64,000 nt of DNA from NCBI RefSeq assembly GCF_011250635.1, contig NZ_JAANNP010000006.1, positions 1-64,000 of the forward strand, read 5' to 3'. The position numbers were made by a program, and so were the translations under genes. The notes under the pieces were generated by a model. That model did no database searches. It was not told where the DNA came from and saw only the letters and a program-made list of their open reading frames with translations. Shown here piece after piece: positions 1 through 64,000 of the stretch; the first letter of the stretch is position 1; each line of letters starts with the position of its first letter. This stretch comes from Motilibacter deserti. GTDB lineage: Bacteria > Actinomycetota > Actinomycetes > Motilibacterales > Motilibacteraceae.

Positions 1-1
1 C

Positions 2-211
2 GTGGCGACCCGTCGTGGTGGCACGCCGGAGGCCGGGGGTGACGCCGCCGTTTTTGTCGAGGAGTCCGCGGACGACATCGAGCGAGCGCTCACCGAGCTC
101 GTCTCCGACCGGCGACGGGTCGAGGAGCTCAAGTCGCGCGGCCGGGCGTCAGTCCTCAAGCGCGACTGGAGCCAGCAGTACGCGCGGCTGCGCGAGGTCG
201 TCGGCGTCTGA
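2..211 (+). CDS. Glycosyltransferase family 4, C-terminal fragment (cut by window start)
   Basis: The reading frame is open from the first bases and stops with TGA at 209-211, so only the last ~69 residues are in the window. They begin VATRRGGTPE, which matches the donor-binding end of GT-B (GT4) glycosyltransferases, where a PVVAT.xGG.PE segment follows the EX7E motif. A typical C-terminal helix with WSQQYARLREV follows. The GTG at 2-4 is an internal Val, not a start. It is convergent with the membrane protein at 237-1562. Family assignment is inferred from a short piece only; sugar and acceptor cannot be told. Confidence 0.7.
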   Translation: MATRRGGTPEAGGDAAVFVEESADDIERALTELVSDRRRVEELKSRGRASVLKRDWSQQYARLREVVGV

Positions 212-236
212 CCGCCGTGTGGGCGCGGCGCCGTCG

Positions 237-1562
237 CTACGTGGCGCGGTGCACTGGTAGGACCGGACCGAGTGCAGGAAGCGGGCCTGCCTCCGAGTCC
301 GCGGCCATCGCGCGCCCGGAGGCGACGGGCTGCATCGCCAGCCCCATGCCGGCGATCAGCCAGGGCAGGGTCGACTGCCCGCCGATCCAGTAGATGTCGA
401 CCAGCCCGTGGACGAATCTCGCGACCACCACGGCCAGGCCTGCCGTCGCCAGGGGTGACCGCATGCGCCAGAGCCCCGTCACGCTCGCGTAGACGAAGAC
501 CAGGAACCCGACGAGGCCCGGGAGCCCGGCCTCGGCGAGGACCTCGTTCAGCACGTTGTTCGGTGGGATGTAGCCGGTGAAGCCGGGTTGGGCGAAATAG
601 CGCAGCCCCACTCCCGTGGCGGGGTTGTCCATCCACAGCTGCTGGGTCTTCTTCGCCTCGTCCTCACGCTCGGTGAAGCTGTCGATCGGCGTGGTGGTGC
701 GCTGGCGCTCCAGCTGCGCGTCGACGGAGATGTAGACGAACGCGCCGAAGGCGACCATCACGACGAGGGCGAGCTTGCGGTACTTCCGGCGGACCTCCGG
801 CGACATGCGCAGGAACCAGAAGGCGCACCCCACCGCGGCACCGAGCATCGCGCCCCGCGACTGCGTCGCGAGCAGCCCGACCGCGATGGTCACCCCGCCC
901 GTGACGAGGAGCCACCGGGGCAGCCGGAACTGGTCCGGGGCGGTGAGCACGACGAGCAGGGTCGTCGCAAAGACGCTGCCGGAGAAGTTCTTGTTGAACC
1001 ACAGGGGATACGACGGCTGGAACCCGATCTGCACGGACTCGATGGCGGCCGCGACGGAGACGATCGCCATGACGAGCAGCAGCAGGCGCAGCGCGTGGCG
1101 CTGCTTGTCGTTGTGCACGAGCCAGGCCCCGATGAGGATCGACCCAAGGACGATCTCGATCCGGTGCAGGCCCTCTAGGTCCGAGCGGAAGCTGTGGTTC
1201 ACGACCAGGGTGACGCCGAGCATGCCGAAGTAGAAGACGAACCCGGCGGCGACACGGCGCCACTGCGGCGCGAGCAGGCGGTGGGCGCCGTACAGGAATG
1301 CGAGGACGGCGACGCCGGTGGTGATGACGTCGCTGAAGCTGATGTTGCCGGGCGCGCGCTGCGTCAGCATCACGCCGGGGACGGTCAGCACGGCCAGGGT
1401 GAGGGGTGCGCGGACGGAGATCGCGGCGACGACGCCCATGCTCGCGACGAGCGCAGCGATGTAGGTGCCCTCGGTCGTGAGGTAGCCCACGAGGGCCGCC
1501 GCGACGGCGAACCCTATGAGCGTGATCACCGTGGGGGTGACCCCGGACGGCTTGAGCTTCAC
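237..1562 (-). CDS. O-antigen ligase / Wzy-type polymerase family membrane protein
   Basis: A 441-residue integral membrane protein with about 10-11 hydrophobic segments, beginning MKLKPSGVTPTVITLIGFAV. A soluble loop in the second half (around QLERQRTTTPIDSFTERE and NPATGVGLRYF) and the following AEAGLPGLVGFLVFV segment are typical of the Wzy_C/O-antigen ligase family, which polymerises or ligates lipid-linked oligosaccharides outside the membrane. The start is GTG at 1562, with GGAGGG seven bases upstream. It diverges from the GT2 gene at 1662 across ~100 bases. It is one of three Wzy-like genes in the window, so polymerase versus ligase cannot be decided from sequence alone. Confidence 0.85.
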   Translation of the reverse strand: MKLKPSGVTPTVITLIGFAVAAALVGYLTTEGTYIAALVASMGVVAAISVRAPLTLAVLTVPGVMLTQRAPGNISFSDVITTGVAVLAFLYGAHRLLAPQWRRVAAGFVFYFGMLGVTLVVNHSFRSDLEGLHRIEIVLGSILIGAWLVHNDKQRHALRLLLLVMAIVSVAAAIESVQIGFQPSYPLWFNKNFSGSVFATTLLVVLTAPDQFRLPRWLLVTGGVTIAVGLLATQSRGAMLGAAVGCAFWFLRMSPEVRRKYRKLALVVMVAFGAFVYISVDAQLERQRTTTPIDSFTEREDEAKKTQQLWMDNPATGVGLRYFAQPGFTGYIPPNNVLNEVLAEAGLPGLVGFLVFVYASVTGLWRMRSPLATAGLAVVVARFVHGLVDIYWIGGQSTLPWLIAGMGLAMQPVASGRAMAADSEAGPLPALGPVLPVHRAT

Positions 1563-1661
1563 CCGGCACCCTCCAACGACGGAACCCTACCCTCACGGCT
1601 GCGGTCGACTGATCCTTACGACAGACTGCATGCGTACCTGAGGCTTCGGCGTGGGAGGGAC

Positions 1662-2525
1662 GTGGCAGATCTCGGGACGGTGAAAGCCGTCGTGGTCGCC
1701 TATCGCAACACCGACGACCTTCGGGCCGCGCTGGACGGGCTCGAGCGCCGCGTCGACGTCATCGTGGTGGACAACGGAGTGGAGGCGGAGGTCGCGGGGC
1801 TCTGTGAGGAGCGCGGCGTGGCCTACCTCACCCCGGGGCGCAACGTCGGGTTCGCGGCCGCGGTCAACCTCGGCATACGAGCGGCGCTGGCCACCGGTCC
1901 GTGCGACGTCCTGCTGCTCAACCCCGACGCGCGCGTCTCGGTGGCGGTGGTCGAGGCGCTAGCCGACGCGCTGCACGCCCACGAACGCATCGCTGCGGTC
2001 TCGCCGCGGCTGTTCGGGGAGACCGGCGAGGAGCAGCAGGTGGCTTGGCCGGTCCCGTCACCGCGCAATGCGTGGGTCGACGCCCTGGGGCTGCGGCGTC
2101 TCGTCCGCCCCTCCGAGGTCTTCCTCATCGGCGCGGTCCTCCTCCTCAACGGTGCGGCCCTGCGCGATGTCGGCGACTTCGACGAGCGCTTCTTCCTCTA
2201 CGCCGAGGAGTCCGACTGGGAGCTGCGCGCACTGCGCCGCGGCTGGCGCGTCCGGCTCTGCGACACGCTCTCGGCAACGCACGTCGGCGCCGGCAGCAGC
2301 TCAGACGAGCAGCGTCGCGAGGCCCTCTTCCACAGCTCCGCGGAGCTGTTCTCCCGCAAGTGGTACGGCCCGACGGGGTGGCAGGGCGTGCGTGCCGCCT
2401 CGCTCGTGGGCTCGCTCCTGCGGCTCGCCCTGCAGGGGCGGGACCGTCGCGCGGAGCACGCTGCACGGGCACGCCTCTACCTGCAGGGCCCGGCCCGGGC
2501 GGCGGGGCGTCGTGCCGTCGGCTGA
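1662..2525 (+). CDS. Glycosyltransferase family 2, rhamnosyltransferase-like
   Basis: A 287-residue cytosolic GT-A fold enzyme. The N-terminus VKAVVVAYRNTDDL is the nucleotide-binding strand, VDNG follows, and LLNPDA replaces the usual DxD, as in WbbL-type rhamnosyltransferases. The acceptor-side signature DERFFLYAEESDWELRA is present. I chose GTG 1662 because GGGAGGGA lies at 1653-1660 and the GT fold starts right after it; the same frame is open further upstream but without GT sequence. It is the first gene of a three-gene plus-strand operon, and its stop overlaps the next start. The rhamnosyl specificity is only a family tendency. Confidence 0.88.
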   Translation: MADLGTVKAVVVAYRNTDDLRAALDGLERRVDVIVVDNGVEAEVAGLCEERGVAYLTPGRNVGFAAAVNLGIRAALATGPCDVLLLNPDARVSVAVVEALADALHAHERIAAVSPRLFGETGEEQQVAWPVPSPRNAWVDALGLRRLVRPSEVFLIGAVLLLNGAALRDVGDFDERFFLYAEESDWELRALRRGWRVRLCDTLSATHVGAGSSSDEQRREALFHSSAELFSRKWYGPTGWQGVRAASLVGSLLRLALQGRDRRAEHAARARLYLQGPARAAGRRAVG

Positions 2526-3531
2526 CCGCCGTGTCGTCCACGTGGTGTGCACGGACGCCTTCGCAGGAGTCGAGCGCTACATCTGCGATGTCTCGGTGGA
2601 GCTCGCCCGCCGCGGCTGGGACGTGTCGGTGATCGGCGGCGACCCCGCCGCCATGGCCCGCGAGCTCGGGACGGCGGTGACGCACCGTCCGGCGGTTGGT
2701 GTCGCGGCAGCCGTCCGCGAGGTGGATTCCGCACGTGGCCGCGGGGTCCTGCACGTGCACATGACGCAGGCGGAGGTGGCCGCGGCGCTCGCCGTCAGGA
2801 CGTGGGGCATGCCCTGTTTCACGACCCGGCACTTCGCGGCGCCGCGCGGGTCGTCCGCTGCCATCCGTGCCGCCTCGCCACTGCTGCGCCGTCGGTTCCG
2901 CGACCAGCTGGCCATCAGCCGCTTCGTCGCGTCGCGCGTGGGGGAGCCGACGACGCTGCTGCCCAACGGTGTTCGCGAGCGGCCGGCACACACCGGTGGG
3001 AGCCGGTCGGTCGTGATGATGCAGCGGCTCGACCTGGAGAAGCAGACGGACATCGGCCTCCACGCGTGGGCCCTGTCCGGTCTTGCCGAGGACGGCTGGC
3101 GGCTGCAGGTGGCCGGGCGCGGGGCTCAGGAGCCGGCGCTGCGCGCCCTGGCCCAGGAGCTGGGAGTGGCGTCGTCCGTCGAATTCCTCGGCTTCGTGAC
3201 GGACACCGCGGGCCTGCTCGACCGAGCTGACGTGTTCTTCGCGTCGGCGCCGGAGGAGCCGTTCGGCCTGGCGGTCGCAGAGGCGATGGCGGCCGCACTG
3301 CCGGTCGTGGCGGCGCGCGGCGGAGCGCACGTCGAGACGATCGCGGACCCCGACCTGCTCTTCCCCCCGGGCGACCCCGCGGCTGCGGCCCGAGTCCTGC
3401 GTCGCGTCGCGGAGGACGACGTGCTCCGCCGACAGCTCGGAGCGCAGGCTCAGGCGCGCCAGCGCCGTGAGTTCTCGATCGCAGGGCACGTCGACCAGCT
3501 GAGTGAGATATACGAGGGAGCGCTGCGATGA
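2512..3531 (+). CDS. Glycosyltransferase family 4
   Basis: A 339-residue GT-B enzyme that should transfer a sugar from an NDP-sugar to a lipid-linked intermediate at the inner membrane face. The N-terminal VVHVVCTDAFAGVERYI matches the GT4 acceptor domain entry. The EX7E motif EPFGLAVAE and the following LPVVAARGGAHVET mark the donor site. The GTG start at 2512 overlaps the preceding gene by 14 bases, which suggests translational coupling; no better start exists further in without losing the first strand. Acceptor and sugar are unknown. Confidence 0.88.
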   Translation: MPSADRRVVHVVCTDAFAGVERYICDVSVELARRGWDVSVIGGDPAAMARELGTAVTHRPAVGVAAAVREVDSARGRGVLHVHMTQAEVAAALAVRTWGMPCFTTRHFAAPRGSSAAIRAASPLLRRRFRDQLAISRFVASRVGEPTTLLPNGVRERPAHTGGSRSVVMMQRLDLEKQTDIGLHAWALSGLAEDGWRLQVAGRGAQEPALRALAQELGVASSVEFLGFVTDTAGLLDRADVFFASAPEEPFGLAVAEAMAAALPVVAARGGAHVETIADPDLLFPPGDPAAAARVLRRVAEDDVLRRQLGAQAQARQRREFSIAGHVDQLSEIYEGALR

Positions 3532-3565
3532 CGCCGCTCCCGTTGGAGTGTCCCGGAGGCCACCC

Positions 3566-4723
3566 GTGCGCATAGCCCTCATGCCCAGCGCTTACCACCC
3601 CTCGGTGGGCGGCGTGGAGGTGCTCACGCACAGGCTGGCCGTCAATCTCACCCAGGCAGGCCACCAGGTGCAGGTGTGGACGGCCCGGTCCGAGGGCGAC
3701 GACCTCGCGGCCCGCGAGGTCGTGGACGGCGTCGACGTGCGCCGGTTCGTCTTCGCGGCTCCCTCCGCGAGCGTCGCGAGCCTTGCGCGCTGGCCCGCAG
3801 GCGCGGCCGGCGCGATGCGCAACCTGCTCCGCGCCTATGCGGACTTCCGTCCCGACCTGCTGCACGTTCAGTGCTTCAGCACCAACGGCGCCTACGCGAC
3901 GGCGTTGAGCACAGCACGCCGGGTGCCGCTCATCGTGACGCTTCAGGGCGAGACGGTCATGGACGACCTCGACATCTACGAGCACTCGGCGTTCCTCCGC
4001 GCCGCTCTGCGCCTCGGCCTGCGCCGGGCGCGGGTGGTGACGGGTTGCTCCCAGTTCACCCTGGACGACAGCATCCGACGCTTCGGCCTTCCCCCCGCGA
4101 AGGCGCGCGTCGTCTTCAACGGGGTGGACGTCGACGAAGCGCCCCACCAGGCGGTCGAGCTCCCGTTCGACCGCTACGTCCTGGGGCTCGGGCGCGTGGT
4201 GCCGAAGAAGGGGTTCGATCTGCTGCTCGACGCGTTCGCCGAGCTCGCCCCGCGCGTCCCGGAGGTCGGCCTGGTCATCGTGGGCTCCGGGTCCGCCCTG
4301 CAGGGGCTGAAGGACCAGGTGGCGCGGCAACGGCTCGGCGACCGGGTGCACTTCCCCGGCAAGCTTGGCCGTGGGCAGGTGGCCGCGGTGATGCACGGCG
4401 CCGCGGCGTTCGTCATGCCGTCCCGGGTGGAGCCTTTCGGCATCGTCGCGCTCGAGGGCTGGCGGGCCGGCGCTCCCGTGGTCGTGTCGTCCTCCGGCGG
4501 CGCCGCGGAGTTCGTCGAGCACGACCGGACGGGCCTCGTCGTCGACCCCAATGACCGGGCGGCGCTCGCGGAGGCGCTCGAGCGGCTGCTCCTCGAGCCC
4601 GAGCTGGGCAAGCGGCTGTCGGTCGCGGCGGCCGAGCGGCTCCCGGACTTCAGCTGGGACCGGATCCGGGCGGAGTACGAGCGGGCGTACGCCGAGGCGC
4701 TGGCCCCGCCGGTGCCGAGCTAG
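3566..4723 (+). CDS. Glycosyltransferase family 4
   Basis: A 385-residue GT-B enzyme. It starts VRIALMPSAYHPSVGGVEVL, with the classic GGVE glycine-rich loop, and carries the donor EX7E motif EPFGIVALE followed by GAPVVVSSSGGAAEFV. The start is GTG 3566 with GGAGG at 3555-3559; the frame is open from 3503 but the extra residues are not GT-like. It is the last gene of the 1662-4723 operon. Its TAG stop (4721-4723) overlaps the stop of the convergent gene on the other strand by 2 bases, leaving no room for an ordinary terminator. Sugar specificity is unknown. Confidence 0.9.
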   Translation: MRIALMPSAYHPSVGGVEVLTHRLAVNLTQAGHQVQVWTARSEGDDLAAREVVDGVDVRRFVFAAPSASVASLARWPAGAAGAMRNLLRAYADFRPDLLHVQCFSTNGAYATALSTARRVPLIVTLQGETVMDDLDIYEHSAFLRAALRLGLRRARVVTGCSQFTLDDSIRRFGLPPAKARVVFNGVDVDEAPHQAVELPFDRYVLGLGRVVPKKGFDLLLDAFAELAPRVPEVGLVIVGSGSALQGLKDQVARQRLGDRVHFPGKLGRGQVAAVMHGAAAFVMPSRVEPFGIVALEGWRAGAPVVVSSSGGAAEFVEHDRTGLVVDPNDRAALAEALERLLLEPELGKRLSVAAAERLPDFSWDRIRAEYERAYAEALAPPVPS

Positions 4724-5787
4724 CCGCCGGCGGTGGCCAGGGGTGGCCACGCCGCGGCGAATTCTCGGGCGCGCTGGGCCCAGCTTCCGACGGAGCGGTC
4801 CGCAGCTGCGGGCGGCGAGGCCAGCGTGGCGACGACGGCTTCGACGAAGCCCTCGACACCGACGACCGTGAGCTGCGGGGCTCGCAGGTGTTGGAAGCCG
4901 CTCGTCGGCGTCGCGACCACGGGTCGTCCGCTCGCGAGGTACTCGTAGCTCTTGATCGCGTCCAAGCTCATGGTGAACGGCGTGATGCGGTGCGGGCACA
5001 GCAGCATGTCGAGGGCGGCCATCCAGGACGGGACGTCCGCGGCCGGAACGGGCCCGTGCAGCTCGACCTTGTCCTCCGCGGCCAGGCGGGAATGGCTCTG
5101 CGCGTCCAGCGCGTGGGGCCCGACCAGGTGCAGCGTGCCGACGGCCGGGTGCCGAGCCAGCTCGAGCGTGAGATCCACGTCCAGCCGCTCCTCGTGCAGG
5201 GTGCCGACGTAGCCGACGTGGGGCCCCGGGCCGGTGAGCGGCCGCGGGGACGGGGCGGCCCACGCCGCCGCGTCGATGCCGTTGTTGATGACCGGGGCCT
5301 CCACGCCGTAGCGCGCCCGCCACCGCGACTGGAGCTCCAGACTGCACACGGTGGTGCGTGCCGTCCCTGCCAACCGGTCCTCGGCGCGCACGATCCGCCG
5401 CACGATGCGCGGCAGCGAGGCCATCTCGCGCCAGTCGTCCGTCACGTCGTAGACGGCAGGCTGGCCGCGGCGGACCGCCGCCGCGCCGACCTCCGGGTCG
5501 TTGACCCACAGCAGGTCCGCCCGGCGCAGCGCGCCGAGCCGGAGCTGGGTGCCCACGAGCGTGTTGCCGCCGGCACGCTTGAGCACTGTCCGCCGGGGCT
5601 GGACGACGGTCACCTTGGGCATCGGGCGGCGGAGCGGGGCCGGTCGCCAGGCGGGCGGCTCCACGAAGAGCAGCCGGTCGGCCAGGCCCTGCATGACGAG
5701 CTGCGCGGAGAGGTGTTGGTTCCTTCGCCACACCTCGTCCCACGGCTCGAGCGAGATCAAGGCGACACGTGGGGCGGTCAGGAGCAC
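4720..5787 (-). CDS. Glycosyltransferase, GT-B fold (TuaH-like)
   Basis: A 355-residue protein starting VLLTAPRVALISLEPWDEVW. Features shared with the TuaH-type family are a YDVTDDW motif near residue 115, an internal WVNDPEVG segment and the donor-side KSYEYLASGRPVVATPTSG. TuaH acts in teichuronic acid synthesis; here a role in the same polysaccharide as its neighbours is inferred. The start is GTG at 5787. It is convergent with the gene at 3566-4723 and divergent from the large secreted protein at 6093. Confidence 0.82.
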   Translation of the reverse strand: MLLTAPRVALISLEPWDEVWRRNQHLSAQLVMQGLADRLLFVEPPAWRPAPLRRPMPKVTVVQPRRTVLKRAGGNTLVGTQLRLGALRRADLLWVNDPEVGAAAVRRGQPAVYDVTDDWREMASLPRIVRRIVRAEDRLAGTARTTVCSLELQSRWRARYGVEAPVINNGIDAAAWAAPSPRPLTGPGPHVGYVGTLHEERLDVDLTLELARHPAVGTLHLVGPHALDAQSHSRLAAEDKVELHGPVPAADVPSWMAALDMLLCPHRITPFTMSLDAIKSYEYLASGRPVVATPTSGFQHLRAPQLTVVGVEGFVEAVVATLASPPAAADRSVGSWAQRAREFAAAWPPLATAGG

Positions 5788-6092
5788 TCCCGAGAGCGGA
5801 CGGCGAGCGTCGCGGACGTTGTCTCGCGCCAGACCCTAGCGGTTGCGGAGGGTGCGCCGCCGCGCTCGCGAGCCGCCGTACTACGGGCGGGGCGCGCACT
5901 GCCGAGTGACACGGGCCACCCGTGCACGGGTGCACAGTCGAAAGATCACCACACCTGTGATGTTTCTATCTATTTCGGGCACCACTCACCCTGATGAGTG
6001 AACGTTCCCTACGATCAGGGGCGCTAAACACTCCATCGGGGGCTTGCGGCGCGTCCGCCGCAGACGGTGTCCAACTCGAACGTGGGAGTCCC
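5788..6092. promoter_or_regulatory. Divergent intergenic region with palindromes and a candidate -10
   Basis: This 305-base gap holds no gene. It is noticeably more AT-rich around 5935-6035 than its surroundings. I see ATCAC-N7-GTGAT at 5945-5961, CACTCA-N6-TGAGTG at 5983-6000, and TACGAT at 6010-6015, which would serve as a -10 box for the secreted protein starting at 6093 (5' leader of about 70 bases). No convincing -35 lies 17 bases upstream of TACGAT, so the promoter may need an activator. The assignment is a pattern reading only. Confidence 0.35.
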
Positions 6093-9000
6093 ATGCGCGT
6101 CGCTCTGCTGGCCGCTTTGACGGCCGTGACCACCGTGGCCTCGCTCGCCCCTCCATCAGGAGCCACCGCGAGCGAGCAAGCCGCGGCCTCCATCTACGAC
6201 TCGACGCCCGCGATCCACCTGTGCGGCGTGGTTGATCCCAGCGCCATCGACGCACCACCGGCCGGCACGGCCTATCCGGAGCCGACCACGGTCTTCGCCG
6301 GGGTCGTGCCGGACAACCTGCAGTTCGCCAACGACAAGCTCTACGTGCTGGCCCGTGGCCAGCAGCGCGTGCTCGTCTACAACAAGGCGCGGGTGCAGCA
6401 GGCCAGCATCGACGTGCCCCGCAACGGTGGGGAGGCGCTCGCGGTCGACCCGGACGGCGCCGTCTATGTCATGCAGCCGCCGTTCCAGGTGATGAAGTAC
6501 GCCGCGAACGGCACGCTCGCCTGGACCCACACGTTCACGCAGCCGATCCTCAACAACGGCGTGTTCGCTCGTCCCTCGGCGAGTGGCTGGCGCCTCGGTG
6601 TCGTCAAGCGCGACGGCGGCGGGGCGTTCCTGCTCGACAGTTCCGGCGTCGAGCGCGACTTCGTGCCGGGCGTGTACGGCTCGATGTTCACCAACGCCGC
6701 CGACGGGTCCGTCGTCACCACCGACGGCCACTACGTCCGCGTCTACGACTCGTCCCTCAAGCTCGTGCAGCGTTTCGGTGACAAGGGCACCCGCAACGAC
6801 CCGATGCCCGAGGGTGCGCCCTACCACTTCTACCTGCAGGGTGGAGCGGTGAAGCTGCCCGACGGCCGCTTCCTCGCGGCGGACGCCGACCGCGGCATCC
6901 ACGTCGTCGACTCGCGCGGTCTGGTCCAGGGTGTCGCGGCCGACGCGGCGCTCTGGGGCCTCACGCAGGCGAGCCCGCTCGCGTTCGACGGCACGGGCGT
7001 CTACTACGCCTCCGGTGCGCGCTTCACGAACGACCAGCGCGTCACCTACATCTCGCTGAAGGACCTGCAGGCGCTGGCGGACTACCCGAAGCGATCGCTG
7101 CCACGGCTCGGCTTCGGCGCCGGCCTCACCGTCGTCGGCGGCTCCTACAAGTACTTCCGTCCGGGGACCGCGCCGCGGGTCGAGGCGTCCATCGACGGCT
7201 GGTGGCAGTCGCTGCCCAACCTCTCGCTGCAGTACCGCGTCCGGGACTTCGAGGAGATCGACGCCGACGCGAACCCGGCCTACACCACGCTCGCCCTGGG
7301 CCCGGGGGCGTTCGACGCCCCGCTGAGCCTCAACCTGCCCGAGGCCAAGCCCGGCTACTACCAGGTCGAGGCGTTCATCGTCCAGAACGGCACCCGTCTG
7401 TCCGGCACCTGCGCCGAGTACGCCGTCGGCGCCCCCGGCCAGCAGCTCGACTTCAGCACCCTCCCCGGCCAGCCGAACCCCGGCGGCCCCGGCGCCGCTC
7501 GGGGCGTGGCCCTCGCGGACGTGCTCGGCACGGGCGCGCACCGCATCGTCGTCGACTGGCACAAGGTCCAGCCCGGCGGTGCTCGGTCCAACGGCCCGCT
7601 CGACTTCTCCTCGATCGACGGGGAGATCCGCTCCGGTGCTGCCGAGGCCGCCCGCCGCGGCGTGCCGCTCTTCGTGACGCTCGCGACCGAGAGCGGCCTC
7701 GAGCGGGAGATGGTCTTCCTCGGCCAGACGTGGGAGTCCAACGTCCGCAAGCTGGTCGAGCGCTACAAGGGCATCGTCAAGTACTGGGACACCTGGAACG
7801 AGCCGAACAACCCGGCCAGCTTCGGCCCGGCCGTGGACTACGTCGAGCGCGTGCTGAAGCCGACGTACCGTGTCATCAAGTCGGTCGACCCCGAGGCGAA
7901 GGTCATCGGCGGCTCGACCGTCGAGATCTCTCCTGGGTACTGGAAGCAGATCGGCGAGAACGGCGGCTTCGACTACCTCGACATCGTCGGCATCCACCCC
8001 TACACCGGCCACGGGCGCTCCCTCGAGGAGCAGGGGACCGCAGCCCAGATCGCCGAGCTGAAGGCGTTGATGGCGGCGAACGGTTCGGCGAACAAGCCGA
8101 TCTGGGTGACCGAGCACTCGTGGTGGTCCAACGGCCAGGGCAACCTCTTCGCCCAGGCGGACTACTCGGCCCGGGCGCAGCTGCTCTACCGCTCCTGGGG
8201 TGTCGAACGGTGGGCGTACTTCATCATCGAGGGCACCTGGGGCGGCCAGGACGTCACCTTCTCGGCCATCGAAGCGGGTGACCAGGTCAAGCCGGCGGCG
8301 CTTTCGCTCATGACGGTCAAGGACCTGACGTCCACCCGGCCGCTCACGTCCTCCTCCGACCTCGGCGTGCCGCACGTGTTCGTTCAGAAGTACGGCGCGT
8401 CGGCGACGGCCAACGACACGGTCTACGCGGTCTGGACCGACGACATGCCCTACTCCCTGCGGCTGTCGAACAGCGGGAACGCCGCATCGACGGTGAGCGT
8501 CGTCGACGAGCTCGGCAAGCCGGCGCCCCTGACGGTGCCTGCCGGGAAGTCGGTCCCGTTCGACGTCACCGGGTCGGTGCAGTACGTCCGCGTGCCGAGC
8601 GGCTCGCAGGTCACGGTGACGACAGCCGAGAAGTGGGGCGACAACGTCGCTCTCGCGTCGGCCGGCGCATCCGCCACGGCGACGTCCTCCGCGCCGATCA
8701 ATCCGCCGATCTCGGCGATCGACGGCGTGTCCGACGCGCACGGCGTCGGCGACTGGCAGGGCGCGTTCACCTGGGCACAGGCCGTCGGGGACCAGTCCCC
8801 GGCGCTGACGATCAACCTCGCGAAGGCCACGACCATCAACAAGGTGCTCGTGTCGACCGTCGGGCAGAACAGCATCCTGACCGGGCTGCGCTCGTTCAAG
8901 CTGTCGATCCAGTCGCCTGACGGCACGTGGTCCGAGGTGTCCAGCGAGAACAAGATCTTCTACCAGCGCAGCCGGCTCGTGCAGTTCCCGGCTCGCCTGG

Positions 9001-9611
9001 CGACCGCCGTGCGCATCTCGGTCACGGGAATCAACTTCTCGGGCTACCTGGGTGGTGCGAAGCCGGTCTTCTGGCCGGCCGTCGCCGAGACCGACCCGTA
9101 CAACCCGTTCTACGGCCCGGCTCTGATCCGCGAGGTCGAGGTCTACACGCCGGGGCAGACAACGACGGACCCGACGCCCACGCCGGACCCGACGCCCACG
9201 CCGGACCCGACGCCCACCCCGGACCCGACGCCCACCCCGGACCCGCCGCCCACCCCGGACCCGACGCCCACCCCGGTCGTCTTCAAGGCGCTGCCGAACG
9301 CGCTCGTCGCGGCGGGCCTGTCGATCCCCGGTGGTCAGTCGGTCTCGGTGCAGCTCGCGGGCCGCGGCGGGATCCCGGCCTCGGGGGCCAAGGGTGCGCG
9401 GGTGTCGCTGCTCGCCACAGCAGCGGGCTCGGCCTCCGGGCTGCAGCTGCCCGGGCTCTCTGGGCAGGCCGTGACCCTGGGGCTCGGGCTCAACCGGGTG
9501 GCCACCGTGAACGGTGACGTGACGATCGGCGCCAACGGCCAGCTCGTCATCCGCAACACGGGGACGGGGACCGCGAACGTCACGGTCTTCACCCAGGGCT
9601 GGTTCGGCTGA
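6093..9611 (+). CDS. Secreted multidomain glycosidase-like protein (propeller, GH-A barrel, F5/8-type C, PT linker)
   Basis: 1,172 residues. A signal peptide covers about 1-30 (MRVALLAALTAVTTVASLAP). Residues ~50-400 are a beta-propeller-like sensor region with repeated VDPDGAVYV-type strands. Residues ~480-760 look like a clan GH-A (beta/alpha)8 hydrolase: WNEPNN puts the likely acid/base Glu at 570 and WVTEHSWWS the likely nucleophile Glu at 674. A discoidin-like F5/8-type C carbohydrate-binding domain spans ~848-1018, then a PDPTPT linker (~1026-1061) and a C-terminal beta-sandwich module. Start ATG 6093 has GGGAG upstream; the frame is open to 5994 but the signal peptide fixes the start. 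A paralogue lies at 12419-16381. It probably trims or remodels the exported polysaccharide; the substrate is unknown. Confidence 0.85.
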   Translation: MRVALLAALTAVTTVASLAPPSGATASEQAAASIYDSTPAIHLCGVVDPSAIDAPPAGTAYPEPTTVFAGVVPDNLQFANDKLYVLARGQQRVLVYNKARVQQASIDVPRNGGEALAVDPDGAVYVMQPPFQVMKYAANGTLAWTHTFTQPILNNGVFARPSASGWRLGVVKRDGGGAFLLDSSGVERDFVPGVYGSMFTNAADGSVVTTDGHYVRVYDSSLKLVQRFGDKGTRNDPMPEGAPYHFYLQGGAVKLPDGRFLAADADRGIHVVDSRGLVQGVAADAALWGLTQASPLAFDGTGVYYASGARFTNDQRVTYISLKDLQALADYPKRSLPRLGFGAGLTVVGGSYKYFRPGTAPRVEASIDGWWQSLPNLSLQYRVRDFEEIDADANPAYTTLALGPGAFDAPLSLNLPEAKPGYYQVEAFIVQNGTRLSGTCAEYAVGAPGQQLDFSTLPGQPNPGGPGAARGVALADVLGTGAHRIVVDWHKVQPGGARSNGPLDFSSIDGEIRSGAAEAARRGVPLFVTLATESGLEREMVFLGQTWESNVRKLVERYKGIVKYWDTWNEPNNPASFGPAVDYVERVLKPTYRVIKSVDPEAKVIGGSTVEISPGYWKQIGENGGFDYLDIVGIHPYTGHGRSLEEQGTAAQIAELKALMAANGSANKPIWVTEHSWWSNGQGNLFAQADYSARAQLLYRSWGVERWAYFIIEGTWGGQDVTFSAIEAGDQVKPAALSLMTVKDLTSTRPLTSSSDLGVPHVFVQKYGASATANDTVYAVWTDDMPYSLRLSNSGNAASTVSVVDELGKPAPLTVPAGKSVPFDVTGSVQYVRVPSGSQVTVTTAEKWGDNVALASAGASATATSSAPINPPISAIDGVSDAHGVGDWQGAFTWAQAVGDQSPALTINLAKATTINKVLVSTVGQNSILTGLRSFKLSIQSPDGTWSEVSSENKIFYQRSRLVQFPARLATAVRISVTGINFSGYLGGAKPVFWPAVAETDPYNPFYGPALIREVEVYTPGQTTTDPTPTPDPTPTPDPTPTPDPTPTPDPPPTPDPTPTPVVFKALPNALVAAGLSIPGGQSVSVQLAGRGGIPASGAKGARVSLLATAAGSASGLQLPGLSGQAVTLGLGLNRVATVNGDVTIGANGQLVIRNTGTGTANVTVFTQGWFG
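9167..9275 (+). repeat. 18-base tandem repeat encoding a PDPTPT linker
   Basis: About six copies of an 18-base unit built on GACCCGACGCCCACGCCG run in frame inside the secreted protein 6093-9611. They encode a Pro/Asp/Thr linker between the F5/8-type C domain and the C-terminal module. One unit has CCGCCG in place of CCGACG. The G-rich strand is the template strand. Confidence 0.9.
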
Positions 9612-9620
9612 TCACCCCTC

Positions 9621-9639
9621 GCCGGGCACTCCGCCCGGC
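9621..9639 (+). terminator. Hairpin just after the secreted protein stop
   Basis: GCCGGGC-ACTCC-GCCCGGC is a perfect 7-bp stem nine bases after the TGA at 9609-9611. No U-tract follows, which is usual for actinobacterial terminators. Confidence 0.55.
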
Positions 9640-9664
9640 GCGACAGCGGCAGTAGGCAGTGACA

Positions 9665-9700
9665 GGACAGGCGCCCGAGGACTCCCTCGGGCGCCTGTCC
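9665..9700. terminator. Perfect 16-bp stem-loop terminator between convergent genes
   Basis: A perfect 16-bp inverted repeat (9665-9680 with 9685-9700) with a 4-base ACTC loop lies in the gap between the convergent genes ending at 9611 and 9781. It can serve both directions and forms a tandem with the smaller hairpin at 9621-9639. Confidence 0.8.
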
Positions 9701-9780
9701 CGTTTCCGGAGCGAGCGCTCAGTGCCAGGGGGCGGCCCGGTCCGCGTCTCATGGCGGGACGGGAGAAAGCATCCTTCGAA

Positions 9781-12249
9781 TCACGAATCTGGCAGCAGGG
9801 CACGGTAGATCTCGGCGTAGCGCCCCGCTACCGGAGCGGGAGCGAGCGGCGCCACAGCGGCCGGGGCGGAGGCTGCGAGCCGCCGGCGCAGCGCACCGTC
9901 CCCGGCGATCTTGCGCAGCGCCTCCACGAGTGCGTCCTCGTCGTTCATCGGCACAAGCAGACCCGTGCGCCCGTCCTCGATGATCTCCAACGGGCCGCCC
10001 GCGGCTGGCGCGATGACGGGGATACCCGCAGCCATCGCCTCCCCGACGACACGGCCGAAGGGCTCCGCGATCGTCGGGGTGTGCACGACGACGTCGACCG
10101 AGCCCAGCACTCTGCCGACGTCGTCCACGTGGCCAGCGAAGGCCACCCGGTCGGCAATGCCGAGCTCGGCGACGAGATCGTGCAGCGCTGCGGCGTAGTC
10201 GTCCTCGCCGAAGAGGGCGGCGCCGAGGACCAGGGCACGCTCGCGGCCGCCGGGGAACGCGCGGGCGAAGGCCGACAGGAAGCGGTCCTGGCCCTTCCAC
10301 GGGCTGAGCCGGCTCAGCGTCGCGTAGGTCGTGGCGACGGGTGCGGGAGGGGTCGGGGCCGCGGTGGTGGTGACCGGGCCGTGCACGACCTCGACCCGCT
10401 CACGTGGCGGCACCGTTGCTGCGGTCGCGTTCGAGTTCGCGATGACCGCGGCCGGCAGCCGGCGCACCAGCGGGCGCACGATCTGCAGCATCGAGGGCTG
10501 GATGTACTCCTCGGAGAGCCGGTCGTGCACGTGCCAGACGAGGGGCACGCCGGCCAGCCGCGCGGCGACGCTGCCGTAGACCCCGGCCTTGAGGCTGTTG
10601 GCGTGCACGACGTCGGCCTTGACCGAGCGCAGCAGGGCCGCCAGCCGGACCGCGTACGCGAGCGTGGCGGCCCCGGCGGCGGCTCTGCCCCCGCGCGTGC
10701 CGGCGCCGGAGACCCCGACCTTGGCCGCGGCGTCGGGCAGTCGGAGCACGCGGGTCGCAGCGGCGTCGGAGAAGCGCTCGAGCAGCGGGCCCTCGCGGCC
10801 CAGGACGACGTACGGGATGACGCCGTGGGCGGGCAGGTGCGGCAGCACGTCGAGCAGGGCCAGCTCGCCGCCGGCCGGCTCCGCGCAGTGGTCTAGGTAG
10901 ACGACGCGGAGCGGGCCAGCGCGGTCGGGGGTGGCGGCCGGCTCGGCGCGGTGCGCCGCGCGGTACTGGGCCCGGGCGGTGGCGTCGGCGAGGCCGCCGA
11001 GCACCCGCGCCGCCGCCGGGCTGGAACGCAGGACGGGCAGCGCGAACGGGCGGGCCATGCCGCCTGCGGTGGCCGGCTCGCCGAACTCGGCGACGGCGCG
11101 GCTGCGTGTCAGCGGCGTCGCCACCGGCAGCGAGCGGGGCACGTGCCCCGTGGAGCGGACCTGCTCGTAGAGCCGCAGCATCCCCTCGGCGACGCGCGGC
11201 CAGGTGCGCGTGGCGGCCAGCGCGATTCCCTCGGCCCGCAGCTTCTCCCACGCCGGCGGGTCGTCGAGTAGGGCCTCGACGCTCGCCGCGAGAGCGGGAA
11301 CGTCGCCGGCTGGGACGAGGAGACCAAGACCGGCCGCGACCTCCGGGATGGACCCGGTGGCGTAGCCGGCGACGACCGCGCCGGACGCGTGCGCCTCGAC
11401 GATCACCCGGCCGAACTGCTCGACCCAACGCGGCGTGGACAGGCTCGGCAGGAGAACGACGTGCGCGCTGCGGTAGACCTGCGCGAGCGCCTCGGTCCCG
11501 GCCCAGGGCCGGACCTCGAGCCGGTCGGCGACCCCGAGCGCCTGCGCACGGGCACGCGCCGTGGCCTCCTCGGGGCCGCTGCCCATGAGGACCAGTCGCG
11601 TGGGGTGCCGGGCGTGGAGGCGGGCGAGGACCTCGACGGCGTCGACGACGCCCTTCTCTGGGACGAGCCGGCCGACGAGGGCCAGGACCCGCTCCTGCCC
11701 CTTCCCGAGGGCCTGCGACCCGGGGCTCAGCGCGCGGTCGTCGTAGCCGAGGGGCAGGACCTCGACCCGGCCGGAGTAGCCCTTGCCCCGGGCGACGGCG
11801 GCTGCCTGCGCGCTGCAGGGGTACAGCCCGTCCGCCCGCGCGAGCGCCCGGCGCTCCCAGCGGGCGAAGGGCGGAGGGAACCGCTTGTCGAGGTTCTGCG
11901 CTGTGTACATGCAGACCGGCGTCCGCTCCGGCACGAGCGGCAAGAGCTGGGCGGCGACCGCGCTCACCGGCTCCTCGTGGATGTCGACGACGTCGGGCGC
12001 GACGTCGCGGAGCAAGCCCCGGAGCCGGTGCTCCGGCACGTCGTAGCGGTGCCGGTTGACGTCTCCGGGCCGCGTGACGGGGAGCTCGACGACGTCGAAC
12101 GGGAGGGCGGGAAGGACCTCCTGCGCGCCGGACTCCTCCCATCGGGCGGGCACGACGAGCGTGAGGTCGACGCTCGCCTCGACGAGCGCTGCCTCGCGCA
12201 GGCGGTGCGCCGCGTCGCGCCCGGAGTGGTAGAAGCGCAGCACGCGCAC
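9781..12249 (-). CDS. Fused double-domain glycosyltransferase family 4
   Basis: 822 residues, about twice the usual GT4 length, with two complete GT-B units. Unit 1 (~1-375) starts VRVLRFYHSGRDAAHR and has EX7E as EQFGRVIVE. Unit 2 (~445-822) starts LRVVYLDHCAEPAGGELAL and has EPFGRVVGE followed by AGIPVIAPAAGGPLEI. A ~70-residue linker joins them. Two successive sugar transfers by one polypeptide is the natural inference. The start is GTG 12249, with AGGAGG eight bases upstream (12258-12263). It lies between the two secreted glycosidase-like paralogues on a minus-strand run. Confidence 0.9.
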   Translation of the reverse strand: MRVLRFYHSGRDAAHRLREAALVEASVDLTLVVPARWEESGAQEVLPALPFDVVELPVTRPGDVNRHRYDVPEHRLRGLLRDVAPDVVDIHEEPVSAVAAQLLPLVPERTPVCMYTAQNLDKRFPPPFARWERRALARADGLYPCSAQAAAVARGKGYSGRVEVLPLGYDDRALSPGSQALGKGQERVLALVGRLVPEKGVVDAVEVLARLHARHPTRLVLMGSGPEEATARARAQALGVADRLEVRPWAGTEALAQVYRSAHVVLLPSLSTPRWVEQFGRVIVEAHASGAVVAGYATGSIPEVAAGLGLLVPAGDVPALAASVEALLDDPPAWEKLRAEGIALAATRTWPRVAEGMLRLYEQVRSTGHVPRSLPVATPLTRSRAVAEFGEPATAGGMARPFALPVLRSSPAAARVLGGLADATARAQYRAAHRAEPAATPDRAGPLRVVYLDHCAEPAGGELALLDVLPHLPAHGVIPYVVLGREGPLLERFSDAAATRVLRLPDAAAKVGVSGAGTRGGRAAAGAATLAYAVRLAALLRSVKADVVHANSLKAGVYGSVAARLAGVPLVWHVHDRLSEEYIQPSMLQIVRPLVRRLPAAVIANSNATAATVPPRERVEVVHGPVTTTAAPTPPAPVATTYATLSRLSPWKGQDRFLSAFARAFPGGRERALVLGAALFGEDDYAAALHDLVAELGIADRVAFAGHVDDVGRVLGSVDVVVHTPTIAEPFGRVVGEAMAAGIPVIAPAAGGPLEIIEDGRTGLLVPMNDEDALVEALRKIAGDGALRRRLAASAPAAVAPLAPAPVAGRYAEIYRALLPDS

Positions 12250-12367
12250 CGAGTCGGCCTCCTGGTCCGGGGGCGCGCGTCGCGCACCGCCTCGGAGCCG
12301 AACCTAGCGTGCTGCGGCCCCGGCCACCGGCTCTGCTCCGCCCTTCGCCACCCCTCCGGACGCAGCA

Positions 12368-12402
12368 GATCCCCGCCCGGGGCAGTGCCCGGGACGGGGA
12401 TC
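12368..12402 (-). terminator. Stem-loop terminator after the second glycosidase-like gene
   Basis: GATCCCCG-CCCGGG pairs with CCCGGG-A-CGGGGATC: 14 bp with one bulged A and a 6-base loop, 17 bases downstream of the stop of the minus-strand gene ending at 12419. Confidence 0.7.
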
Positions 12403-12418
12403 GGGTGCTGGCGGTGCG

Positions 12419-15400
12419 TCAGCCGTAGACGAGGCCGCTGACTGCGACCTTGACGCGAACCGCGGAATTGCCGAGGTTACCGACCGTCACGCGGCCGGCC
12501 TTGCCGACCGGGACGAGCACGGTCGTGGTTCGGCCCTTGGCCGGCTTGACCACGGTGCGGGCGGAGCCGGGGAGGTCGCTACCGAGAGCCACGCTCGCCG
12601 TGCCGCGGGTGGGGGTGGCGGAGACGCTCAGCAGCAGCCCCTTGACCGGGCGGGCGCCCGTCGAGGTGGCGGAGACCGTGCGGGGGGCCGACACCGAGGT
12701 CGTACGCCCCGGCGCCAGGGTGGCCGCCTTGGCCGCGGTCGTGGTGGTCACCACGGCCTTGGTGCTGGCCGCCGCGACGGCGGTTGCGGTGTAGCCCTGG
12801 GAGAAGACGGTCACCGACGTCGTGCCCTTGCCGGTGTTCTTGATCTTGACCGTCCCGTCCTTGGCGACGGGCACCGTCACGGTGGCTGCCGTGGAGCGGT
12901 CCGCCGGGGCGGTGATCGTCGAGGACGCGGTGCCCGACACCGTCAGCGCCGTGGCGGCGCCCTTGGTGCTGGCCATCAGGGTCAGCGTCACGCTGCCCAC
13001 GCCCGTCGTCGGGATCCCGCCCTTGCCCAGCAGCGAGATCGTCGTCGTCTTGCCCGCGTTGAGGGTGGCGTTGCCGACCATGCTCATCGGCAGCGCGACA
13101 GGGGCCGGGGCCGGGGCCGGGGTGGGCGTCGGGGTTGGGGTGGGGGTGGGCGTCGGGGTGGGGGTGGGCGTCGGGGTGGGCGTCGGGGTCGGGGTGGGGG
13201 TGGGCGTCGGGGTCGGGGTGGGGGTGGGCGTCGGGGTTGGGGTGGGCGTGGGCGTCGGGGTGGGCGTGGGCGTCGGGGTGGGCGTGGGCGTCGGGGCGGG
13301 GGTGGGGGTGGGCGTCGGGGTCGGCGTCACCACCGGGGTGGCGGTGCTGGTGCCGGCGGCGTACACCTCGAGCTCGCGGACGACCGCCGCGCCGTAGAAC
13401 GTGGCGCCCGGGTTCGACAGCGTGCCCGCGTCGGTCGGCCAGAAGGACGGGGCCGCGCCGGCGAAGTAGCCGCTGAAGTTGACGCCGGTCACCGTGACCC
13501 GCACGGCCTTCGCTGTACGCGGGGCGAACTCCGCGATCCGGCCGCGCTGGTAGAACACGCCCTCCTGCGTGGAGACGTCCGTCCAGCTGCCATCGACGCC
13601 CTGTACGGCGACCGTAAAGGAGCGCACGCCGGTGAGGATGCTGTTCAGCCCGATGGTCGAGACGACGACCCGGTCCACCGTCGTCGGCTTCGCCAGCGTG
13701 ACGGTCAGGGCGGGCGCGTTGTCGCCCGGAGCCTGGACCCACGCCGAGGTGCCGGCGAGCTCGCCCGCGCCCTGGGCGTCGACGACGCCGTCGATGGCGA
13801 GGGCGGCCGGGTTGCCGGGGCCCGACGACGTCGCGGTCACGGTCGCGCCGGAGGATGCGAGGGCGACGTTGTCGCCCCACGTCTCCGCCGGGACGAGCGA
13901 CACCGCGCCGTCGGCCGGGACGTGCAGGTAGCGGACGAAGCCGCTGACCGTGAGCGAGGCGGTCCCGTTGGCGGGGACGGTGATGGTGCTGGGCGCACCG
14001 AGCTCGTCGACGACCGGGACCGTGACGGCGGACGCACCGGTATTGCGCAGGCGCATGGGCGTCGCCACGTCGTCGCTCCAGGCCGCGAGGACCTCGTCAG
14101 CGGCGGTGCTGCTGGCGCCGTACCGCTGCACGAAGACGTGCGGGGTGCCGGTCTCGACGCGGCCGGCGAACGGCCGGGTGGAGACCTGCTCCTTCTGCGT
14201 CATCAGGGCGAGCGCCGACGGCTTGACGTAGTCCTCCGCCTGGATGGCGGAGAAGGTGAGGCCGTCGCCGCCCCACGTGCCCTGTGGGATGAAGTAGGCC
14301 CAGCGGTCGATGCCCCACTCGCGGTAGAGCAGCTGTGCCCGGGCGCTGTAGTCGCCCTGGGCGAACTGGTTGCCCTGCCCGTCGGACCACCACGCGTGCT
14401 CGGTCACCCACAGCGGCTTCGAGACGCCATAGTTCGCCATCTCGGTCTTGAGGATCTGGATGAAGCGGGCCATGCCCTCCTCCTCGTACGACCGGTTGTG
14501 CCCGGTGTACGGGTGCAGGCCCACGATGTCCATGTACTTGTAGCCGCCGGCGTAGGCCACGCCGCCCCAGTAGCTCATGTCCATGCCGCACACGGTGCCG
14601 CCGATGACCTTGGCGTCCGGGTCGGCAGCCTTCACGGCGCGGTAGACCGGGGCGAGGACCTGGTTGACGTAGTCGGCCGGGGAGCCGAACGTGTTGTTCG
14701 GCTCGTTCCAGGCCTCCCAGTACTTCACCACGCCCTTGTAGTGCGCGACGACCTGACGGACCGTAGCCTCCCAGGTCCCCTTGGCCACGAGGCCCTTCTC
14801 GCTGTTGCCCTCGCCGAGCTGGACGACGAGCGGCACGCCGCGCTTGGCCGACTCGGCCGAGGCCGCCGCGAGGTGGGCGTCGTACGCGCCGAAGTTGAGC
14901 GGGCCGTCCACGCCGTTGGGCATGAGCTGGCGCCAGTCGATCTGGAAGCGGTGCAGGCCGGTGCCGAGCGCGTCGGCGAGCGCGACGCCGCGGACAGCGT
15001 CGGGGCCGCCGGCGTCCGCGGCGCCGGGCATCGCGGCGAGGTCCAGGTTCTGCCCCGGGGCTGCGATGGCGTAGTTGGTGCACGTGCCGGACATCCGGAC
15101 ACCGTTCTTCACGAGGTACGCCTCGACCTCGTAGTAGCCCGGAGTGGCAGCAGGCAGGTCGAGAGGCAGCCGGTTGTCGATCGCGGTGGTCGTGACGGCA
15201 GCGCGCGTGAAGGGCACGTCGACGCCGTCGAGAACCTGGGTGTGGGTGCGGACGCGGTAGTCGACCTGCAGGTCCGCGACGGTCTTCCAGGACTGGTCGA
15301 ACGAGACGGTGACCCTCGGACTCTGGCCCTGCCGGTAGTACTTCGCCTTCGTTCCCTCGACCCACAGGCCGGCGCCGTAGCCGAGCCGAGGCAGGTCGCG

Positions 15401-16381
15401 GTTGGGGCTCGTGGCGAGCGTGAGGACGGTCTGGAGCGGCAAGGAGGCGATGTGCTGGCCGGAGGTGAAGCGGCCGCCGCTGGAGTAGTAGAGGTTCTCG
15501 CCGTCCGTCGCGAGCAGGCTGTTCTCGGTCAGGTTGACGAAGTCGTCGGGGACGATCCCGACGAAGAAGCCGTTGGGGTCTGTCAGGGCGATGCCGTTGT
15601 TGGCGTCGGCCACGAGGAAGCGGCCGTCCGGCAAACGCACGGCGCCGCCCTGCAGGTAGAAGTGGCGCGGCGCGGCCACCGGCATCGGGTCGTTCGCGAT
15701 GCCCGTGTCGCCGAACTTCGTGGTCACGCGGAGCGAGGAGTCGTACCGCGTCACGTAGCGGCCGTCCGTCGCGACGATGCCACCGGCCGGATCGTTGGAG
15801 AACCACTTGCCGGTGACGGCCGCGGTGCCCTGGGCGTTGCCGGCGCTGTCGAACAGGTACGAGGTGCCGGACCGGCCGACGGCGCCGACGCGCCATCCGG
15901 ACGGCGTCTGCAGGCCGAAGACCGCGTTCACCGGGTCCGTGAACGTCTTGGTCCACTGCAGGACACCGGCGGCGCTGTACTTCGAGAGGGTCCACGGGTA
16001 GTTGACGAAATAGAGCGAGCCCTCGGCGTCGATCGCCTGGCCGATGCCCTCCTTCGCGACGTTGACCGTCTGCAGCAGGTTGCCGGCCTTGTCGTAGACG
16101 CGCTCGACGCCCTGACCGGAGTCGTACAGGTAGAGCTTGCCGTTCGCCCAGGTGGTGCCGCCCAGGAAGAAGTCGGTGAACTTCTTGGGGGCAATGGCGG
16201 GAAGAGTGTTGGGAGCCTTGACGGAAACATAACCGCAGGCGTTCACGGTGGGCGTGCTGCGCTGGTCGAGAAAGCTGCTGCCCGCCGCGTACGCCGGCGC
16301 CGCGGACGTCCCTACCGCGCTCACGAGACTCACAGCAGTCAGGGCCAGCAGGGCTGGGATCGTTCGCTTGGTTGTGTTCAC
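12419..16381 (-). CDS. Secreted multidomain glycosidase-like protein, paralogue of 6093-9611
   Basis: 1,320 residues. A signal peptide lies at ~1-33 ([20 protein letters not shown] to PAYA). Then come a propeller-like region, a clan GH-A-like barrel with WNEPNN (likely acid/base Glu 560) and WVTEHAWWS (likely nucleophile Glu 661), an F5/8-type C domain (~838-1010), a very long PT linker (~1018-1093) and two C-terminal beta-sandwich modules (the first with GKGGIPTTG and ending FSQGYT) against one in its paralogue. The start is a GTG at 16381 chosen from the signal peptide; no good ribosome site precedes it, and a TATTCT sits only two bases upstream, so the true start remains unsure. Same inferred role: polysaccharide binding and hydrolysis outside the cell. 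Confidence 0.83.
13101..13327 (-). repeat. Long PT-repeat linker DNA (G-rich on plus strand)
   Basis: About 225 bases of GGGGTGGGCGTC-type hexamer repeats encode the (Pro-Thr)n linker of the secreted protein 12419-16381. It is a C-rich coding strand over a G-rich template strand with many runs of three or more G, so it has quadruplex potential. Repeat number is likely to vary between strains. Confidence 0.92.
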
Positions 16382-16611
16382 GAAGAATACGTCGGGACGT
16401 AGGGCCCGGGTACTGATGCCGCCAAGCGGGTGACGGTGCCTAGAACAGTCCTCGGGTGCTGTCCGGCCGGACGCCGCACGCTGCGCTGCTAGGCTGCTGG
16501 CAGACGCTCCAGAGGTGTCACGGGCTGCATCGGCGCAGCGCAGGGGGATGATCCGGTTCGGCCGATACGTCGAGCAGCGTGGTCGCGCGTGCTCGCGAGG
16601 GGGGCATACCT

Positions 16612-17538
16612 GTGACCGGCACCACGCGCGCGTCGCTGATCGTGCTGAACTACGAGGGTGAGCGCGTCCTCGAGGATTGCGTGCGGTCGCTGCTGGCCGA
16701 CATGTCCGACGAGGACGAGTTGATCGTGGTCGACAATGCCTCGACCGACGGCAGCGGCGTCCGGGTAGCCCAGGCATACCCGCGGGTCAAACTCGTGGCC
16801 CTCCCCGAGAACACCTACATCTTCGGGTTGAACGAGGGTCTGAAGGTTGCGACCGGCAAGTACGTGGCCTTTTTGAACAATGACATGACCGTCGATCGCG
16901 GGTTCATCGACGGCTGCCTCGACGGGTTCACGTCGCCCGAGATATTCGCGGTGTGCCCACGCATTCTGGAGCTCGGTGGGGCCGAGCAGGGCAGTCGCAC
17001 TTCCGGGAAATGGCGCGGCGGTTTGATCTTCTACACGGCCCTGCCGCACTCGCCCGAGCCAACCGATTGCTTTTTTGCCGTCGGTGGCCAGTCGTTCTTC
17101 GATCACGAGAAGCTGCAGGAGATCGGGTCGATCGACCCTCTGCTCCGGCCGATGTACCACGAGGACATCGAGCTGTCCTACCGCGCGTGGAAGCGGGGCT
17201 GGGTCATCCGGTACGCACCGGACTCGGTGGTGCGGCACGTGGGTGGGCACAGCAGCCGCAAGGTGTTCACCCCGACGCAGTTGCGCAGCTTCGTCCGCCA
17301 GAACGAGTACCTCACGGTCTGGAAGAACGTGACCGACACCCGGCTGCTGGTCGAGCACTTCGCCGCTTTGCCGTTCCGGCTGCTCGTCGCCGCGCTCAAG
17401 CGGGACATGGGGACGCTGCGCGGCTTCGGGCGTGCGGTCTCCCGGCTCCCCGAGCTCAGGCACGCGCGCACTGAGGCGCGCAAGCACATGCGACTGACGG
17501 ACGCCGCGGTGCTCGCCCGGGTCGGCGCGATCCGCTGA
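16612..17538 (+). CDS. Glycosyltransferase family 2
   Basis: A 308-residue GT-A enzyme. [19 protein letters not shown] opens the fold; [10 protein letters not shown] is the nucleotide-binding loop, FLNNDMTVD the metal/sugar site variant, and [17 protein letters not shown] the catalytic-base region of rhamnosyltransferase-like GT2s. GTG 16612 was chosen for the GAGGGGGG tract at 16597-16604; GTG 16579 in the same frame is possible but adds non-conserved residues. It is divergent from the secreted protein at 12419-16381 (gap 230 bases) and convergent with the flippase. Specificity is unknown. Confidence 0.88.
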
Positions 17539-17562
17539 CGGGCGGGCGTCGCGCTGTCAGCG
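17533..17562. terminator. Possible bidirectional terminator spanning two stop codons
   Basis: CGCTGAC (17533-17539) pairs with GTCAGCG (17556-17562) around the convergent stops of the GT2 and the flippase. The 16-base loop can form a competing GACG/CGTC stem. It is short, so the assignment is uncertain. Confidence 0.4.
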
Positions 17563-19029
17563 TCCGGTGAGCGCGCGCGCCTCGTCGATAGGCGCTCGGC
17601 CGTTGATGAGGACGAGGAACCCGACGTAGAGCGCCGCGCCCAGCACGACCTGGAGCAGGAGCGTGGGCAGGGCGACGGGAAGCGCCGTGCCCACGCCCCA
17701 GACGACTCCGCCCATCAGGGCTGCCGGAAGCAGCCGCCGGGTGCCGAGGGCCAGCGTGCGCCGCCCCGAGAAGTGAAGCATCCGCTGCACGACCGCCATG
17801 ATGAGCGCGGAGTTGACCAGCGACGCCAGCGCCACAGCCAGCCCCGCACCGGTCACCCCCATGTCCAGCACGAGAAGGAAGACGGGCAGGGCGATGGCCT
17901 GTAGGGCCAGGCCGGTCAGCCCGGTGACGAAGATGACCCCGGGCCGGCCGACCGCGAGCAGCAGGCTGCCGGTCGATCCGGCCACCGAGCGGATCCCGCC
18001 GAAGACCAGCAGGAGGGCCAGAGCGGGCACCATCGGCTCCCACTTCGGCCCCAGCAGGACCGGGACGAGGACGGGCGAGGTCGCCGCCAGCCCCGCGACC
18101 ACCGGGCTCACGACGAGCGTGATGAGCTTGAGCGAGCGCACGTAGTTGCGGCGCAACCGCGCCAGGTCGTCGTTCATCTGGACGAACGACGGGAGCAGGA
18201 CGCGGCCGATCACGTCGGCGATGTGCGTCGCCGGCAGGTTGGCCAGGCTGTAGGCCAGGCCGTAGAGGCCCAGGGCGGCCGGCCCTTCCACCCTGCTGAC
18301 GAAGATGTTGTCCATGTTCGTCGTGACGTAGATGATGACGCCGCCGCCCAGCACGTGCTTGCCGAACGACACCAGCTGCTTCGCGATGGCCCAGTCGAAG
18401 CACCACGAGGGCCGCCAGGACGACACCGCCCAGACGAGCACGACCGCGGCCACCGTGGAGGAGACCGAGCCGATGGCGAGGCTGTACGGCCCGGCGTCGA
18501 ATGCGGTGGCGAGCACCAGCGTGACCGCGATGTAGACGAAGGTGGGCACGAGGTCAGGGATGGCCTTGCGCTTGTACGCCATGTCCTTCTCGAGCAGCGC
18601 CGCCGGCACCGTCGCGAAGGAGCCCAGCAGCAGGCTGAGGGACACGACCCGGATGAGGTTTTCCGAGCGCGGCGAGTTCAGCAGGTCGGCCAGCGTGCCG
18701 GCAGACGCGAAGGCGACGAGGTAGAGCAGGAGGCCGATCGCGGGCATCAGGAAGAAGGCCGTTGAGGCCATCCGCTGGCGGTCGGCCTTCGACTGCACGA
18801 TCGCGGTCCCGAGGCCCATGTCGGTGAAGACGACCAGCGCCGCCACGACGACCGACGCAGCCGCCAGCAGGCCGTAGTCCTCGGGAGCTAGGATCCGAGC
18901 GAGGATGAGGGTCGTCGCGACGTTCAGCACCTTCGAGCCGTAGACGACGACGCTCACCCAGAGGACGCCCTTGCGGGCGCGACCGAGCAGCGAGCCGGGA
19001 GCCTGCGCCACCTGCGTGTCCGTCGTCAC
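17557..19029 (-). CDS. Wzx-type polysaccharide flippase (MOP superfamily)
   Basis: A 490-residue membrane protein with about 14 hydrophobic segments. KGVLWVSVVVYGSKVLNVAT followed by ARILAPEDYGLLAAASVV is the entry typical of WzxC-like exporters, which flip lipid-linked oligosaccharide repeat units to the outer face. The start is GTG 19029 with GGGATCGGAC upstream. The gene diverges from the GT at 19062 by only 32 bases. A second flippase lies at 44568-46049, so two polymers, or two classes of repeat unit, are likely. Confidence 0.9.
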   Translation of the reverse strand: MTTDTQVAQAPGSLLGRARKGVLWVSVVVYGSKVLNVATTLILARILAPEDYGLLAAASVVVAALVVFTDMGLGTAIVQSKADRQRMASTAFFLMPAIGLLLYLVAFASAGTLADLLNSPRSENLIRVVSLSLLLGSFATVPAALLEKDMAYKRKAIPDLVPTFVYIAVTLVLATAFDAGPYSLAIGSVSSTVAAVVLVWAVSSWRPSWCFDWAIAKQLVSFGKHVLGGGVIIYVTTNMDNIFVSRVEGPAALGLYGLAYSLANLPATHIADVIGRVLLPSFVQMNDDLARLRRNYVRSLKLITLVVSPVVAGLAATSPVLVPVLLGPKWEPMVPALALLLVFGGIRSVAGSTGSLLLAVGRPGVIFVTGLTGLALQAIALPVFLLVLDMGVTGAGLAVALASLVNSALIMAVVQRMLHFSGRRTLALGTRRLLPAALMGGVVWGVGTALPVALPTLLLQVVLGAALYVGFLVLINGRAPIDEARALTGR

Positions 19030-19061
19030 GTCCGATCCCGTTCTACGCAGGAGAGTGCTTG

Positions 19062-20420
19062 GTGGCGAAGGTTCTCGTCTACAGCCAGGACATCATCGGC
19101 AAGACCATGGCGGGGCCTGGCATCCGCTCCTGGGAGTTCGCGAAGGCGCTCTCCACACGGCATGACGTCACACTAGCTGCGCCCAACGAGCCGGACCTCA
19201 CGTCCGACGCCTTCGTCATCCGCTCGTACGAGCCCCAAGGAGTCACGTCGGTCCTCCCGGGACACGACGTGATCATCACCCAGAAGGTCACCCCGGCCCT
19301 GGCCTACCTCGCGGACCGCACGGACGTCCGCATCATCGTCGACGCCTACGACCCGGTACTGCTGGAGGCGCTCGAGGTCCTGCGCCACATGGACCTCGAC
19401 GTGCAACGGCGGACAGCCCGCGTGTTCCGCAACGACCTGATGCTCTCGATGCTCTCGGCCGACGGCCTGATCTGCGCGTCCGAGAAGCAGCGCGACCTGT
19501 GGCTCGGCAGCCTCATGACCGTAGGAAGGGTCACTCCCGACGCCTACGCGCGGGACAACGCGCTGCGCACGCTCGTCGACGTCGTGCCCTTCGGGGTGCA
19601 GGACGGCGAGCCGGTCAGGACCGGGCCGGGGTTTCGGGAACGGCTCGGGATCCTGCCGACGGACAAGGTCGTTCTGTGGGGTGGCGGCGTCTGGAACTGG
19701 TTCGACCCGCTCACCCTGATCCGCGCCCTCGGGCGGATCGCGGAGAGCCGCAACGACGTCAAGCTCGTCTTCATGGGGCTCAAGAAGCCCGACCCGGCGC
19801 TCGCCGACCACAAGATGGCCCTCAGTGCGGTCGAGCTGGCCAAGGAGCTCGGGCTCTACGGCTCGACCGTTTTCTTCAACTACGGTTGGGTTCCGTACGA
19901 GGAGCGGCAGAATCACTTCCTCGAGGCGGACCTCGGGGTCTCCACACACTTCGACCACCTCGAGACCCGTTTCTCCTTTCGCACGCGGATGCTGGACTAC
20001 TTCTGGACCCGGCTCCCCATCGTCGCGACGGAGGGGGACTCGATCGCCGAGCTCATTGCTCAGCGCGGACTGGGGCGCGTCGTCGGCTACGAGGACGTCG
20101 ACGGCCTGGCCAGGGCGCTGACCGGGCTGCTCGACGACCCCGAGGAGATGGCGCGCATCAAGGACCGGCTGTCGGTCGTGCGCGAGGAGTTCCGCTGGGA
20201 GCGGGTCACGCGGGCGCTGGACCGGCAGATCGACGCGGTCGTCGCAGCGCCCGGGCACCGGTTCGAGATGGCGCGCGCTTCGGCTCTCGGCCGCTCCTAC
20301 GTCGACTACCTGCGCGTGCTGAAGGGTGACAACGGGCTGGTCGTGCCGGCGCGCGTCGCCGTCCACGCCGGTCTCCGGCTGACCAAGGCCCGGCTGGGTG
20401 GCGGCCGCGGGGCGAAGTGA
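19062..20420 (+). CDS. Glycosyltransferase, GT-B fold (GT4-like)
   Basis: 452 residues starting VAKVLVYSQDIIGKTMAGPG; the MAGPGIRSWEFAKALS loop is the acceptor-domain glycine-rich turn. The second half has a GT-B donor domain with WGGGVWNWFDP, NYGWVPYEERQ and YFWTRLPIVATEGDSIAEL, though without a classic EX7E. This variant occurs in actinobacterial surface-polymer clusters. GTG 19062 has GGAGAG eight bases upstream; TTG 19059 is an alternative one codon earlier. It is monocistronic, divergent from the flippase and convergent with the methyltransferase. Confidence 0.82.
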   Translation: MAKVLVYSQDIIGKTMAGPGIRSWEFAKALSTRHDVTLAAPNEPDLTSDAFVIRSYEPQGVTSVLPGHDVIITQKVTPALAYLADRTDVRIIVDAYDPVLLEALEVLRHMDLDVQRRTARVFRNDLMLSMLSADGLICASEKQRDLWLGSLMTVGRVTPDAYARDNALRTLVDVVPFGVQDGEPVRTGPGFRERLGILPTDKVVLWGGGVWNWFDPLTLIRALGRIAESRNDVKLVFMGLKKPDPALADHKMALSAVELAKELGLYGSTVFFNYGWVPYEERQNHFLEADLGVSTHFDHLETRFSFRTRMLDYFWTRLPIVATEGDSIAELIAQRGLGRVVGYEDVDGLARALTGLLDDPEEMARIKDRLSVVREEFRWERVTRALDRQIDAVVAAPGHRFEMARASALGRSYVDYLRVLKGDNGLVVPARVAVHAGLRLTKARLGGGRGAK

Positions 20421-20435
20421 TCCTGGGCTGCGGGG

Positions 20436-20461
20436 CGCCTCGGCTCTACTGCGCCGAGGCG
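20436..20461. terminator. Bidirectional stem-loop between convergent genes
   Basis: CGCCTCGGC pairs perfectly with GCCGAGGCG (9 bp, 8-base loop). It starts 15 bases after the GT stop at 20420 and overlaps the last codons of the methyltransferase on the other strand. Confidence 0.7.
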
Positions 20462-21105
20462 ACGGCGTAGAACCGGAAGAAGAGCTTCGGCTGGTACGGC
20501 TTGACCCGCGAGACCAGGTGCAGCACCTTCTGCGTGCGCGGGGAGAAAAGGCGGCTGACGAGCCGGGAGTCGATCTCCTCCTCCTGAGTCAGGGTGAAGG
20601 TGTCGAAGACCTGGCCCAGCTCGGCGCGGAGCATCGGCTCGGTGAAGAAGACCGAGTGGTCGCGGTCGAGCATGTGCTCGTAGGTCAGGCCGCACTGGAA
20701 GAGCAGGTCGAGCTCGCCGCTGTGCGGGGTGGTGATGAGGACGTTCCTGCGCGCGACGCGCTTGCTCTCCTGCAGGATGCGGCGGCGTACGTCCGGGTCG
20801 GGGACGTGCTCGAGGACCTCGAACAGCAGCACGGTGTCGACGCTGTCGTCGGGGAGCCCGAGGGCCGCCGCGTCCCATTCCTCGACCGGGAGGCCGCGGC
20901 CCTTGGCGATGGCGACGTATCCGCCGTTGATGTCGCTCCCGGTGCAGGTGTGGCCGGCCTGCTGCAGAGCGGCGACGTAGTCGCCGCTTGCGGCCGCCGC
21001 GTCGTGGACGACCGGGCCGGCGTGCTCTAGGGCGAAGCTCAGGTGGCCGATCGCGACCTTCGAGGTGGCGTCCTTGGCGTAGTACTCCGTCGTGTCTCGA
21101 TGCAC
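20446..21105 (-). CDS. Class I SAM-dependent methyltransferase
   Basis: 219 residues with a Rossmann-type methyltransferase core. VVHDAAAASGDYVAALQQ is motif I (Gly-poor variant), GSDINGGYVAIA motif II, and TVLLFEVLEHVPDPD motif IV of the Methyltransf_11/23 group, followed by VARRNVLITTPHSGE. It probably O-methylates a sugar or a lipid-linked glycan of this cluster; the acceptor is unknown. The start is GTG 21105 with GAGGAG upstream. It diverges from the DUF2142 gene at 21334. Confidence 0.85.
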   Translation of the reverse strand: MHRDTTEYYAKDATSKVAIGHLSFALEHAGPVVHDAAAASGDYVAALQQAGHTCTGSDINGGYVAIAKGRGLPVEEWDAAALGLPDDSVDTVLLFEVLEHVPDPDVRRRILQESKRVARRNVLITTPHSGELDLLFQCGLTYEHMLDRDHSVFFTEPMLRAELGQVFDTFTLTQEEEIDSRLVSRLFSPRTQKVLHLVSRVKPYQPKLFFRFYAVASAQ

Positions 21106-21132
21106 CGGTCGCGCTCCTCGTCAGGAGTGTGC

Positions 21133-21147
21133 GGCGGACCGTCCGCC
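21133..21147. promoter_or_regulatory. 15-bp palindrome in a divergent promoter region
   Basis: GGCGGAC-C-GTCCGCC is a perfect palindrome 27 bases upstream of the methyltransferase start, in the 228-base gap shared with the DUF2142 gene. It could be an operator or a leader hairpin. A TAGTGT at 21277-21282 is a candidate -10 for the plus-strand operon. Confidence 0.3.
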
Positions 21148-21333
21148 TCCGGTCAGCGTTCCACAGCGGCACCGCGATTATCGGCCGTTCGGGGGGACGC
21201 GTGAGCTCGGTCCTGGGCGCCTCCGGCGTCGTCAACCGGGCCCGGCAAACACCCGATCTCGGCATCGGGGGTCCGCTAGTGTCGGCCGCAGAGGGTCCGG
21301 GAGCTCCGTCACCCGCGACCAGGGGGTTCTGCG

Positions 21334-22734
21334 ATGCAGCAGGTGATGGTGGACGAGCGCCGTCGCGAGGGTGACCACGCGGTCACCAGGCACGGTGCGT
21401 CGCGGCGCGCCCGGTGGGCCGCGGTCGTCGGCTCTGCCCTCGCTGCGGCCGTGCTCGGTCTCTGCTTCCTCACGACGGGAGTGCAGTCCCCCTTCGACGA
21501 GATGGCGCACTTCGACTACGTCGCGAAGCTGGCGGAGGGTGATGTCCCGCAGGTGGGGGAGGACCTCGGACAGGAGTCGCTGCGGGAGTTCGCCTGCCGG
21601 TCCGAGCCGACCACCCCGCTGGGGGCTGCGTGCGGCGCCACCTCCGTCGATCCCGCGCTCGCACCGTTCGAGGGCCAGAGCTACACCACCGAGTACTTCC
21701 CGACGTTCTACGGCGTGACAGCGGTCGTCAGCAAGGCCCTCGGCGCCGTGCCCGGGGTCTCGCTGCTCGAGGCCGCTCGGCTGGCCGACCTGCTCTGGCT
21801 CTGCCTCGGAGTGGCGGCCGTGGCGGCGCTGTCCCTGCGGCTCGGCGCGCGCCCTACGGGCGCCTTCGCGGGCGCGACGCTGCTCGCGGCGATGCCACTG
21901 GTCCTGCTGCTCGGGACGAGCGTAACGAACGACTCGGCGGCGATCGGGTGGGCGGCACTGGTCCTGCTCGTCTGGCTGCGGCTCGAGGCGGCGCCGGCGC
22001 GCCGCCGCGTCCTGCTGGTCGGGCTCATCGGGCTCATGGGGCTGACCGTCAAGGAGACCACGGTGCCGGGCCTCGCACTCGCCGCGCTGCTCGAGCTGCG
22101 AGCGTCGATGGCCACCGGTGCGACGTCGTCGCCCGGTGGGCACGGACGACCGGCCGCGGGTCGGTTGCGCGCGCTGGTGCGACCGCTCGCGCTCCTCGCA
22201 CTGCCCGCGCTGGGCTACGGGGTGCTCGCTGTGCTCGACGACGGGGCGCGTGGGGTAGCCGACCCCGCCAACAAGACCTATGCGTTCCTCATCAGCCTCG
22301 CCACTCCGCAGGGCGAGGTCCTCCGTGACGCTGTGGCAGCGGGGCTGACCCCCTTCGCGGCCCCCGATGACCTGCCCGGCGTCGCCGCGGCCGTGCTCGC
22401 GGTGACCGGCGTGCTCGCGCTGGCCTTCGGTGTCCTGTCGGCCGGCTCGGCCGCTCACGTGGTGCTGCGCTCGACCCTGCCGTGGCGGGCGGACACCCTC
22501 ACCGTCGTACGCCAGGGCTTTCTGGTCGGGGCGCTCGTCACTGGCCCCGTCTTTCTCGTCGCGACGCGGGTGACAGCGGGCGTCGCGTTCTACAACCCGC
22601 GCTACGCGCTGCCGCTGGCGGCGGTGGGGGCGGCCGCGGTCTTCGCCGACCTGTCGCGCCGGTGGAGCGCGGCGGTCGCCGGGGCGGCCCTCGTGGTCGT
22701 CGGCGTGCTCGCGCTCGGCTACCTGGTCGCCTGA
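21334..22734 (+). CDS. DUF2142-type polytopic membrane protein
   Basis: 466 residues: one N-terminal transmembrane segment, then a ~90-residue outer loop containing QSPFDEMAHFDYVAKLAEGD and YTTEYFPTFYGV, then about ten more membrane segments. The P.DE.AHF.Y motif directly after the first segment is the hallmark of DUF2142, a GT-C-like family common in actinobacterial and rhamnan clusters. The acidic residues fit a polyprenyl-phosphate-sugar transferase acting outside the membrane, but no activity is proven. ATG 21334 follows AGGGGG; ATG 21346 is an alternative. It is the first gene of an operon with Wzz- and Wzy-like genes. Confidence 0.78.
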   Translation: MQQVMVDERRREGDHAVTRHGASRRARWAAVVGSALAAAVLGLCFLTTGVQSPFDEMAHFDYVAKLAEGDVPQVGEDLGQESLREFACRSEPTTPLGAACGATSVDPALAPFEGQSYTTEYFPTFYGVTAVVSKALGAVPGVSLLEAARLADLLWLCLGVAAVAALSLRLGARPTGAFAGATLLAAMPLVLLLGTSVTNDSAAIGWAALVLLVWLRLEAAPARRRVLLVGLIGLMGLTVKETTVPGLALAALLELRASMATGATSSPGGHGRPAAGRLRALVRPLALLALPALGYGVLAVLDDGARGVADPANKTYAFLISLATPQGEVLRDAVAAGLTPFAAPDDLPGVAAAVLAVTGVLALAFGVLSAGSAAHVVLRSTLPWRADTLTVVRQGFLVGALVTGPVFLVATRVTAGVAFYNPRYALPLAAVGAAAVFADLSRRWSAAVAGAALVVVGVLALGYLVA

Positions 22735-22801
22735 CCGGGGCGAGCGCTCGGAAGGCACCGGCCGGGCGGCGGTCGCGCGGTTATCCTCGCGGGACGGCCG
22801 C

Positions 22802-23584
22802 GTGGCCACCCGATCAGCGGCGGCTCCCGAGGAGCCCGCGTGGCTGGAAGGACAGGGGAGGGCAGTGCTTGCTCCGCCGGGGTTCGTGCACCGGCGCCGG
22901 TACTCCCGCCGCCTCCGGGTCTCGGTCGCGTCGGTCGCGATCCTCGTCGTCCTCGGAGCTGGCGCCGCATTCACGGCCGCGGCTGCCCACGCACCCCGCT
23001 ACACGGCGATCTCGAGCGTCTTGCTGCGCGACTACCAGCTCGGCGGGGCGCCGCTGGCTGACGAACGCGCCGCCCTCCGCTTCCACACCAACGCCGCGTT
23101 CATCGCGAGGTCACGCCCGGTCCTGGAGGGTGTCGCGGTCCGCATCGGCCGACCGCGCGCAGACTGGGCGCGGCTGCGCGAGGACCTCGCCGTCACCTCC
23201 CGCGAGGACGCGGACGTCCTCGATCTGTGGGCGTCCGCGCGGACGGCCGCCAGTGCCACTCGGCTCGCGGACGCCGTGGCTTCGGAGCTCACGGACCGCC
23301 TGCGCGGCCAATTCAAAGCCGTGCCGCCCGGTCTCTCGGCCGAGGGCCGTCGCCGGTTCGAGGACCTGCGCGACCTCGAACGCGTCAGCCCCGCCGCGGA
23401 GGTGCTCGTCTCGGAGCCTCCGGCCGACCGGGTCAGCATCGAGCCATGGCGCGCCGGGCTGGCCGGTGGCGTCGCCGGGCTGGTGGCCGGCCTGCTCGTG
23501 CTGGCCTGGCGGTTCCGTCGCCGGGACGAGCTGTCTCGCTTCCCGGCGGCCGGGGACGACGCTGCGCGCCCGGCGTCGTCATGA
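22802..23584 (+). CDS. Wzz-like chain-length determinant without kinase domain
   Basis: 260 residues with two membrane segments (~38-61 and ~220-242) bracketing a periplasm-facing region rich in helices (RSRPVLEGVAVRIGRPRADW onwards), the Wzz layout. It lacks a Walker-type kinase domain and a tyrosine cluster at the C-terminus. Two starts compete: GTG 22802, used here, and GTG 22865, which has a strong GGGGAGGG tract just upstream and would give 239 residues. The gene ends in an ATGA overlap with the Wzy-like gene, so the two are probably co-translated. Confidence 0.75.
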   Translation: MATRSAAAPEEPAWLEGQGRAVLAPPGFVHRRRYSRRLRVSVASVAILVVLGAGAAFTAAAAHAPRYTAISSVLLRDYQLGGAPLADERAALRFHTNAAFIARSRPVLEGVAVRIGRPRADWARLREDLAVTSREDADVLDLWASARTAASATRLADAVASELTDRLRGQFKAVPPGLSAEGRRRFEDLRDLERVSPAAEVLVSEPPADRVSIEPWRAGLAGGVAGLVAGLLVLAWRFRRRDELSRFPAAGDDAARPASS

Positions 23585-25083
23585 GCGCTGCCCTGACCGC
23601 GCGCGCTCCGCGCCGGCCCCGCGGGCGCCCCGCCTCACTCGTGGCGGGCGTGGGCGTTCCGCTGGTCCTGCAGCTCGCGGGCCTGGGGGTCGCCGGCTGG
23701 CCGCGCGGCCTCCTCGTCCTGCCCGCCGTGGGCCTGCTTCTCGCCGTGGCGTACGCCGGCTCGCGGCTGAGTCATGTGCTGGTTGCGGGCCTCGTCGCCT
23801 TCTTCTGCATCCAGCCGACGTTGAAGTTCTACGTCTCCTGGTACTTCGGCCCCGCGAAGGACGCCGCCGTGCTCGTCGCGGTCCTTGCCTTGGCCATCCG
23901 CCTGCTGCGGGACCGCACCGCGCTGCGCAGAGCTGACCCGTGGGTGGCGGGCGGGGCCCTCCTGCTCGTCGGGCTCTACGTGGTCGATCCCGTCGGCGAC
24001 CATGGGGCAGCCTGGCTGACCGCGACCCGGCTCACCGCGTCCGCGTTCGGGTTGTTCCTCGTCGGCTGGCTGCTTCCCGACCCGGCTCGGACGTGGCGCT
24101 TCGCCGCTGGCGCGCTCGTCGCCGTCGGGGTTGCCCAGGGCCTGCTGGGGCTCGTGCAGCAGGCCATCGGCGCCCAGCGTCTCGTTGATGACTTCGGCCT
24201 CTGGCTCGGGTTCCAGGTGCGGGAGACCCACGGCGGGCAGTTGCGCAGCTTCGGGACCTTCTCGGACCCCTTCAGCTACGCCGCCGTGATGGCTGTCGCC
24301 CTGGTGGCCGCGCTCACGCTGCCGCTGCGCAGGTCGCACGGGGCCGTCGCGACCGGCGTCATCGCCCTTGGGGTGATCGTGTCCTTCGTGCGGACCGAGG
24401 CCGTCCTCGTGGTCGCCGTCCTCGTGGCCGCCGTCGCGGTCCGGGGACACCGAGCGAGTGCGGTCCTGCTCGGCGCGGCCGCGACAGCGGCATCGACGCT
24501 CTACCTCGTCCTGCCCGCACGCACGAGCAGCACGGCGACGGGGCTGGACGTCCTGCTCACGCTGAACGGCAGGACCGAGCTCTGGTCGCAGGTGCTCCGC
24601 GGCCCGTGGGACGTGCTGGCCGGTCGGGGCGTAGGGCAGGTGGGGACCGGGCTGGCGCGCAGCCAGTCCGGTCTGTGGGGCCCGACCGTGGACCAGGCGG
24701 GCGCCACGGTGTCGCCCGGAGCGCCGTCCTCCCTGCTCTACGTCGACAACGCCTACCTCTCCCTCGTAGCCGACGTGGGTCTGCCGGGGCTCGTGCTCAC
24801 CTGCGCGGTCTTCGCGCTGATGGCGCGCACGCTGCTCCGGGCAGCACCTGCTGCTCCAGCGCTGTGCGGGCTCGGCACGCTCGCGGTGGTCGCCGTCGAC
24901 GGGCTCACGCGCAGCTCCCTTACGCAGTTCCCCTTCGGCTACGTCGCCCTGCTGGTCCTCGGGACGGCCCTCGCCGCAGCCACCCACGGCGGCGACGCGC
25001 GGCTATCCGACGCCGGGTGTCAGCCTCGCGGCGCGCTCAGCAAGCCCGCGAGCAGCGGGACCGCAGCCGGGGCGTCTTCGTAG
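23581..25083 (+). CDS. O-antigen ligase / Wzy-type polymerase family membrane protein
   Basis: A 500-residue protein with about 11-12 membrane segments. An outer loop near residues 315-390 contains LNGRTELWSQVLRGPWDVL and SSLLYVDNAYLSLVADVGLP; the latter matches the Wzy_C consensus N.YL....E.G..G. ATG 23581 overlaps the Wzz stop. The last ~21 codons run antisense over the end of the kinase-like gene on the other strand (25020-25083), and that polar tail (KPASSGTAAGASS) is not conserved-looking. Polymerase activity is inferred from its pairing with Wzz. Confidence 0.85.
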   Translation: MSAALTARAPRRPRGRPASLVAGVGVPLVLQLAGLGVAGWPRGLLVLPAVGLLLAVAYAGSRLSHVLVAGLVAFFCIQPTLKFYVSWYFGPAKDAAVLVAVLALAIRLLRDRTALRRADPWVAGGALLLVGLYVVDPVGDHGAAWLTATRLTASAFGLFLVGWLLPDPARTWRFAAGALVAVGVAQGLLGLVQQAIGAQRLVDDFGLWLGFQVRETHGGQLRSFGTFSDPFSYAAVMAVALVAALTLPLRRSHGAVATGVIALGVIVSFVRTEAVLVVAVLVAAVAVRGHRASAVLLGAAATAASTLYLVLPARTSSTATGLDVLLTLNGRTELWSQVLRGPWDVLAGRGVGQVGTGLARSQSGLWGPTVDQAGATVSPGAPSSLLYVDNAYLSLVADVGLPGLVLTCAVFALMARTLLRAAPAAPALCGLGTLAVVAVDGLTRSSLTQFPFGYVALLVLGTALAAATHGGDARLSDAGCQPRGALSKPASSGTAAGASS

Positions 25084-25856
25084 CCGAGGAGCCAGCTGGG
25101 TGCGGCGGCCGCGATCGCCGTCGCTCGAAGGAAGGCTCCGCGTGGGTCGCGGTAGTGGTTGAAGGAGTTCTTGAGCAGCAGCTCTGCGGCCGTGCTCCGG
25201 GGCAGCCTCGTCGCCTCCGGCAGGCCCGGGCGCCGGTCGAGCACCACCACCACGGTCACGTCGACCTGGCCGCGCTCCACGTTCCCGAGCAGACTGGCGC
25301 GGTAGAACCCCTCGGTCTGCGAGCGGACCGGGGCCGGCGCCAGGCCGAGCAGCGCCTGCGACGCGGACAGCAGGCTCAGCGGGCGCGGGTACGCGACCAC
25401 TTTCGTCGCCTCCTCGTCGGGAAAGCGGGCCGCCTCGTCCGTGAGGTACGTGAGCCCTGCCCCGAGCGCGGCAGCGCAGAGCGTCGTCTTGCCGGTGCCT
25501 GACACCGCAGGCACGATTGCGGCGCGGCCGTCGAGGGCGAGGACGGCGGCATGCACCGCGAACACGTCCTCGTCGTCGATCGCCACGGTGTTGAGCAGTC
25601 GCAGCGTGTCCACGACCAGGCCCGGGCCGTCGGGCGATGCGAGCAGCAGGGCGTCCCCGCGGTAGAGCTGCCACCGGCCGTCGGTCTCGCGCAGGGTCCA
25701 GGTGTCCTCGGCGGGCTCGTGCGTCGGGACGACGAGGTCGCCGACGAGGTCGAGCAGCTCGGCCCCGAGCGTGCGGCCGGCAGGCACGACCAGGTCCCAA
25801 CGGCGTCCGAGGACGCCCAGCGCGACGCGGTCGAGGCGCAGGTCCTGTGCGGTCAA
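25020..25856 (-). CDS. HPr-kinase-like (HprK-related) protein
   Basis: 278 residues with the P-loop of the HprK/PEP-carboxykinase-like fold: IVPAVSGTGKTTL places SGTGKTT at 119-125, with VHAA (His 102) before it as in HprK relatives. There is no N-terminal DRTGG domain and no HPr gene nearby, so HPr is an unlikely substrate. Related kinases are paired with PqqD-like proteins in peptide-modification loci. The start appears to be TTG 25856, inside a TTGA overlap with the PqqD-like stop, a typical coupled arrangement. The substrate is unknown: a peptide, a wall protein or a glycan intermediate are all open. Confidence 0.8.
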   Translation of the reverse strand: MTAQDLRLDRVALGVLGRRWDLVVPAGRTLGAELLDLVGDLVVPTHEPAEDTWTLRETDGRWQLYRGDALLLASPDGPGLVVDTLRLLNTVAIDDEDVFAVHAAVLALDGRAAIVPAVSGTGKTTLCAAALGAGLTYLTDEAARFPDEEATKVVAYPRPLSLLSASQALLGLAPAPVRSQTEGFYRASLLGNVERGQVDVTVVVVLDRRPGLPEATRLPRSTAAELLLKNSFNHYRDPRGAFLRATAIAAAAPSWLLGYEDAPAAVPLLAGLLSAPRG

Positions 25857-26131
25857 GGCGTCGCGAGGAGGTAGCCCTCATGGAGCAGGCGCTGGACGGC
25901 GGCCTCGACGTCGGCCCGGATGGCGTCGGCGTCGACTCCCAGAGCGTCGTGCAGCATCTCGACGACCTCGTCCACGGTGGCGGCTCCTGCGGTGCACGCT
26001 GCCCAGATCGAGGTCGCCGACTCGTTGAGCGACAGCGCGCTGGTCGAGGCCGGATGCAGCAGCATCGCCCGTCCCTCGATCTCCTGCACGAGGACGCCGT
26101 CGGCGACCTGCCACGAGAGCGCCTGGGTCAC
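25853..26131 (-). CDS. PqqD family peptide-recognition-like protein
   Basis: 92 residues, the normal PqqD size. VADGVLVQEIEGRAMLLHPA is the beta-sheet of the winged helix, LNESATSIWAAC the conserved LN..A..IW helix, and ADVEAAVQRLLHEGYL the C-terminal helices. PqqD-like domains bind leader peptides and present them to modifying enzymes. The start is GTG 26131 with GGAGGA five to ten bases upstream; the frame is open to 26227 but that would add an unrelated 32-residue tail. It is coupled to the kinase-like gene by a 4-base overlap. No precursor peptide is evident next to it. Confidence 0.85.
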   Translation of the reverse strand: MTQALSWQVADGVLVQEIEGRAMLLHPASTSALSLNESATSIWAACTAGAATVDEVVEMLHDALGVDADAIRADVEAAVQRLLHEGYLLATP

Positions 26132-26260
26132 CCTGTCCTCCGTCTGCCGGTCCCACCGCCGCGCCCCGCAGCGGCCCGCATCGTCACCGCCCTCGAGTGG
26201 GGCGACGAGCTGTGCGCCAGGCAGCATGCCACGCTGCGGGACACGGATGGCGGGAGCCCG

Positions 26261-27481
26261 TCACCCGATGCGGGCGGCCTCGGGGTCCCGGAGGTCGATC
26301 GTGCGCTCCTGCTCCGGCAGCTTGATGACCCGCGGGCCGGCCACCACGTCGCGGACGACGGCCCGCAGCCGCGTGCGGAAGGCGGACTCGGAGTAGCGGC
26401 CGGCGTGCTGGGCGACGCGTGCGCGGTCGAGGTCCGGCAGCCGCCGAAGGGCGTCGCGTACCGCCTGAACAGTCGGCTCCTCCACGAAGACGCCCGAGAC
26501 GCCAGGGTCGAGGGTGTCGAGGAAGCCACCGGCGCGGAGTACCACGGCAGGCGTCCCGAACGCGTTGGCCTCGATCGGGGTCAGCCCGAAGTCCTCGTAG
26601 CTCACGCTCACGAGCGCACGCGCATTCGCATAGAGCCAGCGCAGCTGCGCGTCGCTGACGATGCCGAGGCGGGTGACCGGAGCGGGTGCCGTCCGAGGGT
26701 CCCCTGACCCGCTGCCCACGACGACGAGGCGCTGTCCCGCCATGCCTGCCACCGCGTCCTCGACTATTGCGGTGTTCTTGTAGCCGCGGCCGCGGGCCAC
26801 GGTGATGAGGAAGCCGGGCTCGAGGCCGGGGACCGGCTCGCGCTCAGCATCGACGTCGACGGCGACCGGGGGCGCCAGCACCTCGGCCTCGATGCCGTAC
26901 ACCCGCTTGATCCGCTCGGCCACGACGGTGGAGTTCGCGAGGTACCGGTCGGCGGTGCGGGCGGCCCGGTTGTCCCAGCGGGCGAGCGGGCGGCGCACCG
27001 GGGCGAGCGCAGCGCCGCGCCAGGGGGACCGGGCGAAGTACTCCTCGCTCTGGTACAGCCAGCGCGCCGGGTTGTGGCAGTAGACGACCTTGCGGACGCC
27101 CGGCGCGGTGCGGACCGCGTGCGCCCACCCGCTGCTGCTCGCAACGACGACGTCCGCGTCGTCGATCGTGGTCATGCCCCACGCGGGCGCGAGAAGTGGC
27201 AGGGCGAGCCTCGGGTCGTTGCGGAACGCCGGGACGTTCTGCAGCAGGCTGGTGCGCACCTGGTGCCGGTCGAAGCCCGGGAACGTCCGCTCCGCGGCGT
27301 AGACGCTGGTGACGAGCGGCGAGCCGGGGAAGCAGCGCAGCATCGCGAGAGCGACGCGCTCAGCGCCGCCCCGCTGCGTGACGTAGTCGTGGGCGACGAC
27401 GACGCGCGGCTGGGCGCTCTGCGGCTGCCCGGCGGGAGACGCCTCGACGCGCGGGGCGACGTACCTCGTCAACGTCTTCAT
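26261..27481 (-). CDS. Glycosyltransferase family 4 (WbaZ-like mannosyltransferase group)
   Basis: 406 residues. RVVVAHDYVTQRGGAERVAL is the acceptor-domain entry, VVYCHNPARWLYQSEEYF a hallmark of the WbaZ-like subgroup, and EDFGLTPIE the EX7E donor motif, followed by GTPAVVLRAGGFLDT. Enzymes of this group often transfer mannose, but that is family knowledge only. ATG 27481 is preceded by GAGG; GTG 27496 in the same frame would overlap the upstream gene. It is seven bases downstream of the LARTG protein gene and so probably in its operon. Confidence 0.87.
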   Translation of the reverse strand: MKTLTRYVAPRVEASPAGQPQSAQPRVVVAHDYVTQRGGAERVALAMLRCFPGSPLVTSVYAAERTFPGFDRHQVRTSLLQNVPAFRNDPRLALPLLAPAWGMTTIDDADVVVASSSGWAHAVRTAPGVRKVVYCHNPARWLYQSEEYFARSPWRGAALAPVRRPLARWDNRAARTADRYLANSTVVAERIKRVYGIEAEVLAPPVAVDVDAEREPVPGLEPGFLITVARGRGYKNTAIVEDAVAGMAGQRLVVVGSGSGDPRTAPAPVTRLGIVSDAQLRWLYANARALVSVSYEDFGLTPIEANAFGTPAVVLRAGGFLDTLDPGVSGVFVEEPTVQAVRDALRRLPDLDRARVAQHAGRYSESAFRTRLRAVVRDVVAGPRVIKLPEQERTIDLRDPEAARIG

Positions 27482-27488
27482 CGTGGCC

Positions 27489-28103
27489 TCACGCACGCGC
27501 GGACCGACGGCGCAGGGCCGGGACCGAGACCAGCCCGAGGCCCGCGATCAGCAGCGCGGCGGCGGCGGACAGCAGGACCGGGAGGCTCGTCGCACCCGTT
27601 CGGGCGAGGCCACCGGCGGCGGCGCCCGAAGCGCTGCTCTCCGAGCCGTCCCCCGAGCCGCTGCCGGCGCTGCCCCCTTCGGCACCCGTGCCGGGGGCCG
27701 GGGCCGCCGGGCCCGTCGCACCCGCCGGGCAGTCGCTGGCGGTCACGGTCGCGGTGACGGTGCGCGCCGCGTCCCCGGGCGGCGGGGTCTGCCCGGTCGC
27801 GGTGAGCGTGTAGGTGCCCGCCTGCGCGGGCGAGAGGACGTAGCTCGCCTTGCCGCTCGCGTCGGCCACGACGAACGTGCCCTCTGCGCCGGCGCCGGTG
27901 ATGGCCACGGTGCTGCTCGGCGCGAAGCCGTCGGCGGCGAAGGTCACCGACGTGCCCACGCATGCGTCGGACGCGGTGACCGTGCCGTTGCCGCTCGTCG
28001 GCACGTAGTCCGCCCAGGCGGCGCTCGTGCCCGCCGCGCCCAAGAACGCCGCGCTGACGATGCCCGCCCCCAGGATCGTCATCAACTGCTGAGTCGTTCG
28101 CAT
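27489..28103 (-). CDS. Cell-wall-anchored surface protein with LARTG sorting signal
   Basis: 204 residues. A signal peptide covers ~1-31 (MRTTQQLMTILGAGIVSAAF to SAAWA). An Ig-like beta domain follows (~35-125), then a Gly/Ser-rich stalk, then LARTG at 166-170, a hydrophobic span and an RRRSARA tail. LAxTG is the motif used by class E sortases of high-GC Gram-positives; no sortase gene is in the window, so the enzyme must be elsewhere. The single domain pattern TVTAS..C suggests a disulfide. Start ATG 28103 has GGAGGGG upstream. Its function on the wall is unknown; it might tether the polysaccharide. Confidence 0.82.
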   Translation of the reverse strand: MRTTQQLMTILGAGIVSAAFLGAAGTSAAWADYVPTSGNGTVTASDACVGTSVTFAADGFAPSSTVAITGAGAEGTFVVADASGKASYVLSPAQAGTYTLTATGQTPPPGDAARTVTATVTASDCPAGATGPAAPAPGTGAEGGSAGSGSGDGSESSASGAAAGGLARTGATSLPVLLSAAAALLIAGLGLVSVPALRRRSARA

Positions 28104-28116
28104 GTGAAGCCCCTCC

Positions 28117-28131
28117 CTGTGTCACAGAGTA
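28117..28131 (-). promoter_or_regulatory. Candidate -10 overlapping a CTGTGTCACAG palindrome
   Basis: On the minus strand TACTCT (28126-28131) is a good -10 box; the start site would fall near 28119, leaving a ~16-base leader with the GGAGGG ribosome site of the LARTG protein gene. CTGTG-T-CACAG at 28117-28127 overlaps this -10 and the predicted start site, where a repressor would block initiation. No clear -35 was found. Confidence 0.35.
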
Positions 28132-28194
28132 GAGGTGATCGCCCCGTGCTGGATGCAGAGAGTTGCTAATCGTCCGAGTGAACCCCGGAATGGC

Positions 28195-29964
28195 CTAGCG
28201 TTGACACGAAGCGTGATGAACGTTGACCGTCGGTGGTTGTACGAGTGGCTGAGTGCGAACGGTTGGTGCAGCAGTCATGGCCGGCAGGTTGGCGTGCAGC
28301 GTGAGCTCCCGCTGCGAGCCGGGGTCGACTGTGGTGTAGAGCGACAGGACCGTAAAACCGCTCTCCGTGCGCACCTCCATCCCGGTCGCCGTCCCGTCCA
28401 GCGTCGCTGCGCCCAGCGTCGACCCGGGCGGTAGGTAGACCGAGACGTAGTCGCGGCGCTGCCCGGTGGGGGATCCCGGCCGGCCGCCGAGGTCGGCCCG
28501 AGTGGTGACGTACGCGGGGAGCCCACTGCGAGGTGCGGAGTTCCCGATGCGCACGTCGAGCGTCGCCTCCTGCCGCCCCTTGGCGCAGGCCGCGGAGGTG
28601 TAGGTGATCTCGCGGGTGATGTAGGGGCCGAGCTTGCTCCCGCCGGCATCGTTCACGACCACGGCGATCAGGGGGGAGGGAGGGCCGGACAGGCTGCCGC
28701 CGATCCGTTGTCCGGCGAGGATCGCCTGTACCCGCTCGTCTCCGGGCATCGCGACCGAGATGCGCCCCTCACGGGCGCCGCGGACCAGGGCGAGGACGAG
28801 CGCGCGCGCGTCGGTGCGCGGGGACATGACGGCGGTGAGCGTCCGGTCGAGCAGCTCGCGGACCCGCTCGTCGCGCTCGAGCTCGTCGGGATAGCGGGCG
28901 TACTGGTCCTGCAAGACGAAGCGGGCCGCTGTCCCGGCGTCGAGCTGCGTCCCGTCGGAGAGCCGGACAGGGCCCGTCGCGGCGAGGAGGTAGCCGAGGA
29001 CCAGCGGGTCCATGGTGGCCACGCCGTCCACCCGCTCCCCGCGCGACGCCTCCCACTTCGCGGCCCAGATGCCGGCCGCCACGGGCAGGTCCGGGCTGAC
29101 GCCGCCGTTGATGGCCAGGGTCGTCGGCGACCACGTGCCCCACTGGGCGGCGTACCCCGGCGGCAGCGGCACCTTCACCGCACGCTCGTTCCGGAAGATG
29201 CGGTTCGTCTCCACCTCGGTCACCGTCACCTTGCCGCGGTCCGCCCTCGCGACGCCCACGCCCCCGAGGAGCCCGCCCGTGCCGCGCGCCTCGGCAGGCG
29301 TCTGCAGGGCCACCAGCCATCGACGGGGTGACTGCGCGCCCAGGGCGGCGGGGAGCACACGGGCCGCGGTGTGAGCGGCGCCGAGCGTGCAGACCAGGTC
29401 GTCCAGGGTGCCCAGCAGCGTGGAGCGGGCCGTCCCGACCTGCGCGGGCCGGCTCACCTCAGGCGAGCGCGCGACGCGCTCCCGCACGCGTCTGGCGGCC
29501 GCTACGGCGTCTCCCAGCGGCGCCTCTGCGGCGACCAGCGGTGGCAGTCGGAAGGCCGCCGAACCGGTGCGCAACTGCTCGGGACGCAGGGCGGCCGCGA
29601 CCGGCAACAGTGGCGGGAGGACCTCGCGGCTGAGGTCGTCGGCCGCCGCGGTCAGCGCCCGGACCGTGCGCAGCGGCCCGCCCGCGACCGGCACCCGCGA
29701 CCCGACCGCCCACACCGGGCCTCCGGTGAGGTCGCGCGCCCGGGCCGCATGTCCCGAGGCGGCGCTCAGTGCCGCCGCTGCGGTGGCGGCGTCCCCCGAG
29801 AGCGCGGCGGTCCGAGCGGTGGTGAGCTGCGCCTGCGCCGCTTCGAGCTCGGCACGGGCGTCGCGGCCGCTCGAGAGCAGTTGGTAGCCCGCCGCTGTGC
29901 CGGCGAGGACGACCAGGGCCACCACGGCCACGGCCGCGAGGAGGAGCCGGCGGGTTCTGCGCAC
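28195..29964 (-). CDS. DUF4012 domain-containing membrane-anchored protein
   Basis: 589 residues with one N-terminal membrane segment (~8-30) and a large outside domain. TPAEARGTGGLLGGVGVARAD and the TEVETNRIFRN region are the core of DUF4012, found in actinobacterial and other Gram-positive surface-polymer clusters; its activity is unknown. The helical stretch ~32-130 could be a coiled coil. The start is GTG 29964 with a weak ribosome site. The two-gene spacing (43 bases from the Tat protein gene upstream, 91 to the LARTG gene downstream) suggests a wall-assembly operon. Confidence 0.82.
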   Translation of the reverse strand: MRRTRRLLLAAVAVVALVVLAGTAAGYQLLSSGRDARAELEAAQAQLTTARTAALSGDAATAAAALSAASGHAARARDLTGGPVWAVGSRVPVAGGPLRTVRALTAAADDLSREVLPPLLPVAAALRPEQLRTGSAAFRLPPLVAAEAPLGDAVAAARRVRERVARSPEVSRPAQVGTARSTLLGTLDDLVCTLGAAHTAARVLPAALGAQSPRRWLVALQTPAEARGTGGLLGGVGVARADRGKVTVTEVETNRIFRNERAVKVPLPPGYAAQWGTWSPTTLAINGGVSPDLPVAAGIWAAKWEASRGERVDGVATMDPLVLGYLLAATGPVRLSDGTQLDAGTAARFVLQDQYARYPDELERDERVRELLDRTLTAVMSPRTDARALVLALVRGAREGRISVAMPGDERVQAILAGQRIGGSLSGPPSPLIAVVVNDAGGSKLGPYITREITYTSAACAKGRQEATLDVRIGNSAPRSGLPAYVTTRADLGGRPGSPTGQRRDYVSVYLPPGSTLGAATLDGTATGMEVRTESGFTVLSLYTTVDPGSQRELTLHANLPAMTAAPTVRTQPLVQPPTVNVHHASCQR

Positions 29965-30007
29965 GCGGGGCAGGCTAGGGGCGGTGCCTCAGCTGTGTGG
30001 GTGCGGC

Positions 30008-30607
30008 TCAGTGGGCCAGCGTGATGATGCCGCTGCAGGTGGCAGAGCCTCCGCAGGGCGTGATCGTCAGCCGCACCTTGCCGCCGATGCACGGCGTGCA
30101 CGAGGGGCGCGACGGGCGGCAGACCTTCCGATTCCAGCAGTCACGGAACGTCCGCGTGTAGGTGTTGGTCGTCGTGGTGGGCCAGGTCGACGGCCGGAGC
30201 AGGTTGTAGGCCGACGCCTGCGTCGAGGTCAGTTGGCGCGCGTCCTGGCTGTCGATGTCCACCGAGCCCGCGAGGCTGTACTGGAAGACGTCGTAGACCC
30301 AGTCCTTGATCGCCGCGTCGGAGCAGCCGGCCTTGATGTCGTCGAGGGCCCGGCTGGCGTTGGTCGTCGTAGGCCGGACGATGAACGTCTGCTCGAAGCA
30401 CGATGTCTTGTTGACCCAGAACACCGCCTTGACGGTGTAGTAGTCGCACGTCGAGGGCTTGGGCGACGGCTTGGTCGTCGCCTCGGCCGACAGGCTCATC
30501 GTCTGCAGGACCGGGGCGCTCCACGCGAGGGTGCCGCCGACCACTGCGATGCGGCGGAGGGCATCCCTGCGCGAGACGTTCCCAGGCTGGGTCGCACTGT
30601 CGTTCAT
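30008..30607 (-). CDS. Tat-exported cysteine-rich protein of unknown function
   Basis: 199 residues. The N-terminus MNDSATQPGNVSRRDALRRI carries a twin-arginine-type motif (SRRDAL, 12-17) followed by a hydrophobic stretch ending SAEA, so export of a folded protein is likely. The mature part has nine cysteines, four of them in a ~16-residue cluster (CWNRKVCRPSRPSCTPC). I recognise no family. ATG 30607 follows GGGGGG; the frame is open to 30751 but those residues do not resemble protein. It is the first gene of the minus-strand run 25020-30607 and diverges from rplY. Confidence 0.65.
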   Translation of the reverse strand: MNDSATQPGNVSRRDALRRIAVVGGTLAWSAPVLQTMSLSAEATTKPSPKPSTCDYYTVKAVFWVNKTSCFEQTFIVRPTTTNASRALDDIKAGCSDAAIKDWVYDVFQYSLAGSVDIDSQDARQLTSTQASAYNLLRPSTWPTTTTNTYTRTFRDCWNRKVCRPSRPSCTPCIGGKVRLTITPCGGSATCSGIITLAH

Positions 30608-30995
30608 CAGCCCCCCCGGGCGTCGGCGGGAGTCTCTGACGAGCTCTCCGCGGCGATCTTGTCCTCTGAGTCTAGGGAGGTGACGCGCGAGCAGGTGTAG
30701 GTCGGGGGGGGGCGTCGCCCGTTCTGAGGGGGTTCGGGCGCTGAAGATCACACGATCGGGTGGGTGTGGTGCCCGGTGTCAGTCCATCGGCGGGCCGCGG
30801 ACGAGCGGGGAGGGGGCAGGGGCTCGGGCGAGTATGCTGGTCGGCAGCACGGCGAGGGAACCGTACGGCTCCGTGATCGACGAGCGGTGCCGTTGTGTGC
30901 CCTTGCCGCCCGCGCCGCCGCTCGTCCCGAGCCGCCGTGGGCGAGCCCGACCGCCCGTGGACAGAACGAGTCCCACCGTCACGAGGAGCACCGCT
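30608..30995. promoter_or_regulatory. Divergent intergenic region upstream of rplY
   Basis: There is no gene in these 388 bases. TATGCT at 30833-30838 is a good -10 candidate for rplY, giving a leader of about 155 bases. Within the leader, GGAACCGTACGGCTCC around 30858-30873 could fold into a small hairpin centred on CCGTACGG. No clear -35 stands 17 bases upstream. The left half (30608-30780) should hold the promoter of the Tat-protein operon; I see no convincing box there. Confidence 0.35.
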
Positions 30996-31628
30996 GTGTC
31001 CGAGGTCCGCATCTCCGCCGAGCCCCGTACCGAGTTCGGCAAGGGTGCGGCACGCCGCATCCGCCGCGACCACAAGGTGCCGGGCGTCGTCTACGGCCAC
31101 GGCAACGCGCCGCGCCACATCGCGCTGCCCGGGCACGACCTGATGCTCGCGCTCAAGACCCCCAACGTCCTGCTCTCGCTCGACCTGGGCGGCGAGACGA
31201 TCCTCGCGCTGCCGAAGGACGTCCAGCGCGACCCGGTCAAGGGGTTCCTCGAGCACGTCGACCTGGTCGTCGTCGAGCGCGGCGAGGCCGTCAGCGTCGA
31301 GCTGCCGATCCACGTCACCGGCAAGCCGGCCGGCGACGGCCTGCTCGTCGTCGACCTGCAGACGGTGTCCGTGGTCGCCGAGGCCACCCACCTGCCCGAG
31401 TTCGTCGAGCTGTCGGTCGACGGCATGCCCGCCGGGACGCAGGTCCTGGCCAAGGAGATCTCGCTGCCGGCGGGCGCCACCCTGGAGGGCGACCCCGAGC
31501 TGTCGATCCTGCGCATCACGGGTACGCCCACCGCCGAGCAGCTGGACGCCGACCTCGCCGGCGCCGAGGCCGAGCTGGGGATCGTGCACGAGGCGAAGTC
31601 CGAGCCCGCCGCCGGCTCGGAGGGCTGA
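30996..31628 (+). CDS. rplY: Large ribosomal subunit protein bL25 (CTC form)
   Basis: 210 residues of the long Ctc type. The N-terminal 5S-rRNA-binding domain (~1-92) has RTEFGKGAARRIRR and VPGVVYGHG. The C-terminal TL5 domain includes DLQTVSVVAEATHLPEF-like strands and GDPELSILRIT, and an acidic tail follows. It binds 5S rRNA at the central protuberance. GTG 30996 has GAGGAG 8-13 bases upstream. It is followed by pth after three bases, the usual actinobacterial pairing, but here both genes sit inside the polysaccharide cluster. Confidence 0.97.
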   Translation: MSEVRISAEPRTEFGKGAARRIRRDHKVPGVVYGHGNAPRHIALPGHDLMLALKTPNVLLSLDLGGETILALPKDVQRDPVKGFLEHVDLVVVERGEAVSVELPIHVTGKPAGDGLLVVDLQTVSVVAEATHLPEFVELSVDGMPAGTQVLAKEISLPAGATLEGDPELSILRITGTPTAEQLDADLAGAEAELGIVHEAKSEPAAGSEG

Positions 31629-31631
31629 CGC

Positions 31632-32243
31632 CTGGCCGGGGACCTTCCCGGCGGCGCGCCCGTCGACGGGGCGTGGCTGGTCGTGGGCCTGGGCAACCCG
31701 GGCCCGGACTACGCCACGACCCGTCACAACGTCGGCGCGATGGCGCTGGACGTCCTCGGCGGGCGCGTCGGCGGGCGCTTCGGCGCCCACCGGCGGGGGC
31801 GCGCCGACGTGCTCGAGGGCCGCATCGGCGGGCCGGGCGGCCCCCGGGCCGTGCTGGCCAAGCCGCGGTCCTACATGAACGAGTCGGGCGGCCCGGTCGC
31901 CTCGCTGCAGCAGGCGTTCAAGATCGGGCCTGAGCGCATCGTCGTGGTCCACGACGAGCTCGACCTCCCGTTCGGGGCGCTGCGGCTGAAGCTGGGCGGG
32001 GGCGACAACGGGCACAACGGGCTCAAGTCCCTTCGGCGCTCGCTCGGGACCGGCGACTACCTGCGCGTACGCCTTGGCATCGGCCGCCCGCCCGGGCGCC
32101 AGGACCCCGCCGACTTCGTGCTCAAGCCCTTCTCCTCTCCGGAGCGCAAGGAGCTCGACGTCTTCCTTGAGCGCGCGGCCGACGCCGTCGAGGAGCTCGT
32201 GACGCTCGGCCTCGAACGCGCGCAGAGCTCGTTCAACGACTGA
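31632..32243 (+). CDS. pth: Peptidyl-tRNA hydrolase (probable CTG start)
   Basis: It recycles tRNA from peptidyl-tRNA. All catalytic landmarks are present: [17 protein letters not shown] (Asn and His), [18 protein letters not shown] (Asp) and GHNGLKS. The first beta strand of the fold ([11 protein letters not shown]) begins upstream of the first ordinary start codon, GTG 31683, which would delete it. In the same frame CTG 31632 is preceded by GGAGGG at 31619-31624, seven bases away, and no ATG, GTG or TTG lies between. I therefore place the start at CTG 31632 (203 residues); the conservative alternative is 31683 (186 residues). It is coupled to rplY with a three-base gap. Confidence 0.93.
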
Positions 32244-32348
32244 CGCGCTCCAAAGGCTGACGCGCCGGCGGGAGTGGCAGCGTTTCGCCCCACGAGCGAG
32301 GGCCAACCTGACAATGGGGTCGCGACGCCGACGCCGGAGGAGGGTGAT

Positions 32349-33536
32349 GTGACCACAGGCGAGCCGCACGTCGCCCACGTCCCGATCCCGCTGGCCCGCA
32401 GTGGCAGCGGGATCACCAACGTCGTACGCGGCCTCGCGGCGGCGCACGAGCGCGCTGGCGGGCGCTCGACCGTGGTGCTCAGCCACAACCGGCCCGGCAC
32501 CGTCCGGCACGCCCGCGTCGAGCGGGTGGACTACACCGCCCACTGCCCGCGCGAGAGCTTCCGGCGCACCGAGTACCTCCTCGACCACATGCTGGGCGCG
32601 CTCGGCCGCGAGCGCCGCTTCGCCCCCGGCCTGTTCGACCCGGCGGTGGAGCGGCTGCGCGCGCTGGGCCCCGACGTCGCCCTGCTGCACGAGGGGCACT
32701 ACGCCGCGACCGCCCTCCCGCGGCTGCGGGCCGCCCTGCCCACGGCGCGCCTGGGCTACTACGTCCACACCCGGCTGTCCCGCGCGTACTCGCGGCGCGA
32801 GGTCCGCCGACTGCTCGCTCCGGCCGACTCCATCGTCTGCGTCAGCGCCTACACCGCCCAGCACGTGGTCGACCGGCACGGCGGCAGCCCGCCGGAGGTC
32901 TCGGTCGTGCTGAACGGCGTCGACACCCAGGTCTTCAGCCCGCCCGCGCACCGGCAGCCGCACGAGCGGCTGCGCCTGCTCTTCGTCGGGCAGGTCACCG
33001 CCGAGAAGGGCCCGCACCTGCTGCTCGAGGCCGTGGCGATGCTGCCGGAGCACGTGCAGCGCCGGCTCAGCCTCCGCGTGGTGGGGTCGTCGGCCCACGG
33101 CTGGGTCCCCGAGCTCTCGGCCTACGAGGAGCGGCTGCGGCGCACGGCGTTCACGCTGGCCGCCGACGTCCGCTTCCTCCCCTTCCAGGACAACGAGACC
33201 CTCGTCGAGCACTACCGCTGGGCCGACGTGGTCGCGGTGCCCTCGCTGTTCCAGGACCCCTGCCCGCTGGTCGTGCTGGAGGCGATGGCGTGCGGCGCGG
33301 CCGTCGTGGCCAGCCGGGTCGGGGGCATCCCGGAGCTCGTCGGCTCCGCCGGCCTGCTGCTGCCGGCGGCGCCCGATCCCTTCGCTGCCGCGCTCGAGCA
33401 CCTCATGCGCGACCGTCCGGAGGTGGCCCGGCTGTCCGCGCGCTCCGTCGCGCGCGCGGGTGAGCTCGACTGGGACAGCCGCAACGACGAGGTCCTGCGC
33501 GCGCTGCGCGTCGCGTCGCCGCGCGGGAGCCGCTGA
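32349..33536 (+). CDS. Glycosyltransferase family 4
   Basis: A 395-residue GT-B enzyme. HVAHVPIPLARSGSGITNVV is the acceptor-domain loop, YYVHTRLSRAYSRREVR a linker region, and LNGVDTQVFSPP with FVGQVTAEKGPHLLLEAV the interdomain and donor strands. The donor motif reads DPCPLVVLE, with Asp where EX7E has its first Glu. GTG 32349 has GGAGGAGGG just upstream. It is 105 bases after pth on the same strand and convergent with the RCC1-repeat gene. Substrates are unknown. Confidence 0.87.
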   Translation: MTTGEPHVAHVPIPLARSGSGITNVVRGLAAAHERAGGRSTVVLSHNRPGTVRHARVERVDYTAHCPRESFRRTEYLLDHMLGALGRERRFAPGLFDPAVERLRALGPDVALLHEGHYAATALPRLRAALPTARLGYYVHTRLSRAYSRREVRRLLAPADSIVCVSAYTAQHVVDRHGGSPPEVSVVLNGVDTQVFSPPAHRQPHERLRLLFVGQVTAEKGPHLLLEAVAMLPEHVQRRLSLRVVGSSAHGWVPELSAYEERLRRTAFTLAADVRFLPFQDNETLVEHYRWADVVAVPSLFQDPCPLVVLEAMACGAAVVASRVGGIPELVGSAGLLLPAAPDPFAAALEHLMRDRPEVARLSARSVARAGELDWDSRNDEVLRALRVASPRGSR

Positions 33537-33551
33537 GCTGCGGGAGACGCG

Positions 33552-35345
33552 TCAGGGCGTGACGGGGTTGAGCAGCACGGGGTCGACCGCGTATCCCGCG
33601 TCCCCCGGTGCCGGGCCCGTCGGCATCGCCCCGGGCACCGTGCCTGTCACGCCCCACCCGGGCGGCAGCGTGAGGGGGCCGTTCGCGTGCGGGGTGGCCG
33701 ACGCCCCGGCCTCGGCCTCGACCTGGGCCCCTGCAGGCACCGTGTAGGACACGACGTAGTCCACGCCCGGCGCTAGGTCGACCGGAGTGCCGGTGGCGTA
33801 GAGCCAGGAGCCGACGCCGTCGGATGCGACCGGCGAGGGGTGGAACGACAGCGTCGCGAGGAGCGTGCCGTCCGCGCGCCAGACCCGGGCGGTGCGGGCC
33901 GAGACGCTTTCGCTCGCCCGATGGACGCGTACGCCCACGAGCTGCTGCGCCGACGTGACCCGGAAGCGGGTCCCGACCTCGGCCGCTCCTGGCACCGTCG
34001 TGGCGTTCCCGGCCGGCGTCGCCGGAAGCGCGGTGACGGGCGGGCCGGCCACCCAGTCGACGGCTCCGAGCAGGGCGAAGCCTGTGTTCTCCGCCGGCTG
34101 CAGGGTGGCCGACCCGGGGGCGCTCAGCCGCGCGACCGGCGTCGCGCCGAGCCCGGCGTACGCGGACTGGGTGAAGCCGCTCGCGGGGCCGGCTGCTGCG
34201 GCCGCCCCGCCCCAGGCCCACACCGTCCCGGTCGAGTCCACCGCGAAGGTGTACGCCGGGGTGACCCGCACGGCGCGCCAGTCCCTTCCTGCCCCGAGCC
34301 GTCGCGGCAGCGGCGCGTCGGCCTCATCGCCGCCGCCGTTGCGGTTGAGCATCCCCATGCCCCAGCACCAGAGCGTCGCGTCCGCCTTGATGCCGCAGCC
34401 GTTGTTGCCGGCGAAGTCGTACTCGACGAACTCGCGCGACACGAGCAGCGGCGTCAGCTGCGTGCTTCCCGCGCCCGCGGCCCCGACCGAGCCGAAGGGG
34501 TTCATGCCCCAGCAGTAGAGGCCGGCCCGGCGCAGGCCGCAGCCGCCGGCGAGCGACATGCGCACGTCGAGCCAGTCGGTGTACGCGTCGGCCCGCACGG
34601 GGGACCGGGCCGGCACGTTGGAGACCGCACCGTTGCCGAACGCCCCGGTCTCGTTGGCGCCCCAGCACCAGCGCGTGCCGTCGGTGCGGACCGCGCACGC
34701 GCTGAGGTTGGTGACCGACACCCGCGCCCAGCCGGTCAGGGCGCCGGCCTGCACCGGCCGTGTGCTGCCGCCGCCGGAACCGTTGCCGAGCAGGCCGTAG
34801 CCCACGCCCATGGCGCCCCAGCACCAGAGCGTCCCGTTGCCGGACCGGATCGCGCAGGCCGAGTACGTCCCGACGTCGACGGAGTCCCAGCCGGTGCCCA
34901 CCACCTCGGGCGTGGAAGCGGTGCCACCCGCGGTCGACCTGGTGCCCAACTGGCCGAACCCGTTCGTCCCCCAGCACGCGAGCTCACCCGACGTAGCCAC
35001 ACCGCAACCGAAGCCACTGCCCATCGAGACGGACGCGTAGGACAGCCCGGTCCGGCGAAATGTCGGCTCGAACAAAGACGCGGGAAGTGCAGTTCCGGCA
35101 GTCGAGTTCGCTCCGGCCGTGAGCAGCGGGCGCGTGCTCCAGCCGCCCGCCGCCCATGCCGAGCCGCCGGACGAGATGGACGCGCCGAAGGCGGCGTACG
35201 TCGGCGGCACGAGGCCGGCGAGCCCGAACGACCCGAACGGGCCTACCGGGGCGATCGCCCCGGCCAGCGCCGTCACCGCCGTGGTGAGCGCGAGGACTGC
35301 GCTGCGCAGCCGGCGCGTCGCCGTCCGCTCCCGTCTGCTCGTCAC
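33552..35345 (-). CDS. Secreted RCC1-repeat protein with DUF4082-like C-terminus
   Basis: 597 residues. A signal peptide spans ~1-45 (VTSRRERTATRRLRSAVLAL onwards). About six RCC1-type propeller blades follow, each with a C.....G...CWG core (for example CGVATSGELACWGTNGFGQL, then CAIRSGNGTLWCWGA). Paired cysteines in most blades suggest disulfides. From ~430 the sequence (GTRFRVTSAQQLVGVRVHRA, GVDYVVSYTVPAGAQVEAEA) resembles DUF4082, a beta-sandwich in extracellular carbohydrate-related proteins. GTG 35345 has GGAGGG eight bases upstream. It is monocistronic within the polysaccharide region. A ligand-binding surface role is inferred. Confidence 0.82.
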   Translation of the reverse strand: MTSRRERTATRRLRSAVLALTTAVTALAGAIAPVGPFGSFGLAGLVPPTYAAFGASISSGGSAWAAGGWSTRPLLTAGANSTAGTALPASLFEPTFRRTGLSYASVSMGSGFGCGVATSGELACWGTNGFGQLGTRSTAGGTASTPEVVGTGWDSVDVGTYSACAIRSGNGTLWCWGAMGVGYGLLGNGSGGGSTRPVQAGALTGWARVSVTNLSACAVRTDGTRWCWGANETGAFGNGAVSNVPARSPVRADAYTDWLDVRMSLAGGCGLRRAGLYCWGMNPFGSVGAAGAGSTQLTPLLVSREFVEYDFAGNNGCGIKADATLWCWGMGMLNRNGGGDEADAPLPRRLGAGRDWRAVRVTPAYTFAVDSTGTVWAWGGAAAAAGPASGFTQSAYAGLGATPVARLSAPGSATLQPAENTGFALLGAVDWVAGPPVTALPATPAGNATTVPGAAEVGTRFRVTSAQQLVGVRVHRASESVSARTARVWRADGTLLATLSFHPSPVASDGVGSWLYATGTPVDLAPGVDYVVSYTVPAGAQVEAEAGASATPHANGPLTLPPGWGVTGTVPGAMPTGPAPGDAGYAVDPVLLNPVTP

Positions 35346-35780
35346 CTGCGTTCCCTCCTGCTCCTGCCCGCTCGGCGAGGCTGCTGCCGTGCTGCTGCCG
35401 AGCCGATGCCGTGCTGCTGCGGCGCGTGCTGCTGCGGGTGCCCGCCCGGCCGCTCCGGCCGACAGACTGCGACGGGTGGCGGCCACGCGAGACCGGATAC
35501 GCACGATTTGAGGCGGAGGTCCCGGCCCGATCGAGTGACCGGACGGTAGCGCTGTGCGGCATCTGGGCGAAAGCGCCCGCAGGCGTACCGATCGGCGAGA
35601 CACTGGTTGCCCGGGCGGTTCGGACGGAGCCAGCGGTCCCGACGCGTTCCGCGCGGAAACTAACGCCGTCGTCATGGATTTAACCCGGCTGTTGTCCTAG
35701 GTTCAGGGGCACGAGGCCGGGGCGCGGCGCAAAGCGCCGCAGCGCCTTGCGCCCGGGGGGTGGTCGAGCGAGGGGGAGTC
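35346..35780. other. Intergenic region with imperfect GCTGCTGC repeats
   Basis: This 435-base divergent gap has no convincing gene. Bases 35385-35445 hold imperfect repeats of GTGCTGCTGC separated by CGAGCCGATGCC-type spacers. Around 35660-35705 the composition drops to moderate GC (GATTTAACC, then TAGGTT at 35698-35703 as a possible -10 for the plus-strand GT operon). No -35 was recognised. Confidence 0.4.
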
Positions 35781-36839
35781 ATGCACATGGGCCGACCCGC
35801 CGCGCCGCGGGCCTGGTCGGGGGCGGGCCCCACGGTGTCGGGGGGCGCCGCACGGATGCCTGCCCCGGCGGCTGACTCGGTCCCTGTGCCGGTTCCTGCG
35901 CCGGCGCCTGACCCGGTGCCTGCCCCCTCGCCTGCTCGCTCGCCCCGGGTCGTCGGCGCGCCGGGGCCGCTCGCTTCCGTCGTCATCCCGGCGCACCAGG
36001 AGGAGGCGACGATCGCGCGCTGCCTCGAGGCGCTGCTCGGCGCGGCCGCGCCGGGCGAGCTGGACGTGGTCGTCGTCTGCAACGGCTGCACCGACGCGAG
36101 CGCCGAGCGCGCCCGGGCCACCGCCGCTCGGCTCGGCCACCGCGTACGCGTCCTCGAGCTCGACGTGGCGAGCAAGGCAGCGGCCCTGCGCGCGGGCGAC
36201 GCGGTCGCCGACGGCTTCCCTCGGCTCTACCTCGACGCCGACGTGGAGTGCCCGACGGCCACCGTGCGCCGGCTCGCGGCGAGCGTCGCACCCAAGGGCG
36301 AGGGCGAGGGCGAGGGCGAGGGCGCCGAGCTCGCCGTCCCCGCGCGGCGGCTGGACCTGTCCGCGGCGAGCGCAGCGGCCCGTTCCTTCTACCGCACCTG
36401 GGAGGAGCTGCCCTGGGTGGCGCAGGCCCGCACCGGCCGCGGTGCCCTGATGCTGTCCCACGCCGGCCGCAGCCGGGTGGGCGCCTTCCCGGACGTCGTC
36501 GCCGACGACCGGTGGGTCACGAGCGCCGTGCCCTCCGCCGCGGTGCGCATCCTCGACGACGCCCCGTGCACGGTCCGCCCGCCAGCCCGCCTGCGCGACG
36601 TCGTACGGGTGCGGTCGCGCATCTACGCCGGAAATTCCCAGCTCGCCGAGCAGGGTGTGGCGCCCGCGTCGGACCGCCCGCTCGGCAACCGCCTCCGGCA
36701 GGTGGTCCGGCTGGTCGGGCGCCCGGCGGGCTGGCCCGGCGTCGCGGTCTTCGCCGGCGTCACGCTGAGCGCGAAGGTCCTCGCGCGCACCCGGGCACGG
36801 AACGTGTGGGCGCGGGACGACCGGCGAGGCCAGGCGTGA
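35781..36839 (+). CDS. Glycosyltransferase family 2
   Basis: 352 residues. A Pro/Val-rich N-terminal tail (~1-55, with PVPVPAPAPDPVPAPSPA) precedes the GT-A core: LASVVIPAHQEEATIARCLE, VVVCNGCTDASAE, LDVASKAAALRAGD and the DxD-type LYLDADVE. An unusual (Gly-Glu)n tract interrupts the core at ~172-181. ATG 35781 follows GAGGGGGAG; GTG 35760 is an in-frame alternative. It is the first gene of a six-gene plus-strand operon with GTGA overlaps. Specificity is unknown. Confidence 0.83.
   Translation: MHMGRPAAPRAWSGAGPTVSGGAARMPAPAADSVPVPVPAPAPDPVPAPSPARSPRVVGAPGPLASVVIPAHQEEATIARCLEALLGAAAPGELDVVVVCNGCTDASAERARATAARLGHRVRVLELDVASKAAALRAGDAVADGFPRLYLDADVECPTATVRRLAASVAPKGEGEGEGEGAELAVPARRLDLSAASAAARSFYRTWEELPWVAQARTGRGALMLSHAGRSRVGAFPDVVADDRWVTSAVPSAAVRILDDAPCTVRPPARLRDVVRVRSRIYAGNSQLAEQGVAPASDRPLGNRLRQVVRLVGRPAGWPGVAVFAGVTLSAKVLARTRARNVWARDDRRGQA
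36295..36324 (+). repeat. Five perfect AGGGCG hexamers in a GT2 gene
   Basis: Five uninterrupted AGGGCG units encode alternating Gly-Glu in the enzyme at 35781-36839. Slipped-strand change by one unit would add or remove two residues without a frameshift. Confidence 0.9.
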
Positions 36840-37918
36840 CGCGGACGGTCCCCGCGGCGGCTCGCGAAGGCGCGCTGCAGGACGCGGCGTGTGCGGCCGC
36901 CGATGACGCGCCTGCCCTCGACGTCTGCGTCGTGGTCGTGGCCTATCGCAGCGCAGCCGACCTGCCGGCCTGTCTCGCGAGCGTGCGGACGGCCCTCGGC
37001 GGGCTGCGCGGCGCGGTCGTCGTGGTGGACAACGCGTCCGGTGACGGCGCCGAGGGCGTGGTGCGACGTGAGCTTCCGGAAGCTCACTTCACTGAACTGC
37101 AACACAACCGTGGGTTCTCGGGAGGCTGCCACGCGGGAGCGGACAGCGAGGCAGGGCGCAACGCCCGTCATCTGCTGTTCGTCAACCCGGACGCACGGCT
37201 CGAGCCGGGAGCGGTGCGCGAGCTGCTGGCCGCGGCGGCCCGCCACCCCGAAGCCGGTGTGGTGGGCGGCCTGGCGGTGCGCGCGGACGGTCGCCCCGAC
37301 CCGCGGTCGTGGTACGGCCGCCCCACGTTGTGGTCGACGTTCTGCTTTGCCACCGGGCTGTCCACCGCGCGGCCCGGGTCCCGGGTCTTCGACCCCGAGA
37401 GCTCGGGCCCGTGGAGTGCGGCCGCCCTCGCGAACGACCGCGTCGTCCCCGCCGTCAGTGGAGCCGTCATGCTCGTGGAGCGCGGGCTCTGGGACGCTCT
37501 GGACGGGTTCGACCGCGCCTTCTTCGTCTACGGCGAGGACGTCGACCTGTGCCTGCGCGCCGGTCGCGCCGGCCGGCCCGCGGTCTTCGCCCCGGCGGCG
37601 CGTTACTTCCATCAGGTGGGAGCGTCCAGCATCGGCCTGCGCAGAGCGGTTCTGCTCTTCACTGGCAAGGTGACCTTGCTCCGCCGCCACCTGCCGGTGC
37701 CGGCCCGCCCGGTGGGCGTCGCGTTGCTCCTGGTCGGTGTGGCGGCGCGCGCGGGGGCCGCGCGGGCAGCGGGGCTGGCCGGCCGCGCCGGGCGCGGTCG
37801 ACAAGGGGCCGTCCCCGTGCGGGAGCGGGCCCCGCTCGGGTTCTGGGGCGAGCTGTGGCGCGCACGCGCCGAGTGGATGCAGGGCTGGACGTCGACGGTG
37901 ACGGGAGTGCAGCGGTGA
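36836..37918 (+). CDS. Glycosyltransferase family 2, rhamnosyltransferase-like
   Basis: 360 residues. DVCVVVVAYRSAADLPACL and VVVDNASGDGAEG open the GT-A fold; LQHNRGFSGGCHAGA, LFVNPDARLEPG and FDRAFFVYGEDVDLCLRA match WbbL-type rhamnosyltransferases. The region after ~270 (TGKVTLLRRHLPVPARPVGV onwards) has a hydrophobic, membrane-associating stretch. GTG 36836 overlaps the previous stop by four bases and its own stop overlaps the next start the same way, so translation is coupled. A perfect 20-bp palindrome lies inside the gene at 37068-37087. Confidence 0.88.
   Translation: MTRTVPAAAREGALQDAACAAADDAPALDVCVVVVAYRSAADLPACLASVRTALGGLRGAVVVVDNASGDGAEGVVRRELPEAHFTELQHNRGFSGGCHAGADSEAGRNARHLLFVNPDARLEPGAVRELLAAAARHPEAGVVGGLAVRADGRPDPRSWYGRPTLWSTFCFATGLSTARPGSRVFDPESSGPWSAAALANDRVVPAVSGAVMLVERGLWDALDGFDRAFFVYGEDVDLCLRAGRAGRPAVFAPAARYFHQVGASSIGLRRAVLLFTGKVTLLRRHLPVPARPVGVALLLVGVAARAGAARAAGLAGRAGRGRQGAVPVRERAPLGFWGELWRARAEWMQGWTSTVTGVQR
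37068..37087. other. Perfect 20-bp palindrome inside a GT2 coding sequence
   Basis: GTGAGCTTCCGGAAGCTCAC is self-complementary over all 20 bases. It sits in a locally AT-richer patch (37065-37125) of the GT2 gene. It could be an internal protein-binding site or an RNA hairpin, or it could be chance. Confidence 0.5.
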
Positions 37919-39351
37919 CCACCTTCGAGCACGTCGAGCGGAGGCGCTCCCGGCTTGGCCGGCCGACGACCCGGGGGCGTGCAGGGCACGCGGCTCCGGA
38001 CGCCCCGTCCGGCGCGGCACCGGACGACGTGCCGGGCGCCGGGCGCACCCCCGGCCCGGGCGAGAGCGAGGTCGTCGGCCGCGTCTGCGTGATCGTGCAG
38101 AACATGCCCTACTCGCTGGACCGCCGGGTGCGCGCCGAGTGCTCGTCGCTGGTCGCGGCCGGCTACGGCGTCTCCGTCATCTGCCCGGCGGGGGAGGGGG
38201 AGGCGGCGCGCTACGAGCTCGACGGGGTGCACGTGCACACCTACGCGCCGCCGCCCGCGACCTCGGGCGCGCTCTCCTACATCTGGGAGTTCGCCTACTG
38301 CTGGATCCGCACGGCGCTGCTCTCGCTCTACGTCCTGCGCAAGCACGGCTTCGACGTGATCCAGGCCTGCAACCCGCCGGACACCTACTGGCTGCTCGCC
38401 CTGCTCTACAAGCCCTTCCGCAAGCGGTTCGTCTACGACCAGCACGACCTGTGCCCGGAGGTCTTCGAGGCCCGCTTCGGGCGCAGGGGCCTGCTCTACC
38501 GCGCCGTCCGCGTCCTCGAGCGCGGGTCCTACCGCGTCGCCGACAAGGTGGTCGCGACCAACACGTCCTACCGCCAGATCGCGATGACCCGCGGCCGGCG
38601 GTCGGCCTCCGACGTGCGCATCGTGATGAGCTGCCCCGACCCGAGCCGGCTGCGCCCCGGCCCCGCCGTGCCGGAGCTGCGGGCAGGCAGGCGCTTCCTC
38701 GTCACGTACCTCGGCATCATGGGGCCGCAGGACGGCGTGGACCGGCTGCTGCGCGCGATCGCGCACTACGTCCACGTGCTGGGGCGCACGGACTGCCAGT
38801 TCGGCCTGCTCGGCTACGGCGACAGCCTTCCCGCGCTGCGCGAGCTGGCCGACAAGCTCGAGATCGGGCCCTGGGTGACCTTCACCGGCCGGGTCGGCCC
38901 GGACGAGGTCCGGCGCTGGCTCTCGACCGCGGACCTCGGCATCACGCCGGACCCGAAGTGCGACTTCAACGACCGCTCCACCATGAACAAGACGCTGGAG
39001 TACATGGCCCACGGCCTCCCCGTGGTCGCGACCGACCTGGTCGAGACCCGCCGGTCGGCCCGTGGGGCCGCGGCCTACGTGACGACCGAGGAAGAGCTGG
39101 CCGAGCAGGTCGCGGCGCTGCTCGACGCACCGGCCAAGCGCAAGGAGATGGGCGCTCTGGGGCGCGAGCGCATCGAGCGCACGCTCTACTGGGACAAGCA
39201 GGCGATCCGCTACGTCGGGTTGTTCGACGAGCTGCTGGGGGTGCAGCGCCGGACGATCGACCTGACCGGCCGGGTCGTCCACCTTCCGGACCGGGCGGCG
39301 ATGGCACACACCCGGTCGGCGGCGGCAACACGTGCACTCGGAGAGAAGTAG
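37915..39351 (+). CDS. Glycosyltransferase family 4
   Basis: 478 residues. A disordered Pro/Gly/Arg-rich tail (~1-55) precedes the GT-B fold. VCVIVQNMPYSLDRRVRAEC is the typical entry of this GT4 subgroup (P...D.RV..E), YDQHDLCPEVFEARFGRR the conserved DxHD region, and FNDRSTMNKTLEYMAHGLPV the donor-site segment, with NK.LEYM.HG.PVVA replacing a strict EX7E. GTG 37915 is in a GTGA overlap with the upstream GT2. The last residues run to within six bases of the large secreted protein's ATG. Confidence 0.9.
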   Translation: MTTFEHVERRRSRLGRPTTRGRAGHAAPDAPSGAAPDDVPGAGRTPGPGESEVVGRVCVIVQNMPYSLDRRVRAECSSLVAAGYGVSVICPAGEGEAARYELDGVHVHTYAPPPATSGALSYIWEFAYCWIRTALLSLYVLRKHGFDVIQACNPPDTYWLLALLYKPFRKRFVYDQHDLCPEVFEARFGRRGLLYRAVRVLERGSYRVADKVVATNTSYRQIAMTRGRRSASDVRIVMSCPDPSRLRPGPAVPELRAGRRFLVTYLGIMGPQDGVDRLLRAIAHYVHVLGRTDCQFGLLGYGDSLPALRELADKLEIGPWVTFTGRVGPDEVRRWLSTADLGITPDPKCDFNDRSTMNKTLEYMAHGLPVVATDLVETRRSARGAAAYVTTEEELAEQVAALLDAPAKRKEMGALGRERIERTLYWDKQAIRYVGLFDELLGVQRRTIDLTGRVVHLPDRAAMAHTRSAAATRALGEK

Positions 39352-39357
39352 AACGCC

Positions 39358-42300
39358 ATGACGACGAAGCGCCCCACCTCGCGCCTGCTCCCGCTGCGCG
39401 ACCCTCGCTGCCGGCTGGCCGCAGGGATCACGGCCCTGGGCGCGGCCCTCGCTGTGCTGGCCGGCCTCCTCCCGGCGGCGGCCGGGGCGGCGGCGGAGTT
39501 CTCGCTGTCCTACAGCCTCTCCGCCCAGCGCACGAGCCCGGCGGCGCTCGCCGGCGCGAGCCTTCCCGACGGCAGCGTCTACATCTTCACCACCCCCTCG
39601 ACCGGGGTGCGCGAGGTGCGCTTCTACCTCGACGACCCGGAGCGTACGAAGGCGCCGCGGCTCGTGGAGAAGGGGGCGCCGCACGACTTCGCCGGCACCG
39701 CCAAGGACGACACCGCGCTGCCGTTCGACACCAGGGCGCTCTCGGTCGGCACGCACACCGTGACCGCGGAGATCGTCCCGACCACCGGGGCGGCCCAGGT
39801 CGTGTCGGCCGCCTTCGCGAAGACAGCCCCCGCGCCGGCCCTCACCGTGAGCCCCGCCTCCCTCGCGCTCTCGGCCCAGCAGGGCAGCGCAGCGCAGACC
39901 GCGAGCTTGGCGGTGTCCGGCCCCGCTGTCGACTTCTCCGTCGCGTCCTCCGCCTCGTGGCTGCGGGCCTCGAGCGCGAGCGCGACCGCGCCCGCCTCGC
40001 TGACGCTGACGGTCGACCCCTCCGCGCTGCCTGTGGGCACGGCCACGGCCACCGTCACCGTCACGGCCGCCGCGCGGCAGCCGGTCGTCGTCCCCGTCAG
40101 CGTGACCGTCACCCCGGTCGCCGCAAGCGGGATCTCCGGTTCGCAGGTCGTGTTCAGCAAGAATGCGAAGCGCACGTCGCCGGTCCCGCTCAACGGCGCG
40201 ACGGTCTCGGGGCTCGTCTACCCGTTCCTGTCACCCGACGCGGGCGTCACGTCGGTCTCGTTCTACCTCGACGACCCGACGGGCGCCGGGCAGCCCGTCC
40301 GCGTGGACACGACGTCGCCCTTCGACTACGCGCCGGGCTCGGTCACGCACGCGTCCGCCCCGCTGGACACCGCCGCCCTCGCCGACGGGGCTCACACGAT
40401 CACCGCGAAGGTCACGGGCGCCGACGGCGTCACCACGGCGACCGCGGCCTTCACCACGTCCAACGGCACCAAGGCGCTGTCCTGGGCCGTGCCGACCCTT
40501 GCCGTCAGCGCGGAGGCCGGCGGTTCCGCCACCACCTCCCAGGTCGAGCTCACGGCGGCGGCGGGCACGACGGCGACGCTGACCAGCGACGCGTCCTGGC
40601 TGCGCGCGCCGGCGTCGGCCACCGCAGGCGCCGTCGCGGTGACCGTCGACCCCGCCGGGCTGGCCGCCGGCACCCGGACCGCGACGCTGCGCGCTGCCGC
40701 GCCGGGCGCGGTCGATGCGGTCCTGACCGTCACGCTGACCGTCCGCGCACCGTCCCCCGTCCCCGTGCTCGTCGCGGACCCCGCCGCGGTCTCGGTGACG
40801 GCCGAGGCCGGCAGCGGCCAGGTCACCCGGTCGGTCGCGCTGTCCGGGGCGTCGGCATCCTTCACCGCCTCGTCGTCGGCGCCGTGGATCACGGTCACCC
40901 CGGCAGCCGGTACGACGCCGGCAGCCCTCGCGGTCACCGTCGACCCCGCCGGGCTCCCGGTCGGCACGTCCAGCGGCAGCGTCACCGTGACGGCGCCGTC
41001 GCTGCCGCAGCTCGTCGTGCCGGTGACGGTCGAGGTCCCCGCCGGCCCCGGAGACGCCTCCTACTCGGTCGTCTACAGCAGCAACGCCAAGCGCACCGCA
41101 CCGGTCGCGCTCGCGGGCGCGGCGCTCAGCGGCAGCGCGGTCTACCCGTTCCTGTCCCCGGACACCGGCGTGACGAGCGTGTCCTGGTACCTCGACGACC
41201 CGGCCGCGGCCGGCGAGCCGGTGCGCGTGGACGCCACGAGCCCCTTCGACTACGCCCCGGGCTCGGTGACGCACTCGTCCGCGCCGTTCAACACCGCCAA
41301 GATCCCGGACGGGCCGCACACCATCACGGCCAAGGTCGAGTCCGCGGCCGGCGTCAAGCTCGTCGCCGCCTCGTTCACCACGTCCAACGGCACGAACGCG
41401 CTGACCTGGTCCGCCCCCTCGATCGCCTTCTCCGCCGACCAGAACGGCGCCGCCGTCGGCGGCGAGGTGCAGTTCGCCGCCCAGAAGCCCGGCACGACCG
41501 CGACGCTGGTCAGTGACGCCCCCTGGCTCCGGGTGCCGGCCACGGTGACGGCGCCGGGTCCGGTGCAGCTCGTGGCCGACCCGGCCGGGCTCACCCCGGG
41601 CCACTTCACCGCCACCGTGCGCGCCAGCGCGCCGGGCGCGTTCGACGGGGTGCTGACCGTCGAGCTGACCGTGGGCGACACCGGCGGCTGCAGCCCGGTC
41701 GCGTGCGACCTCATCAAGATCGACACGCCCTACAACCTCGCCTGGCGCTACGACGGCGGCGCCATGCTCGACCGCGACGGCCTCGGCACCGGGTTCACCA
41801 CGATCCTGAAGAAGGATTCCGGCGACTCCTACCGTCGCGACCTGCTGGACGTCGACCTGGAGACGGGGACGCTCGACGTCACGACGACCGCGGGCCGACC
41901 GCACCTCGGCGACAACGACCAGGACAACATGGTCGGCGTCGGGTTCGACGGCGACAGCGAGATCGCGACCATCAGCGCGACCATCGCCGGGATGCCCGCG
42001 ACGACCGGCAAGTACGAGCAGGCCGGGGTCTGGTTCGGCTACGGCCAGGACAACTTCGACCGCATGGTCATCGCGTCCACCCCGAACGGCCTGCGCTTCG
42101 AGCACGTGCTCGAGGTCGCCGGCGTCGAGGTCTCGCGCAAGAACTCGCCCATCACCACGGTTGCCTCGGACCAGCCGGTGCAGCTCGCCATCAGGTCCGA
42201 CCCGACCAAGCGGACGGTCACCGCCTACTACAAGGTGGGCGACGCAGGGCTGACGCCGCTGTCGACCTTCACCGCGCCGGGCGAGTTCTTCAGCTTCGAC

Positions 42301-44505
42301 GCGGCCGGCATCGACCCGCGCGTCGGCACTCGCAGCTTCGGCGGCATCCTCGCGACGCACCGCAGCGCGACGACGGCCGTGACCTACCCGTTCTCGTCCT
42401 TCAGCGTGGGCGGCGAGTTCGACATCGCGGGCAACCCGGACTACCCGCTCACCCGCACGTCCTACGACGTGCCGTTCCCGAGCGCGATGGCCATGGGCCC
42501 GGACGGCAAGCTCTACGTGCAGAGCATGTTCGGCAAGATCTACGTGCTCACGCTCGACGCTGCGCACAAGGTCGTCGACAGGCAGGTCGTCGGAACGCTG
42601 GGCACGCGGATGGCGCTCGGCCTCACCGTCGATCCGGCCTCGACCGCCGACAACGTGATCGTGTGGGTCGCGCACTCCTCACCCGTGGTGGACGCCGGCG
42701 AGGTGGACTCGGGCGTCGTGACGCGGCTGTCCGGCCCCGGGCTGACCGAGCGGTCCGACGTCATCACCGGGCTGCCGCGCTCGTTCGCCAACCACAGCAC
42801 CAACGGGCTGCACTTCGGCCCCGACGGGCTGCTCTACATCGCCCAGGGCGGCAACACCGGCGCCGGCGCGCCCAACACCGCCAAGACCGAGTTCAGCGAC
42901 CGCGGTGAGCAGCCGCTGTCCGGGGCGCTCCTCGTGGCCAACGTGAAGGCGCCCGGTTTCAACGGCGCCTGCGCCGACCCGGCCGACATGACCAGGTCCG
43001 GCCTGGCCTGCGACGTCAAGACCTTCGCGACCGGTCTGCGCAACACCTACGACTTCGTCATCCACTCCAACGGCAAGATCTACGGGCCGAACAACGGCCT
43101 CGGCGTCGTCGGCAGCTACCCGCCCAGCCCGACCGCGCCGTGCACCGGCATGGGCGACACCCGCCCCTGGAACTCCGGCGGCAACAACCCCGGCCTGCAG
43201 AACGACGACCTCAACCTCATCGAGGAGGGGCGCTACTACGGCACGCCCAACCCGACCCGGGGCGAGTGCGTGTTCAAGAACGGCAGCTACCAGGGCGTCG
43301 CCCCGGCCCCGAACTACACCCCGCCGATGTTCGACCTCGGGCCCAACCGCTCGGCCAACGGGATCATCGAATACACCGGCAGCGCGTTCTGCGGCCAGCT
43401 GGACAAGTCGCTGCTCATCACCAACTACAGCGTCGGGGACGACGTGACGCTGGTGCAGCTGGCGGCCGACGGGCGCAGCGTGACTTCCGCGAAGCGGCTC
43501 GTGGGCGGCTTCAAGGACCCGCTGCCGATCGTGCAGGGCCCGGGCGGGTCGATCGTCGTCGGCGAGTTCGGCGGCAACAAGGTGACGATCCTCGAGCCGC
43601 AGGACATCGGCTGCTGGTCCACCGCGCCCGCGCTCCCGGAGAAGCTGCTCGACTCCGGTGCCGGCGTCATCGGCTCGACGATGTACCTCGTCGGCGGCAA
43701 GACCGAGCGGGCGCACTCCAACCGGCTCTACGCCTACGACAGCGCGACGAAGTCCTGGGCCCGCAAGGCGGATCTGCCGGGCGCGGGCGTGGAGAACCCG
43801 GCGGTGACCACGCTCGAGGGCAAGCTGCTGGTCTTCGGGGGCTCCACCGACGCGTTCAGCGGCGCCCAGTCGGCCTCGTGGTCCTACGACCCCACTGCTG
43901 ACGCCTGGACGGCGCTCCCGGCGCTGCCCACCGCCCGCGGCGGCGCGGGGGCCGCGGTCCTGGACGGCAAGGTCTACGTCGCCGGCGGGATGACCGAGGA
44001 CGGCGCGTCGACGGGCGTCGTGGAGGTCTACGACCCAGTGACGAGGACGTGGTCCGCCGCGCCGGCCCTTCCGACCGCGCGCGACAACCCCGGCGTCGCG
44101 GCGCTGCGCGGCTCGCTCTACGTCTTCGGTGGCCGGACGCGGCTTGCGAGCGGGGCGACCTCGGTCGCCACGCACACGACGGTGGAGGCGTACGACCCGG
44201 CGTCCCGCACCTGGTCGGCCAAGGCCCCGATGCCCACGGGCCGCCGCACGATGGCGACCGCGGTGGTGGACGGCAAGGCGGTCCTCATCGGCGGTGAGGT
44301 CGCCCCCGACGGCAGTGCGTTCGACGTCGCCGAGCAGTACGACCCGGCGGCCGACGCTTGGCGCGTGCTACGCCGGATCCCGACCCCGCGCCACGGCGCA
44401 TCCGTCGGGGTGGTCGACGGGCAGGTGCACGTCGTGGGCGGCGGGCCGTCGGGTGGCTTTGCCTTCACCGACGCGCACGAGGTCCTCACCCTGCCGGCCG
44501 GCTGA
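39358..44505 (+). CDS. Giant secreted protein: LDDP modules, BACON-like domains, sorbosone-dehydrogenase-like propeller, Kelch repeats
   Basis: 1,715 residues. A signal peptide covers ~1-46. Residues ~47-785 alternate three copies of a ~105-residue module (each with F/W-YLDDP and THTVTA or HTITAK) with four BACON-like beta-sandwiches (for example ASWLRASSASATAPASLTLT). Residues ~790-1020 resemble a DUF1349/concanavalin-like glycan-binding fold. Residues ~1030-1410 match the glucose/sorbosone dehydrogenase-like propeller (MAMGPDGKLYV, LHFGPDGLLYIAQGG, GLRNTYDFV). From ~1414 five or six Kelch blades follow (MYLVGGKTERAHSNRLYAYD type). ATG 39358 is six bases after the GT4 stop; GGAGAG is rather far upstream. 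Likely a polysaccharide-binding matrix protein; catalysis is unproven. Confidence 0.85.
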   Translation: MTTKRPTSRLLPLRDPRCRLAAGITALGAALAVLAGLLPAAAGAAAEFSLSYSLSAQRTSPAALAGASLPDGSVYIFTTPSTGVREVRFYLDDPERTKAPRLVEKGAPHDFAGTAKDDTALPFDTRALSVGTHTVTAEIVPTTGAAQVVSAAFAKTAPAPALTVSPASLALSAQQGSAAQTASLAVSGPAVDFSVASSASWLRASSASATAPASLTLTVDPSALPVGTATATVTVTAAARQPVVVPVSVTVTPVAASGISGSQVVFSKNAKRTSPVPLNGATVSGLVYPFLSPDAGVTSVSFYLDDPTGAGQPVRVDTTSPFDYAPGSVTHASAPLDTAALADGAHTITAKVTGADGVTTATAAFTTSNGTKALSWAVPTLAVSAEAGGSATTSQVELTAAAGTTATLTSDASWLRAPASATAGAVAVTVDPAGLAAGTRTATLRAAAPGAVDAVLTVTLTVRAPSPVPVLVADPAAVSVTAEAGSGQVTRSVALSGASASFTASSSAPWITVTPAAGTTPAALAVTVDPAGLPVGTSSGSVTVTAPSLPQLVVPVTVEVPAGPGDASYSVVYSSNAKRTAPVALAGAALSGSAVYPFLSPDTGVTSVSWYLDDPAAAGEPVRVDATSPFDYAPGSVTHSSAPFNTAKIPDGPHTITAKVESAAGVKLVAASFTTSNGTNALTWSAPSIAFSADQNGAAVGGEVQFAAQKPGTTATLVSDAPWLRVPATVTAPGPVQLVADPAGLTPGHFTATVRASAPGAFDGVLTVELTVGDTGGCSPVACDLIKIDTPYNLAWRYDGGAMLDRDGLGTGFTTILKKDSGDSYRRDLLDVDLETGTLDVTTTAGRPHLGDNDQDNMVGVGFDGDSEIATISATIAGMPATTGKYEQAGVWFGYGQDNFDRMVIASTPNGLRFEHVLEVAGVEVSRKNSPITTVASDQPVQLAIRSDPTKRTVTAYYKVGDAGLTPLSTFTAPGEFFSFDAAGIDPRVGTRSFGGILATHRSATTAVTYPFSSFSVGGEFDIAGNPDYPLTRTSYDVPFPSAMAMGPDGKLYVQSMFGKIYVLTLDAAHKVVDRQVVGTLGTRMALGLTVDPASTADNVIVWVAHSSPVVDAGEVDSGVVTRLSGPGLTERSDVITGLPRSFANHSTNGLHFGPDGLLYIAQGGNTGAGAPNTAKTEFSDRGEQPLSGALLVANVKAPGFNGACADPADMTRSGLACDVKTFATGLRNTYDFVIHSNGKIYGPNNGLGVVGSYPPSPTAPCTGMGDTRPWNSGGNNPGLQNDDLNLIEEGRYYGTPNPTRGECVFKNGSYQGVAPAPNYTPPMFDLGPNRSANGIIEYTGSAFCGQLDKSLLITNYSVGDDVTLVQLAADGRSVTSAKRLVGGFKDPLPIVQGPGGSIVVGEFGGNKVTILEPQDIGCWSTAPALPEKLLDSGAGVIGSTMYLVGGKTERAHSNRLYAYDSATKSWARKADLPGAGVENPAVTTLEGKLLVFGGSTDAFSGAQSASWSYDPTADAWTALPALPTARGGAGAAVLDGKVYVAGGMTEDGASTGVVEVYDPVTRTWSAAPALPTARDNPGVAALRGSLYVFGGRTRLASGATSVATHTTVEAYDPASRTWSAKAPMPTGRRTMATAVVDGKAVLIGGEVAPDGSAFDVAEQYDPAADAWRVLRRIPTPRHGASVGVVDGQVHVVGGGPSGGFAFTDAHEVLTLPAG

Positions 44506-44531
44506 GCGGGCGGGTGGGCAGCGGCAGGGCC

Positions 44532-44567
44532 GCGGCCGGAGGGCAGGCCTCGGTAGCCTCCGGCCGC
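44532..44567 (+). promoter_or_regulatory. 11-bp perfect hairpin abutting the flippase start, with an embedded TANNNT
   Basis: GCGGCCGGAGG (44532-44542) pairs perfectly with CCTCCGGCCGC (44557-44567), loop 14 bases, and the ATG follows directly. TAGCCT at 44554-44559 is placed so that transcription would start within about two bases of the ATG, which would give a leaderless message. It may act as attenuator, terminator or start-site control between the secreted protein and the flippase. Confidence 0.5.
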
Positions 44568-46049
44568 ATGGCCGACGAGGTGCCCGACGCGCTCGAGCGC
44601 GGCAGCCTGCGTCCCGCGCTCGGGCGCCGGGCCGCTCGCGGCCTGGTCGTGACCATGGGCGGGCAGTGGGGCCGGCTCGTCCTGCAGACCGCCTCGACGG
44701 CGGTCCTCGCCCGGCTGCTGCTGCCGGGCGACTTCGGCCTGGTCGCCATGGTCGTCGCGGTCACCGGCCTCGCCGAGCAGGTCAAGGACCTCGGCCTGGC
44801 GGCCGCCACGGTGCAGCGCGACAAGCTCGAGGACCGCCAGGTCACGGGCCTGTTCTGGGTCAACGCCGCCCTGGGCGCGGTGCTGGCCGCGGTCGTGGCG
44901 GCGTGCGCGCCGCTCGTCGCGGCGTTCTACGGCCGCCCGGAGCTCACCGGGCTCACGCTGGTCCTGGCGCTCGGCTTCGTCGCCGGCGGCCTGTCGGTCC
45001 AGCACGCGGCCCTGCTGCAGCGCCGGCTGCGCTTCGGTGCTCTCGCGACGAGCGAGACCGGGGCGTTCGCCATCGGGGTGGTCGCCGCCGTCACCGCGGC
45101 GGCCGCCGGCGCGGGCTACTGGTCCCTCGCGGTGCTCCCGCTGGCCTCGGCGTGGGCACGGACCGTGTTGCTGTGGGCCTTCTGCCGCTGGCGCCCGGGC
45201 CGCCCGCGCCGCGACGCGGGGATCCGGGAGCTGCTGTCGTTCGGCGGCGGGGTCAGCACGTTCAACCTGTTGAACTACGTCTCCCGCAACGCCGACAACG
45301 TGCTGATCGGCAAGGTCAGCGGCGCGACCTCGCTCGGCCTCTACTCCCGGGCCTACACGCTGCTCCTGCTGCCGCTGCAGCAGCTCAACGGGCCGCTCGC
45401 GTCCGTCGCGGTCCCGGTGCTGTCGATCCTGCGCGGCGAGCCGGCCAAGTACCGAGCGTTCTACCGCTCGGCGGTCGGCGGGCTCGCGCTCGTCGGCATG
45501 CCGCTCGTCGTGCTCCTCGTGGTCTGCGCGCCCGAGGTCATCGCGGTGCTGCTCGGGCCGGGTTGGGACGGCGCGGTGCCGATCTTCCGCGCGCTCGGGC
45601 TGGCGGGCGTCGTGCACGTCGTCGGCAACACCAACGGCTGGATCTACGTCTCGTGGGGCTCGACCGGCCGCATGGCCCGCTGGGCGCTGGTCAGCCGGCC
45701 GCTGATGGTCGTGTCGATCGCGATCGGGCTGCCCTGGGGGCCGCTCGGCGTCGCCGTCTCGTACGCCGTGGGCCAGCTCGTCCTCGCCGTGCCGGGGTTC
45801 GCCAACGCCGTGCGCGGCACGCCGCTGACGCTGGGCGACGTGGGCGGCGCGGTCTGGCGCCCGGCCGCACTGGCGGCCGTCACCGGTGGCGTCGCCGCCG
45901 CGCTGCAGGCCCTCGTCGACGGGCCGCCGCTCGCCGTCCTCGCGGCCGTGGGCGTCCCCGCCGTGCTGGTGCACGCCGGCCTGACCTGGGCGTGGCGCCC
46001 GACACGTGAGAGCGTGCGGCTCGTGCTCGCGCAGCGGGGCCGCAGGTGA
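44568..46049 (+). CDS. Wzx-type polysaccharide flippase (WzxC-like, MOP superfamily)
   Basis: A 493-residue membrane protein with about 14 hydrophobic segments. RGLVVTMGGQWGRLVLQTAS followed by ARLLLPGDFGLVAMVVAVTG is the canonical WzxC entry, and LSFGGGVSTFNLLNYVSRNA with NVLIGKVSGATSLGLYSRAY the conserved central signature. It exports lipid-linked repeat units. ATG 44568 is set directly against a strong hairpin and lacks a close ribosome site; a leaderless transcript from TAGCCT is plausible. Its stop overlaps the next GTG by four bases. It is more WzxC-like than the flippase at 17557-19029. Confidence 0.92.
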   Translation: MADEVPDALERGSLRPALGRRAARGLVVTMGGQWGRLVLQTASTAVLARLLLPGDFGLVAMVVAVTGLAEQVKDLGLAAATVQRDKLEDRQVTGLFWVNAALGAVLAAVVAACAPLVAAFYGRPELTGLTLVLALGFVAGGLSVQHAALLQRRLRFGALATSETGAFAIGVVAAVTAAAAGAGYWSLAVLPLASAWARTVLLWAFCRWRPGRPRRDAGIRELLSFGGGVSTFNLLNYVSRNADNVLIGKVSGATSLGLYSRAYTLLLLPLQQLNGPLASVAVPVLSILRGEPAKYRAFYRSAVGGLALVGMPLVVLLVVCAPEVIAVLLGPGWDGAVPIFRALGLAGVVHVVGNTNGWIYVSWGSTGRMARWALVSRPLMVVSIAIGLPWGPLGVAVSYAVGQLVLAVPGFANAVRGTPLTLGDVGGAVWRPAALAAVTGGVAAALQALVDGPPLAVLAAVGVPAVLVHAGLTWAWRPTRESVRLVLAQRGRR

Positions 46050-46957
46050 CGCCCCGGAGCGGGCAGCGCCTGCGCGTCAGCGTCGTCGTCCCCGTCTTCG
46101 ACCAGTGGGAGCACCTGGCCGGGTGCCTGCAGGCGCTGGAGCAGCAGACCCTCGGCGCGGAGTCGTTCGAGGTGCTCGTGGTGGACAACGGGTCCTCGAC
46201 CCCGCCTCCGCCGGCGATGCCGGGGCAGCGGCTGCGGTTGCGGTGGCTGCAGGAGAGCCGTCCCGGCTCCTACGCCGCGCGCAACACCGGGCTGCGGGCG
46301 GCCGGCGCGGACGTCCTCGCCTTCACCGACGCGGACTGCCGTCCGGCACCGCGGTGGCTCGAGGAGGGGCTGCGGGCCCTGGACGGGCCGCCGCAGGTGG
46401 ACCTCGTCGGCGGGTCGATCACGCTCTTCCCGGCGCGCCCGGACCGGCTCTCACCGGTCGAGGCCTACGAGCTGGTCAAGGCCTTCCCCCAGGAGCGCTA
46501 CGTCGACCAGCTGCGGTTCGCAGCCACGGCCAACCTCTTCGCCCGCCGGGCCGTCTTCGACTCGGTGGGGGAGTTCGAGGAGCGGCTGCGCTCGGGCGGG
46601 GACCGGGAGTTCGGCCAGCGCGCGGCCCGGGCGGGCCACTCGTGGCGCTACGCCCCCGCGGCGGCCGTGCGCCACCCGGCCCGCCGCACCTTCGGCGAGC
46701 TCGGCAGCAAGCTCGCGCGCGTGGTCGCGGGCAGCCGTGACGCGCGCGAGCTGGCCGGCAGCCCGCTCGTGACCGTCGACGAGGTGGTCCGCGGGCTCGT
46801 CCCGCCGCTGGGCGCGGTGCGCCGCGCGCGGGCCGACACGCGGCTGCCTCGCCCGGCCGACCAGGCGGGCTACGTGCTCGCCGAGTTCTACGTGCGCTAT
46901 GTGGGCACGTGGCTGCGGCTCAAGTCGCGGGTCTCCGGGCGCAGCCCGCGGGCCTGA
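46046..46957 (+). CDS. Glycosyltransferase family 2
   Basis: 303 residues. RVSVVVPVFDQWEHLAGCLQ and LVVDNGSSTPPPP form the nucleotide-binding part, LAFTDADCRPAPRW the DxD metal site, and RSGGDREFGQRAARAG the base region. The segment ESRPGSYAARNTGLRAAGAD is the classic GT2 S.AARN.G motif. GTG 46046 overlaps the flippase stop in a GTGA, and it is the last gene of the 35781-46957 operon. It ends 14 bases before the convergent beta-helix gene. Confidence 0.9.
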   Translation: MTPRSGQRLRVSVVVPVFDQWEHLAGCLQALEQQTLGAESFEVLVVDNGSSTPPPPAMPGQRLRLRWLQESRPGSYAARNTGLRAAGADVLAFTDADCRPAPRWLEEGLRALDGPPQVDLVGGSITLFPARPDRLSPVEAYELVKAFPQERYVDQLRFAATANLFARRAVFDSVGEFEERLRSGGDREFGQRAARAGHSWRYAPAAAVRHPARRTFGELGSKLARVVAGSRDARELAGSPLVTVDEVVRGLVPPLGAVRRARADTRLPRPADQAGYVLAEFYVRYVGTWLRLKSRVSGRSPRA

Positions 46958-46978
46958 GGGGGGCGTACGGCTCAGCCC
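46950..46978. terminator. Small bidirectional hairpin across convergent stops
   Basis: GGGC-C-TGAG pairs with CTCA-GCCC (8 bp, one bulge) and covers the stop codons of both convergent genes. It is modest in length. Confidence 0.45.
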
Positions 46979-47901
46979 TTGCCGGTCTTGCCGGGCACCT
47001 CCGCCCCGGAGGCGAGCTTGTTGTCCTCCCACACGGTCCCCTCCGGGATGGCGACCCGCGGCCCGTATCGGAAGTCGCCGCCGAAGACGTTGTGCCGGAA
47101 CACCACTCCCGTCACGCTCTTGGCGTCGGAGTCGCCGAGGTAGACGGTGTAGTTGCCGCCGTTGAGGTAGTTGTCCTCGACGCGGACGTCTGTGACCGTG
47201 CGCTCGGAGCCGGCGCTGATGATGTACGCAGCATTCATGAAGTCGCCATCGGTGAAGACGTCGATGGTGTTGCGCCGGATGACGATGCCCGTGCCGCGGA
47301 TGCTCTGGATGCCGTCGTTGTGGGTCCCGGGCTTGCGGGACAGGCTGTGGATCCAGGAGTCCTCGATGACGGAGGAGTCCCCGGCCCGGACGCCGTCCAC
47401 GGTGCTGTGCACGTTGACCCGGCGCAACGTGAAGCGGGCGAAGCCGACGCCGATGCTCGTGACGCCCATGCCGTCGATCTCGGTGTCCTCGAGCAGCAGC
47501 CGGTCGACGCCGTCGTCGGCGCGTACGGCGGGCAGGTCGTCGGCGTCGCAGCGGATGCGCGAGCGCTTCACGGTGACGTCGTCGGCCTTGACGCGCAGGC
47601 AGCCGAGGTCGAGGCCGTCCAGCACCGTCCCCGGCTCGGTGACCTCGACGACGTCGGAGGGGCGCAGCTCGACGTCCGGGGGGACCCCGGTGTTGTCCGG
47701 GCCGGGGCGTCCGGCCGGACGGGGCGCCGACGGCGGCAGCTGGCTCTGCGCCGGGGAGGCGCTGGGCCCCGCCGCGTCGTCGACGGGCTCGCGCGAGCTG
47801 TCGCGCAGGAGGAAGACCCCCGCGACGACGCCCGCGCCCAGCACGAACGCCACGATCGCGACCACGCCCACCAACAGGCCCGGACCTCGGCCTTGCTGCA
47901 C
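46972..47901 (-). CDS. Membrane-anchored right-handed beta-helix protein
   Basis: 309 residues. An N-terminal membrane anchor (~8-33, LLVGVVAIVAFVLGAGVVAG) is followed by a Ser/Pro linker, then a parallel beta-helix (~70-305) with rungs such as TVLDGLDLGCLRVKADDVTV and LLEDTEIDG. It shares RRVNVHSTVDGVRAG, HNDGIQSI and LNGGNYTVYLG with its two neighbours but lacks their ICC motif (here VGFARFTLRR) and their PT-linked N-terminal module. The fold is common in polysaccharide lyases and epimerases; no catalytic residues can be named. GTG 47901 follows GGGAGG. It is the last gene in the minus-strand set. Confidence 0.8.
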   Translation of the reverse strand: MQQGRGPGLLVGVVAIVAFVLGAGVVAGVFLLRDSSREPVDDAAGPSASPAQSQLPPSAPRPAGRPGPDNTGVPPDVELRPSDVVEVTEPGTVLDGLDLGCLRVKADDVTVKRSRIRCDADDLPAVRADDGVDRLLLEDTEIDGMGVTSIGVGFARFTLRRVNVHSTVDGVRAGDSSVIEDSWIHSLSRKPGTHNDGIQSIRGTGIVIRRNTIDVFTDGDFMNAAYIISAGSERTVTDVRVEDNYLNGGNYTVYLGDSDAKSVTGVVFRHNVFGGDFRYGPRVAIPEGTVWEDNKLASGAEVPGKTGKG

Positions 47902-47966
47902 CCTGCCCTCCCGTCATTGGGACCCCCTGGTCCCAACCTACGAGAGACGCGCCGCGTGCCCGCTTC

Positions 47967-49310
47967 TCATCGCACCGGCAGGCCGGTGTCGTGCCACACG
48001 TTCGACCGGTCCCAGTCCGTCTCGCCCGTGAGCGCGCTGAACGCCCCGTAGCGGTAGTCGCGGCCGAACCGGTTCCCGCGCAGCACCACGTTGGTGACCG
48101 GGTGGGCCCCACCGGCGCCGAGGTAGACGGTGAAGTTGCCGCCGTTGAGGAAGTTGCGCTCGAGCAGCACCCCGTCGACCGGCCCGCCGCTGGCGCCCGC
48201 ACTGATGATGAACGCGGCGTTGTGCGGGTCGCGGTCGTCGGCGTCGTAGGGCAGCAGCGTGTTGTGCCGGAGCACGATGTTGCTGCCCTTGAGCGTCTGC
48301 ACGGTGTCGTTGTGCGAGCCCGGCGTCCGCGCGAGGTCGTGGATGAAGGAGTCCTCGATCAGGACGTTGCCGTCGGCGCGGACACCGTCGACCGCGTCGT
48401 GGAGGTCGACCCGGCGCAGGGTGAAGCTGTTGCAGCAGATGCCGACCGAGGCCGTGCCGTTGCCGTCGATCTCGGAGTCCTCGATGACGAGCCCCGAGTA
48501 GCCCGAGTAGAGCCGCACGGCGTAGCTCGACGCCCCGTTGGTCATGCGGCTCCGGCGGATCGTCACGTCGTCCGCGCGGATCGTCACGGCTCCGCTGATG
48601 TCGAGCCCGTCGAGAACGGTCCCGTCCTTGGTGACGGTGAGCCCTCCGGTCACCTTCGTCAACGCGGTGCCAGCCGGGACGCCCGTGGTGCGGGCGTCGG
48701 GGAAGCCCGAAGGGCTGTTCGGGTACGTGGGCGTGGGGGTCGGGGTGGGGGTGGGGGTCGGTGTGGGCGTCGGGGTCGGTGTGGGCGTCGGCGTGGGCAT
48801 TGGGGTGGGGGCGGGCGTCGGGGCCGGCGTGCGCGGCGGCGTCGTCACCGGCGCGGAGGCCGCGTCGGCGAGCACGGTCAGCGTGGCGGTCTCGACGACG
48901 CGCTTGCCCTTCACGGTGAGCACCACGGTCACCGTGTGCGCCCCGGCCCGCAGCGGGCGCAGGTCCCAGGGCTTGGCGTTCGGGGTGCCGCCGGCGAGGT
49001 CCCAGGGAGCGGCGTCCTCGACCTGGGCCGGAGTGCTCTTGGTGCTGGGGTCGTCGATCCAGAACGACGCCGCCGTGACCGACGAGGACGTGGGCACGAA
49101 GACGTACACCTTGCCCTTGAGCTTGGCGCCGTGCAGCGGGACCGCCGCCGACTTGTCCGCGTTGACGCTCACCTTGAGGTACGGCGTAGCCGCGCCCGCG
49201 CCGGGAAGGCCGGCGCCTGCTCCGGCTGCCGCGGCCGCGAGGGCGAGGGCTCCGGCCAGGAGGGGGAGGTGGCGGGGGCGGGCACGGTGCGCGTGGGCAT
49301 GGCTGGGCAT
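47967..49310 (-). CDS. Secreted right-handed beta-helix protein with PT linker
   Basis: 447 residues. A signal peptide covers ~1-45 (His/Arg-rich start MPSHAHAHRARPRHLPLLAG). An LDDP-type module (~48-150, with VYVFVPTSSSVTAASFWIDD and AHTVTV) follows, then a PTPTP linker (~165-198), then a beta-helix (~205-447) with VLDGLDISGAVTIRADDVTI, IEDSEIDGNG, VGICCNSFTLRRVDLHD and HNDTVQTLKGSNIVLRHNTL. It is highly similar to the neighbour at 49569-50891, a clear tandem duplicate. Start ATG 49310 fits the signal peptide and has GGAGACC upstream. A role in binding or cutting the secreted polymer is inferred. Confidence 0.83.
   Translation of the reverse strand: MPSHAHAHRARPRHLPLLAGALALAAAAAGAGAGLPGAGAATPYLKVSVNADKSAAVPLHGAKLKGKVYVFVPTSSSVTAASFWIDDPSTKSTPAQVEDAAPWDLAGGTPNAKPWDLRPLRAGAHTVTVVLTVKGKRVVETATLTVLADAASAPVTTPPRTPAPTPAPTPMPTPTPTPTPTPTPTPTPTPTPTPTYPNSPSGFPDARTTGVPAGTALTKVTGGLTVTKDGTVLDGLDISGAVTIRADDVTIRRSRMTNGASSYAVRLYSGYSGLVIEDSEIDGNGTASVGICCNSFTLRRVDLHDAVDGVRADGNVLIEDSFIHDLARTPGSHNDTVQTLKGSNIVLRHNTLLPYDADDRDPHNAAFIISAGASGGPVDGVLLERNFLNGGNFTVYLGAGGAHPVTNVVLRGNRFGRDYRYGAFSALTGETDWDRSNVWHDTGLPVR
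48727..48831 (-). repeat. PT-repeat linker DNA in a beta-helix gene
   Basis: About 100 bases of GTGGGCGTCGGG-type hexamers encode the Pro-Thr linker of 47967-49310. As in 13101-13327, the G-rich strand is the template. The duplicate gene at 49569-50891 has an Ala/Thr/Val-rich linker here instead. Confidence 0.9.
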
Positions 49311-49522
49311 GGTCAGGTCTCCGCAGAGGTCGGCCGTGCTCGAGTCAGGACGGGTGCTGGGCGGTCGGCAGCCCGTCCCCCAGGTGCGGGCGCGCGACAG
49401 CCGCACGTGCACAGCCGTCAGCTCCCCAGCCGGATGCCGACGACCGCAACCTAGTGCGGGTGACGGCCCGTGTCACCCGAACGGATCAATTCTCGGCGAC
49501 GGCGGACGTGAGCACGACGCGA

Positions 49523-49554
49523 CGAGCCCGACCCCTGTCGAAGGGCCGGGCTCG
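49523..49554 (-). terminator. Stem-loop terminator after the beta-helix gene 49569-50891
   Basis: CGAGCCCG (49523-49530) pairs with CGGGCTCG (49547-49554) and three further pairs continue past one mismatch. It begins 14 bases beyond the minus-strand stop. Confidence 0.7.
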
Positions 49555-49568
49555 CTGCGGAAGGTGCG

Positions 49569-50891
49569 TCAGCGCACCGGCAGGCTGTTGTCGTTCCAGA
49601 CGTTGGTGGCGTCGAACGCGGTGTCGGCGGCGAGCGCGGTCACCGGGCCGAAGCGGAAGTTGCGGCCGAAGCGGTTGCCGCGCACCTGCACGTTGGTGAC
49701 GGGGTGGACGCCCCCCTTGCCGAGGTAGAGCGTGTAGTTGCCACCGTTGAGGTAGTTCTTCTCCAGCAGCACGTTGTCGACCGGTCCGCCGCTCGTGCCG
49801 GCGCTGATGATGAACGCGGCGTTGTGCGGGTCGCCGTCCGCCGCGCTGTAGGGGAGCAGCGTGTTGTGCCGCAGCACGATGTTGCTGCCCTTGAGCGTCT
49901 GCACGGTGTCGTTGTGCGAGCCGGGCGTACGGGCCAGGTCGTGCACCCACGAGTCCTCGACGAGCACGTTGCCGTCGGCGCGGATGCCGTCGACCGAGTT
50001 GTGCAGGTTGACCCGGCGCAGGGTGAACTTGTTGCAGCAGATGCCGACCGAGGCCGTGCCGTTGCCGTCGATCTCCGTGTCCTCGATGACGAGGCCGGAG
50101 AAGCCCGAGAACAGCCGGACGGGGTAGTTCGCCCCGCCGTTGGTGATCCGGCTGCGGCGGATGGTGACGTTGTTGGCCTTGACGTTGATGGAGCCCGCGA
50201 CGTCGAGCGCGTCGAGAACGGTGCCGGCCTTCGTCACGGTGATCCCGGCGCTCTTCGTCAGCTTCGTGCCGGCGGGCACGCCGGTGTTGGCGGCGCTCGG
50301 GTAGCCCGCGGGCGGCACGGCGGCGAGCGCGGTGTCGGCCGCGGCGGGGGCCGAGACCGTCGCAGGGGCCGTGACGACGCTGGTCGGGGTGGTCGGAGCG
50401 GTCGCGGGCGTACCGGCTCCCGACGCCGCCACGGCAGCGACAGGGGACGAGACGTTGACCGTCGCGGTCTCGGTGACCTGCTGGCCGTTGACCGTGAAGC
50501 GCACGGTCACGGTGTGCGGCCCGGAGGGGAACGAGCGCAGGTCCCACGGCTTCGCGCTGGTGGCCCCACCGGCGAGGTCCCAGGGCGCGCTGCTCTCGAC
50601 CTGGTCCGGCTTGCCGGCCGCCGCGGCGTCGTCGATCCAGAAGGACGCGGTGGTGGCGCCGGTGACGGCGGGGACGAAGACGTACACCTTGCCCGAGAGC
50701 GTCTGCCCGGCCAGCGGGACGCTGCCGCTGCGGTCGCTGCTGGCACTGACCTGCAGGTACGTCGGCGCGGCGTCGGCTGCTCCGGCCTGCGTCGTGGCGA
50801 GCGCGCCCGCCGCGAGGGGGAGCGTCAGCGCGACGGCGAGAGACCGACGGCCGCTCGTGCCGAGGACGGACGGGCGGGGAAAGCGGGTCAT
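49569..50891 (-). CDS. Secreted right-handed beta-helix protein
   Basis: 440 residues: signal peptide ~1-41 (ending QAGAADA), an LDDP-type module (~44-145, VYVFVPAVTGATTASFWIDD), an Ala/Thr/Val-rich linker (~146-205) and a beta-helix (~206-440) with VLDALDVAGSINVKANNVTI, IEDTEIDGNG, VGICCNKFTLRRVNLHN and HNDTVQTLKGSNIVLRHNTL. The paired cysteines in ICC and the HND triad are conserved with the neighbour. ATG 50891 has GGAG upstream. It is the first of three beta-helix genes; a stem-loop sits in its leader (50924-50940). The substrate is unknown. Confidence 0.84.
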   Translation of the reverse strand: MTRFPRPSVLGTSGRRSLAVALTLPLAAGALATTQAGAADAAPTYLQVSASSDRSGSVPLAGQTLSGKVYVFVPAVTGATTASFWIDDAAAAGKPDQVESSAPWDLAGGATSAKPWDLRSFPSGPHTVTVRFTVNGQQVTETATVNVSSPVAAVAASGAGTPATAPTTPTSVVTAPATVSAPAAADTALAAVPPAGYPSAANTGVPAGTKLTKSAGITVTKAGTVLDALDVAGSINVKANNVTIRRSRITNGGANYPVRLFSGFSGLVIEDTEIDGNGTASVGICCNKFTLRRVNLHNSVDGIRADGNVLVEDSWVHDLARTPGSHNDTVQTLKGSNIVLRHNTLLPYSAADGDPHNAAFIISAGTSGGPVDNVLLEKNYLNGGNYTLYLGKGGVHPVTNVQVRGNRFGRNFRFGPVTALAADTAFDATNVWNDNSLPVR

Positions 50892-50923
50892 GAAGGAATC
50901 TCCGAATAAGGGCTGACTGGCTC

Positions 50924-50952
50924 CGATGGAAGGTCCATCGGGGCCCGGGCCC
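50924..50952 (-). promoter_or_regulatory. Leader stem-loop next to a GGGCCC palindrome
   Basis: CGATGGA-AGG-TCCATCG (50924-50940) is a perfect 7-bp hairpin about 33 bases upstream of the beta-helix ATG, directly followed on the plus strand by GGGCCCGGGCCC (50941-50952), itself palindromic. It could control translation or stabilise the message; no known riboswitch consensus was recognised. Confidence 0.35.
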
Positions 50953-51088
50953 TTGTTCCTGAAACTCGGAGAGTGCTTCTCACCCGTCCGGACTATTGCC
51001 GACCGTGAGGAAGTCGTGATCCAATTGCCGGTTCGTCCCGCTGTTGCGCCGAACGGGTTGCGGCGATGTGCCGGCCGTCATAGCCCGG

Positions 51089-51757
51089 CTACGGCTTGAC
51101 CGCCACGATCGACTTGATCAGCCCGCCGATGCGCTCCTTGTGGATCTGGGAGCCGGGGAAGTAGTAGCGCAGCTCCGTGATGCTCGAGAGCTCCACGCCC
51201 AGGGCGTCGCGCACCGCGCCCCGGTCGTCGTCCGGGCGCGTGTGCACGAGCGGCCAGTGCCGGGCGATGCGGGACCGCGCGGCGAGCGGGAGGAACTGCA
51301 TTCCGGGAAAGAGCCAGTGCGGCTCGACGGGGAAATAGCGGTACGGCGTCTGCACCCAGTGCCGGGGAGCGAGCGTGTGCACCGACTCGGCAAAACGCTG
51401 GCGCCGGTCGTGCCCGCCGACGTGCTCGAGCACGGAATTGGAGAACACGACGTCGAAAGCCCGCCCGCGCACCTGGGTCGGGAGCTCGCAGGCGTCGCCG
51501 TGCTCGACCCGCAGCCAGTCCTCCTCGGGCAGCTCGGGCTGCTGCTCCAGGTTGATCACGAGGACGCTGCGCGGGCGGACGGGTGCGGCGGCCCAGGTGG
51601 ACGTGCGCCCGCCGAGGTCGATCACGTCCATGTCCGCGAGGTCGGGGAAGAGGTCGCGCACCAACGCGGCCCGCCGGCTGCGCGCCTGCTCGCCGAGGGA
51701 GCCGGGGCTCTCGACGAGGCGACGGCGGACCGTGCCGCCGATGCCGGCCCGGCTCAT
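51089..51757 (-). CDS. Class I SAM-dependent methyltransferase
   Basis: 222 residues. MDVIDLGGRTSTWAAA is motif I, VLVINLEQQPEL motif II and AFDVVFSNSVLEHVGGHDRR motif IV; APRHWVQTPYRYFPVEPHW is typical of methyltransferases from polysaccharide clusters (Q.P....P.E.HW). It probably acts on a sugar or glycan. ATG 51757 overlaps the stop of the next methyltransferase upstream (ATGA), so the pair is co-translated. The last 15 residues contain two lysines and an isoleucine-rich end. Confidence 0.86.
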   Translation of the reverse strand: MSRAGIGGTVRRRLVESPGSLGEQARSRRAALVRDLFPDLADMDVIDLGGRTSTWAAAPVRPRSVLVINLEQQPELPEEDWLRVEHGDACELPTQVRGRAFDVVFSNSVLEHVGGHDRRQRFAESVHTLAPRHWVQTPYRYFPVEPHWLFPGMQFLPLAARSRIARHWPLVHTRPDDDRGAVRDALGVELSSITELRYYFPGSQIHKERIGGLIKSIVAVKP

Positions 51758-52410
51758 GCGACGCCGTCCAGCTCCGGGCGGCGCGCGACGACCCAGGTCG
51801 CGACCGGCCACTTCGGCGAGTTCTTCGTGGCGGCCCAGTGCAGCGGGTGGCGCGGGGAGCGCGGGACAGGCGTCTTGCGCAGCCCGAGGCCGGCGACCAG
51901 CCAGACGTAGGGGTTGCCCCAGCCGCCGCACTCGACGACCTCGGCGTCCTTGCCGACGAGGAGCGCGAGCGCCTCGGGGGTGAAGCGCCAGAAGTCCCCG
52001 GGCCAGGCGTGGACCGGGTTGATGAAGCAGGTCGTGTGGACGGCGACGCCGCCGGGACGCAGCACGCGCAGGGTCTCGGCCATCGCCGTGAACGGGTTGC
52101 CCTCGATGTGCTCGAACACCTGGTCGCTGACGACGAAGTCGAACGAGGCGTCGGCGTAGGGCAGGGACAGGATGTTGACGTCGGGGTAGTCCGCTTCGGT
52201 GATCGCGGTCCCGTCCAGGCCGAGCACGGTGCAGAGCTGGGTCGACCGGCTGATCGACAGCGTCCGGGCCGCGGGCGAGGGGCGGAAGCCCCGGCCCACC
52301 TCGGCGAGCCGGTCGTACATCACGAACCGAGTGATGTGAGCGCCCCGCTCCTGGCCGCGGGAGCTGAGCTCCACGGCACGGCGGGCCAACGGCTTCACGA
52401 GCTTGCGCAC
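51754..52410 (-). CDS. Class I SAM-dependent methyltransferase
   Basis: 218 residues. ARTLSISRSTQLCTVLGLDG precedes the core; ADYPDVNILSLPYADASFDF and VVSDQVFEHIEGNPFTAMAE correspond to motifs III-IV, then LRVLRPGGVAVHTTCFINPV. This matches the Methyltransf_11 group seen in glycan clusters. The segment HAWPGDFWRFTPEALALL is a well-known extension in sugar methyltransferases of this type. GTG 52410 with GGGAGAG upstream sets the start; the same frame is open far upstream without homologous sequence. It is coupled to the methyltransferase at 51089-51757. Confidence 0.87.
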   Translation of the reverse strand: MRKLVKPLARRAVELSSRGQERGAHITRFVMYDRLAEVGRGFRPSPAARTLSISRSTQLCTVLGLDGTAITEADYPDVNILSLPYADASFDFVVSDQVFEHIEGNPFTAMAETLRVLRPGGVAVHTTCFINPVHAWPGDFWRFTPEALALLVGKDAEVVECGGWGNPYVWLVAGLGLRKTPVPRSPRHPLHWAATKNSPKWPVATWVVARRPELDGVA

Positions 52411-52445
52411 GGGTCTCTCCCAAGGCGGCGTTGCGGTGCGGACGG

Positions 52446-53774
52446 TCAGGAGGCGTCGCTGCGCTCGCGTGGCGCGGCGTGCTCGACCACGACGGCCGGG
52501 CGGCGCATGCGGCGCGCCCGGATGCGGCGGGCGGTGCCGACGAAGGAGCTCGCCTTCTCGCGCGGCGTCAGGTCCCGCAGCCACGAGCGGAAGGCCGGCA
52601 TGTGTGCGTAGCGCGGCGCGGGCAGGCCGAGCAGCCGCATCGTCGTGATGCGCCCCCAGACGGCGCCTCGGGTGCGGACGAGGTTGGGCTGGCTGCGCGG
52701 CAGGACGTCGTTGCCCACGCGCTCGAGGACGAGCGCCCCGGAGGCCCGCGCGGCCGCCACGGCCTGCCGGCCGCGCTCGGTGCGCACGACGACGAGGCTG
52801 CGCCCCGGCTCGCCGGGCTCGATCTCGCGGTACCACGGGTCGCCCACCGCCACGTCGGCGAACTCGCCGGTGTGGTCGAGGCAGACGTGGCACCGCCACT
52901 GGCGGTGCCGCTGCAGGATCGCGCCCCACGAGTCCGCGTAGGAGAAGCGCGCTTCGTGGAACTCGCCGTCCCTCGTCCCGGTGGCCACGGCCTCGCCGGG
53001 CCAGCCGTTGCCGCGGTAGCGGACCGACTCCACGTCCGAGGGGTCCGCGAAGCCCATCGCACGCACGAGCTCGAGCGTCCCCGCCGTCGACGGGGTGCCC
53101 GCGCAGAAGACGCCGATCGTCAGGGCGAGCCCGGCCTGCAGCGCCGGCCGGACGGCCGTCGCCTTCGCCGCGCCGGCGACGTCGCACGGCTTGCCGATGA
53201 AGACGTAGGGGCTCGACCCCACCGCCCCCGCCCGCTCCGCGGTGCCCAGCCCGTCGGCCGGGCTCGCCGGGGCGTAGCGCGACCCGGCCCGGGCGAGGAG
53301 CTCCTCGCGGGTGGTGCTGACGACCGTCTCGTTGAGCAGCGGCGCGTCGGCGCGCGCGGCGGTGTGGATGACGCCGGCCGCGCCGCCGGAGCCCACCAGG
53401 TGCAGCGCGAGGGCGCTGGCCGCGCCGCCGCTGGACCCGGCGAACCGCAGCTCGGGGTCGCCCGCGTACCCCTCCCAGACCTCGAGGACCGGGCCCCAGC
53501 CGGGAAGCAGGCCGGGGTCGGCGCCCGCCGGCACCGACCCGGGGTCGTGGGCGAGGGCGGCACCGGGGCAGGCGCGCAGCGCGGCCTGCGTCGAGGGCGA
53601 CCCGGACGGCAGCAGCTGCAGCGGGCGTCGCCCGGCCGCGAGGTCGTCGACCATGCGGACCGCGTCGGGCGCGACGAAGGCGCACGTGCCGCAGCCGGAG
53701 CAGAGCCGCCCCTCGGCGACCTCGGTGATGTCGCGTGGCGCCCCGGGGCGCAGCCCGCGCCGACGCCCGCTCAC
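52446..53774 (-). CDS. FrhB/FdhB-like iron-sulfur protein (coenzyme F420 hydrogenase/dehydrogenase beta-subunit family)
   Basis: 442 residues. RLCSGCGTCAFVAPDAV places a CxxCxxC set at residues 25, 28 and 31, and ACPGA (~70) supplies a fourth cysteine, a 4Fe-4S ferredoxin-type start. FAGSSGGAASALALHLVGSG and YVFIGKPCDVAGA are the conserved glycine-rich and KPCD regions of the FrhB family; WRCHVCLDHTGEFADVAVGD is the C-terminal part. In many capsule loci this family is found beside pyruvyl transferases, with no F420 reaction shown. The GTG at 53774 overlaps the pyruvyl transferase stop by four bases. The electron donor is unknown. Confidence 0.86.
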   Translation of the reverse strand: MSGRRRGLRPGAPRDITEVAEGRLCSGCGTCAFVAPDAVRMVDDLAAGRRPLQLLPSGSPSTQAALRACPGAALAHDPGSVPAGADPGLLPGWGPVLEVWEGYAGDPELRFAGSSGGAASALALHLVGSGGAAGVIHTAARADAPLLNETVVSTTREELLARAGSRYAPASPADGLGTAERAGAVGSSPYVFIGKPCDVAGAAKATAVRPALQAGLALTIGVFCAGTPSTAGTLELVRAMGFADPSDVESVRYRGNGWPGEAVATGTRDGEFHEARFSYADSWGAILQRHRQWRCHVCLDHTGEFADVAVGDPWYREIEPGEPGRSLVVVRTERGRQAVAAARASGALVLERVGNDVLPRSQPNLVRTRGAVWGRITTMRLLGLPAPRYAHMPAFRSWLRDLTPREKASSFVGTARRIRARRMRRPAVVVEHAAPRERSDAS

Positions 53775-55105
53775 CCGCCGCCGCCGCGACCGACGAGCCG
53801 GCCGGCGTGCCGCCCGCTCTCCGCCACGCCGACCACCTCCTCCATCTGGCTTGCCGCCCGCCGGGCGACCTCCTGCACCGACCGTGCCAGCTCGCCCCGG
53901 GCGCTGTCCCGCGCTTCCCACGATGCGAGCAGCGCGTCCAGCGCGGTCGCGTCGTCCACGCGGCGCGCGTCCACGACGCCCGCTGCGGCGCCCACCGACG
54001 CGAACACCCCGCGGAACTTCATGCTGTAGGCGAGAGCCGCCGTCGGGACGCCGGACGACAGCGCTCCGATGGTCGCGTGCATGCGGGCGCCGGTGAACCA
54101 GGACGTCCGCGAGATCACCCACTTGGCCTGCGTCGCGTCCATGGGCCCGGTGACGACGTGCACCCGGTCCCGCCAGCGCTCCGGCAGCTGGGCCGCCAGG
54201 TGCAGGCACGCCCCGGTGTCTGACTCGACGGGCGCGTCCGGGCCGACCAGTCCGGCCGGCCCGAGCACGTGCGGGACGAGCAGAACGCGCGCGCCCGCGG
54301 CGCAGAGCCGCTCGACGAACGCGCGCACGACGGCGGGGTAGTCGACGGACAGCCCGTAGCGCGCCGCGGCCGTCGGGTCGTTGTAAAGCAGGCCGCTCAC
54401 ATTGACGCCCGCGACCGGCGCCCCGTCGCCGTCGACGAACCGCTCCACCGCGTCCGCGACCGCGTCGTCCGGGCGGCGCACCGGCAGCGCGAACGCCATG
54501 TCGACGCCGAGCCGGTGCCGCTGCGGGTCGTACTCGTCCCCGAGCAGCTCGCGCAGCGCGTCGTGGCTGTCGCTGTCGCGCGCCCACGCCGCGTGCGCCG
54601 CACGCACCACCCGCGCCGCCTTGGCCCGCATGGCCGGGTCGGGGAAGGGGCCGTACGTCTGCGGCAGCAGGACCAGCGGCCGGCCGGCCTGCAGGGCGAG
54701 CAGCTTGGGCAGCAGCACGGTGCGGAACCGGAACTCCCCGTACGTCCCGGCGAAGCTGTCCCCGCCGCTGACGTCGAGCACGGCGTCGGCGCCGCGGACC
54801 AGCCGGGCGCCCACGCTGCCCGCTCCGCCGAGCCGGAGCGCGAGCCGCATGCGGGCGTAGCTCTCGGGGCGGTCCAGCCGACGGCTGTTGCGCGCGCCGC
54901 AGAGCCGGTACGCCGCCGCCCGCCCGTCGGCCAGCTCGAGGGCCGCGGGGCGTACCCCCCACCCGTCGTCGAAGGCGACGAGCCGCGCGTCGGGGCGGCG
55001 CTCGAGGACACCGTGCAGCAGCGAGAGCCGAAGCGCTCCGACACCGAGGTTGTAGGCGGTGCCGGGCGTGCCGAACAGGCAGGCGCGCAGCGGGCCATCG
55101 GTCAC
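53771..55105 (-). CDS. Polysaccharide pyruvyl transferase family protein
   Basis: 444 residues, PF04230-like. FGTPGTAYNLGVGALRLSLL is the N.G..A....L entry, VLDVSGGDSFAGTYGEFRFR the GGD(S/L) segment, VLLPQTYGPFPDP the P.QS.GP motif and WFTGARMHATIGALSSGVPT the R.H....A...G.P signature. The family adds pyruvate ketals to exopolysaccharide sugars. GTG 55105 with GAGG upstream is used; the frame is open to 55213. It is first in the minus-strand operon FrhB-like, methyltransferase, methyltransferase, beta-helix. Confidence 0.88.
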   Translation of the reverse strand: MTDGPLRACLFGTPGTAYNLGVGALRLSLLHGVLERRPDARLVAFDDGWGVRPAALELADGRAAAYRLCGARNSRRLDRPESYARMRLALRLGGAGSVGARLVRGADAVLDVSGGDSFAGTYGEFRFRTVLLPKLLALQAGRPLVLLPQTYGPFPDPAMRAKAARVVRAAHAAWARDSDSHDALRELLGDEYDPQRHRLGVDMAFALPVRRPDDAVADAVERFVDGDGAPVAGVNVSGLLYNDPTAAARYGLSVDYPAVVRAFVERLCAAGARVLLVPHVLGPAGLVGPDAPVESDTGACLHLAAQLPERWRDRVHVVTGPMDATQAKWVISRTSWFTGARMHATIGALSSGVPTAALAYSMKFRGVFASVGAAAGVVDARRVDDATALDALLASWEARDSARGELARSVQEVARRAASQMEEVVGVAESGRHAGRLVGRGGGG

Positions 55106-55312
55106 GGGCAGCACCTCGGCATGGGGGCGCCGGCACGGCGGGTCGCGGCGCCGGTCGGGGGCGGGAGGGGCCTGCTGGCCGGCCCGGCGGAGGGTCACGG
55201 CCGGAGCACGCACAGACCCAGGCGGGGGAAACTACCAGAGGAACGCCCTCCCGATCCGGGGCTGGATGGCAGGCTGTTCGCCAGGAAGCCGGACGTCATC
55301 GAGGAGGAACGC

Positions 55313-56092
55313 GTGGACCTGTGGCAGTTGACGGTTCTCGTGCTGCGCAGGTGGTACGTCGCCCTTCCCATCGCCTTCCTCGCCGTGTTCGCGGCGGCGC
55401 TCGCCGGCAGCCGGATCCAGCCGGAGTACGCGACGACCGCCCGGGTCCAGATCACCTCGCCCAACGTCACCCTCGTCGGCGGCCTGGGCGCGCTCGCACC
55501 GGACGAGTCCGGTGACGACGTGCAGGAGGTGACGATCAACCCCTTCCTCTCCGCCGGCGCGCAGACGATGGCGCAGACGATGGAGTTCAAGATGGGCAGC
55601 CAGGAGGTCCGCCGCGAGGTCGCAGCCCGCGGCGGCGCGGGCGGCTACACGGTCAAGGCGCAGACCCGGACCCCCTTCCTCCAGCTGAGCGTCGTCGCCG
55701 ACAGCGCCGGCCAGGCCGTGCGGACCGCCGAGGTCTTCGGCCAGGTCCTCCGCCGCGAGCTCGAGGCGCTCCAGGACGCCAAGGGGTCGCCGGAGATCCA
55801 GCAGTTCACCGTCACCGACCTCGCGGTCGGCGAGACCCCGAGCGCGGGCAAGAGCGGGCTGCGCAAGGTCCAGGCCATCGTGCTCGGCGTCGGGCTCGCG
55901 CTCGCCGTCGGCCTCGCGCTCGCGGTGGAGGGCGTGGCCCGGGCCCGGGCGCAGCGGCACGCCCGGCGCCGCGCCCTCGCGGGCCTCGGCCCCGACGACC
56001 GCGCCGACCCGGCCCGCGCCGGTGCGCCGGCGCCCGGCGGGGACGAGCCGGTCGTGCTCCCGCGGCGGCCGCACGCGGGGTCGTGGCACTGA
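55313..56092 (+). CDS. Wzz-like chain-length determinant without kinase domain
   Basis: 259 residues. VDLWQLTVLVLRRWYVALPI leads to membrane segment 1 (~12-32). A periplasm-facing region with YATTARVQITSPNVTLVGGL follows, then segment 2 (~188-212) and an Arg-rich cytosolic tail. There is no Walker motif and no tyrosine-rich tail, so it is not a tyrosine-kinase-fused type. GTG 55313 has GAGGAGG five bases upstream, the best ribosome site in the region. It is first in a four-gene operon with a Wzy-like protein, a GT2 and a nucleotidyltransferase, all overlapping. Confidence 0.83.
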   Translation: MDLWQLTVLVLRRWYVALPIAFLAVFAAALAGSRIQPEYATTARVQITSPNVTLVGGLGALAPDESGDDVQEVTINPFLSAGAQTMAQTMEFKMGSQEVRREVAARGGAGGYTVKAQTRTPFLQLSVVADSAGQAVRTAEVFGQVLRRELEALQDAKGSPEIQQFTVTDLAVGETPSAGKSGLRKVQAIVLGVGLALAVGLALAVEGVARARAQRHARRRALAGLGPDDRADPARAGAPAPGGDEPVVLPRRPHAGSWH

Positions 56093-57522
56093 CCGGGCCA
56101 GCGGCCGGACCCCTCCTGCCCGCCCGTCCCGGCCCGCGCCGGCCGGCGGCCGACCGCCCCCTCCTGCGCGACGCGACGGACGCCGGGGTCGTCGTCGGCG
56201 CGCTCGTCCTCCTGCTCTACGCCCTGCCGCCCCGGCTGGTCGTGTCCGGGCTCGGCGCCGCCGGCCGCCCCGCGCTGATGCTCGGCTTCGGGTTGTTCGC
56301 GTGGTGGTGCGCGATGCGGCTCGTGCCGGGGCTCGCCGCCCGCGGCCGGCAGCCGGTCCGCTGGGCGCTCGCCGCGTACCTCCTGCTCTATGTCCTGTCC
56401 TACGCCGCCGGCTACGACCGTGGGCTCGACGGCGTCGAGGGGCGCAGCGCCGACCGCGGGCTGCTCGTGACCGTGGCGCTCGTCGGCACCGCGCTCGTCG
56501 TGGCCGACGGCGTGCCGACGCGGCGCTCCCTGGACCGGCTGCTTCGCACGCTCGTCCTGGCGGGCGCGGGGATGTCGGTCGTGGGCGCGCTGCAGCACGT
56601 CGCGGGCATCGACCTCACCCGCCACATCGTCGTACCGGGCCTGTCCCGCAACGGGACCCTCATCGGCATCGGCGCCCGCGGCTCCGGGGACCTGTCGCGG
56701 GTGGCGGGCACGGCGGGGCACTACATCGAGTTCGGCGTGATCCTCGGCATGCTGCTGCCGCTCGCGCTGCACTACGCGCTGTTCGCCCGCAGCGGCCGCG
56801 AGCGCCGGTGGCGCTGGCTGCTCGTCGTGGTCATCGGCGTGGGCGTGCCGTTCTCCATCTCCCGCTCCGCCGTCCTCGCGCTCGTGGTGGGGCTCGTCGT
56901 CGTCATGGCGCCGTGGCGGCTGCGGGCGCAGGCCAATGTCGCCATCGGCGCCCTGGTCGCCCTGGTCGCCGTGCGGGCCACCCAGCCCGGGCTGCTCGGC
57001 ACGATCCGGTCGCTGTTCACCAACGCGGGCAACGACCCCAGCATCCAGAACCGCACGAGCGACTACGCCGCGGTCTCGGGCTACATCTCCGAGCGCCCCT
57101 GGCTCGGGCGCGGGCAGGGCACGTTCCTGCCCGACCGCTACGTGCTGCTCGACAACCAGCTGCTCGGCACGCTCGTCAGCGGCGGCGTGCTCGGGCTGGC
57201 CGCACTGCTCGTGCTCTTCGCGGTCGCGTTCAGCCTGGCGCGCCGGGCCCGGCGCACCGCGCCCGACGAGCAGGCTCGCTCGCTCGGGCAGGCGCTGGCG
57301 GCGGCGGTCGCGGTGGGCCTCGTCGCCTCGGCGACCTTCGACTCGCTCGGCTTCACGACCTTCGCGATGACGTTGTTCCTCCTCTTCGGCGCGACCGGCG
57401 CGCTGTGGAGGCTGACGCGAGGCCCGGCCGCCGCCGGCCGCGCGGACGAGCCCGTGCCGGACGTGCCCGTCCTCCGGGAGCGGCCGCTGCTGCGCCCTCT
57501 CGCAGGGCAGGCCGCCCGATGA
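56083..57522 (+). CDS. O-antigen ligase / Wzy-type polymerase family membrane protein
   Basis: 479 residues with about 11 membrane segments. A large outer loop (~305-360) has NRTSDYAAVSGYISERPWLG and GQGTFLPDRYVLLDNQLLGT, the RP..G.G...........D N....L..GG..G pattern of the Wzy_C domain. It polymerises or ligates repeat units outside the membrane. GTG 56083 overlaps the Wzz gene by ten bases. It is the third Wzy-like protein of the window; this one is most clearly paired with a Wzz in one operon. Confidence 0.88.
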   Translation: MALTGPAAGPLLPARPGPRRPAADRPLLRDATDAGVVVGALVLLLYALPPRLVVSGLGAAGRPALMLGFGLFAWWCAMRLVPGLAARGRQPVRWALAAYLLLYVLSYAAGYDRGLDGVEGRSADRGLLVTVALVGTALVVADGVPTRRSLDRLLRTLVLAGAGMSVVGALQHVAGIDLTRHIVVPGLSRNGTLIGIGARGSGDLSRVAGTAGHYIEFGVILGMLLPLALHYALFARSGRERRWRWLLVVVIGVGVPFSISRSAVLALVVGLVVVMAPWRLRAQANVAIGALVALVAVRATQPGLLGTIRSLFTNAGNDPSIQNRTSDYAAVSGYISERPWLGRGQGTFLPDRYVLLDNQLLGTLVSGGVLGLAALLVLFAVAFSLARRARRTAPDEQARSLGQALAAAVAVGLVASATFDSLGFTTFAMTLFLLFGATGALWRLTRGPAAAGRADEPVPDVPVLRERPLLRPLAGQAAR

Positions 57523-58376
57523 GCGCGGGCGCGCCGCGGTCGGTGGACATCCTCATGATCACCTACAACAGCGCGGACTACGTGTCGCTCTCGCTGCCGC
57601 GCCTGCTCGCGTCCTGCGACGAGCACGCGCGCGTGTGGCTGTGGCACAACGGCGACGACGAGGCGACGCTCGAGGCCGTGCGTGCCCACGCCGGCGACCC
57701 GCGCGTGCACCGGTTCCACCACAGCCGCGAGAACGTACGGCTGCGCACGCCCACCAACTGGCTCTGGGCCGAGGGCGACGCCGACTTCGTGAGCAAGGTC
57801 GACGACGACTGCCTCGTGCAGCCCGACTGGCTGGAGCTGCTGCGCCGGCCCTACGCCGACTTCGCCGGGTTCGGCGTGCTCGGGTCGTGGCGCTTCCCGG
57901 ACGAGGACTTCGTCCCCGAGCTGGCCGGGCGCAAGATCGCCGAGTTCCCCGGCGGGCACCGCGTCCTGCGCAACCACTGGGTCCAGGGCAGCGGCTACCT
58001 GCTGCCCCGCCGGCTCGTCGCGGAGCAGGGGCCGCTGCGCGAGGGCCAGTCGTTCACGCAGTACTGCCTCGCGCTCGCCCGCAGGGGCGCCGTCAACGGC
58101 TGGAGCTACCCCTTCGTCCGCGAGGACCACATGGACGACCCCCGGTCGGCCCACACGCTGTTCCGCACCGACGCGGACTTCGCCCGTCGGCGGCCGCTGA
58201 GCGCGCAGGCCCTCGGAGTGACGCGGCTGGCCGACTGGGAGGAGCAGATGCGCGACTCCGCGCGCACCGCCCAGACGGCGTCGCTGGACCTGCGCGAGTA
58301 CTCCCCGTGGCGCGCGCGGCGGAGGGCGCTGGCCCGACGGGTCCGCAGGTCGCTCGGCGGCCGGGCGCGCTGGTGA
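57519..58376 (+). CDS. Glycosyltransferase family 2-like
   Basis: 285 residues. SVDILMITYNSADYVSLSLP is the GT-A entry; FVSKVDDDCLVQPDWLELL carries a DDD metal site; GSWRFPDEDFVPELAGRKIA and NHWVQGSGYLLPRRL form the acceptor side. The set resembles GT2-like proteins of actinobacterial surface clusters. ATG 57519 overlaps the Wzy stop (ATGA) and its own stop overlaps the nucleotidyltransferase GTG, so the whole operon is coupled. Confidence 0.82.
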   Translation: MSAGAPRSVDILMITYNSADYVSLSLPRLLASCDEHARVWLWHNGDDEATLEAVRAHAGDPRVHRFHHSRENVRLRTPTNWLWAEGDADFVSKVDDDCLVQPDWLELLRRPYADFAGFGVLGSWRFPDEDFVPELAGRKIAEFPGGHRVLRNHWVQGSGYLLPRRLVAEQGPLREGQSFTQYCLALARRGAVNGWSYPFVREDHMDDPRSAHTLFRTDADFARRRPLSAQALGVTRLADWEEQMRDSARTAQTASLDLREYSPWRARRRALARRVRRSLGGRARW

Positions 58377-59623
58377 GGGCCCGACGCCGGTCAGCGCCGT
58401 CGACCGCGCTCGTGACGGCGGTGCGCTGCGCGCTCGGGGTGCCGGGGCAGGAGCCCGCGCTGCGCGCGGCGGTGGCGGCGCTCCACGCAGCCGGCCGTGC
58501 CGAGCTGCTCGCCCGGGCCTGGCACCACCGCGTCGGCCCCATGGTCCGGCTCGGCGTCCTGCTCTCGACGCCGTCGCCGCGGCCGGGCGACCCGGCGGCT
58601 CTGCTCGCCGCCGACCTGCGCGCGCAACACCTGGCCGCGAGCGCAGGGCATGTCCGCGCCGTGCACGACCTGGGCCTGGTCGCCGACGCCCTCGACGGCG
58701 CCGGGCTCGCGTGGGCCGCGCTCAAGGGCCCCGTCCTCGCGGCGCGCGTCTACCCGCGCGAGGACCTGCGCCCGTACGGCGACATCGACGTGCTCGTCGA
58801 CCCGCTGGCCCTGGGCGCGGCACTCCGCGCCCTCGAGCGGGCCGGCTTCCAGGTGCTCGACCGCAACTGGCAGCTGCTTCGCGAGCGCGTGCTCGGCGAG
58901 CTGCACCTGCGCGCTCCGAGCGGGTCCACCGTGGACCTGCACTGGCAGCTGGTGAACCGGCCGGAGGTGCGCGCCCGCTTCCACCTGCCTACCGGGCCGC
59001 TGCTCGGGCGCGCGGCCCGGGCCGACGTCGCCGGGCGCGACATCCCGGTGCTCGACCCGGTGGACACGCTCAACCACCTGTGCCTGCACGCCGGGCTCGC
59101 CGGTGGGGACCGGCTGCTCTGGCTGGCCGACATCGCGCTGGCCGCCCGGGCGCTGCCGGGCAGCGCGGGCGCCGACGCGGGCCCGGGCGGGTGGCCTGGC
59201 ATGGACCAGCTCGTGGCGCGGGCCGGACAGGCCGGCGCGGGCAGCATGGTCGCGCTGATGCTGCGCCGGGCGGACCGGCTGCTCCCGGTTCCCGGCGCGG
59301 ATCACGCCGTGGCGCTGCTGCAGCCCTCGCGCCCCCTCCGCGCGACGCTCGAGGCCGTCGACCGCCTGGTCCCGGTGCAGCAGGTGCGGCGCCCCGGGTC
59401 CCTGCCGCGGACGGCCGCCCGCGCCGTGGACTCGACGCTGCTCGGCACGCTCGTCGCCGCCGTCGCCTTCCTGCGCGACCGCGCGCAGGAGCGGCTTCCC
59501 GGCCACCGGGTGCCCGGCTCGGACTGGTCCCGCTCCGTGCTGCACCCGGCGGGGGGAGCGGAGGACCGTGCCGCGTTCCTCGAGCGGGTCGCCGAGGCCG
59601 AGCGGCGCGAGCTGCAATGCTGA
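58373..59623 (+). CDS. Nucleotidyltransferase family protein (NTase_5-like, PF14907 group)
   Basis: 416 residues. LAWAALKGPVLAARVYPRED precedes YGDIDVLVDP, with the G-D-x-D metal-binding pair at D137 and D139, as in the uncharacterised nucleotidyltransferase family PF14907. VDLHWQLVNRPEVRARFH supplies the third acidic residue (DLHW), and VDTLNHLCLHA the helical region. Members occur in lasso-peptide and polysaccharide clusters, often near HprK-like kinases and PqqD-like proteins; this genome has those at 25020-26131. GTG 58373 is in a GTGA overlap with the GT2. Its substrate is unknown. Confidence 0.82.
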   Translation: MRARRRSAPSTALVTAVRCALGVPGQEPALRAAVAALHAAGRAELLARAWHHRVGPMVRLGVLLSTPSPRPGDPAALLAADLRAQHLAASAGHVRAVHDLGLVADALDGAGLAWAALKGPVLAARVYPREDLRPYGDIDVLVDPLALGAALRALERAGFQVLDRNWQLLRERVLGELHLRAPSGSTVDLHWQLVNRPEVRARFHLPTGPLLGRAARADVAGRDIPVLDPVDTLNHLCLHAGLAGGDRLLWLADIALAARALPGSAGADAGPGGWPGMDQLVARAGQAGAGSMVALMLRRADRLLPVPGADHAVALLQPSRPLRATLEAVDRLVPVQQVRRPGSLPRTAARAVDSTLLGTLVAAVAFLRDRAQERLPGHRVPGSDWSRSVLHPAGGAEDRAAFLERVAEAERRELQC

Positions 59624-59675
59624 TCGACGAGTCGCACATCGCGCTTCGCTGAAGCCCGGTTCGCCCCGCCTCGTG

Positions 59676-60863
59676 TCAGCCGACCGCCTCGCCGTAACGC
59701 CGGGCGAGCACGTCTGCCGCCGCGTCCCACGTGAGGTCGTCGCGCCGCCGCTGCGCTGCCTGCGCCAGCTCCAGGAGCCGCCCCCGGTCCGCGTGCAGCA
59801 GGTCCAGATGCCCGGTGAGCCCGCCGACGTCGCCGACCTCGTGGACCAGCCCCGAGACGCCGTGCTCGAGGTACGCCCCCGCCGCCGCGCTCACCAGTGG
59901 CACGGCTCCCGCGGCCTGCGCCTCGTACGTCACGAGGGCGCTGCCCTCCTCGTACGACGGCAGCAGCAGCACGTCGGCGTCCGCCAGCAGCCCGGACACG
60001 TCCCCGACGACGCCCACGGCGCGCACCCCGGGCTGCGCGAGGTCCACGGCGAGCGCCTCGGCATACCCGGGGACGAACCCGCCCGCGATAGTGAGCGACC
60101 CTGCCCGGGACGCCTGCGACGCGCGCCACGCCGCCAACGCGACGTGCAGCCCCTTGCGCGGCTCGCAGCGGCCGAGGAAGAGGGCGCGCAGCCCGCCCTC
60201 GCGGCGTCCGCGCGGGGGCGTCGCCGGCACACGCGCGGGGTCGAAGCCGTAGCGGTGCCGTGCCAGGACGGCGGGCGCGAAGCCGCGGTCGAGGAAGGTC
60301 TGCTCGACGAACGGGCTCGGCACCAGCAGCCGCGCCGCCGCGGCGTACTCCCGCTCCTCGCGCCGCAGCCGCCGCTCGTCGTAGGCGTGCGAGTGGCCGG
60401 GCTGCGCAGGCAGGTGCAGCTCCTCGCCGAGCCGCGCGACCACGGCGTACGCGTGCTCGGTATGGCAGTTCGGCACTTCCCGGAACCCGACTACGCCTTT
60501 GTCTCGCGCCGCCCGCAGGGTCCGCAGCGCCCCGAGCGGCCAGGTGTGCACGACGTCGTAGCGCCGCCTGCCCAGCAGCAGGGCGGTGGCCACCGCATCG
60601 TGGTAGGCGAGAGCCCGCTCCACCCCGCCCAGGGCGCGGTGGGGGAGCCGGAGCCCACCGGCGGAGAGGGTGCGCACGACGCGAACCCCCGGGGGGACCG
60701 GCCGCGCGGTCGCGGTCGTGACCAGGGTGATCTCGTGCCCCTGGCGCGCCAGCGCGGTCACCTGGCCGTACGCCGTGGTGCCGATCCCGGGCGCACCCCA
60801 CGTGTGCGGGAAGCTGTAGAGGACCCGCAGCGGGCGCCCCTCGTCTGCCGCGCCGGAGTTCAC
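59676..60863 (-). CDS. Glycosyltransferase family 4
   Basis: A 395-residue GT-B enzyme. LRVLYSFPHTWGAPGIGTTA is the acceptor-domain loop, REVPNCHTEHAYAVVARLGE a GT4 hallmark, LFLGRCEPRKGLHVALAAW the donor entry and EGSALVTYE the EX7E motif. The start is unsure: GTG 60863 is used, GTG 60887 has a weak GGAG before it, and TTG 60917 opens the frame without a ribosome site. It is convergent with the nucleotidyltransferase and is the last polysaccharide gene of the cluster. Specificity is unknown. Confidence 0.84.
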   Translation of the reverse strand: MNSGAADEGRPLRVLYSFPHTWGAPGIGTTAYGQVTALARQGHEITLVTTATARPVPPGVRVVRTLSAGGLRLPHRALGGVERALAYHDAVATALLLGRRRYDVVHTWPLGALRTLRAARDKGVVGFREVPNCHTEHAYAVVARLGEELHLPAQPGHSHAYDERRLRREEREYAAAARLLVPSPFVEQTFLDRGFAPAVLARHRYGFDPARVPATPPRGRREGGLRALFLGRCEPRKGLHVALAAWRASQASRAGSLTIAGGFVPGYAEALAVDLAQPGVRAVGVVGDVSGLLADADVLLLPSYEEGSALVTYEAQAAGAVPLVSAAAGAYLEHGVSGLVHEVGDVGGLTGHLDLLHADRGRLLELAQAAQRRRDDLTWDAAADVLARRYGEAVG

Positions 60864-60944
60864 GCGCCCATCTTGGGCCACCTGCTCCGCCGTCTCCGCC
60901 CTGGGCGGGCCGGTCAATCGTTTAGGTGCACGGCAAAACTATCC

Positions 60945-60973
60945 TTGACCGACGCTGACGCGCTGGCTACCTT
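60945..60973 (+). promoter_or_regulatory. Strong sigma-70-like promoter, TTGACC-N17-TACCTT
   Basis: TTGACC at 60945-60950 and TACCTT at 60968-60973 with an exact 17-base spacer. Transcription would start near 60980, ~730 bases before the ABC ATPase, so it drives either a long leader or an independent RNA. Confidence 0.55.
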
Positions 60974-61043
60974 CCCCGCGTGGGCGACACCGTGGCCGCC
61001 ACCCCGGCCGCCTCTCCGCGTCGTCCATGCTCCTCCTGCTCGC

Positions 61044-61085
61044 GGCCTCGTCGCGAGGCCTATATATCTGTGTCGTTCGCGACAC
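61044..61085 (+). ncRNA. Candidate RNA element: tandem perfect hairpins
   Basis: GGCCTCG-TCG-CGAGGCC (61044-61060, 7 bp) is followed by TATATATCT and then GTGTCG-TTCG-CGACAC (61070-61085, 6 bp with a TTCG tetraloop). The pair lies 65-105 bases after the start predicted from the promoter at 60945-60973. This fits a ~105-base small RNA with a terminator-like 3' end, or a structured leader. It is read from sequence pattern only. Confidence 0.3.
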
Positions 61086-61547
61086 CGTTGCCTCGGCGGC
61101 CTCCGGACGCGCGATCCTGCCCGACGTCGGCTCGGTCATCACGTCACGTGGCGGTCGACGGGCGGCGCCGAGGCGCCGAGGCGGGCGTCGTGGCCGGATC
61201 GTTGCCTACCGCTGTGGGGAAGCCCTGCTTTTCGGGCTCCGCGCGCGGCCTGCGTCAGGCACGATGTGAGAAGCGCTCGGAGGATGTGACCCAGGACACT
61301 CCGGGGCTCGTCGGGGACGCCGCTGTCCCAGGTCCTGACGTCCCCGGTGCGGACCGCCCTCACCTGCTCCGTGCGCTGCGCCGCAGCACCTTCACCACTC
61401 GTCGGCGTCGCAGAGGCGGCCGGCCCGTCCGTCGGGCGGTCGTCGGGCGGTCGTCGGTACCCGGGGGGCCGCCGCCTCGTGCGACCGTGCGCGAGCGGTG
61501 CCGGGGACGGTTGGCCCGCCGTTCGGGGGACGGCTCGGCCGCCGTTC

Positions 61548-61566
61548 ACAACATCGTTGTAACAAC
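61548..61566. promoter_or_regulatory. Operator-like interlocked palindromes ACAAC-ATC-GTTGT-A-ACAAC
   Basis: Two overlapping palindromes share the central GTTGT. They end 24 bases before the TTGACA at 61591, where an activator or repressor of the LacI/ROK type could act on the sugar transporter. Confidence 0.45.
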
Positions 61567-61590
61567 CGACTTTTGCAGGGACGGAAGCTC

Positions 61591-61619
61591 TTGACAGTCG
61601 GCGCGAACAAAGCAAGGTT
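61591..61619 (+). promoter_or_regulatory. Promoter with consensus TTGACA for the ABC operon
   Basis: TTGACA (61591-61596), 17-base spacer, AAGGTT (61614-61619) as a weak -10. The predicted start near 61626 leaves ~40 bases before the short upstream ORF and ~87 before the ATPase ATG. Confidence 0.55.
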
Positions 61620-61665
61620 GACCTGCGACGTAAGTCCGACCAGATCGTGGAAGAGGGAGACCGGC

Positions 61666-61716
61666 ATGCGACAGCGGCGATGCTGCAGGCCTCAGAGGGT
61701 GCAGGTATCGGCATGA
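61666..61716 (+). CDS. Short upstream ORF (16 codons) with adjacent Cys codons
   Basis: The peptide is MRQRRCCRPQRVQVSA. ATG 61666 has a good ribosome site (GAGGGAGA at 61653-61660), better than that of the ATPase. Its TGA (61714-61716) overlaps the ATPase ATG (61713-61715), so ribosomes finishing the small ORF can restart there. Adjacent cysteine codons flanked by arginines recall cysteine-responsive leader peptides described in mycobacteria. It is a coupling or attenuation element by inference only. Confidence 0.45.
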   Translation: MRQRRCCRPQRVQVSA

Positions 61717-63236
61717 CTGCTCCGCTGCTGCGGATGAAGGGCATCGTCAAGATCTTCCCGGGCGTCCGCGCGCTGGACGGTGTGGACCTGGAGGTCCTGC
61801 CCGGTGAGGTGCACTGCCTGCTCGGGCAGAACGGCGCGGGCAAGTCCACGCTCATCAAGACCCTGGCCGGCGCCCACACGCCGGAGGAGGGGACGATCGA
61901 GTGGCAGGGCAAGGAGGTCACGCTCTCCAGCCCGGTCGCTGCGATCAACACGGGCATCGCCACGATGTACCAGGAGCTCGACCTGATCCCCGGCCTCTCG
62001 GTCGCGGAGAACATCTGGCTCGGCCACGAGCCCTCGACGGTCGGCTTCTCCAAGCGCGGCTCCGAGCGGTCCACCGCACGCGAGATGCTCAAGCGGCTCG
62101 GCCACCCCGAGATCCCCGTCAACCGTGAGGTCGGCCGGCTGTCGGCCGCGGGCCAGCAGATCGTGAGCATGGCGCGGGCGCTGTCCCACGACGCCAAGCT
62201 CATCATCATGGACGAGCCGTCCGCCGTGCTCGACCAGGACGAGGTGGAGAACCTCTTCCGCACCATCCGTGACCTCAGCGCCTCGGGCGTGGCGGTGGTC
62301 TACATCTCCCACCGTCTCGAGGAGATCCGCGAGATCGGCGACCGGATCACGGTCATCAAGGACGGCCGCACCGTCGCGGTCAACCTGCCGGCCAAGACGA
62401 CGCCGACCGACGACGTGGTCCGCCTCATGACCGGCCGCTCGGTGGAGTACGCCTTCCCGCCGCGCCAGACCGGCACGCCGCTGGCCGAGCGCAAGGAGCT
62501 CCTCCGCGTCGAGGGCCTGACGCGCAAGGGCGAGTTCAACAACGTCTCGTTCTCCGTGCGGGCCGGTGAGATCGTCGGCCTCGCGGGGCTCGTGGGCGCC
62601 GGGCGCTCGGAGATCCTCGAGACGATCTACGGCGCGCGCGCCCAGGACAGCGGCACGGTCGTCTTCGACGGCAAGACGCTGCGCCCGGGCAACGTCCCGG
62701 CGGCGGTGAAGCTCGGTATGGGCCTAGCGCCCGAGGAGCGCAAGAGCCAGGCGCTCTTCCTCGACCACCCCGTGGCGCACAACATCTCCGCGGCGACGCT
62801 CAAGCGCTACTCGAAGCTCGGCTGGCTCGACCGCCGGCGTGAGCTCAAGGACGCCGCCGAGCAGTCGACCGCGCTCGAGCTGCGCCCGGCAGGCCCGATG
62901 CGCCCCGTGCGCAACCTGTCCGGTGGCAACCAGCAGAAGGCCGTCGTCGGCCGCTGGCTGCTCAAGGGCTGCCGCCTGCTGCTGCTCGACGAGCCCACCC
63001 GAGGCGTCGACATCGGCGCCCGCGCCGAGCTCTACGCTCTGGTCCGCCGTCTCGCCGACTCCGGCGTCGGCGTCCTCCTCGTCTCCAGCGAGGTCCCCGA
63101 GGTCCTGGGCCTCGCGGACCGCGTGCTGGTCATCCGCGAGGGCCACATCGTGCGCGAGGCACCCGCGACCGAGCTCGACGAACACAAGGTGCTCGACCTT
63201 GTCATGGCCGGAACTTTGGAAGGAGCCCTCAAGTGA
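61713..63236 (+). CDS. Sugar ABC transporter ATP-binding protein, RbsA/XylG type
   Basis: 507 residues with two fused nucleotide-binding domains, the normal size of the carbohydrate-uptake-2 family. Domain 1: Walker A GQNGAGKST at 38-46, signature LSAAGQQIVSMARAL, Walker B LIIMDEPSAVLD. Domain 2: degenerate P-loop GLVGAGRSE, signature LSGGNQQKAVVGRWL, LLLLDEPTRGVDIGARAELY. Domain 1 has SAAGQ instead of SGGQ, usual for this family. It powers uptake of a pentose or related sugar; the sugar cannot be named. ATG 61713 overlaps the upstream ORF; ATG 61680 and GTG 61647 are in-frame alternatives without ribosome sites. Its stop overlaps the permease GTG. Confidence 0.94.
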   Translation: MTAPLLRMKGIVKIFPGVRALDGVDLEVLPGEVHCLLGQNGAGKSTLIKTLAGAHTPEEGTIEWQGKEVTLSSPVAAINTGIATMYQELDLIPGLSVAENIWLGHEPSTVGFSKRGSERSTAREMLKRLGHPEIPVNREVGRLSAAGQQIVSMARALSHDAKLIIMDEPSAVLDQDEVENLFRTIRDLSASGVAVVYISHRLEEIREIGDRITVIKDGRTVAVNLPAKTTPTDDVVRLMTGRSVEYAFPPRQTGTPLAERKELLRVEGLTRKGEFNNVSFSVRAGEIVGLAGLVGAGRSEILETIYGARAQDSGTVVFDGKTLRPGNVPAAVKLGMGLAPEERKSQALFLDHPVAHNISAATLKRYSKLGWLDRRRELKDAAEQSTALELRPAGPMRPVRNLSGGNQQKAVVGRWLLKGCRLLLLDEPTRGVDIGARAELYALVRRLADSGVGVLLVSSEVPEVLGLADRVLVIREGHIVREAPATELDEHKVLDLVMAGTLEGALK

Positions 63237-64000
63237 GGGAGCAACTGACCCCCCGCAACGAAGACCTCGGCGCTGCTGCCGGGGCGCCGGTCGCGGACGA
63301 GCACGCCCGCATCGAGCGTGCGGCTGCCGAGTCGACTGCTCCCAAGTCTGCGTTCGCCCGCCTCGCGGACAGCAGCGCCGGGCGCAACAGCGGCCTGGTG
63401 CTCGCGCTCGTGGTCATCTGCGCCATCGGCCTGATCACCAAGGGCGACACCTTCGCGACCACGGACAACGTCTGGACGATCCTGCGCCTCGCCGCGGTCG
63501 GCGGCGTCATCAGCGTCGGCATGACGTTCGTCATCATCGCCGGCGGCATCGACCTCTCGGTGGGCGCCATCGTCGCGCTCGCCTCGGTGTGGGCGACGAC
63601 CACGGGCACCCAGGACATCGGCACCTTCGGCATCATCTTCACCTCCATCGTCGTGGCCACGGCCTGCGGCGTCATCAACGGCGTCCTCATCGCCTACGGC
63701 AAGGTCGTCGCGTTCATCGCGACGCTCGCGGGCCTGGCGACCTACCGTGGTCTGGCCGAGAACCTCTCCGACCGCAAGACGCAGTCGATCGACACTCCGT
63801 CGGGCTTCCTCGACTTCTTCGGCGCCGAGCCCGGCGGCATCCCGGTCCTCGTCATCATGTTCGCCGTCGTGGCGGTGCTCGGCTGGCTGCTGCTGAACCG
63901 CACGACCTTCGGCCGGCGCACGTTCGCGATCGGCGGCAACCCGGAGGCCGCGCGCCTCGCCGGCATCAACGTCAAGCGCCAGACGGTCATGCTCTACGCG
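63233..64000 (+). CDS. Sugar ABC transporter permease, RbsC type (cut by window end)
   Basis: The first 256 codons are in the window and the frame stays open at base 64000. A hydrophilic N-terminal tail of ~50 residues is followed by membrane segments; GMTFVIIAGGIDLSVGAIVA is the signature of BPD_transp_2/RbsC permeases, and FGRRTFAIGGNPEAARLAGI the conserved ATPase-contact loop. GTG 63233 overlaps the ATPase stop in a GTGA. It should pair with the ATPase and a periplasmic-type sugar-binding lipoprotein, expected just outside the window. Confidence 0.93.
   Translation, partial: MREQLTPRNEDLGAAAGAPVADEHARIERAAAESTAPKSAFARLADSSAGRNSGLVLALVVICAIGLITKGDTFATTDNVWTILRLAAVGGVISVGMTFVIIAGGIDLSVGAIVALASVWATTTGTQDIGTFGIIFTSIVVATACGVINGVLIAYGKVVAFIATLAGLATYRGLAENLSDRKTQSIDTPSGFLDFFGAEPGGIPVLVIMFAVVAVLGWLLLNRTTFGRRTFAIGGNPEAARLAGINVKRQTVMLYA

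Follow-up and report, generated by a model that had tools for sequence, protein, structure and literature searches.

The window, that is, the whole 64,000-nucleotide stretch of Motilibacter deserti DNA analysed here (contig NZ_JAANNP010000006.1, positions 1 to 64,000 of the forward strand), contains a same-strand run of genes read from 30607 down to 25020. The run opens with a Tat-signal protein and continues with a DUF4012 protein, a protein with a LARTG tail, a GT4 glycosyltransferase and a PqqD-like protein; an HprK-like kinase comes last (Table 1). The TTG start of the kinase overlaps the stop of the PqqD-like gene, and the kinase overlaps tail to tail with a Wzy-like gene. The original prediction of a P-loop kinase (SGTGKTT) translationally coupled to a 92-residue PqqD-like protein is thus confirmed, the latter matching PF05402 with E=1.2e-13. 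The prediction overlooked, though, the Tat-signal protein at the head of the operon, which is the likely substrate. In the sister species (G003, L028) the gene order is kept, with 76% identity for the Tat protein and 59% for the kinase. The Tat-leader gene and the kinase are not adjacent in the window; they lie 4.6 kb apart.

Two Wzz/Wzy pairs had been proposed. The second is recognised by Pfam, and a PF14907 nucleotidyltransferase does accompany it, overlapping a GT2 gene downstream of Wzz and Wzy. The kinase-side pair (22802-23584 and 23581-25083) gave no match in profile searches and is assigned by hydrophobicity and gene order only.

Table 1. Positions of the features discussed, in window coordinates
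Feature	Coordinates	Strand	Remarks
HprK/PEPCK-fold kinase	25020..25856	-	278 aa; H102, P-loop S119-G-x-G-K123, D140-E141
PqqD-like RRE (adaptor)	25853..26131	-	92 aa; translationally coupled to kinase
GT4 glycosyltransferase	26261..27481	-	same operon
Secreted protein, sortase-like LARTG tail	27489..28103	-	same operon; weak LAVTG domain match
DUF4012 membrane-anchored protein	28195..29964	-	same operon; profile match 7.6e-36
Tat-exported Cys-containing protein, proposed substrate	30008..30607	-	199 aa; first gene of operon
Candidate phosphorylated Ser48, W+19 (TTKPSPKP)	30464..30466	-	conserved in core group; modification inferred
WSAP (WxxP) RRE-recognition motif, Tat hydrophobic core	30512..30523	-	motif per PMC13381572, PMC12710340
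rplY (30996-31628) and pth (31683-32243)	30996..32243	+	landmark adjoining module in window and L038
Polysaccharide pyruvyl transferase	53771..55105	-	similar gene set by nucleotidyltransferase in another family
Wzz-like chain-length protein	55265..56092	+	Wzz 3e-4, below curated cut-off
Wzy-like polymerase/ligase	56083..57522	+	Wzy_C 4e-11
GT2 glycosyltransferase	57519..58376	+	overlaps nucleotidyltransferase; coupled
PF14907 nucleotidyltransferase, proposed second modifying enzyme	58373..59623	+	E=2.7e-32

Several other genes deserve mention. In the sister genome one ORF (L028:17303-18160) holds the N-terminal half of GT4 together with PqqD, reflecting truncation and fusion or an assembly fault. 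Near rplY-pth, 33552-35345 of the window encodes a secreted protein whose repeats resemble the RCC1 type, and the polysaccharide region encodes very large predicted secreted proteins of 1172, 1320 and 1715 aa (6093-9611, 12419-16381 and 39358-44505).

The kinase and its PqqD-like partner

The AlphaFold model of the kinase (pLDDT 95.5) has the PEPCK/HprK fold, aligning with HprK/P (1kkl) over 134 residues at 2.8 A (VIA-align Z 14.1) and with PEPCK over 264 residues at 4.9 A (Z 16.3). With this fold, the P-loop, the His and the Asp, the protein belongs among the HprK/PEPCK-fold kinases. Across 36 relatives, with residues numbered as in the window, H102, G122, K123, T125, G134 and E141 never vary and D140 hardly ever does; the catalytic set known from HprK and PadeK (His, Lys and Asp) is invariant or nearly so in the subfamily. 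An active site stripped of its catalytic residues had been named as evidence against the original prediction, and the alignment finds those residues conserved. Among NCBIfam models the kinase matches TIGR04352 best, although weakly (62.2 bits against a curated cut-off of 200), and the PqqD-like protein reaches 26.2 bits against TIGR04353 (cut-off 35). The two models are paired by name as the HPr-rel-A system, for which we know of no substrate; with both scores below the curated cut-offs, we do not assign the pair to it.

When the profile of the PqqD-like protein was compared with the PDB, the best match was the lasso RRE TbiB1 (5v1u, E=2.4e-15); LppB (9x8z, 4.9e-8), TfuB1 and PbaB1 were also matched. 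All four are RREs with solved leader complexes (PMC13381572). Three relatives, L026 and L032 from this genus and L102 from another family, encode PqqD and kinase as a single protein, and in the model of the L026 fusion a TbiB1-like domain (TM 0.86) lies N-terminal to the kinase. We therefore classify the protein as an RRE with the wHTH PqqD fold of the known RRE-leader complexes, the structural match being that of the L026 fusion model. In this genus the fused genes belong to a second module (L026:8838-11235, L032:9694-12066) with WxxP-Tat proteins on both sides; these proteins have a domain of ~150 residues, and ABC-transporter genes lie upstream. A search for plasmid copies of the fused PqqD-kinase found none. 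In an Acidimicrobiia genome, two PqqD-like genes (L004:8901-9101 and 9678-9941) surround one WxxP-Tat gene, and paired RREs occur in L105 and L106 too.

The original prediction drew a comparison with lasso-peptide clusters. In paeninodin and pseudomycoidin biosynthesis an HprK-like kinase (PadeK, ThcoK, PsmK) phosphorylates a precursor Ser and a nucleotidyltransferase-like enzyme, PsmN, adds hexoses to the phospho-Ser (PMC9266682). The window could accordingly hold a diverged lasso tailoring set of kinase, B1-type RRE and nucleotidyltransferase whose cyclase and protease are lost or encoded elsewhere, the three enzyme families being the same (PMC9266682) and TbiB1 being the closest RRE of known structure. 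However, a whole-genome search for the B2 transglutaminase-like leader peptidase (PF13471, Transglut_core3) gave no match in this 98.7% complete genome, and a motif scan of the window for an Asn-synthase-like cyclase near the kinase was negative. The catalytic residues differ as well. While PadeK and ThcoK require His-Lys-Asp-Asp (PMC9266682), D-E follows the P-loop in 35/36 kinases of the subfamily (34 read by script and L039 by eye; the P-loop of L104 was unmatched), as opposed to D-D in 5/6 scored B2-associated kinases, making the Tat-group kinases H-K-D-E rather than H-K-D-D. The B2-associated kinases also sit in other parts of the kinase tree. Finally, no lasso-sized precursor was identified, and our candidate substrate is an entire exported protein, as are the Tat-signal proteins found instead in nearly all relatives (see below). 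We regard the lasso reading as highly improbable, the least probable of those considered here, and membership in a lasso cluster as largely refuted for this genome. A contig of 5.4 kb (L083, G000:C157) carries a further HprK-like kinase next to a second PF14907 gene, although the genome lacks a B2 gene.

A twin-arginine leader with a WxxP motif

The product of 30008-30607 carries SRRDALRRIAVVGGTLAWSAPVLQ, a twin-arginine signal with WxxPxL, the motif read by RREs of the lasso and LPP types, in its hydrophobic core. Related kinases have the same kind of neighbour, namely genes for small secreted proteins in whose twin-arginine signal the hydrophobic core always contains W-x-x-P. The leader consensus is [ST]RRxxLxRGAxxGGxxWxxPx[VIL]...AxA, after which much of the core group has SPSG, and WxxPx[VILM] is present in 40 leaders matching the RR..WxxP pattern out of 42 leader matches. 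It equals the motif recognised by discrete RREs, [Y/W]xxPx[L/V/I/F/A] (PMC12710340, PMC13381572). A 2025 survey found W/Y/LxxP to be a widespread RRE motif (PMC12710340), and a 2026 study solved structures of RREs in complex with WxxP and YxxP leaders (PMC13381572). We take the window protein to be a Tat substrate on the strength of its twin-arginine signal and of the TatC encoded in the genome, which also encodes four sortases. TIGR01409 scores it above the cut-off in the genome scan and slightly below it in hmmscan, and the NCBIfam Tat-signal model matches 8/12 leaders at E up to 0.1.

The leader accompanies one part of the kinase family. We compared 76 kinases in all, 36 of them forming the subfamily (96 bits or more; across Actinomycetota) and 40 scoring below. 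A Tat-leader match lies within 6 kb of 34/36 subfamily kinases versus 1/40 other HprK-like kinases (Fisher 5e-18). The two exceptions are L098, at a contig end, and L102, which has kinase, RRE and nucleotidyltransferase and in which no Tat leader was recognised. Mapped on the kinase tree, the Tat-leader label changes 6 times, as against 25 when shuffled. Among 394 genomes of the class, 20 have a strong kinase, 20 a strong leader and 19 both; in G075, the genome with a kinase only, a contig end truncates the leader, and in the converse case (G043) PqqD runs to the contig end. Within the class there is some circularity in this linkage, the leader profile having been built with leaders from the vicinity of kinases. 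The independent evidence is the out-of-class loci and a Tat control within the window's own genome. Kinases of other classes (96-134 bits), fetched by a phylum search after the profile was built, again have RR...WxxP genes: of the loci outside the training set (L027 included) 10/12 are positive, one of them, L103, by a weak profile match (24 bits) that does not fit the RR...WxxP pattern. In the window's genome, WxxP occurs in 4/27 clearly read Tat signals, all four beside HprK homologues (Fisher 6e-5), whereas the 23 ordinary Tat signals are without it. The association may extend beyond the reach of the profile, since a looser pattern uncovers short WxxP Tat leaders at seven loci of a weaker HprK-like kinase clade (families f27, f33 and f36; L057, L062, L079, L084, L085, L092, L093), and a YxxP version in L107.

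Downstream of the motif, the position 19 residues past the Trp (W+19) is Ser in 23/26 and Ser or Thr in 25/26 core-group leaders, many of which come from close relatives. Several separate families and one Acidimicrobiia genome keep the position as well. Beyond the core group Ser is found in 1/14, so the site or the residue must differ there; a phosphosite common to all leaders was looked for, but the Ser at W+19 holds in the core group only.

The Tat-signal proteins have ~100-380 residues, mostly 100-250, and highly diverse cargo domains. At least 15/26 core-group proteins end in sorting signals of the LPxTG/LAxTG type, a figure obtained by reading the tails, since an automatic count of 17/40 had clear false positives and misses. 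The window protein and those of L026, L032 and L095-L097 are without a sorting signal, as would be expected if protein and kinase cooperated to make a secreted phosphopeptide signal or toxin that is not wall-anchored. Given the sorting signals in the core group and the size of most cargos, we judge this to be decidedly unlikely.

The nucleotidyltransferase and the polysaccharide genes

That kinase, PqqD-like protein and nucleotidyltransferase belong together, as proposed originally, is supported by their co-occurrence: in 198 genomes of the class, PF14907 is present in 14/14 with the kinase and in 35/184 without (P about 7e-10). The nucleotidyltransferase lies 32 kb from the kinase in the window, and within 6 kb of it in only 8/36 relatives. 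In several genomes of family f20 the PF14907 gene is on the same contig as the kinase at a distance of 8-30 kb, and in other classes it is often a few kb from kinase, RRE and Tat gene, with UDP-sugar and capsule genes alongside. Elsewhere, in L145, PF14907 is accompanied by Wzz-, Wzy-, pyruvyl-transferase-, FrhB- and GT2-like genes, a set that by eye resembles 52446-59623 of the window and much of which recurs in L146. This linkage to kinase, RRE, Tat protein and sugar genes, together with the chemistry of PsmN, makes a sugar step plausible. However, the PF14907 region of some f20 genomes holds a lasso-type kinase as well, which leaves the assignment of that step insecure.

Polysaccharide genes adjoin the module in other classes as well as in the window, contrary to what would have refuted the original prediction. 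In such surroundings kinase and RRE might act directly on polysaccharide synthesis, for instance on Wzz-like proteins, with the Tat protein as an unrelated neighbour. We consider this very unlikely: the neighbours of the kinase include no recognised Wzz-like gene in many relatives, the constant neighbour is the Tat gene and no Wzz or Wzy gene, and it is the Tat leader that contains the RRE motif. Control of polymer length, the function originally suggested for the three enzymes, finds no support here, as nothing connects the system to Wzz function.

Relation to known systems and a proposed mechanism

The closest parallel is with the LPP (linear polyphosphorylated peptide) RiPPs of Bacillota, whose capsule loci encode an RRE, an HprK-like kinase, an NTP transferase, a signal peptidase and an exporter (PMC13381572). 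There, LppK phosphorylates a Ser 18 residues past the Tyr of the YxxP motif in the precursor (PMC13381572). The window shares with these loci a discrete RRE adjoining an HprK-like kinase and the capsule or polysaccharide setting; an NTP transferase is present 32 kb away. It also shares a putative precursor with a [Y/W]xxPx[V/L] leader motif and a variable C-terminus, with a phospho-Ser soon after the leader in LPPs and a candidate Ser here. LPP precursors have 35-200 residues with a conserved N-terminus and a variable C-terminus, which we count as a further likeness. The systems differ in export. In LPPs a dedicated archaeal-type signal peptidase, encoded beside an MsbA-like exporter, cleaves the leader, whereas in our Actinomycetota the motif lies within a Tat signal and many products carry sortase signals. 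No archaeal-type signal peptidase I is encoded in the window cluster, the sole TIGR02228 gene above the cut-off being on another contig, and no MsbA-like exporter was recognised by eye among the window genes.

Taken together, we propose that the genes of the locus form a protein-phosphorylation system guided by an RRE and akin to the LPP RiPPs of Bacillota, one that acts on Tat-exported and often sortase-anchored proteins in polysaccharide loci; we put the probability of this reading at about 0.62. The PqqD-like RRE would bind WxxPx[VIL] within the Tat signal of the 30008-30607 product while the latter is still cytoplasmic, and present to the HprK-like kinase the segment directly behind the signal, in which a Ser or Thr would be phosphorylated (in the core group, presumably the Ser at W+19). 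The modified protein would then leave by the Tat route and lose its signal, with wall anchoring by sortase to follow in many relatives. A further step may be the addition of sugar to the phosphate by the PF14907 enzyme, perhaps together with the coupled glycosyltransferases, which would link the protein to the polysaccharide of the locus. What the analysis establishes is the gene linkage, the motif, the folds, the conservation of the catalytic residues and the lack of a lasso B2; binding of this leader by the RRE, phosphorylation and its site, the sugar step and the sequence of events are inferred from these. The earlier idea that the three enzymes modify a peptide or surface protein is thereby strengthened, with the Tat protein now as a specific candidate.

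Tat proofreading chaperones such as TorD and DmsD are cytoplasmic proteins that bind the Tat signal before export. They are of a different family, and in the window system the RRE has a kinase partner. The RRE could nevertheless play their part, holding the signal until folding or assembly is done, with the kinase as an ATP-driven release or regulatory factor and not as a modifier. The high diversity of the cargo domains would suit this, as would the position of the motif inside the core of the Tat signal, since RRE binding should mask the signal. Against it stand the closest characterised RRE-kinase pair, LppB-LppK, which does phosphorylate its precursor (PMC13381572), and the Ser/Thr kept by the core group at a fixed distance from the motif; we hold a purely chaperoning role to be unlikely. 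Phosphorylation guided by the RRE, our preferred reading, can be taken further: as a reader of the Tat signal, the RRE would make the export signal serve as the modification leader and couple export to modification, and a Ser phosphorylated and then glycosylated by PF14907 would covalently join the surface protein to the Wzy-made polysaccharide. This extended version is speculative, and we offer it as doubtful.

The enzymes and the motif are already known. What we did not find described is a leader embedded in a Tat signal and substrates that are whole, often sortase-anchored proteins. Our literature search, with subscription journals largely outside it, found no paper on 'HprK-related kinase' or PF14907, nor any that connects RiPP leaders to twin-arginine signals. 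If the proposal is true, RiPP-style, leader-guided modification reaches whole exported surface proteins, with the Tat signal doubling as leader. The HprK/PqqD/PF14907 sets of polysaccharide loci that have no known target would gain a substrate and a test, and further substrates could be sought by a simple sequence criterion: RR...WxxP in the vicinity of an HprK-PqqD pair. It would also suggest a route by which Actinomycetota may join sugar polymers to proteins via phosphate.
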